DNA of 23,407 nt, from positions 1 through 23,407 of the IMG/VR virus record IMGVR_UViG_3300033146_001930. The stretch is one strand, 5' to 3'. A program made the position numbers and the translations under genes. Position 1 is the stretch's first letter. The number at the start of each line of letters is the position of its first letter. The stretch comes from a virus. Of this stretch, positions 1 through 23,407 are shown in pieces. The notes below the pieces were generated by a model. The model ran no database searches. It saw only the letters and a list, made by a program, of their open reading frames with translations, and was not told the origin of the DNA.

Positions 1-47
1 CCATAATATTTTTTTGCTGCTTTTAATGCTTTTTCTTTCCAACTCAT
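1..47 (-). CDS. Start of an unidentified gene (runs off the window)
   Basis: Only the first 15 codons are visible (MSWKEKALKAAKKYY). The ATG overlaps the TAA stop of the upstream ankyrin gene as TAATG, which is typical of translationally coupled phage genes. The peptide is Lys/Ala-rich and probably helical. Nothing more can be said about function. Confidence 0.5.
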   Translation of the reverse strand, partial: MSWKEKALKAAKKYY

Positions 48-478
48 TATATTTTGAATTTTTTTACTTCTTTTTTCTTAAAATAATCTCTTAAATATTT
101 ATTGTTTTTGATTTTTTTCAAATTTTTATCAGAAATAACACTAAAAAAAGTTTCTTCCCAATCATCTTCAGAATCAATATCTAAACCATTTTCTAATAAT
201 ATTTCAAGAATATCTAAATGTTTATTTGTATAATATGCCGCAGTTCTTGATGTAGCATTTGTTTGATTAACATCAATACCATCATCAATCAATAATTCAA
301 CAATTTCTTTGTATCCATACATAGTAGCAATGATTATGAATTCATTCTGATAATAATCTTCTATATTATTATTTCTAAAATATTCAATATCATTATCTCG
401 AATATGATTATTTATATTTTCAATATAATTTATATTGAAATTCTCATTAATTTCATTATAATTTTTTAGATATTTCAT
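47..478 (-). CDS. Small ankyrin-repeat protein with MKYLK N-terminus
   Basis: A protein of 143 residues. Residues about 46-110 contain two degenerate ankyrin repeats (for example GYKEIVELLIDDGIDVN and HLDILEILLENGLDID, with the usual hydrophobic/Gly-Asp-Asn pattern). Ankyrin repeats normally bind other proteins, and the partner here is unknown. The N-terminus (MKYLKNYNEINEN) and C-terminus (VKKFKI) match the start and end motifs of the small genes at 22483-23407, so a dispersed family is likely. The N-terminus also resembles T4 capsid-targeting peptides, so the protein might be packaged in the head; that is inference. A TATATA box lies 5 nt before the ATG. The stop overlaps the next minus-strand start. 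Gene reality is well supported; function is open. Confidence 0.75.
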   Translation of the reverse strand: MKYLKNYNEINENFNINYIENINNHIRDNDIEYFRNNNIEDYYQNEFIIIATMYGYKEIVELLIDDGIDVNQTNATSRTAAYYTNKHLDILEILLENGLDIDSEDDWEETFFSVISDKNLKKIKNNKYLRDYFKKKEVKKFKI

Positions 479-483
479 TTACA

Positions 484-489
484 TATATA
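484..489 (-). promoter_or_regulatory. TATATA box 5 nt before the ATG at 478
   Basis: TATATA on the minus strand followed by exactly five bases and the ATG. The same box and spacing occur at 15818, 20952 and 20998. If it acts as a -10 element, transcription would begin at or very near the start codon. Such hexamers are common by chance in DNA this AT-rich, so the call rests on the repeated spacing. Confidence 0.4.
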
Positions 490-554
490 TTAAAAAATAA
501 AAATCATTTTTAAGATTAAGAAAAATAATATATAGATAAAAATATTTAAAGACA

Positions 555-2618
555 ATGGCAGGAACTCAATCAAAATATATTACATTACAACAAAATATAT
601 TATTAGAATATTTTTATGATGAATCAAATTTAAAAAAAGAAGATTATCATATAATTAATAATTTAAATAATGGAGAAAAAGGATATTGTTCAAAATTAGG
701 ATTAAATTCAATAGAAAAATCTGTATTTCCAATTGATACTTTAGTAAAAAAATATGCAATTATTGATAGTTCTAAATATAATTATTTAAAAATTGGAAGT
801 TTCCAAACAACTTATACTCATTTTGATAAGGTGCGATTACATTTACCAACAACATATTCATTTATTGATAATGATTATATTGGTTTATATTTAAAAATTT
901 ATGCTTTTGATAAATTAAATAAAAAGACTGTAAATTTAGCTTCAATAATATATGATGATACTTTACCTGGATCAGATAAAGATATGATTTATAATGAAGA
1001 ATTTTTTTATAATCAACAACAATTTGGGAAATATTTAACTTTTGATATTCCATCATTATATGAAATTTCAAGACAAAGAACAAATATAATATCAGTAGAT
1101 TTACCATTAGATAATTCTATTAATATCAATCTATCTGAGTATGGTTTAAATTCAGAATCACCAATCTTTTTTGATTTTAGTTGGGTTATTTCAAAACAAA
1201 ATGTTTTAGGTAATGAATATTATTATTTATCAGATATTAATACTAAATCAATATCAAATAAACCTGAATACCAGACTCTTGGAGTACAAGTTCAAGAAAG
1301 TGAGAATGGAGATTATTTTGAAATATTTGGAACATATAACCAAAGTAATGAATTAATTGATGATTGGGTTGATGAAATGGTTTCGTCAGGAAGAAAAATT
1401 AAAATTGAATATGATGTATCTTTATTTGAAGAAAATATATTAACTAATAAACAATCATTTTTAGTTACTGAATTATTTTCTAAAAAAATATTATATAGAC
1501 CAATTGTTACGTTTTCAAATACTGTTGCTTTGATTGATGTTGAAATGAAAGTTATAGATTTATATGATAATTCACAGATTCTTAGAAAAGCTTCAATAGG
1601 ATTAAAAGAAAATATTTTTAAATATGGTAGAAAATTAACAAAAATAAATATAGATAATGCTTGGAAACCAAAAATTTATAATCAAAAAGTTTTATCAATA
1701 GGTGGAGATATAAAATCTCAAAATATACCAGATATTACATTAACTAAAGTAAATTTTCCTGTAATTGTTGATAGAATAAAAATTTTAACTAAAACATCAC
1801 CATCAAATAAAACTGATTATAAAGCAATGGGTTTAGCTGAAATAATTATAAATCCATTTGGAAATATTCTAAAATTTGATATTGCTTCTAGTGTTGAAGA
1901 TGAGGTTGTGACTCCATATAATTTAGTAAAGATAACAGAAAATTCAACGATAACTTTATCATTTAAAGATGAAACTAATTTTTTAGAAAAAAATATTTGG
2001 CAACAAACAGATAAAAATAATTTAGAATTAGGTACAATTTATTATAAAATTGAAGAAACAGATATATCTATATTAAAAAATATTTATAAAAATAATAAAA
2101 ATTTTTATATAACAATTAAAGGAGATAATACAAATGATAGAACATTATTATATTCTGGTAAATTTGTTTTCTTTGATGATTTAACATTTTTAGAAAATTC
2201 AAATAGTGAAATTGACGAAATAAATGGATTAAGTGATTTAGGATTATCTAAAACAGAAATAGATGCATTATTAAATAATACAATTTCAAATAATCTTTCT
2301 GATTCCGCATCTAATAAAAATTTATTCGTTTTTTTACATCATGATGCTGATACAGCAAGTTTTGAATCATATTTATCATCTATAAATGCAGATATTCATT
2401 TTAAACAAGCAGGTGGTAATGATAATTGTTTAACATATATGTATTTTATTTTAAATTTAAAAAATAATATAATTTTAGATATAAAATTAAGACATGAAGT
2501 ATCGGAAGTTAAAGAAATGGAATTTTGTTTAGGTAAAGGAAAACCATCAAATTCTATAATAAATATAGATGAATTAAATTCAAGTATTACTGCATTTAAT
2601 TGTAATTTAAAAAAATAA
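555..2618 (+). CDS. Unidentified large beta-rich protein, probably virion structural
   Basis: A protein of 687 residues with no signal peptide, membrane segment or recognisable enzyme motif. It is dominated by alternating hydrophobic/polar stretches rich in Tyr, Phe, Ile and Asn, suggesting beta-sandwich domains, with an Asp/Asn/Ser-rich linker near residues 550-595 and another globular C-terminal part. It is followed after only 10 nt by a tail-tube-fold gene, so the two are likely co-transcribed and co-functional, which points to a tail or baseplate component. The length is close to that of a T4 tail sheath (659 residues), but I do not see the conserved C-terminal sheath pattern and do not call it one. 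It is transcribed divergently from the ankyrin gene. The ATG at 555 begins MAGTQSKY. Structural role is inferred from the neighbour only. Confidence 0.6.
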   Translation: MAGTQSKYITLQQNILLEYFYDESNLKKEDYHIINNLNNGEKGYCSKLGLNSIEKSVFPIDTLVKKYAIIDSSKYNYLKIGSFQTTYTHFDKVRLHLPTTYSFIDNDYIGLYLKIYAFDKLNKKTVNLASIIYDDTLPGSDKDMIYNEEFFYNQQQFGKYLTFDIPSLYEISRQRTNIISVDLPLDNSININLSEYGLNSESPIFFDFSWVISKQNVLGNEYYYLSDINTKSISNKPEYQTLGVQVQESENGDYFEIFGTYNQSNELIDDWVDEMVSSGRKIKIEYDVSLFEENILTNKQSFLVTELFSKKILYRPIVTFSNTVALIDVEMKVIDLYDNSQILRKASIGLKENIFKYGRKLTKINIDNAWKPKIYNQKVLSIGGDIKSQNIPDITLTKVNFPVIVDRIKILTKTSPSNKTDYKAMGLAEIIINPFGNILKFDIASSVEDEVVTPYNLVKITENSTITLSFKDETNFLEKNIWQQTDKNNLELGTIYYKIEETDISILKNIYKNNKNFYITIKGDNTNDRTLLYSGKFVFFDDLTFLENSNSEIDEINGLSDLGLSKTEIDALLNNTISNNLSDSASNKNLFVFLHHDADTASFESYLSSINADIHFKQAGGNDNCLTYMYFILNLKNNIILDIKLRHEVSEVKEMEFCLGKGKPSNSIINIDELNSSITAFNCNLKK

Positions 2619-2628
2619 TTAAAAAATT

Positions 2629-3267
2629 ATGAGATTAAATTCTACAAATAATAAATTTATTTTTAATTTTCCTGTTGATTTTGTTGAACCTTGGTTATCT
2701 AAAGAATTACAGAATGTTATGGATAAAAATTTTATTCCATATGAAACAGTTCTTGAATATATTAATTCAACTATAAAAGAAATTGTTTTCCCATCAATGT
2801 CTTTTGATAATGTTGAACAGACTATAAAACGTGGTAAAATTGTTTCATATAAACCAGCAAAAAATATACATGATGCATTTACAAATGAAATAGATATAAC
2901 TTTAAAATCTGTTGATTCAAATTTAAATTATTTTATTTTAGTTCAAATTTTAACAGAGTATTATTTAAATACAACTAAAGATTATGATTCAGATTTTAGT
3001 ATAGATATATTAGATCATCATGGTGATAAGATTTATTCAATATTATTTAAAGAAGTTTTATTAAAATCTATTGGTGAAATAAGAATGGGATATCAAATGT
3101 TTGATTTGTCTGAAAAAACATTTTCTATAACATTTAGATATAATTGGATAAAAACTTACTATGAACTTGATGATGATGATATTAAAACAAATAAATCAAT
3201 TTATGATATACCTATTGATTTTCATCCTGGAAAACTTGATAAATTAGATAATGGTGGTGAATATTAA
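2629..3267 (+). CDS. Tail-tube-fold protein (T4 gp19/gp54-like)
   Basis: A protein of 212 residues. The order of elements fits the tail-tube family of contractile-tail phages: an N-terminal FNFPVDFVEPW segment, FPSMSFDNVEQ leading into a Lys/Gly turn (IKRGKIVSYKP), a strand pattern FTNEIDITLKSVDSN, a helix (NYFILVQILTEYY), FSIDILDHHGDKIYSILF, then KSIGEIRMGYQMFDLSEKT and a closing strand FSITFRYNWIKTYY. In gp19-like proteins these strands build the ring that stacks into the tube. The protein is somewhat longer than T4 gp19 (163 residues), so a tube-initiator or baseplate protein such as gp54 or gp48 is equally possible. It lies 10 nt after the preceding putative structural gene. The family call is by pattern recognition, not by search. 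Confidence 0.55.
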   Translation: MRLNSTNNKFIFNFPVDFVEPWLSKELQNVMDKNFIPYETVLEYINSTIKEIVFPSMSFDNVEQTIKRGKIVSYKPAKNIHDAFTNEIDITLKSVDSNLNYFILVQILTEYYLNTTKDYDSDFSIDILDHHGDKIYSILFKEVLLKSIGEIRMGYQMFDLSEKTFSITFRYNWIKTYYELDDDDIKTNKSIYDIPIDFHPGKLDKLDNGGEY

Positions 3268-3339
3268 AAAAAAAGTATTTTTTAAAAATAATATATATTA
3301 TAACTAAAAATTATTTTTATTCTATATAATTTTTATATA

Positions 3340-3380
3340 TTTTTTGGGAGTTGAATGAATAACATTTAATTTCCAAAAAA
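3340..3380 (+). promoter_or_regulatory. Strong RNA hairpin in front of the UVR-motif gene
   Basis: Left arm 3340-3357 and right arm 3363-3380 form an unbroken 18-bp stem around an AATAA loop. All three non-Watson-Crick positions are G:U pairs when read as plus-strand RNA; on the minus strand they would be C:A mismatches. The structure therefore belongs to the plus-strand transcript. No U-tract follows, so it is not a normal terminator. It ends 14 nt before the ATG at 3395 and hides a GGGAG sequence. It could control translation, protect or direct processing of the mRNA, or act as an RNase III site. Confidence 0.6.
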
Positions 3381-3394
3381 AAATAATAATTATC

Positions 3395-3751
3395 ATGAAA
3401 AAATTTAAAAACAATTTAATGTCATTAATTGATTTATTTGATTCAACAGAAGAAATAATTGATTTTTTAATAAATAAAAAGGCATTCGATGAAGAATTTG
3501 TAAAAAGAATTATTGAAACAAAGGATCAAGAGTATTTTAAAAATACTAAATTTGATAAAGATGATTTAAATTATGATGTATCATATAAGAATGATAAAAT
3601 TTTAGTTGATATTACGAAGAATGATGTTTTTTCATATTTAGATTCAGAAACAGAATTAATGAAAAAAATGAATCTGTATATAAAAACTGAACAATATGAA
3701 AAAGCACAATTAATGAAAAATTATTTTAATACTATTGATTTAGATTTTTAA
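3395..3751 (+). CDS. Small protein with a C-terminal UVR-like motif
   Basis: A protein of 118 residues, acidic in its middle part. The last 30 residues (ELMKKMNLYIKTEQYEKAQL followed by MKNYF) resemble the UVR motif, a short two-helix hairpin used for protein-protein contacts in UvrB, UvrC and McsA-like proteins. The N-terminal 50 residues are probably helical (MSLIDLFDSTEEIIDFLINK). No catalytic motif is visible. It is preceded by the hairpin at 3340-3380 and followed by a clear terminator, so it may form a single-gene or end-of-operon transcript. An adaptor role is inference. Confidence 0.65.
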   Translation: MKKFKNNLMSLIDLFDSTEEIIDFLINKKAFDEEFVKRIIETKDQEYFKNTKFDKDDLNYDVSYKNDKILVDITKNDVFSYLDSETELMKKMNLYIKTEQYEKAQLMKNYFNTIDLDF

Positions 3752-3771
3752 TTTTTCATAAAAATATTAAT

Positions 3772-3805
3772 AAAAAATCTCACTTATTTTTAAGTGAGAT
3801 TTTTT
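3772..3805 (+). terminator. Intrinsic terminator after the UVR-motif gene
   Basis: TCTCACTTA (3778-3786) pairs with TAAGTGAGA (3791-3799) around a four-T loop. The stem is extended by A6/T6 on the outside and followed by a T-tract. It lies 20 nt after the stop at 3751 and is symmetric enough to work in both directions. Confidence 0.85.
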
Positions 3806-3810
3806 TTAAG

Positions 3811-3852
3811 CAAAATAATTAAACAAAAAAAATAATTAAACAAAAAAATAAT
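3811..3852 (+). repeat. Short imperfect tandem repeat upstream of the S1 gene
   Basis: Three imperfect copies of C-A(4-8)-TAATTAAA at 3811-3823, 3824-3840 and 3841-3852. They lie between the terminator and the S1 start. They give phased A-tracts and may be part of an upstream promoter element, but in a genome this AT-rich they could also be slippage. Confidence 0.45.
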
Positions 3853-3913
3853 CACATACTATAATTCTTGTATCTGAACTAATGATGATACATTTTTAAA
3901 AGTAAAATAAAAT

Positions 3914-5056
3914 ATGAATAATGAAAATGATTTTTGGAATAATCTTGAAAATGATGAAGACAAAATTTTAAAATTTAATGAAAATGGTGATTATGGTGCA
4001 AGACATTTTACATCAGAAGAAATTCAAATGCTTGAAGTTTTTCAAACATTACCAAGTGTTTCTGAAATTAAAGTAGGTGATGTAGTATCAGGTCTAATCA
4101 GCACTCTAAATTCAAAAGAGATAATTATAGATGTGAATTATAAAGATTCTGTTTATGTTGATATTAAACCAATTGATTATAAATTTACAGAAAATCTTCA
4201 TGTGAATGAAAATATAAATGTGATGATTACTAGTGTAACAGAAAAACCTTTTGTTATTAAAGGATCAATAACAGAATTAATTAAAATTGATGTTGCTAAT
4301 AAATTAAAAGATTTATATATTAATAAAGAACATCTTATGGCTACAGTTAATGAAATTATCCCTGCTGGATTTATGTTATCAATTGAAATGAATAATATAT
4401 CATTAACTGCATTTATGCCAAATACTTTGGCTGGTGTAAATAGATTAACTCCAGAACAATCAACAGCTTTATTAGGAAATGAAATTCCTGTTATGTTGGA
4501 AACTTTACAACAAGAAAAGGGTGTGTATGTAGTCTCTAGAAAAAAATATCTTAAATCTTTAATTCCTAATGCCATAGAAAAATTAGATAAAGATACTGTT
4601 TATACTGGAACTATAACTGGTAGTAAAGATTTTGGAGTTTTTGTTGAATTTAGTGCTACTCCTGATGGAGAAAAATGCTTAACTGGTATGATACATAAAG
4701 TTAATATTAATAAAGAATGGCAAGATAAATTAGATCAAATATTACCTGGTATGGAAATTGATTTTTATGTTCAAGATATTCTTAAAGGTGATAGATTAAT
4801 TTTAACTCAAAATATTTATACTGAATCTCTTTGGGATACAATTAGAGTTAATCAAGTTAAAGAAGGTACTGTGATAGCTATAAAGCCTTTTGGTGCACTC
4901 ATTTCTTTAGATCAACAAACAATGGGATTAATACAAACAACTTATATTAATAAAGCTGAAAAAGTTCTGAAAAAAGGTGAGAAAGTTCAAGTCAAAGTTG
5001 TCTCAGTTATTAAAGATGATAGAAAAATTTATCTATCATTTCCTGATAACAAGTAA
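3914..5056 (+). CDS. S1-repeat RNA-binding protein (ribosomal protein S1-like)
   Basis: A protein of 380 residues with four S1 (OB-fold) repeats at about 52-118, 140-210, 226-300 and 315-377. Typical pieces are KVGDVVSGLISTLNSKEIII, ATVNEIIPAGFMLSI, YTGTITGSKDFGVFVEF and KEGTVIAIKPFGALISLDQQ. The third and fourth repeats are closest to the consensus; the second is more divergent. The N-terminal 50 residues are acidic and lack a fold I recognise. Bacterial S1 has six repeats and delivers mRNA to the ribosome, so this shortened phage version may help translate AT-rich phage mRNAs or replace or compete with host S1; that role is inferred. It stands alone between two terminators, so it is likely controlled independently. 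The start at 3914 (MNNENDFW) fits the composition and has no earlier in-frame alternative that improves the family match. Confidence 0.85.
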   Translation: MNNENDFWNNLENDEDKILKFNENGDYGARHFTSEEIQMLEVFQTLPSVSEIKVGDVVSGLISTLNSKEIIIDVNYKDSVYVDIKPIDYKFTENLHVNENINVMITSVTEKPFVIKGSITELIKIDVANKLKDLYINKEHLMATVNEIIPAGFMLSIEMNNISLTAFMPNTLAGVNRLTPEQSTALLGNEIPVMLETLQQEKGVYVVSRKKYLKSLIPNAIEKLDKDTVYTGTITGSKDFGVFVEFSATPDGEKCLTGMIHKVNINKEWQDKLDQILPGMEIDFYVQDILKGDRLILTQNIYTESLWDTIRVNQVKEGTVIAIKPFGALISLDQQTMGLIQTTYINKAEKVLKKGEKVQVKVVSVIKDDRKIYLSFPDNK

Positions 5057-5066
5057 TTATTTTCTA

Positions 5067-5099
5067 AAAGGGTACAATGATTGTACCCTTTCTTTTTTT
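5067..5099 (+). terminator. Intrinsic terminator after the S1 gene
   Basis: An 11-bp perfect stem (5067-5077 with 5081-5091) containing GGGTAC/GTACCC, a three-base TGA loop and a seven-T tract. It begins 10 nt after the S1 stop. An ATG inside the hairpin (5077) is in frame with the next gene but makes an implausible start. Confidence 0.9.
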
Positions 5100-5112
5100 A
5101 TATATAATTATA

Positions 5113-6384
5113 ATGAAAAAATTAACAAATGAAATATTTATAGAAAAAGCAAAAAAAATTCATAATAATAAATATGATTATTCTTTAGTTGATTATAAAA
5201 ATAATGATATTAAAATAAAAATAATTTGTCCAAATCATGGTGTTTTTGAACAAAAACCAAAAAAACATTTAAGAGGTCAAGGTTGCTTTGAATGTAATGG
5301 AAACAAGAAAAAAACAAATGAAGAATTTATTGATGAAGCTAATAAAATACACATTAATAAATATAATTATTCTTTAATTGAATATAATAACAATAAAACT
5401 AAAATAAAAATTATTTGTTCAGAACATGGTATATTTGAACAAGCACCTATAAATCATCTTAACGGTAATGGCTGTCCAAAATGTGTAGGAAAAAATAAAA
5501 CAAATAATGATTTTATAAAAAAAGTGAAAAAATTTCATGGAGATAAATATGATTATTCTTTAGTTGATTATAAAAATGCTAAAACAAAAGTAAAAATTAT
5601 TTGTCCTATTCATGGAGTTTTTGAACAAAGACCATATTCTCATATGTATAATGGGTGTCCAAAATGTGCAAATAATATTAAATATACTACTGAAGATTTT
5701 ATAAAAAAAGCCAAAAAAATACATAATAATAAATATGACTATTCTTTGATAAATTATGAAAATAATCATACTAAAGTAAAAATCATTTGTTTTGAACATG
5801 GTGTTTTTAAACAAATAGCAAAAAATCATTTATCTGGTAATGGTTGTCCAAAATGTGCAAATAATATTAAATATACTACTGAAGATTTTATTCAGAAAGC
5901 AAAAAAAATTCATGATGATAAATATGATTATTCTTTAGTTAAGTATAATAATTCTGAAACTAAAGTAAAAATCATTTGTCCTGAACATGGTGTATTTGAA
6001 CAAATCGCATATTTACATTTAAAAGGTTATGGATGTAAAAATTGTGCAACTAAAAATATCAGATTAAAAACATTGGAAAGAATAAAAAATAACTTAAAAA
6101 ATGGTTATCAAATAATACCTAATTTCAATCCAAAAGCATGTGAAATCTTTGATAAAATTTCAGAGAAGAAAAATATAAAAATTCAACATGCAATGAACGG
6201 TGGAGAATATTATATCAAAAAACTTGGATACTGGGTTGATGGTTATGATAAAGAAAATAATGTTGTCTATGAATTTGATGAAAAATATCATGACTCAGAA
6301 ATACAGAAAGAAAAAGATCTTGTCAGAGAACAAGAAATAATAAATTTATTAAAATGTAAATTTATTAGAATAAAAGAAAAATAA
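5113..6384 (+). CDS. Zinc-ribbon-repeat protein with C-terminal nuclease-like domain (putative homing endonuclease)
   Basis: A protein of 424 residues from the ATG at 5113; an upstream in-frame ATG at 5077 lies inside the terminator and is rejected. Five repeats of about 63 residues fill positions 4-315. Each has F(I)xKAKKIHNNKYDYS, then KVKIICPEHGVFEQ, an H-L pair and GCPKC, giving a C-H-H-C-x-x-C set that probably binds zinc. The C-terminal 100 residues contain LGYWVDGYDKENNVVYEFDE, which has the D-(x)n-E-x-D/E layout of PD-(D/E)XK or Vsr-like nucleases found in phage homing enzymes. I infer a mobile DNA endonuclease with modular DNA-binding repeats. It sits between the S1 gene and phoH, 4 nt before phoH, as an insertion would. 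A TATATA sequence at 5101-5106 precedes the start. Confidence 0.65.
   Translation: MKKLTNEIFIEKAKKIHNNKYDYSLVDYKNNDIKIKIICPNHGVFEQKPKKHLRGQGCFECNGNKKKTNEEFIDEANKIHINKYNYSLIEYNNNKTKIKIICSEHGIFEQAPINHLNGNGCPKCVGKNKTNNDFIKKVKKFHGDKYDYSLVDYKNAKTKVKIICPIHGVFEQRPYSHMYNGCPKCANNIKYTTEDFIKKAKKIHNNKYDYSLINYENNHTKVKIICFEHGVFKQIAKNHLSGNGCPKCANNIKYTTEDFIQKAKKIHDDKYDYSLVKYNNSETKVKIICPEHGVFEQIAYLHLKGYGCKNCATKNIRLKTLERIKNNLKNGYQIIPNFNPKACEIFDKISEKKNIKIQHAMNGGEYYIKKLGYWVDGYDKENNVVYEFDEKYHDSEIQKEKDLVREQEIINLLKCKFIRIKEK
5656..5891 (+). repeat. Recent 189-nt internal duplication
   Basis: The same 47-base stretch occurs at 5656-5702 and 5845-5891, exactly 189 nt (63 codons) apart, within repeats 3-5 of the zinc-ribbon gene. 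The other repeats differ much more at DNA level, so this unit was copied recently and the repeat number is probably variable. Confidence 0.85.
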
Positions 6385-6387
6385 ATT

Positions 6388-7137
6388 ATGAGTAAGAAAA
6401 AACAATCTAAAAAAAACAATGATATGATTATAGATAATAAATCTATAATATTAGATGGTAAAAATATACCATTAAATAATAAACAAATTGCTGAAATATT
6501 ATATGGTAAAAAATTTAAACTCAGAGGTAAAAATAAAAAACAAAAAGAATTAATTACTGAAATCGATAAAAATCAAATAACCTTTGCAGTTGGACCAAGT
6601 GGTGTTGGAAAATCATATATTTCAGTTGCAAAAGCATTAGAATTATTAGCTAATCCAGATAATCAATATCAAAAGATATATGTGATAACACCAGCAGTAG
6701 AAGCGGATAATTCAATTGGTTGGTTGAAAGGTAGTCTTGAGGATAAGTTGGATCCTTACTTGTTCTCAACATATTATTTAATTGATAAAATAATTGGAAA
6801 GAAAAATAGAAAACAAATGCAAGAAATGAGAATAATAGAGCCATTAGCTTATGGTTTCATTAGAGGAATTTCGATTGATAATGCAATTGTTATAGCAGAA
6901 GAATCACAGAACACTGGTGTATCACAAATGAAAACATTATTAACAAGGATAGGATATAATACAAAATTTATTATAAGTGGTGATTTAGAGCAAACTGATA
7001 GAAAGGGAAATAATAATGGTTTATCAGATGGTATTAATAGAATTAAAGATATAGAAGAAATAGGTTTGGTTGAATTTTCCACTAAAGATATAGTTCGAAA
7101 TCCATTAATAAGTAAGATTTTAAAAAGATATAACTAA
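6388..7137 (+). CDS. phoH: PhoH-family ATPase
   Basis: A protein of 249 residues with the core of the PhoH P-loop ATPase family. Walker A is AVGPSGVGKSY (about 67-77), the Walker B region is AIVIAEESQNTG (about 165-176), and the family signature FIISGDLEQTDR follows near 193-204. A basic N-terminal 50-residue extension precedes the ATPase core. PhoH proteins are common in large myophages, and their role is uncertain; RNA metabolism (helicase or nuclease partner) has been proposed. It follows the zinc-ribbon nuclease by 4 nt and ends in a hairpin. No C-terminal RNA-binding or PIN domain is present. Confidence 0.9.
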   Translation: MSKKKQSKKNNDMIIDNKSIILDGKNIPLNNKQIAEILYGKKFKLRGKNKKQKELITEIDKNQITFAVGPSGVGKSYISVAKALELLANPDNQYQKIYVITPAVEADNSIGWLKGSLEDKLDPYLFSTYYLIDKIIGKKNRKQMQEMRIIEPLAYGFIRGISIDNAIVIAEESQNTGVSQMKTLLTRIGYNTKFIISGDLEQTDRKGNNNGLSDGINRIKDIEEIGLVEFSTKDIVRNPLISKILKRYN

Positions 7138-7155
7138 TCATTATATCTTTTTAAA
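7119..7155. terminator. Bidirectional terminator between phoH and the small-gene cluster
   Basis: A perfect 15-bp AT-rich stem (7119-7133 with 7141-7155) and a 7-base loop. The left arm contains the last codons of phoH, and the right arm contains the last codons and stop of the converging minus-strand ORF. There are few G:C pairs, so its strength is uncertain, but it sits exactly where two converging transcripts end. Confidence 0.6.
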
Positions 7156-7238
7156 TTGATTGATTAAATCCCATTTTTTATGTCTTTTAACATATGTATA
7201 ATAAGTGGTACAAATAAATATTAAAATATGGCCCACAT
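7141..7238 (-). CDS. Possible small membrane protein, apparently frameshifted
   Basis: From the ATG at 7238 the frame reads MWAIF and stops. In the next frame a continuous peptide of about 30 residues runs to the TAA at 7141 (LIFICTTYYTYVKRHKKW, then DLINQFKKI). One extra T in the T4 run would join them into a 33-residue protein with one hydrophobic segment followed by a basic tail, a plausible single-pass membrane peptide. The same direction of error (one missing base in a homopolymer) is seen at least once in terL. Alternatively a GTG at 7236 starts the second frame directly. It is the last gene of the small-gene cluster. Low confidence because of the size. Confidence 0.35.
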
Positions 7239-7246
7239 TCTCCAGA

Positions 7247-7507
7247 CTACTTTAATGAAACATTATGTATTTTAATATAATTCTGACAATCTTCACTTTC
7301 AAAGAATTTTTTAAATTGTTCTTTTTCATATTCAAAATTAGCAATTCCATGTAAATAACACGAACCTTTAGCAACAATCCAAGCATATTCCATATCTTCA
7401 TAACGTTTGCTAACATCAAATAAAAACAAAAACTGATTTTTTGCTTCTTGTTCAGTTATTTCGTTGTTTTCGAGTTTCTTACTTATTTCTAATATTTTTT
7501 CTTTCAT
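7247..7507 (-). CDS. Small hypothetical protein, 86 residues
   Basis: The N-terminal half (MKEKILEISKKLENNEITEQ, then EAKNQFLFLFDV) has a helix-turn-helix-like charged pattern that I associate with small hypothetical proteins of Flavobacteriia and their phages. The second half is Glu/Phe/Tyr-rich with two Cys. No catalytic motif, signal peptide or membrane segment is seen. Base composition is less AT-extreme than in the flanking phage genes. Part of the minus-strand small-gene cluster. Confidence 0.65.
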   Translation of the reverse strand: MKEKILEISKKLENNEITEQEAKNQFLFLFDVSKRYEDMEYAWIVAKGSCYLHGIANFEYEKEQFKKFFESEDCQNYIKIHNVSLK

Positions 7508-7580
7508 ATCGTTTCAATTTTTTTACTTTTAATATTTAAGTTCTTTCATTTTACTTTTGTGATTATTCAAAGCGTAGATA

Positions 7581-7880
7581 TTACACTGTGGCGTAATTTA
7601 ACCTTGCATCTTTGAAACTATATGTCATAAAATTTACATAAGCACGTAAATAATATTTTTTGTAATATCTATAATTCTTTGCTTTTTGTGGCTTATTATG
7701 CTTATTCCACCAGTAATCTTTTTTTTCATAAGAAGTCCAATTACCCATAATATAATGTTGTGATTTTCGAGTAAAAAACTTATGGCTATCAATTATGTAA
7801 TTAACAAAAAATAAATTACGCCTAATAATGCGTATAAAAAATGTCTTAATTGTCTGTAAATATTTAAGTAATCGTTTCAT
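7581..7880 (-). CDS. Small basic aromatic-rich protein, 99 residues
   Basis: A highly basic protein with many Tyr, Phe and Trp residues (WTSYEKKDYWWNKHNKP, NYRYYKKYYLRAYV). The N-terminal 30 residues are a cationic, hydrophobic helix candidate (FFIRIIRRNLFFVNYI). It may bind nucleic acid or membrane; no family is recognised. A TAAATTTG -7-like box lies upstream at 7910-7917 on the minus strand but without a -33 partner. Fourth in the small-gene cluster. Confidence 0.55.
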   Translation of the reverse strand: MKRLLKYLQTIKTFFIRIIRRNLFFVNYIIDSHKFFTRKSQHYIMGNWTSYEKKDYWWNKHNKPQKAKNYRYYKKYYLRAYVNFMTYSFKDARLNYATV

Positions 7881-7922
7881 ATTAAATTCATTTAAGTTAT
7901 AGGCAACATCAAATTTATCTTT

Positions 7923-8066
7923 TTATTTAAGTTTAGTTTGTAATCGCCTACATTTCATATTCAAACCGTTATAAACAAATAAAATTACACCTATTATTAT
8001 TGCTACAATTCTACTACATTGTTTAGTTATAACAAAGTATAAAACAAAAACAAAAAGACTTATCAC
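7923..8066 (-). CDS. Small two-segment membrane protein with GTG start
   Basis: An open frame of 47 codons from GTG at 8066 to TAA at 7923. It encodes two hydrophobic segments (ISLFVFVLYFVI at about 2-13 and IVAIIIGVILFVYN at about 20-33) separated by a short polar turn, and ends in a strongly basic tail (MKCRRLQTKLK). A membrane location is predicted from this pattern. The start is chosen because a perfect Bacteroidota-type promoter lies just upstream (8086-8117) and would give a leader of roughly 15 nt. No family is recognised. Phage proteins of this shape can be holin-like or host-membrane modulators, but nothing here proves that. Confidence 0.5.
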   Translation of the reverse strand: MISLFVFVLYFVITKQCSRIVAIIIGVILFVYNGLNMKCRRLQTKLK

Positions 8067-8082
8067 CTTGTTTGATTAATTT

Positions 8083-8220
8083 CTACAAAGATAAAAATTT
8101 TATTTCACATAAACAAATTTCTGCGTTAAAATCTTTTTGATTGTTCTTGTGTATGAAACTACCCAACCATTCTTCTAACTTTTCTTTTTTAGATTTATTA
8201 CCAATAATATAACCACACAT
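8083..8220 (-). CDS. Small hypothetical protein, 45 residues, possibly N-terminally frameshifted
   Basis: An open frame from ATG 8220 to TAG 8083 starting MCGYIIGNKSKKEKLEEWLG. An overlapping frame starts at ATG 8252 (MKSVLRFDTGE). One extra base near 8220 would fuse the two into a protein of about 56 residues. The promoter for the next gene lies inside its 3' end. The 12-base sequence around the start (CTGGAGAATGTG) is repeated at the start of the ORF at 7238. No function is recognised; a real but tiny gene is the best reading. Confidence 0.4.
   Translation of the reverse strand: MCGYIIGNKSKKEKLEEWLGSFIHKNNQKDFNAEICLCEIKFLSL
8086..8117 (-). promoter_or_regulatory. Bacteroidota-type housekeeping promoter
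   Basis: On the minus strand TTTG (8117-8114) is followed by exactly 20 bases and then TATCTTTG (8093-8086). This matches the known Bacteroidota consensus, -33 TTTG and -7 TANNTTTG with about 19-21 bp between. Transcription would start near 8080, shortly before the GTG start at 8066. I did not find a full match in front of any of the large phage genes. Confidence 0.7.
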
Positions 8221-8357
8221 TCTCCAGTATCAAATCTTAAAACTGATTTCATGACTAAAATTTCAAATAACCGAGAGATTACTAAATAATATTTTTGTGT
8301 AAGTTAGGTTTGTATATAATTATGACTTAGAAAGAAAGAAAAGACAAAAGTTTAAAT

Positions 8358-9086
8358 TTAAAATTTATTAGGATCTTGTTTTTCTCGTTCTTTATTTATT
8401 TCATCTAATTTTTTAATTAATGGTTCATATAAAGAATTATGTTGAAAATTATTATATGATTTTCTTATTTTTTCAAATTGTGATTCTTTTTCTTTATTTT
8501 CATTATCTGTATTATTATTATTCTCTTCATCATCATTATTCTCATTATTTTCAATATTATCTAATTTATCGGTATTTTGAAGATGTTGAATTTCATCTGC
8601 TTCATTGATTCTTTGAGTAAGATTGTTTATTTCATCTTCAGTAATTCCAACATTTTTCATTATTTGTTCAGATATTGATTTTACTGATAAATTCAAATTT
8701 TGTATGAAATCTTTTTCAAAATCTTGAATAAAAACTTTTTTTAATAAATTATTATTTGAATCAGAATAAAAATTTTTCGGTAATAATAAATCATTACCAT
8801 ATTTCTTACTTAATGTTTTTAATGCTATATCAGTAGATATTAAATCATCAGTAAGAAATTTATTCATTTCCTCAATTGTTTTTATTTCTGGTTTTATATT
8901 CGACCTAAAAAAAGAAATAGTTATTGTAATTGAATTTTTAAACTCATTAGATAAATTGATTTTATCAATTAAATTAGTAACTTTTTCTTGTTGTGATTTT
9001 TGTAATAATAAAATAGTATTTTTAAAACTCTTTTTTAAAAATTCAGTTAAATTATTTTCATTAATAAAATTAATATATTTTTTCAT
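8358..9086 (-). CDS. Candidate internal head / prohead core protein with capsid-targeting-like N-terminus
   Basis: A protein of 242 residues. It begins MKKYINFINEN, closely similar to the capsid-targeting sequence of T4 internal proteins (MKTYQEFIAE), which the prohead protease gp21 cleaves after Glu. A second site of the same type, INEAD, lies near residues 163-167. The rest is mostly helical, followed by an Asn/Glu/Asp low-complexity stretch (about 178-205) and a charged helical tail. T4 core and internal proteins have this sort of composition. The role is inferred from the motif and from the position downstream of terL and other late genes. No enzymatic motif. A TATATATA stretch lies at 9121-9128, 34 nt upstream of the ATG. 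Confidence 0.6.
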   Translation of the reverse strand: MKKYINFINENNLTEFLKKSFKNTILLLQKSQQEKVTNLIDKINLSNEFKNSITITISFFRSNIKPEIKTIEEMNKFLTDDLISTDIALKTLSKKYGNDLLLPKNFYSDSNNNLLKKVFIQDFEKDFIQNLNLSVKSISEQIMKNVGITEDEINNLTQRINEADEIQHLQNTDKLDNIENNENNDDEENNNNTDNENKEKESQFEKIRKSYNNFQHNSLYEPLIKKLDEINKEREKQDPNKF

Positions 9087-9134
9087 AATTAAAGCAAATT
9101 TCCTTAGTAAATTCTTTATGTATATATAAAATAA

Positions 9135-12100
9135 TTATTCTAAATAATCAAAATTCCAAAGATTTGGTAAATAATCCATATGACCAACACTATTCATTAT
9201 AACAATAAAAATATTAGCAACCATTTTAGGAGAACAACAAACAATATTTAATATTGTTGGTATCCATTTAGTAACACCTTCTAAATCTATAATATTTTTC
9301 AATTGATTATCTTTAAAAGTTTCATTTTTTGTTTCTAGATTTTTAATATCTATATTTAATTTATCTATTTTTTCTTTTAATGATGAAATTAATAAATTAA
9401 TATCAGATAAAATGATTTTACTATTTAAATTTATTAATTGATTTTCTAAATCTTTCTTTTTTAAAGCAGCATCATTAAGTGCAGCTCTTGATAAAGACCC
9501 ACTACAAGCAATATTATCTATATTATCTATTTCAGATTTTAGTTTTATTATTAAACTTGTTTTATCATTATCAATAATTGTTGCTTTTTTATTTTCTGCT
9601 ATTTTTAATGTTTCTTTATATTTCTTTAAATTTAGTTTTGAATTTATTAATTTTTTTTCATATGGATTTTTTTCATTTTTTATATCATCTGTTAAATCTC
9701 TTAATATTTTAATAATTAATAAATCAATATTTTTTCTCCACTCACATATATCACCATTAATAATATCATTTTTATTTTTTAATTCTAATTGTTTATTTTT
9801 ATCTTTTAATAAATCATTATTTAAATCATCTATCTTGTTATTTAAATCTATTAAATCATTATTCAAATCAACACCATCAAAAGATTTCGAATCTTCTTCT
9901 AATAAATTTTTTAAATTATTTATAGCATTACAATTTTTTTGTAATTCATTTTCAATATGTTTCAATGTATTTATAGATAAATCTGAGTTAGAAATCATTT
10001 TTTTCATCTTAGTATTATTATCTTCGAAAATTTTTATTTGTAATTCAATTTTTTGATTATTATCACTAACAAGCATATGTATTTTATTAACTAAAATATT
10101 TCTTTCTATTTTTAATTTTTGTATATTTAAAATTTTAGTATTAATTGAATTATTTAAATTGTTTTCTTCACTTTTCCATGATTTTATTTTATTTTTTAAT
10201 GTGGTCATAAATATTGAAAATCCTGGTATAAAAACATCTATTAAAGTTAAACCTTCGGTATTCATAAATAAAAAATCTGTCATACCTTCTAATGATGGTA
10301 ATTTCATAATCATATCTATTAATTCAAAAAATTTTTCAATTATGCCTTTTGTCCAAGCTGGAATTTTAGTTGGATTTAATGGTATACCAATAACTTGTTT
10401 AATTAAACCCATTAATTTTTTAATAATTCCCATTATTAATTGTAAAGGCATCATTATAATAGTTTTTATAATTTCAATCATTGTCATTTGCCAAGTCAAT
10501 ATCGGATTAATTTCTATAAATGGTATTAATTCATTTAATAATTCTTTCCAATTTGTTTTTGAAAAATCAAAACCTTTTTTAATAAGAACATCAATATTTT
10601 TATTATAATTATCACTATAAAATTCTAAACCACTATTTTTTAAACTAACAAATTTTTCTAAATCACCAAAAATCAATTTTTTATTTAGTTTATAGACTTC
10701 ATTTTTAATATTTTTTTTATTTTCGTTTAATTGTTTGATTTTATCACTATAATTAAATCTAATAATTTTAAGATTTTCTTTTTCTAATTGATATTTTTTT
10801 AATTCATCATCTAAATCTAAAATTATATTACATATTTCATCATCATTATCAATCTTTAATTTTTCTTTATAAATATTTAATTTATTATATACTTTTCTTA
10901 TTTTTTCATTTATAAAAAATAATGGATCCTCATTCAGTCTAGTATATTTTCTTATTTCCGCATCAATTGAATCTAATTTTTCTTTTCTATTTTCTAAATA
11001 TAATGTTTTATCTTTTATAACCGAAACTGGAACAGATATTATTTTTAATTTAATTAAACTTTCAATTTTTTTCATCCATTCATCTTCATTTGTTGAAAAA
11101 TCTATACCTAAATCATTTAATATTGTTATTTTTTCACGTAAATCTGTACGTTTAAAATCTAAACCTAAACTTTTAATAGATAATGCTTTATTGTATTTCT
11201 TTTTCCAATCATCACCATAAAAATCTATACCAAAACCATGTAAATTATCCAATTCTACTTTCCATTGTTCAATTTTAATTTGTTCTTCTCTATTATTAAA
11301 ATATGTTTTTATATTAATAGTTTTTAATCCAAAATTCATATTTAAATTAATTAATGATTGTAATTTTTCTTGCCAATCTGAATCATTTAAATTAATACCA
11401 AATCCAATTAAATTTTCAATAACTGTTTCAAAATTACTATTATTTAATCTTATATCCAGTTCGCTCAATTTATTAATCATATTAACATAAGACGTTTTAA
11501 AAAAACTAAATCCCCATTGATTAAGATGTTCTAATTTTGAAAACATTTGAGAAGGATATGTTGGATTATCTAATGAATCTTTAATAATATTAAATGAAAA
11601 ACCAAAATCAATAAATTTATTAATTTTATTGAAATTTGAATCATTTGAATAATGCCAACCTAAAGAAATTAAAGTTTCAGAAATATATTTTGTTTCAAAT
11701 TTAGTTAAATCTAATTGTGAACTGAATTTATTTATAAATTCATTATAATTTTCTTGTTGAAAATTAAATCCTAAATTTTGTAAAACTGCAAATTGTACAA
11801 CTGGTTTTGTTGATTGAATAACATCATTCTGATTTAGTGTATTTATTGTTGTATCTAATATCACAGTTTCATCAATATTTAAATCAAATCTATTATATAA
11901 TAAATCAAATTTTTCTTTAAAATTTGGGTCTTTGATATTTAATCCTAATTTATCAAAATTACCATAAATTCCAAGTAAAATTGCATATGTTATTTTTGTT
12001 TTATCTGGTGTTGGTTCCTTAACTAATGTTAAAGAGTCACCTTCAGAATTAGTTAATCCAGCTAAAATATTTTCAAAATCATTATTCACATTATTCCAAT

Positions 12101-14960
12101 TTTGATCAGTATTTTGACCACCAATATTTTCATTTACTGTAATATCATTATTATCAAGCACACCATCACCATTACTATCTATTTTCCACCCTTTATTTAT
12201 ATGAAATTCTTTCAATAATTCTAATTTCTCTCTATATAAATTTGAACCATCAATGAAACGCTTTGATGTAGAATTTTCAATAGTGTATTCATTTTCATAT
12301 GGTTTTATATCTTTTAAATCTGGTATATCCAAAATAATATCATATTTAGAATATTGATTTAATATTGATTTGAAATGACTTAATGTTGCAGATTTTAATA
12401 TGAAATTAACTATAGTTCGAGTGTTTGCACTTATTTTAGTATAAAAATATTCATCTGTTGCACTACCATTATCAACTTCAATATTATTCTCTTTAATAAT
12501 ATAATTACAATTTCCTGTTGTTATTTTAATATCAATTTTAACACCATATGGTACTATTGTCTCAAAAGAAAAATTTGTTGTAGATGTTTGTGTATCATGT
12601 AATATATTATTAAAATATATTTCAAATGATAAAGTTCCTGTTGTTCCAGAAAAATGTTCAATTATTGTTTCAAATGTTGTTGATAATTCTTCTTCATATG
12701 TAACATAAGTTGGTCCATAATTTGTTATATAAATATATTCATTATCATTTATTGTATTTGGATAGTTACTTTTAAAACTTGCAAAATCTTGTTCTGTTTT
12801 AAAATAAAATTGATTGAAAAAAATATTATTAATACTTTTAAATTTATCAAATATTTTTAATATAGCATCAATATTATCTGGTATACTCGTATCATTTTTT
12901 ATTTCATTTTCAATATCAAAATATCCATTTTCATTTGTACCACCCCATCGTAAACTAATTTTATATGTTTTTTCTAAAATCATATTTAAATATGGATTAT
13001 TTAGATTAATATTTCTTTTTAATGCATTATTAAATGCAGTTGAATCATTTAAATCAATATATTTTAATAAATATATTAATCTATCAATAGAATTTGGATT
13101 ATTAAAATTAAAAGAAATTTGTTGTAATCTTGAGATAATTGTTAAATCTGTTAAATCTAAATTAGATTCTTTTATTATTTTTAATATATCAAAAATTTTT
13201 GGATTGTTTATATTTAACCCCATATCAAATAATAAAACAATAATTGTTGAATCTAAAGAAACATATTTTTTTAAATTAGATAATTTTGTATAGTGTTTCT
13301 TATCATTAAAATTAAATCCAATATTATATAGAAATCGTAATAATTTATTATTATTTAAACTAATTCCAAGTTTTCGTATATTTTCTAATTTTGATAAATA
13401 TTTATCATTTGAAAAATCATGTCCTAATTTTTGTAATAAATCTAAATTAGTATTATCAAAAACATCAACACCAATTTCATGCATTCTTGATAATTTGATA
13501 TCAAGATTTTCATTTTCAATATTCTGTAAATATGCTATTAAAATTGCTCGTTTTTTATAATCTATATTTGTTTTAAATTCTTTCTTATTTAATAATTCTT
13601 TCTTATCTTTTAAAATTTCTAATTTTTTTGTTTCAACATTTTTATTAATTTTATTAATTTTTAATTTTTCTAAATTATATTTTGTTTCTAAATCTAATAA
13701 ACACTTTTTTTCTTTTTCTAATTCATCACATAATGTATCAATAATATTTTGAGAACAACCAAAATCATGACAAGATGTTTCTTTAAGTTCAATATTTTTT
13801 AATTTGATTTTACAGTTATTCAATGGTATTTCATATATGTTAATATTGTTTAAACGATTTTGTATAGTTTTAATATCTATATCTATTTTTTCTCTTAGTT
13901 CTTTTTCTTTTTTCTTTGATTCTTCTAAATCTTCTTTTATTAATACATCTATTTCATCTATAATAGTTTCCATCCAGTTTAATGGTACTTTTTCATTATT
14001 ATTTAAATTCAAAGCAGTATTTTTAGAAAAATATCCATATGGATCAATTTCCGGTATACATAATTTAAATGGTAAAAACGGAACAAAATGTCCAATATCT
14101 AAACAAAATTTTGGAATAGGTATATTTGAATCAAATAATGGACCTAACATAGTTATCATCATCCATTTAGAAGGATTAGAAAAAAGTAATTTTAATTCTT
14201 GTAAAATTTTAACAATACCTGGTATTGCATTTCCTAATAATTCACCTAATTGAAATCCAACTAATAAATCAATAGTATTTTTAAAAAAGAAAAATTGTTT
14301 AGCCATATTACCAATTGCTTTAATTAAAATATTAATAAATATATCTAATAACCCTGCTAAACCTCCATATTTTGAATTTGTATAATAATCAATATTTTCA
14401 TCAGGTATTTTATCATTAAAAAAATCTTTAACAACTAATCTAATAAGTTCTTTTTTATCAATTTTAACATAAATACCTAAATTTTCATCAATCCAAATTT
14501 TTTCAAGATCTTTATCTTGAGTAGTATTATCATTAATATTTTTTAATCTTTCTTTTTCTCGTTCATCTGAAATTTTCTGATTAATCTTTTTAAGATTTTC
14601 TTGTTCTTTAAGTATTAAATTTTTTATATCATCAAAATTAGATAAATTTAATTCTTTTTTCTTTGAATTATATTCTTCTTGTTTTTCTTTTAAGTTTCTT
14701 TCTAATTCAATTAATTTATCACATAAACTATTTAGTTCTTTTTTACCAAGTAATAATTCTTCAACAGAATATGATGCTGAATTTAATAATAATTTTTGTT
14801 GTAATGCACTTATTTGTGATTTTGTGATTTCTACATCTGTTTCTACTTTTGTGATTTTTTCTTTATAAGTAGGTAATATTTTTCCTTCAAGAATATTTTG
14901 ATAATATTCTATTTCTTTAATAATAGATTTTTTTTCTATTTCTAAACTTTTTAAACTCAT
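9135..14960 (-). CDS. Giant (1941-residue) coiled-coil and LG-repeat protein, probably tail or baseplate structural
   Basis: Domains by residue: coiled coil 1-150; hydrophobic region 200-300 (VGFQLGELLGNAIPGIVKIL and following); coiled coil 335-465; helical repeats 470-665 with recurring LGxxF/L-N units (KLGHDFSND, NIGFNFNDK, DMGLNINNP); beta-sandwich-like insert about 745-855; an EF-hand/dockerin-like loop DSNGDGVLDNND at 928-939; a second repeat block 995-1310 (NLGFNFQQ, GFGINLNDSDW, GFGIDFYGDDW, SLGLDFKR, DLGIDFST); coiled coil 1320-1430; two more repeats 1440-1475; a second hydrophobic region 1480-1585; long coiled coils 1595-1885; and a Cys-containing hydrophobic C-terminus. The alternation of coiled coils and paired hydrophobic regions suggests a duplicated architecture. 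Length and coiled coils would suit a tape measure or a large baseplate or fibre-attachment protein; no family is recognised. It lies 15 nt after the HAD gene, so likely in the terL operon. Confidence 0.65.
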   Translation of the reverse strand: MSLKSLEIEKKSIIKEIEYYQNILEGKILPTYKEKITKVETDVEITKSQISALQQKLLLNSASYSVEELLLGKKELNSLCDKLIELERNLKEKQEEYNSKKKELNLSNFDDIKNLILKEQENLKKINQKISDEREKERLKNINDNTTQDKDLEKIWIDENLGIYVKIDKKELIRLVVKDFFNDKIPDENIDYYTNSKYGGLAGLLDIFINILIKAIGNMAKQFFFFKNTIDLLVGFQLGELLGNAIPGIVKILQELKLLFSNPSKWMMITMLGPLFDSNIPIPKFCLDIGHFVPFLPFKLCIPEIDPYGYFSKNTALNLNNNEKVPLNWMETIIDEIDVLIKEDLEESKKKEKELREKIDIDIKTIQNRLNNINIYEIPLNNCKIKLKNIELKETSCHDFGCSQNIIDTLCDELEKEKKCLLDLETKYNLEKLKINKINKNVETKKLEILKDKKELLNKKEFKTNIDYKKRAILIAYLQNIENENLDIKLSRMHEIGVDVFDNTNLDLLQKLGHDFSNDKYLSKLENIRKLGISLNNNKLLRFLYNIGFNFNDKKHYTKLSNLKKYVSLDSTIIVLLFDMGLNINNPKIFDILKIIKESNLDLTDLTIISRLQQISFNFNNPNSIDRLIYLLKYIDLNDSTAFNNALKRNINLNNPYLNMILEKTYKISLRWGGTNENGYFDIENEIKNDTSIPDNIDAILKIFDKFKSINNIFFNQFYFKTEQDFASFKSNYPNTINDNEYIYITNYGPTYVTYEEELSTTFETIIEHFSGTTGTLSFEIYFNNILHDTQTSTTNFSFETIVPYGVKIDIKITTGNCNYIIKENNIEVDNGSATDEYFYTKISANTRTIVNFILKSATLSHFKSILNQYSKYDIILDIPDLKDIKPYENEYTIENSTSKRFIDGSNLYREKLELLKEFHINKGWKIDSNGDGVLDNNDITVNENIGGQNTDQNWNNVNNDFENILAGLTNSEGDSLTLVKEPTPDKTKITYAILLGIYGNFDKLGLNIKDPNFKEKFDLLYNRFDLNIDETVILDTTINTLNQNDVIQSTKPVVQFAVLQNLGFNFQQENYNEFINKFSSQLDLTKFETKYISETLISLGWHYSNDSNFNKINKFIDFGFSFNIIKDSLDNPTYPSQMFSKLEHLNQWGFSFFKTSYVNMINKLSELDIRLNNSNFETVIENLIGFGINLNDSDWQEKLQSLINLNMNFGLKTINIKTYFNNREEQIKIEQWKVELDNLHGFGIDFYGDDWKKKYNKALSIKSLGLDFKRTDLREKITILNDLGIDFSTNEDEWMKKIESLIKLKIISVPVSVIKDKTLYLENRKEKLDSIDAEIRKYTRLNEDPLFFINEKIRKVYNKLNIYKEKLKIDNDDEICNIILDLDDELKKYQLEKENLKIIRFNYSDKIKQLNENKKNIKNEVYKLNKKLIFGDLEKFVSLKNSGLEFYSDNYNKNIDVLIKKGFDFSKTNWKELLNELIPFIEINPILTWQMTMIEIIKTIIMMPLQLIMGIIKKLMGLIKQVIGIPLNPTKIPAWTKGIIEKFFELIDMIMKLPSLEGMTDFLFMNTEGLTLIDVFIPGFSIFMTTLKNKIKSWKSEENNLNNSINTKILNIQKLKIERNILVNKIHMLVSDNNQKIELQIKIFEDNNTKMKKMISNSDLSINTLKHIENELQKNCNAINNLKNLLEEDSKSFDGVDLNNDLIDLNNKIDDLNNDLLKDKNKQLELKNKNDIINGDICEWRKNIDLLIIKILRDLTDDIKNEKNPYEKKLINSKLNLKKYKETLKIAENKKATIIDNDKTSLIIKLKSEIDNIDNIACSGSLSRAALNDAALKKKDLENQLINLNSKIILSDINLLISSLKEKIDKLNIDIKNLETKNETFKDNQLKNIIDLEGVTKWIPTILNIVCCSPKMVANIFIVIMNSVGHMDYLPNLWNFDYLE

Positions 14961-14975
14961 TTAAATAATACATTT

Positions 14976-15812
14976 TTATTTAAGAGGATAACGAATTGGT
15001 TCAGTTAATATTATTTTTTTAGTATAAAATCTATTAGCATCATTATTAGTTACTAAATTAGTAACTAATGTTATATCATTTTTCTTTATTCTATCAATAA
15101 TAATTAAAAATAATTCATCATCAGTCTTTTTCATTATTCTATCAAAAAGCACTTGCATATCATTAGCATAATCTATATTAGTTTTATCATCATCATAAAA
15201 ATAAACTTCATTATACCAATCTTGTTTTATTGAAATAAAAGCACCATCTTCAATCTTTATTCCAATCATATGTTCTAATAAAATATGAGATTTATTTAAA
15301 CTAATCTCATTGTTTTGTTTATAGAAAAATCTTTTTGAAACAAAATATACTTTATATATTGATAAGCCTATGTCCAACATGGATAATCTTAATTTATTTA
15401 ATATTTTTGCATGACGATCTTGATATGCTCTTCCAGTTAAAATACAAATAATATCATTTTTGTTTTGTAAATGTAAAATATTTTTTAATGATATTTTTAA
15501 TTTAGTATTATTTATATAATCAGAATCATAAAATTCAATCCAAGATAAACCAAGTCTCTCAATAGATATTTTTTTCTTTCTATTGATTTTATTAAAAATA
15601 TCATTCGAAATATAATAATCATCTCCATTATATTCTATATTTAAATCTTCTTTTAAATAAATACCTGATAATATTTTATTTATTTCAAGTTGGTTTAATT
15701 TTAGTATTGGTGTAGATGGATTTTCTTTATCAATAACCCATACCTTTGAATCTGTTTCCCATAAAACACCATCTAAATCAAAAAAATGTATCTTCTTATT
15801 GTTTGGTTTCAT
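14976..15812 (-). CDS. HAD-superfamily phosphatase
   Basis: A protein of 278 residues. Motif I is HFFDLDGVLWET (about 9-20) with nucleophile and acid Asp12/Asp14. Motif II is CILTGRAYQ (about 123-131), and the acidic motif IV is FYDDDKTNIDYA (about 205-216). The spacing resembles the HAD domains of RNA-repair ('Swiss Army Knife') proteins and T4 Pnkp-like 3' phosphatases; no kinase P-loop is present. A DNA/RNA end-healing or nucleotide phosphatase role is inferred. A TATATA box lies 5 nt before the ATG. It lies between terL and the giant structural gene. Confidence 0.8.
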   Translation of the reverse strand: MKPNNKKIHFFDLDGVLWETDSKVWVIDKENPSTPILKLNQLEINKILSGIYLKEDLNIEYNGDDYYISNDIFNKINRKKKISIERLGLSWIEFYDSDYINNTKLKISLKNILHLQNKNDIICILTGRAYQDRHAKILNKLRLSMLDIGLSIYKVYFVSKRFFYKQNNEISLNKSHILLEHMIGIKIEDGAFISIKQDWYNEVYFYDDDKTNIDYANDMQVLFDRIMKKTDDELFLIIIDRIKKNDITLVTNLVTNNDANRFYTKKIILTEPIRYPLK

Positions 15813-15817
15813 ACAAC

Positions 15818-15823
15818 TATATA
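15818..15823 (-). promoter_or_regulatory. TATATA box 5 nt before the HAD gene
   Basis: TATATA, five bases (GTTGT on the minus strand), then ATG. Same arrangement as the boxes at 484, 20952 and 20998. Confidence 0.4.
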
Positions 15824-15847
15824 TTAATATTTAATTCTTGAAAAAAA

Positions 15848-16924
15848 TTATCTTTTCCATGGACTACCACTTATTTTTGGTATATTTGGCCTAAATCTTT
15901 TAGTTTTTCCAAAATGAGAATCCATTGGAGATTGGTTATTGTAAATTTGTTTTCTTGCCATTGTTGTTCCTTTATAATCAACATTATCATCACTTTTTTT
16001 ACCAACCAAGTATTTATCTATTAAATTCTTTGTACTTGAATCTAAACTAGAATATAAATCATCTACCATGTTTTTATACTGAACATGTGTAAATACTGAT
16101 GATAAATCTACTAATGTCATTACTGTATCATCATGACCGGTTGAACAGGCATATGTGAAATTACCTCCAGGTGTTATTTTTTTCGTAAATGTTGTTATCT
16201 CATTAATATTTGTTGAGTTATGAATATTAATTAATTGTTTTTTTACTGCCATTTGTAATGATTTAACTAATAATTTTTTACTTGCATCATTTTCTCCTCC
16301 TGTAATTTTCATCCCTATTTTAAATTGTTTGTCATCTTTTCTATGTTTATATCGTAAAAACATACCATTTGAAAAATTATTTTGATCATCAAATACATGA
16401 ATCAATTCAGATAAAAATTTAGATCCATATGTGTTATATTCTAAAACAGATTTACATTTTTCATTATTAAATATATCAAAAAATAGAACATAAAAAATTT
16501 CTGCTACTTCATCAATACTCCAATTATTACTTCTAAACATCCCAATTTGTTCTAATTTAAAAAATTCATATACATTATTTAAATTTTCATGTGTTTTCTC
16601 AATCAATTCTTTTTTCTTTGGCATTAATCTAAATATATTTATTATAGAATAATCTTGTGCTAATCCTTCACCTAAATCAACACTAACAATAATATGATAA
16701 TCTTTTACTTTTGTGATATCAAAAATATCTGGTCTACCACTTAACCATTTTAAATTTGTATATGGTAAATTAAGTTTAGAATCTAATTCTGGTATTTGAA
16801 TATATTTAAAATCTTGTGATTCTGTTTTAAATTTTTCCATTTGTTCTGAACTAAATAATGTTTTATCACCAGTAATAAAATGTAAATCATATTCTTGTTT
16901 GAACATATCGTCACCACCTATCAA
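15848..16924 (-). CDS. Large terminase, nuclease-domain part (frameshifted from the ATPase part)
   Basis: The C-terminal portion of terL. It begins with IGGDDMFKQEYDLHF, the end of the ATPase region in gp17-like terminases. The RNase H-like nuclease follows, with catalytic acids in IVSVDLGEGLAQDYS (first Asp), SVLEYNTYG (Glu) and STGHDDTVM (last Asp). This nuclease cuts the concatemer to finish packaging. The frame is open from 16939 but has no good start of its own: the first ATG (16906) would remove conserved residues, and a TTG at 16924 coincides with the stop of the preceding frame. One missing base within about 16925-16941 explains the break. It should be read as one protein with the two upstream pieces. 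Confidence 0.85.
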   Translation of the reverse strand: MIGGDDMFKQEYDLHFITGDKTLFSSEQMEKFKTESQDFKYIQIPELDSKLNLPYTNLKWLSGRPDIFDITKVKDYHIIVSVDLGEGLAQDYSIINIFRLMPKKKELIEKTHENLNNVYEFFKLEQIGMFRSNNWSIDEVAEIFYVLFFDIFNNEKCKSVLEYNTYGSKFLSELIHVFDDQNNFSNGMFLRYKHRKDDKQFKIGMKITGGENDASKKLLVKSLQMAVKKQLINIHNSTNINEITTFTKKITPGGNFTYACSTGHDDTVMTLVDLSSVFTHVQYKNMVDDLYSSLDSSTKNLIDKYLVGKKSDDNVDYKGTTMARKQIYNNQSPMDSHFGKTKRFRPNIPKISGSPWKR

Positions 16925-17583
16925 TTTAGTTTCTTTATTTTACAAATTTCAGGTAATGGTATTTCTGCTCCATTAATATTTAATCTTAATCCTCGAATAC
17001 CAGCAATATATGTTTTTTCATCATCTATATCCCATTTAGTCATTATCATTTCTTTACCATTAATCTCTTGTTCATATACATTTATCCCAAGATTCTTTAA
17101 ATAATTTATTATAAATTCTCTATCAATACCATATTCTTTTAATCTATATGCTAATGGATAAATATTTACATCTCTACGACCATCTACTTGATACCAATAT
17201 ACACGCATTGCTTCATACATATTTTTTTCTGGATCTTCTTCTTCTTTTTCTGCACCAATTAATAAATCATGAAATAAATTAAAACCATCTGGTGTTGATG
17301 TGATTATAATTTTAGAATTATTTACAGATGAAACTGTTGGAACAACAGCACCATAATATGCTTTAACTATATTGTCTGGCACTTTTGCAAATTCATCCAA
17401 ATATAAGAAATCAATAGTAAATCCAATTGATGGTTCTTTTGTTCTATTTTCTGTTTGAATTCTACATCCATTTTCAAATGTTAAACTTCGTTCATTCCAA
17501 TTATTAATTCCTGTCTTTAAAAAAAATGGTACTAATCTATAAATTCCTTTTATTTTTGTAATAATTTCAACTACAGTTTTTCC
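16921..17583 (-). CDS. Large terminase, central ATPase part (frameshifted at both ends)
   Basis: The open frame continues the ATPase domain: TVVEIITKIKGIYRLVPFFL, NNWNERSLTFENGCRI, then the Walker B segment FLYLDEFAKVP and the coupling motif region IIITSTPDGFNLFHDLL. These occur in the order of T4 gp17. About 80 further residues (VDGRRDVNIYPLAYRLKEYG onwards) extend the linker before the nuclease and make this terminase longer than gp17 (610 residues); the rebuilt exteins total roughly 720-735 residues. The frame joins the upstream piece if the A5 run at 17577-17581 (T5 on plus) has one more base, and joins the nuclease piece by another single base near 16930. No start codon of its own is plausible. 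Confidence 0.85.
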   Translation of the reverse strand, partial: GKTVVEIITKIKGIYRLVPFFLKTGINNWNERSLTFENGCRIQTENRTKEPSIGFTIDFLYLDEFAKVPDNIVKAYYGAVVPTVSSVNNSKIIITSTPDGFNLFHDLLIGAEKEEEDPEKNMYEAMRVYWYQVDGRRDVNIYPLAYRLKEYGIDREFIINYLKNLGINVYEQEINGKEMIMTKWDIDDEKTYIAGIRGLRLNINGAEIPLPEICKIKKLN

Positions 17584-18095
17584 TTATTCGCAACAATCAT
17601 AACTGACTTATCATTGTGGAACAGAATATAATGTAAGATTACTATTGCAGCACTGATCGTGTTGTGACTCAGTATATTAGATGTATAGTAACTTGGTTCT
17701 GGACCATCAATAGTTAAGTCAAACATTGATAATTTACCTCTTAATTTCTTTACATGTTTTACTTTTGATAAACCAGTTGTTGTTATTACTTCATCATCAG
17801 TATTCAAATCTACGACTATTTTTGGTGTGTGATCTTTACAATAAACTATATGTGTATCCGCACATTCTATTTTATTTCCATTTTCAAGCTCTAACTCATA
17901 TCTTTGTAATGGTATTGTTCTAACTATTTCTGAAACAGGTGTATTACCATAATCTGTTTTCACAAATTTCTTTATTGAAATTATATCAATTATTTTCTTT
18001 AATGAGTTTTTTTCATCTTTATTTATATTTCTAAATTCATACATCTCAATAAGTTGAATTAAAAATATAATTATTTCTTTAATATGTTTTTTCAT
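17571..18095 (-). CDS. Split-intein C half fused to the start of the terminase C-extein
   Basis: Residues 1-145 are intein and 146-173 are terminase. Block B is KIECADTHIVYCKD with His82. The end is PSYYTSNILSHN, followed by Thr146 as the +1 nucleophile and TISAAIVILHYILFH, the helix after Walker A. VANKEK at 168-173 then joins the central ATPase frame after a one-base shift; the TAG at 17571 is an effect of that shift. The ATG at 18095 overlaps the 3' end of the endonuclease gene by 17 nt, so translation is probably coupled to it. Confidence 0.85.
   Translation of the reverse strand: MKKHIKEIIIFLIQLIEMYEFRNINKDEKNSLKKIIDIISIKKFVKTDYGNTPVSEIVRTIPLQRYELELENGNKIECADTHIVYCKDHTPKIVVDLNTDDEVITTTGLSKVKHVKKLRGKLSMFDLTIDGPEPSYYTSNILSHNTISAAIVILHYILFHNDKSVMIVANKEKL
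17661..18095 (-). mobile_element. C-terminal fragment of a trans-splicing intein in TerL
   Basis: 145 residues with the splicing blocks B, F and G, ending in His-Asn, with Thr at +1. No endonuclease domain is inside. The fragment includes block B, so it is unusually long for an IntC. That is the hallmark of atypically split inteins such as the AceL-TerL intein (IntN 25, IntC about 104 residues). The N-terminal 45 residues are hydrophobic/charged helices that may serve association with IntN. Confidence 0.85.
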
Positions 18096-19116
18096 TATCT
18101 ATGATCTTATTTTTTATGAAAACTTTTATTTTTTTATTTTCATTTATCCATACATTTTCCCATATGTGATATAATCTTATATCTTTTTTTAATGCATTTC
18201 TACTTTTTGAAAAATGATAACCTGGTGTTTTTAATGAATGCCAATAATCACCATTAAATTCAAATCCTAATTTTATATCTGGTAAATAAATATCTATTTC
18301 TTTACCATCTAATATAGTTCTTTCAGATTGTATTATTGTTTTATCATAAATTGATTTTATATATATTAATAGATCGTTTTCTAATTTAGAAATTGATTTA
18401 TGTAATGGATTACATATTATACAAATTTCATCATTATTTAATAATCGACTATAAAATGTTTTTTCATTTATTATAAATGAATTATCACATTTATCACAAT
18501 AAATTTCTAAATTATTATATTTCTTATTTTCTATTTGATTTTTATTTATTATATTAGAATATTTATGATATAATGAAAATGTTGTTTTTGATATTTTATT
18601 AGATATTTCTATATTTTGTGCTGGTCTTTTAACACCATATTTCTCCAAATTAGTTTTTTCTTGTTTTTCTAATTGTTTTTTATTCTGTAAATGATATTCA
18701 GCACCATATTTTTCTAAACTTGTATTTCTTGATTTTTCCTTGATTTTTTCATTTTGAAAAATATTTTCAACATCATATTTTTCTAAATTAGTTTGTTTAA
18801 CTTTTTTTTGTATTTCTTTATTTTGCATTGGATGTTCTACACCATATTTTTCTAAATTAGTTTGTTTATTTTTTATATGTGAACATTTTTTACAAGTATA
18901 AATTTTGTATTTATTATAATTTTTCCAATAGTTCTGAATAGATATTATATTCTCTGCATTACATATATCACATATAGCTGTAATTTTATTTTTTGAATTT
19001 TTATTTAAATCATTTATATTCACTGAAATAATTTTATTTATTTCAGTATTATATTTTTTATAAAAACTCTTATTTCTACTTGTTATTTTTATTTTTATTT
19101 CTTTTTCTTTAATCAT
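18079..19116 (-). CDS. Free-standing Vsr/PD-(D/E)XK-like homing endonuclease within the split intein
   Basis: A protein of 345 residues: an N-terminal zinc finger (C49-x2-C52, C75-x2-C78), four 22-residue repeats of the TNLEKYGVEHPMQNKEIQKK type at 87-178, a second zinc finger (C207-x2-C210, C232-x2-C235) and a C-terminal nuclease (about 246-340). The nuclease has GKEIDIYLPDIKLGFEFNGD followed by YWHS, PGYHFSKSR and RLYHIWE, which fits the Vsr-like EDxHD homing endonuclease family described with fractured genes. It lies exactly where the intein is broken, 40 nt after the IntN stop and overlapping IntC by 17 nt. It probably cuts intein-free terL genes. A paralogue lies at 19768-20946. Confidence 0.8.
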   Translation of the reverse strand: MIKEKEIKIKITSRNKSFYKKYNTEINKIISVNINDLNKNSKNKITAICDICNAENIISIQNYWKNYNKYKIYTCKKCSHIKNKQTNLEKYGVEHPMQNKEIQKKVKQTNLEKYDVENIFQNEKIKEKSRNTSLEKYGAEYHLQNKKQLEKQEKTNLEKYGVKRPAQNIEISNKISKTTFSLYHKYSNIINKNQIENKKYNNLEIYCDKCDNSFIINEKTFYSRLLNNDEICIICNPLHKSISKLENDLLIYIKSIYDKTIIQSERTILDGKEIDIYLPDIKLGFEFNGDYWHSLKTPGYHFSKSRNALKKDIRLYHIWENVWINENKKIKVFIKNKIIDNEKTY

Positions 19117-19156
19117 TAATTAATTTAATTGTGATTTTTTGTAATTTTGATAAAAA

Positions 19157-19321
19157 TTATAATTTCATATACATTCGATATAAAAATAATTTAGATTTTT
19201 CTAAAAATGTTAATTTTCTTTCTTGTCTAACCATATCATAATATAACTCATAAAAAGGTATTTCATATATGTCTTTTGTTTCTTCATTAAGAGCTAATAT
19301 ATTAGTATTGAATGAATTGCA
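19157..19321 (-). mobile_element. N-terminal fragment of a trans-splicing intein in TerL
   Basis: 54 residues from Cys (codon 19321-19319) to the TAA. Block A is CNSFNTNILALNEETKDIYE, followed by IPFYELYYDMV and a charged helix ending LFLYRMYMKL. Block B is absent and is found in the C fragment, so the break is upstream of the usual split position. Confidence 0.85.
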
Positions 19322-19711
19322 TTTTCCAACTTGCCTACTTGCCATTAATATTGAAAATCTATGTTGTGTATAAAGATTAATAATATCTTTCTGATATTCT
19401 CTTAATTTCATTGGACCAATTGTTCCATCTTCACGCTTGATTTGACAGTATTGTTCTGCAAAGTAATGAACACTCATTTTACATTTCATATATTCATTAA
19501 CTTCTTTATCAGTTAAAGCAAATGGAATATTTGCTCTCCTAACACCTTTCATGTTATTGAACCACAATTTTTCATGATTTTTTAATTTCTCACCAAGATT
19601 TTCTCTTCGTTGAATATCATTTACTAATTTAGTATTTAGAACTCTTGTATCTTGTTTTTTTTTAGTCATATATTTTTTTTTTTTCATTTTTTTCAGTTTG
19701 ATGATAAACAT
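19157..19711 (-). CDS. Large terminase N-extein fused to split-intein N half
   Basis: A protein of 184 residues as drawn. Residues up to 130 are the N-terminal part of a T4 gp17-like packaging ATPase: NIPFALTDKEVNEYMKCKM, then PMKLREYQKDIINLY (adenine-binding/Q-motif area) and the Walker A ILMASRQVGK. The Lys is directly followed by the intein Cys131; the remaining 54 residues are IntN. After trans-splicing the motif would read SRQVGKT. The start could also be the inner ATG at 19669 (MTKKKQDTRVLN), since the first 14 residues are a Lys-rich run. A TATATATA stretch lies 10 nt upstream. TerL drives ATP-dependent packaging of DNA through the portal. Confidence 0.85.
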   Translation of the reverse strand: MFIIKLKKMKKKKYMTKKKQDTRVLNTKLVNDIQRRENLGEKLKNHEKLWFNNMKGVRRANIPFALTDKEVNEYMKCKMSVHYFAEQYCQIKREDGTIGPMKLREYQKDIINLYTQHRFSILMASRQVGKCNSFNTNILALNEETKDIYEIPFYELYYDMVRQERKLTFLEKSKLFLYRMYMKL

Positions 19712-19767
19712 TTAATAATAATATATATACATAAAAGAAACTCAAAATATGATAAATAAAATGGTCT

Positions 19768-20946
19768 TTACAAATTTAAAAAATTTAATATTTTATTTTT
19801 TATAAAACTTTTCACATTTTCACCATTTTCATCCCATTCTTCTTCCCATATATGATATAATCTTATACTTTTTTCTAATGCTTTTCTACTCTTTGAAAAA
19901 TGATATCCAGGTTTCTTGAATTTCTTTGAGTGCCAATATGTTCCATTAAATTCAAATGCTAATTTTAATTCAGGTAGATAAATATCTATCTCTTTACCTT
20001 CTAATATTTTTCTGTCTGATGTAATAATTTTTCCTTTATAAATATTTTCTATATGTTTTAATAATTCTACTTCTTTTTCTGATACTAACGATTGAATTGG
20101 ATTACATATAGTACATAATCTTGTATGATAAACTTTGGTTCTGTTGTAATATAATACATTATCTATTTGAAAATTATTGTCACATTTCTTACAATGAAAA
20201 TTATATTTAAAATCATCATCAATATATAATAATTCATAATCATTTGATAATTCTTGTTTTATTTTATTATAAATATTATCTTTTCTGATTTGTAATAATT
20301 TATTTTTAATTGTTTTATTTTGCATAGGATTTTCACTTTGATATTTTAATTTACATGTTTCTTTCATTTTTTCATTTCTTTCATTAATATCTTTTTGTGT
20401 TTTTTTAGACCAGGTTTCTTTTATTTTATTTCTAATATTAATATTTACTGAAGAATTTTCATAACCATACTTTTTTAAATTTGTGTTTTTAATTTTATTT
20501 TTAATTTCGTCTAAGAACATTGGATGTTCAACTCCATATTTTTCTTTAAATTTTTCCTTTTTCTTTTTTTTATATTTATTTGATTGAGTAAAGTGTTCTA
20601 CACCATATTTTTCTAAAGATGATTGTTTAACTTTTTCATTATATTTATCAGTTTGCATAAAGTATTTATAACCATATTTTTCTAAATTAGTTTTTTCTCT
20701 AGTAATATAATTACACTTAAAACAATAAAAAATTCCGTTTTTTTCATCTCTTTTATAATCTTTATAAATCATTGATTTCACTTTACCACAATTATCACAC
20801 TTTATATTTATTTTTATATGTGAACCAGAACTTAAATCATCAACATCAACAATTATTTTATCATTATTTATATCATAACCTTTTTTCTTATAATAATTTT
20901 TTACTCTATTTGTTATCTTTACTTCTACTTTCTCTGTTAATATCAT
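19768..20946 (-). CDS. Second Vsr/PD-(D/E)XK-like homing endonuclease, paralogue upstream of terL
   Basis: A protein of 392 residues from the ATG at 20946 (MILTEKVEVKITNR); this start aligns with the paralogue's MIKEKEIKIKITSR and has the TATATA-N5 box, so the earlier ATG at 20970 is not used here. The layout matches the paralogue: zinc finger (C50, C53, C75, C78), four to five LEKYG-type repeats (87-220, the last ones degenerate), zinc finger (C252, C255, C278, C281) and nuclease (about 290-392) with GKEIDIYLPELKLAFEFNGT, YWHS, PGYHFSKSRK and RLYHIWEEEW. It lies 57 nt upstream of the terL N exon. It is not inside an intein and behaves as an intergenic homing gene. Confidence 0.75.
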   Translation of the reverse strand: MILTEKVEVKITNRVKNYYKKKGYDINNDKIIVDVDDLSSGSHIKINIKCDNCGKVKSMIYKDYKRDEKNGIFYCFKCNYITREKTNLEKYGYKYFMQTDKYNEKVKQSSLEKYGVEHFTQSNKYKKKKKEKFKEKYGVEHPMFLDEIKNKIKNTNLKKYGYENSSVNINIRNKIKETWSKKTQKDINERNEKMKETCKLKYQSENPMQNKTIKNKLLQIRKDNIYNKIKQELSNDYELLYIDDDFKYNFHCKKCDNNFQIDNVLYYNRTKVYHTRLCTICNPIQSLVSEKEVELLKHIENIYKGKIITSDRKILEGKEIDIYLPELKLAFEFNGTYWHSKKFKKPGYHFSKSRKALEKSIRLYHIWEEEWDENGENVKSFIKNKILNFLNL

Positions 20947-20951
20947 ATTTC

Positions 20952-20957
20952 TATATA
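20952..20957 (-). promoter_or_regulatory. TATATA box 5 nt before the upstream endonuclease
   Basis: TATATA, five bases (GAAAT), then ATG at 20946. Divergent from the similar box at 20998-21003. Confidence 0.4.
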
Positions 20958-20997
20958 TAATTTTTATCAAAACTTATTTTTAGTTTTTAATAATTAA

Positions 20998-21003
20998 TAT
21001 ATA
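20998..21003 (+). promoter_or_regulatory. TATATA box 5 nt before the amidoligase gene
   Basis: TATATA, five bases (GGAAT), then ATG at 21009. The 62-bp divergent region holds two such boxes, one for each direction. Confidence 0.4.
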
Positions 21004-21008
21004 GGAAT

Positions 21009-22460
21009 ATGGATAAATATACTGATAAATATATTAATAGTTTTGATATATTAAAACATGCAAGAATTGGCTTTGAATTCGAATTTTTCTCGGAAAAACC
21101 TTATCACAAATTACTTGAATTTTTAAATAGAGAACTAAATGTTAAAGTTTCTGGTTATAGAGTTTATCATTCATCATTTGATCCTGAAGAAACACATTGG
21201 AAGATTGAACCAGATTTGTCGTTGGGTTTTTCGGGTATTGAATTGATTTCAGGACCAATACCATATATAAATGCAAAAACATATTTATTAAAAGTTTTAA
21301 AGATATTACAAAGCCCTGGATTTTCAACAGATGACAAATGTTCAATTCACATAAATATAAGTTTTGATGAAGAAACAAGTCCAAGAATTTTAGAACAATT
21401 AAATAAATTGAAATTAATATTAAATATTGATGAGAATTTTATTTATAAATATTTTCCAGAAAGAGAGAATAATTTCTATGCAAAATCAGTGAAAAAAATT
21501 ATTCCATTTAAAAGTTTTCAATTTAGTTCAAACGCAGCAGAAATTTTAGTTAATAGTTTAGAATTACCTGATACTAAATATTATGGTATAAATATGTTAA
21601 ATGTTTTTGATGGTAGAGTAGAATATAGATATATTGGTGGTAATGACTATGAAGAAAAAACAGGTGAAATTTTAGATTTAATGGATTATTTTGTTCAATT
21701 AACTTGGGATTCAATTGATGTTTTAGATGAAGATGATATGGAAAAATTAACAGATTATTTACAAGAAAATATTAATCAATTTAAAAATTTCTCAAAAATT
21801 GATAATTTTTTAGCACAATTTCCATCAATAATGTTACAAATTGATATGAGTTCTGAAATGACTATATTAAAAAGTTATTATGAACAATTTTATGATCAGT
21901 TATATGATATAATTACAAACATATATAATTTGAGTAATTGTATTATTAATTATGATACTGAAGAACAAAAAATAGAAATTATAGATGCGACATTCAAAAC
22001 TATTTTTGATATTAAAAGAATTGTTTTAGTTGATTGTGTTATTGAAGGTGGTTCTTTTTCTAATTGTACATTTGTAAATTGTGAAATTAAAAATGCTCAT
22101 TTGAATAATTGTACATTAGGTATGACCGATGTTTATAAATCTAAAATTGAATCATCTAAAATAGAAAATGGATCAATATTACATGATTGTTATGTGTTCA
22201 ATTCATTACTTGATGGTGAAATGAAAGGTGGGATATTTAGATCTGGAAAATTAGGGGAATTCGCAAATTTAGATTCAGATGTAAAAATTGTTACAGCTAC
22301 AAATAATTATTTTGGTGGTGCACAAGATCAATCAATGGAAGATAAACTTAAAGCTATTGGTGGATTTAAAAATAAATCAAACATTAATAAGAAGAATATA
22401 TTTAAAGGTTATGGTACCAGTAAAGGTTATTCTTCTGATGTTGATGATTATACTTTTTAA
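21009..22460 (+). CDS. Putative amidoligase with C-terminal beta-helical region
   Basis: A protein of 483 residues. The N-terminal part shows the amidoligase (COOH-NH2 ligase, glutamine-synthetase-like) motifs: ARIGFEFEFF (18-27), THWKIEPDLSL with SGIELISGP (62-83), and the His motif KCSIHINISF (110-119). VEYRYIGGNDY near 204-214 fits the later Arg-containing motif. Such enzymes join carboxyl and amino groups using ATP. Residues 335-430 contain pentapeptide-like steps (GGSFSNCTFVNCEIKNAHLN, and SKIENGSILHDC) that predict a right-handed beta-helix. A Gly/Ser/Lys-rich tail follows. The substrate is unknown; peptide-tag or cell-wall linkage is possible. Beta-helix fusion may anchor it to a surface or virion, which is inference. 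Confidence 0.7.
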   Translation: MDKYTDKYINSFDILKHARIGFEFEFFSEKPYHKLLEFLNRELNVKVSGYRVYHSSFDPEETHWKIEPDLSLGFSGIELISGPIPYINAKTYLLKVLKILQSPGFSTDDKCSIHINISFDEETSPRILEQLNKLKLILNIDENFIYKYFPERENNFYAKSVKKIIPFKSFQFSSNAAEILVNSLELPDTKYYGINMLNVFDGRVEYRYIGGNDYEEKTGEILDLMDYFVQLTWDSIDVLDEDDMEKLTDYLQENINQFKNFSKIDNFLAQFPSIMLQIDMSSEMTILKSYYEQFYDQLYDIITNIYNLSNCIINYDTEEQKIEIIDATFKTIFDIKRIVLVDCVIEGGSFSNCTFVNCEIKNAHLNNCTLGMTDVYKSKIESSKIENGSILHDCYVFNSLLDGEMKGGIFRSGKLGEFANLDSDVKIVTATNNYFGGAQDQSMEDKLKAIGGFKNKSNINKKNIFKGYGTSKGYSSDVDDYTF

Positions 22461-22482
22461 AAAAAATGAGAAAAAATGAAAA

Positions 22483-22566
22483 ATGATGAATTTTTTATCA
22501 AATGAATTATATAAAAAAATGAAAAAAGATAGAAGAGAACCAAGTGTAAAGAAATTTAAGATATGA
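22483..22566 (+). CDS. Tiny ORF ending in KKFKI
   Basis: A 27-residue frame (MMNFLSNELYKKMKKDRREP then SVKKFKI) whose TGA overlaps the next ATG as ATGA. Its C-terminus matches those of the ankyrin genes at 47-478 and 22563-23012. It could be a genuine small gene or the remnant of a larger family member. Confidence 0.3.
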   Translation: MMNFLSNELYKKMKKDRREPSVKKFKI

Positions 22567-23012
22567 AATATTTAAAATATATAAATGACATAGAATATAT
22601 TCTTTCAGTAAATGAAAATAATGATATTGATAAAAAAATAGATAATCAAACACAATTATTTACATTGTGTTTTCAATATCTCGATGATCAAACATATTCA
22701 ATAGCTAAAAAATTAATTGAAGATGGTGCAGATGTAAATACTGATAATGGATATTGGTATCTTTTTGGAATAGTTATTGGTAATATATTTGATGATTTTG
22801 GTTCAGAAAATAATATGAAAATTTTAAAAATGTTATTAGATAGAAATGTTAATTTATTACTGAGTAAATATTCTAAAAAAACAGATTTACTAAATTTTTT
22901 AAAACATGAAAAATTTAATAAAAATTATCAAGATGTGATTAGTTTATTAGAAAAATATGATTATTTTAATAAATTATATAAAGAGAGAGAAATAAATAGA
23001 TTTAAGATATGA
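22563..23012 (+). CDS. Small ankyrin-like protein with MKYLK N-terminus
   Basis: A protein of 149 residues. It has one clear ankyrin-type repeat (IAKKLIEDGADVNTDNG) and a degenerate second one (MKILKMLLDRNVNLLL). The N-terminus MKYLKYINDIEYIL and C-terminus INRFKI are shared with the gene at 47-478. The start overlaps the stop of the upstream ORF and its own stop overlaps the next start, both as ATGA, giving a tightly coupled small-gene array. A protein-binding role is typical of ankyrins; the target is unknown. Confidence 0.7.
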   Translation: MKYLKYINDIEYILSVNENNDIDKKIDNQTQLFTLCFQYLDDQTYSIAKKLIEDGADVNTDNGYWYLFGIVIGNIFDDFGSENNMKILKMLLDRNVNLLLSKYSKKTDLLNFLKHEKFNKNYQDVISLLEKYDYFNKLYKEREINRFKI

Positions 23013-23407
23013 AATATTTAAAAAAGATAGAAGAAGATAAAATATTAAAATTTAGTGAATATGAACCAAAGAAGTATAATGGATCTATTTTAGTAAATAA
23101 TATTATGGAATGGATGAGAAATTATTTTTTAGATAATTCTGATTCAGAAGATTTAATAAGAGTACCTATGACTAAGTTTATAGATGAAACTAATATTGAT
23201 GTTGAACAATTAAAAACATTTGTAGATGAACAAGAAAAAACCGGGAGAATTGATTCATTTAAAATTAAAATTGAAAATGATATAATTATATTTTATGATT
23301 TCAAGAAAGATAATTCTAAAAAAGTATGGGAAGAAACAACTAATGAATCTACACTAGTTAGTGAATTCGAATTAGATGAATTATTAGATAAAATAGCTGA
23401 GTCTGGA
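23009..23407 (+). CDS. MKYLK-type protein, 3' end outside the window
   Basis: 133 codons are open to the window end. It starts MKYLKKIEEDKILKFSEYE, like its neighbours, overlapping the previous stop by 4 nt. The rest is acidic (SDSEDLIRVPMTKFIDETNI) without a recognised domain; residues 45-100 look like a small alpha/beta domain, possibly winged-helix-like. The C-terminus is missing. Membership of the MKYLK family is clear only for the N-terminus. Confidence 0.6.
   Translation, partial: MKYLKKIEEDKILKFSEYEPKKYNGSILVNNIMEWMRNYFLDNSDSEDLIRVPMTKFIDETNIDVEQLKTFVDEQEKTGRIDSFKIKIENDIIIFYDFKKDNSKKVWEETTNESTLVSEFELDELLDKIAESG

What the first reader, a model, noticed from the sequence alone, without database searches (positions are those of the whole stretch)
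17571..19711. Terminase split in Walker A by an atypically split intein with a homing endonuclease gene in the gap
The Walker A Lys (ASRQVGK) is directly followed by an intein block A in one gene, and the SHN-Thr splice end plus the next ATPase helix are in another gene. The break is before block B (54 + 145 residues), unlike classical split inteins (about 90-120 + 35-45) and like the rare AceL-TerL type. A Vsr-like endonuclease with its own ATG sits exactly between the halves, the arrangement called fractured genes. Packaging would need trans-splicing of two polypeptides.
Basis: partly seen in the sequence, partly recalled or inferred. Interest (0 to 1): 0.9.

Follow-up and report, generated by a model that had tools for sequence, protein, structure and literature searches.

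The report
Split-intein packaging motor of huge phages
A huge phage encodes its essential DNA-packaging motor as two separate genes whose products must be stitched together by a split intein, and relatives show how a homing endonuclease broke the intein and how the two halves later scattered, in some phages up to about 170 kb apart and onto opposite strands.

Summary
On the minus strand, 19157-19711 encodes the TerL N-part up to the Walker A lysine plus a 54-aa IntN; 18079-19116 an EDxHD/Vsr-like homing endonuclease (HEN); 17571-18095 a 145-aa IntC ending SHN|T, then the rest of TerL.

The break is not an artefact: dozens of related contigs break at the same residue, which in contiguous relatives is the turn of a helical hairpin (AlphaFold pLDDT 93, HINT fold). 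Of 61 non-redundant relatives, 40 have genes in the gap (mostly one of two exchangeable HEN families), 4 almost no gap, 5 are contiguous, 7 have scattered halves (735 kb phage LR756501, 12 kb; isolates vB_VmeM-32, 77 kb, and SCTP-2, 172 kb, both on opposite strands), 5 undetermined. A contiguous/split pair (L100/L089, about 95% identical) shows a HEN-centred conversion patch (p=4e-46).

Best explanation: a ratchet. A HEN homes into the intein hairpin, supplying a stop and a start; it may be replaced or decay, but the split persists and the halves can drift apart. New variant of fractured genes with atypically split inteins. Trans-splicing is inferred, not shown.

The parts
19322..19711 (-). 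TerL N-extein, 130 aa, ending ASRQVGK (Walker A up to its Lys); the true start may be a later ATG
19160..19321 (-). IntN, 54 aa: block A (Cys1) plus a C-terminal helix; stop codon 19157-19159
   Evidence: hairpin position from the model of relative L100
18079..19116 (-). Homing endonuclease in the gap, 345 aa: DUF7487 repeats and a C-terminal EDxHD (I-Bth0305I-like) domain
17661..18095 (-). IntC, 145 aa: N-terminal helix, block B (ADTH), blocks F and G ending SHN
17571..17660 (-). Start of the TerL C-extein (Thr+1 onward) before the first frame break
16921..17559 (-). TerL C-extein, ATPase part with Walker B (LYLDEFA), in a shifted frame
   Evidence: PF03237 match 17188-17565
15848..16924 (-). 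TerL C-extein, remaining C-terminal part (position of the nuclease domain), after a second frame break
19768..20970 (-). Second free-standing HEN of the same family directly upstream of the N-half

Best explanation
The locus is a fractured terminase gene. The TerL N-part with IntN, and IntC with the TerL C-part, are translated separately. The halves pair through the two helices of what was a helical hairpin, rebuild a class 1 HINT domain and splice in trans (Cys1, C-terminal Asn, Thr+1), joining RQVGK to TISAA and so completing the P-loop of the packaging ATPase (pairing and splicing: inferred). The split was made by a homing endonuclease gene that invaded the turn of the hairpin inside a contiguous intein and supplied an IntN stop and an IntC start (shown by comparison for the L100/L089 pair; inferred for the window). 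The endonuclease is a parasite nested in the intein: it can be replaced by a HEN of another family, inverted, eroded or lost, but the split stays. Once splicing works in trans the halves need not be neighbours, and in several phages they have moved far apart (states shown, order inferred).
For: (1) Same break point in dozens of contigs; 61 non-redundant IntC clusters: 40 with genes in the gap, 4 almost gapless, 7 scattered, 5 contiguous, 5 undetermined (L107 reassigned). (2) Scattered halves: LR756501 C-start 611493, N 623.9-624.4 kb; G011 9 kb; G013 12 kb; G008 about 11 kb; G005 about 22 kb, opposite strands; vB_VmeM-32 77 kb and SCTP-2 172 kb, opposite strands; no cis reading frame or ordinary intron can join these. 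(3) L100 (contiguous) and L089 (split + HEN) are 94-96% identical on both sides; in the about 140 bp around the HEN 51 of 56 informative sites match L096-like sequence against 20 of 421 outside, p 4e-46; the HEN ATG overlaps the IntN stop. (4) AlphaFold model of the L100 intein: pLDDT 93.2, helices 32-46 and 50-64, break at about residues 47-49; PDB matches are inteins (VidaL, gp41-1, Cat). (5) HEN turnover: MUCR type in 25 gaps, DUF7487 type in 8, both in 5, none in 5; remnants in L114 and L071 and beside the lone N-half of G005. (6) Purifying selection on both halves; no second complete TerL seen where whole records were searched with PF03237; no Rfam intron.
Against: No protein or RNA data. 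The window is a 23 kb fragment with two frame breaks in its C-part (sequencing error or recent decay; dN/dS 0.17-0.24 beyond them argues against long decay). The structure is of a contiguous relative, not of the window pair. The direction of the L100/L089 conversion rests on three sequences. HEN cutting is unproven. One clade has Leu for the penultimate His and LR756500 ends in Gln, so splicing may be altered there. Survey counts come from the best 80 of 424 relatives found with a query built from split forms.
Confidence: 0.85

Rival explanations
1. The gap is a self-splicing RNA intron carrying a HEN; RNA splicing would restore a contiguous intein that then splices in cis.
For: HENs in phage terminase genes often sit in group I introns (e.g. 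terL in ICP1 and Jug phages; PMC10448857, PMC12363816).
Against: No Rfam match in the window gap or in eight related loci. The IntN stop and IntC start fall at the same place throughout the family. Halves lie on opposite strands and up to 172 kb apart in relatives, and gaps of 34-48 nt are too short for an intron.
Confidence: 0.04
2. The intein halves and TerL are decaying; the window TerL is a pseudogene or is replaced by another terminase elsewhere in the genome.
For: Two frame breaks in the window's C-part; the penultimate His is lost in one clade and the terminal Asn in LR756500; TerL-like paralogues exist in some genomes.
Against: Purifying selection on IntN, IntC and C-extein; unbroken C-halves in relatives; the paralogues lack the Walker A Lys and are too short for the nuclease part; no other complete TerL seen by PF03237 in the records searched.
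Confidence: 0.06
3. Split inteins are ancestral in this family; contiguous forms (L096, L100, L125) arose by HEN loss and fusion, and scattering is independent of HENs.
For: Split forms far outnumber contiguous ones among the kept relatives; L096 is contiguous although L089's patch is L096-like.
Against: In the L089 patch identity to L096 is 91-94% against about 74% overall, so the HEN-bearing flanks are the recent arrival; HEN remnants lie at gaps and beside lone halves; contiguous inteins at the same site also occur in Ackermannviridae.
Confidence: 0.15

Closest known systems
Fractured genes (Dassa et al. 2009, NAR 37:2560; paper not held, known through citing papers and recall)
   Same: Gene broken inside an intein, halves separately encoded, free-standing EDxHD/Vsr-like HEN in the gap.
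   Different: TerL of huge phages; a hairpin-turn break; two exchangeable HEN families in either orientation; a decay series; halves up to 172 kb apart; a before/after homing footprint.
AceL-TerL / GOS-TerL / Cat atypically split inteins (25-37 aa IntN, about 104 aa IntC; review PMC11766414)
   Same: Intein in TerL, break before block B, short IntN and long IntC; the IntC profile matches CatC 6dsl at E 2.6e-10.
   Different: Walker A (GK|T) instead of the Walker B position where a Cat-like intein sits in vB_VmeM-32; the window IntC alone does not match Cat; an extra helix on each half (54 + 145 aa); Thr+1.
Contiguous TerL inteins of Ackermannviridae (Klebsiella phage Magnus, Vibrio phage BX-1)
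   Same: Same insertion point RQSGK|C...SHN|T and homologous IntC part.
   Different: One gene, no HEN, and a different linker where the split forms break.
I-Bth0305I (PDB 3r3p, 'mobile intron protein')
   Same: Its nuclease domain matches the C-terminus of the gap HEN.
   Different: I-Bth0305I belongs to an intron; here the HEN stands between intein halves and carries Cys-pair and DUF7487-repeat parts upstream.
Split PolB intein with HNH HEN in jumbo phage MIJ3 (PMC6892783)
   Same: Jumbo-phage replication gene with a split intein and a HEN between the halves.
   Different: Other gene and other HEN class; no dispersal or homing footprint reported.

Membership tests
Class 1 inteins (HINT domain) | Nucleophile Cys1, block B His, C-terminal His-Asn, Cys/Ser/Thr at +1 | tested here: met
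   Window: Cys1...ADTH..., SHN, Thr+1; A79, D80 and H82 invariant in the family
Class 1 inteins (HINT domain) | HINT fold | tested here: met
   AlphaFold of contiguous relative L100, pLDDT 93.2; matches VidaL (TMt 0.80), gp41-1, Cat. Modelled on a relative, not on the window pair
Fractured genes (Dassa et al.) | Gene interrupted inside an intein into two separately encoded halves | tested here: met
Fractured genes (Dassa et al.) | Free-standing HEN gene between the halves | tested here: met
   Own ATG, 40 nt after the IntN stop, overlapping the IntC start; HENs in the gap of most relatives
Fractured genes (Dassa et al.) | HEN of the EDxHD / Vsr-like family | tested here: met
   Profile A2 matches 3r3p at E 0.002; motif EIDIYLPD..FEFNGDYWH; a homologue is annotated 'homing endonuclease EDxHD'. 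Sequence level only: the single-sequence structure model failed
Fractured genes (Dassa et al.) | HEN cuts the uninterrupted allele | not testable with these tools
   needs a cleavage assay
AceL-TerL/GOS-TerL/Cat atypically split inteins | Break before block B giving a short IntN and a long IntC | tested here: met
   Break lies before block B; IntN is longer because of the added helix
AceL-TerL/GOS-TerL/Cat atypically split inteins | Same insertion site and lineage | tested here: not met
   Cat-like intein at Walker B in vB_VmeM-32 (E 1.5e-13); the present intein is at Walker A and the window IntC alone does not hit Cat. The native sites of AceL and GOS themselves were not checked
AceL-TerL/GOS-TerL/Cat atypically split inteins | Demonstrated trans-splicing | not testable with these tools
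   needs expression of both halves
Group I intron with HEN | Intron RNA structure around the HEN | tested here: not met
   No Rfam match; halves on opposite strands in relatives

The most novel reading that the evidence does not exclude
Many natural split inteins may arise by a one-way ratchet: a HEN that parasitises the intein itself homes into a structural turn of the HINT domain, leaving a small co-conversion patch inside the intein, and makes a working split at once. Loss of the HEN does not undo the split, so essential genes become permanently bipartite and free to scatter, which would account for packaging-motor genes lying in two distant places in some of the largest phages known.
Probability: 0.6. 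Interest if true: 0.85.

Novelty: new variant of a known kind. Interest (0 to 1): 0.76.

Why it matters
How naturally split inteins originate has been argued mostly from isolated end states. This family offers a graded series in one gene: contiguous, HEN-split, HEN-swapped, HEN-decayed, gapless-split and dispersed. It includes a nearly identical before/after pair with a conversion footprint, and isolated phages (Delftia PhiW-14, Vibrio vB_VmeM-32, Salicola SCTP-2) in which trans-splicing of an essential motor can be tested directly. It also warns that TerL, a standard marker gene for phage trees, can be present as two unlinked genes in huge phages, and it supplies split inteins with an unusual hairpin break for protein engineering.

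Tried and rejected
RNA intron: no Rfam hit and opposite-strand halves. Programmed frameshift for the two C-part breaks: no standard slippery site seen by eye, not pursued. HEN structure from a single sequence: pLDDT 33, discarded. Alignment A5 mixed IntN and IntC helices and was not used. HEN profile A8 held two radical-SAM proteins (L085, L093); rechecked with a clean profile, gap assignments unchanged. L010 looked like a broken N-half but is a TGA=Trp contig with an intact one. The N-extein dN/dS was out of frame; corrected. Key papers (Dassa 2009, Bachmann and Mootz 2015, Stevens 2018) were not held. The main text of Al-Shayeb 2020 never mentions inteins.

Full report
OBSERVATION. Splicing would join ASRQVGK to TISAA, completing the P-loop. 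The HEN begins 40 nt after the IntN stop and ends 17 nt inside the IntC gene. Substitution rates beyond both breaks (dN/dS 0.17-0.24) point to sequencing error or a recent event.

WHAT IT IS. The window IntC matches Pfam Intein_splicing weakly on its own (6.7e-5, below cut-off); as a family profile it matches CatC 2.6e-10, gp41-1 2.9e-10, VidaL 3.7e-10 and NrdJ-1 1.1e-4. The HEN carries DUF7487 (1.7e-28) and a C-terminal domain matching I-Bth0305I, PDB 3r3p (E 0.002 with profile A2; 5e-5 with A8, though A8 held two contaminants). Phage relatives of this HEN are annotated as homing endonucleases, one as EDxHD.

RELATIVES. A search of viral contigs with the IntC ORF gave 9 loci matching from residue 1; a profile scan gave 424 relatives, of which the best 80 were kept. 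The nearest DNA in named phages is in records of 634-735 kb, LR756504, LR756501, LR745206 and LR756502. Their sizes are those of the four largest genomes of Al-Shayeb et al. 2020, the Mahaphage clade, predicted to infect Bacteroidetes (PMC7162821). LR756504, LR745206 and LR756502 have an intein-free contiguous TerL, i.e. the empty site.

SURVEY. Clustering 88 IntC sequences at 95% gave 61 clusters (L107 reassigned). In 40 the halves are neighbours with genes between them; in 4 the gap is 34-115 nt (L063, L112, L114, PhiW-14); in 7 the halves are far apart; 5 are contiguous (L096, L100, L125 and two Ackermannviridae added by hand); 5 are undetermined, mostly because the contig ends. Among 43 representatives whose gap could be measured, 25 have a ROS/MUCR-finger HEN or its remnant, 8 the DUF7487 HEN, 5 both and 5 none. 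HENs are inverted in L073, L092 and L108, and in G005 beside the IntC half.

SCATTERED HALVES. LR756501: C-half starting at 611493, N-half 623871-624416. G011, G013 and G008 repeat this at 9-12 kb (in G008 only the end of the N-half is on the contig). G005: about 22 kb apart on opposite strands, with a deleted MUCR-type HEN remnant still directly downstream of the lone N-half (53 and 20 bits). Vibrio phage vB_VmeM-32: N-half at 79947-80624 minus, one gene away from gp16; C-half 1102-3216 plus. Salicola phage SCTP-2: N-half 429356-429748 minus, C-half from 256428 plus. PhiW-14 has a 45 nt gap. PF03237 found no second complete TerL in the records searched.

THE BREAK POINT. L100, L096 and L125 keep the intein in one piece (192-194 aa). 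AlphaFold with 25 rows gives pLDDT 93.2 and pTM 0.86, with two helices (32-46 and 50-64) following the first strands. Foldseek matches are inteins. In split relatives IntN ends and IntC begins between these helices. That they form a hairpin and that each half keeps one helix as a docking interface are inferences from this.

THE HOMING FOOTPRINT. L089/L090 (split, MUCR-type HEN) and L100 (contiguous) are 94% identical upstream and 96% downstream. In about 65 nt before and 75 nt after the HEN, identity to L100 falls to 51-69% while identity to L096 is 91-94%. Of informative sites, 51 of 56 in the patch are L096-like against 20 of 421 outside (p 4e-46). The simplest reading is co-conversion: the HEN came with flanks from an L096-like donor into an L100-like contiguous intein. 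The patch lies wholly inside the intein, so this HEN homed into an intein-bearing allele; it parasitises the intein rather than moving it. In L089 the HEN ATG overlaps the IntN stop (ATGA) and an ATG for IntC follows the HEN stop.

THE WINDOW'S OWN HISTORY. Window and L002 have different HENs, yet identity peaks at the intein: N-extein outer part 76%, inner 55 residues 93%, IntN 91%, IntC 90%, C-extein 78% then 70%. Synonymous divergence is lower in the intein than in the following C-extein (40/114 against 63/119 sites, Fisher p 0.008). This fits exchange centred on the intein but does not tell whole-intein transfer from HEN homing.

MECHANISM, WITH STATUS. Shown by comparison: conserved split, conserved splice residues, HEN invasion of a contiguous intein (one pair), HEN turnover and decay, dispersal. 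Inferred: pairing by hairpin helices, trans-splicing, the order of states, irreversibility. Not shown: HEN activity, spliced TerL.

NOVELTY. Fractured genes and atypically split TerL inteins are known kinds (PMC11766414; Dassa 2009 by citation). In the papers held I found no description of the Walker A family, of TerL halves at distant sites or on opposite strands, or of the contiguous-to-split footprint. Most subscription papers are not held, so prior reports cannot be excluded. The Cat lineage is separate: in vB_VmeM-32 a Cat-like intein (E 1.5e-13) lies at Walker B of the same TerL whose Walker A intein is the present one.

Noticed in passing
window 16921-17600: Two frame breaks in the TerL C-part at A-rich runs, absent from relatives; sequencing error or recent decay.
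   Followed up: partly
window 19768-20970 and 5077-6384: Two more endonuclease genes: a DUF7487 HEN directly upstream of TerL, and a DUF723 / treble-clef endonuclease beside a PhoH gene.
   Followed up: no
L022:655-1827, L030:1459-2358, L036:4419-5231, L039:2154-2636: TerL ATPase paralogues with a degenerate Walker A (RQMGI / RQLGL, lysine lost), 160-390 aa and too short for the nuclease part, in genomes with split TerL; in LR756500 and vB_VmeM-32 they sit next to a TerL half.
   Followed up: partly
L010 (same contig as L107): Contig appears to read TGA as Trp: N-half, gap gene and C-half are all open only under code 4.
   Followed up: yes
L010:3076-4005; L079/L080 gaps: Gaps without a HEN hold HExxH (metallopeptidase-like) proteins instead.
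   Followed up: no
L014, L085, L091, L093, L095, L097-L099, L105, L109, L111 and L036: Penultimate His of the intein is Leu in the LR756501-like sequences, and LR756500 (L036) ends in Ser-Gln instead of His-Asn, although the +1 Thr is kept.
   Followed up: no
L033:1726-2151: vB_VmeM-32 TerL carries a second, contiguous, Cat-like intein at Walker B (YVDE|C...SHN|CAF).
   Followed up: partly
L035:1750-2643: The SCTP-2 TerL C-half ORF ends inside what looks like a second intein near Walker B, so its TerL may be in three or more pieces.
   Followed up: no
L085:4004-5005: A radical-SAM gene fused to the C-terminal tail of a DUF7487-type HEN beside the IntC half: apparent HEN remnant.
   Followed up: no
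L025:2315-2923: A GIY-YIG-like protein lies just upstream of the lone N-half in G005.
   Followed up: no
window 9135-14960 and 21009-22460: A 1941-aa protein with no Pfam match, and an amidoligase-like protein with pentapeptide repeats.
   Followed up: no
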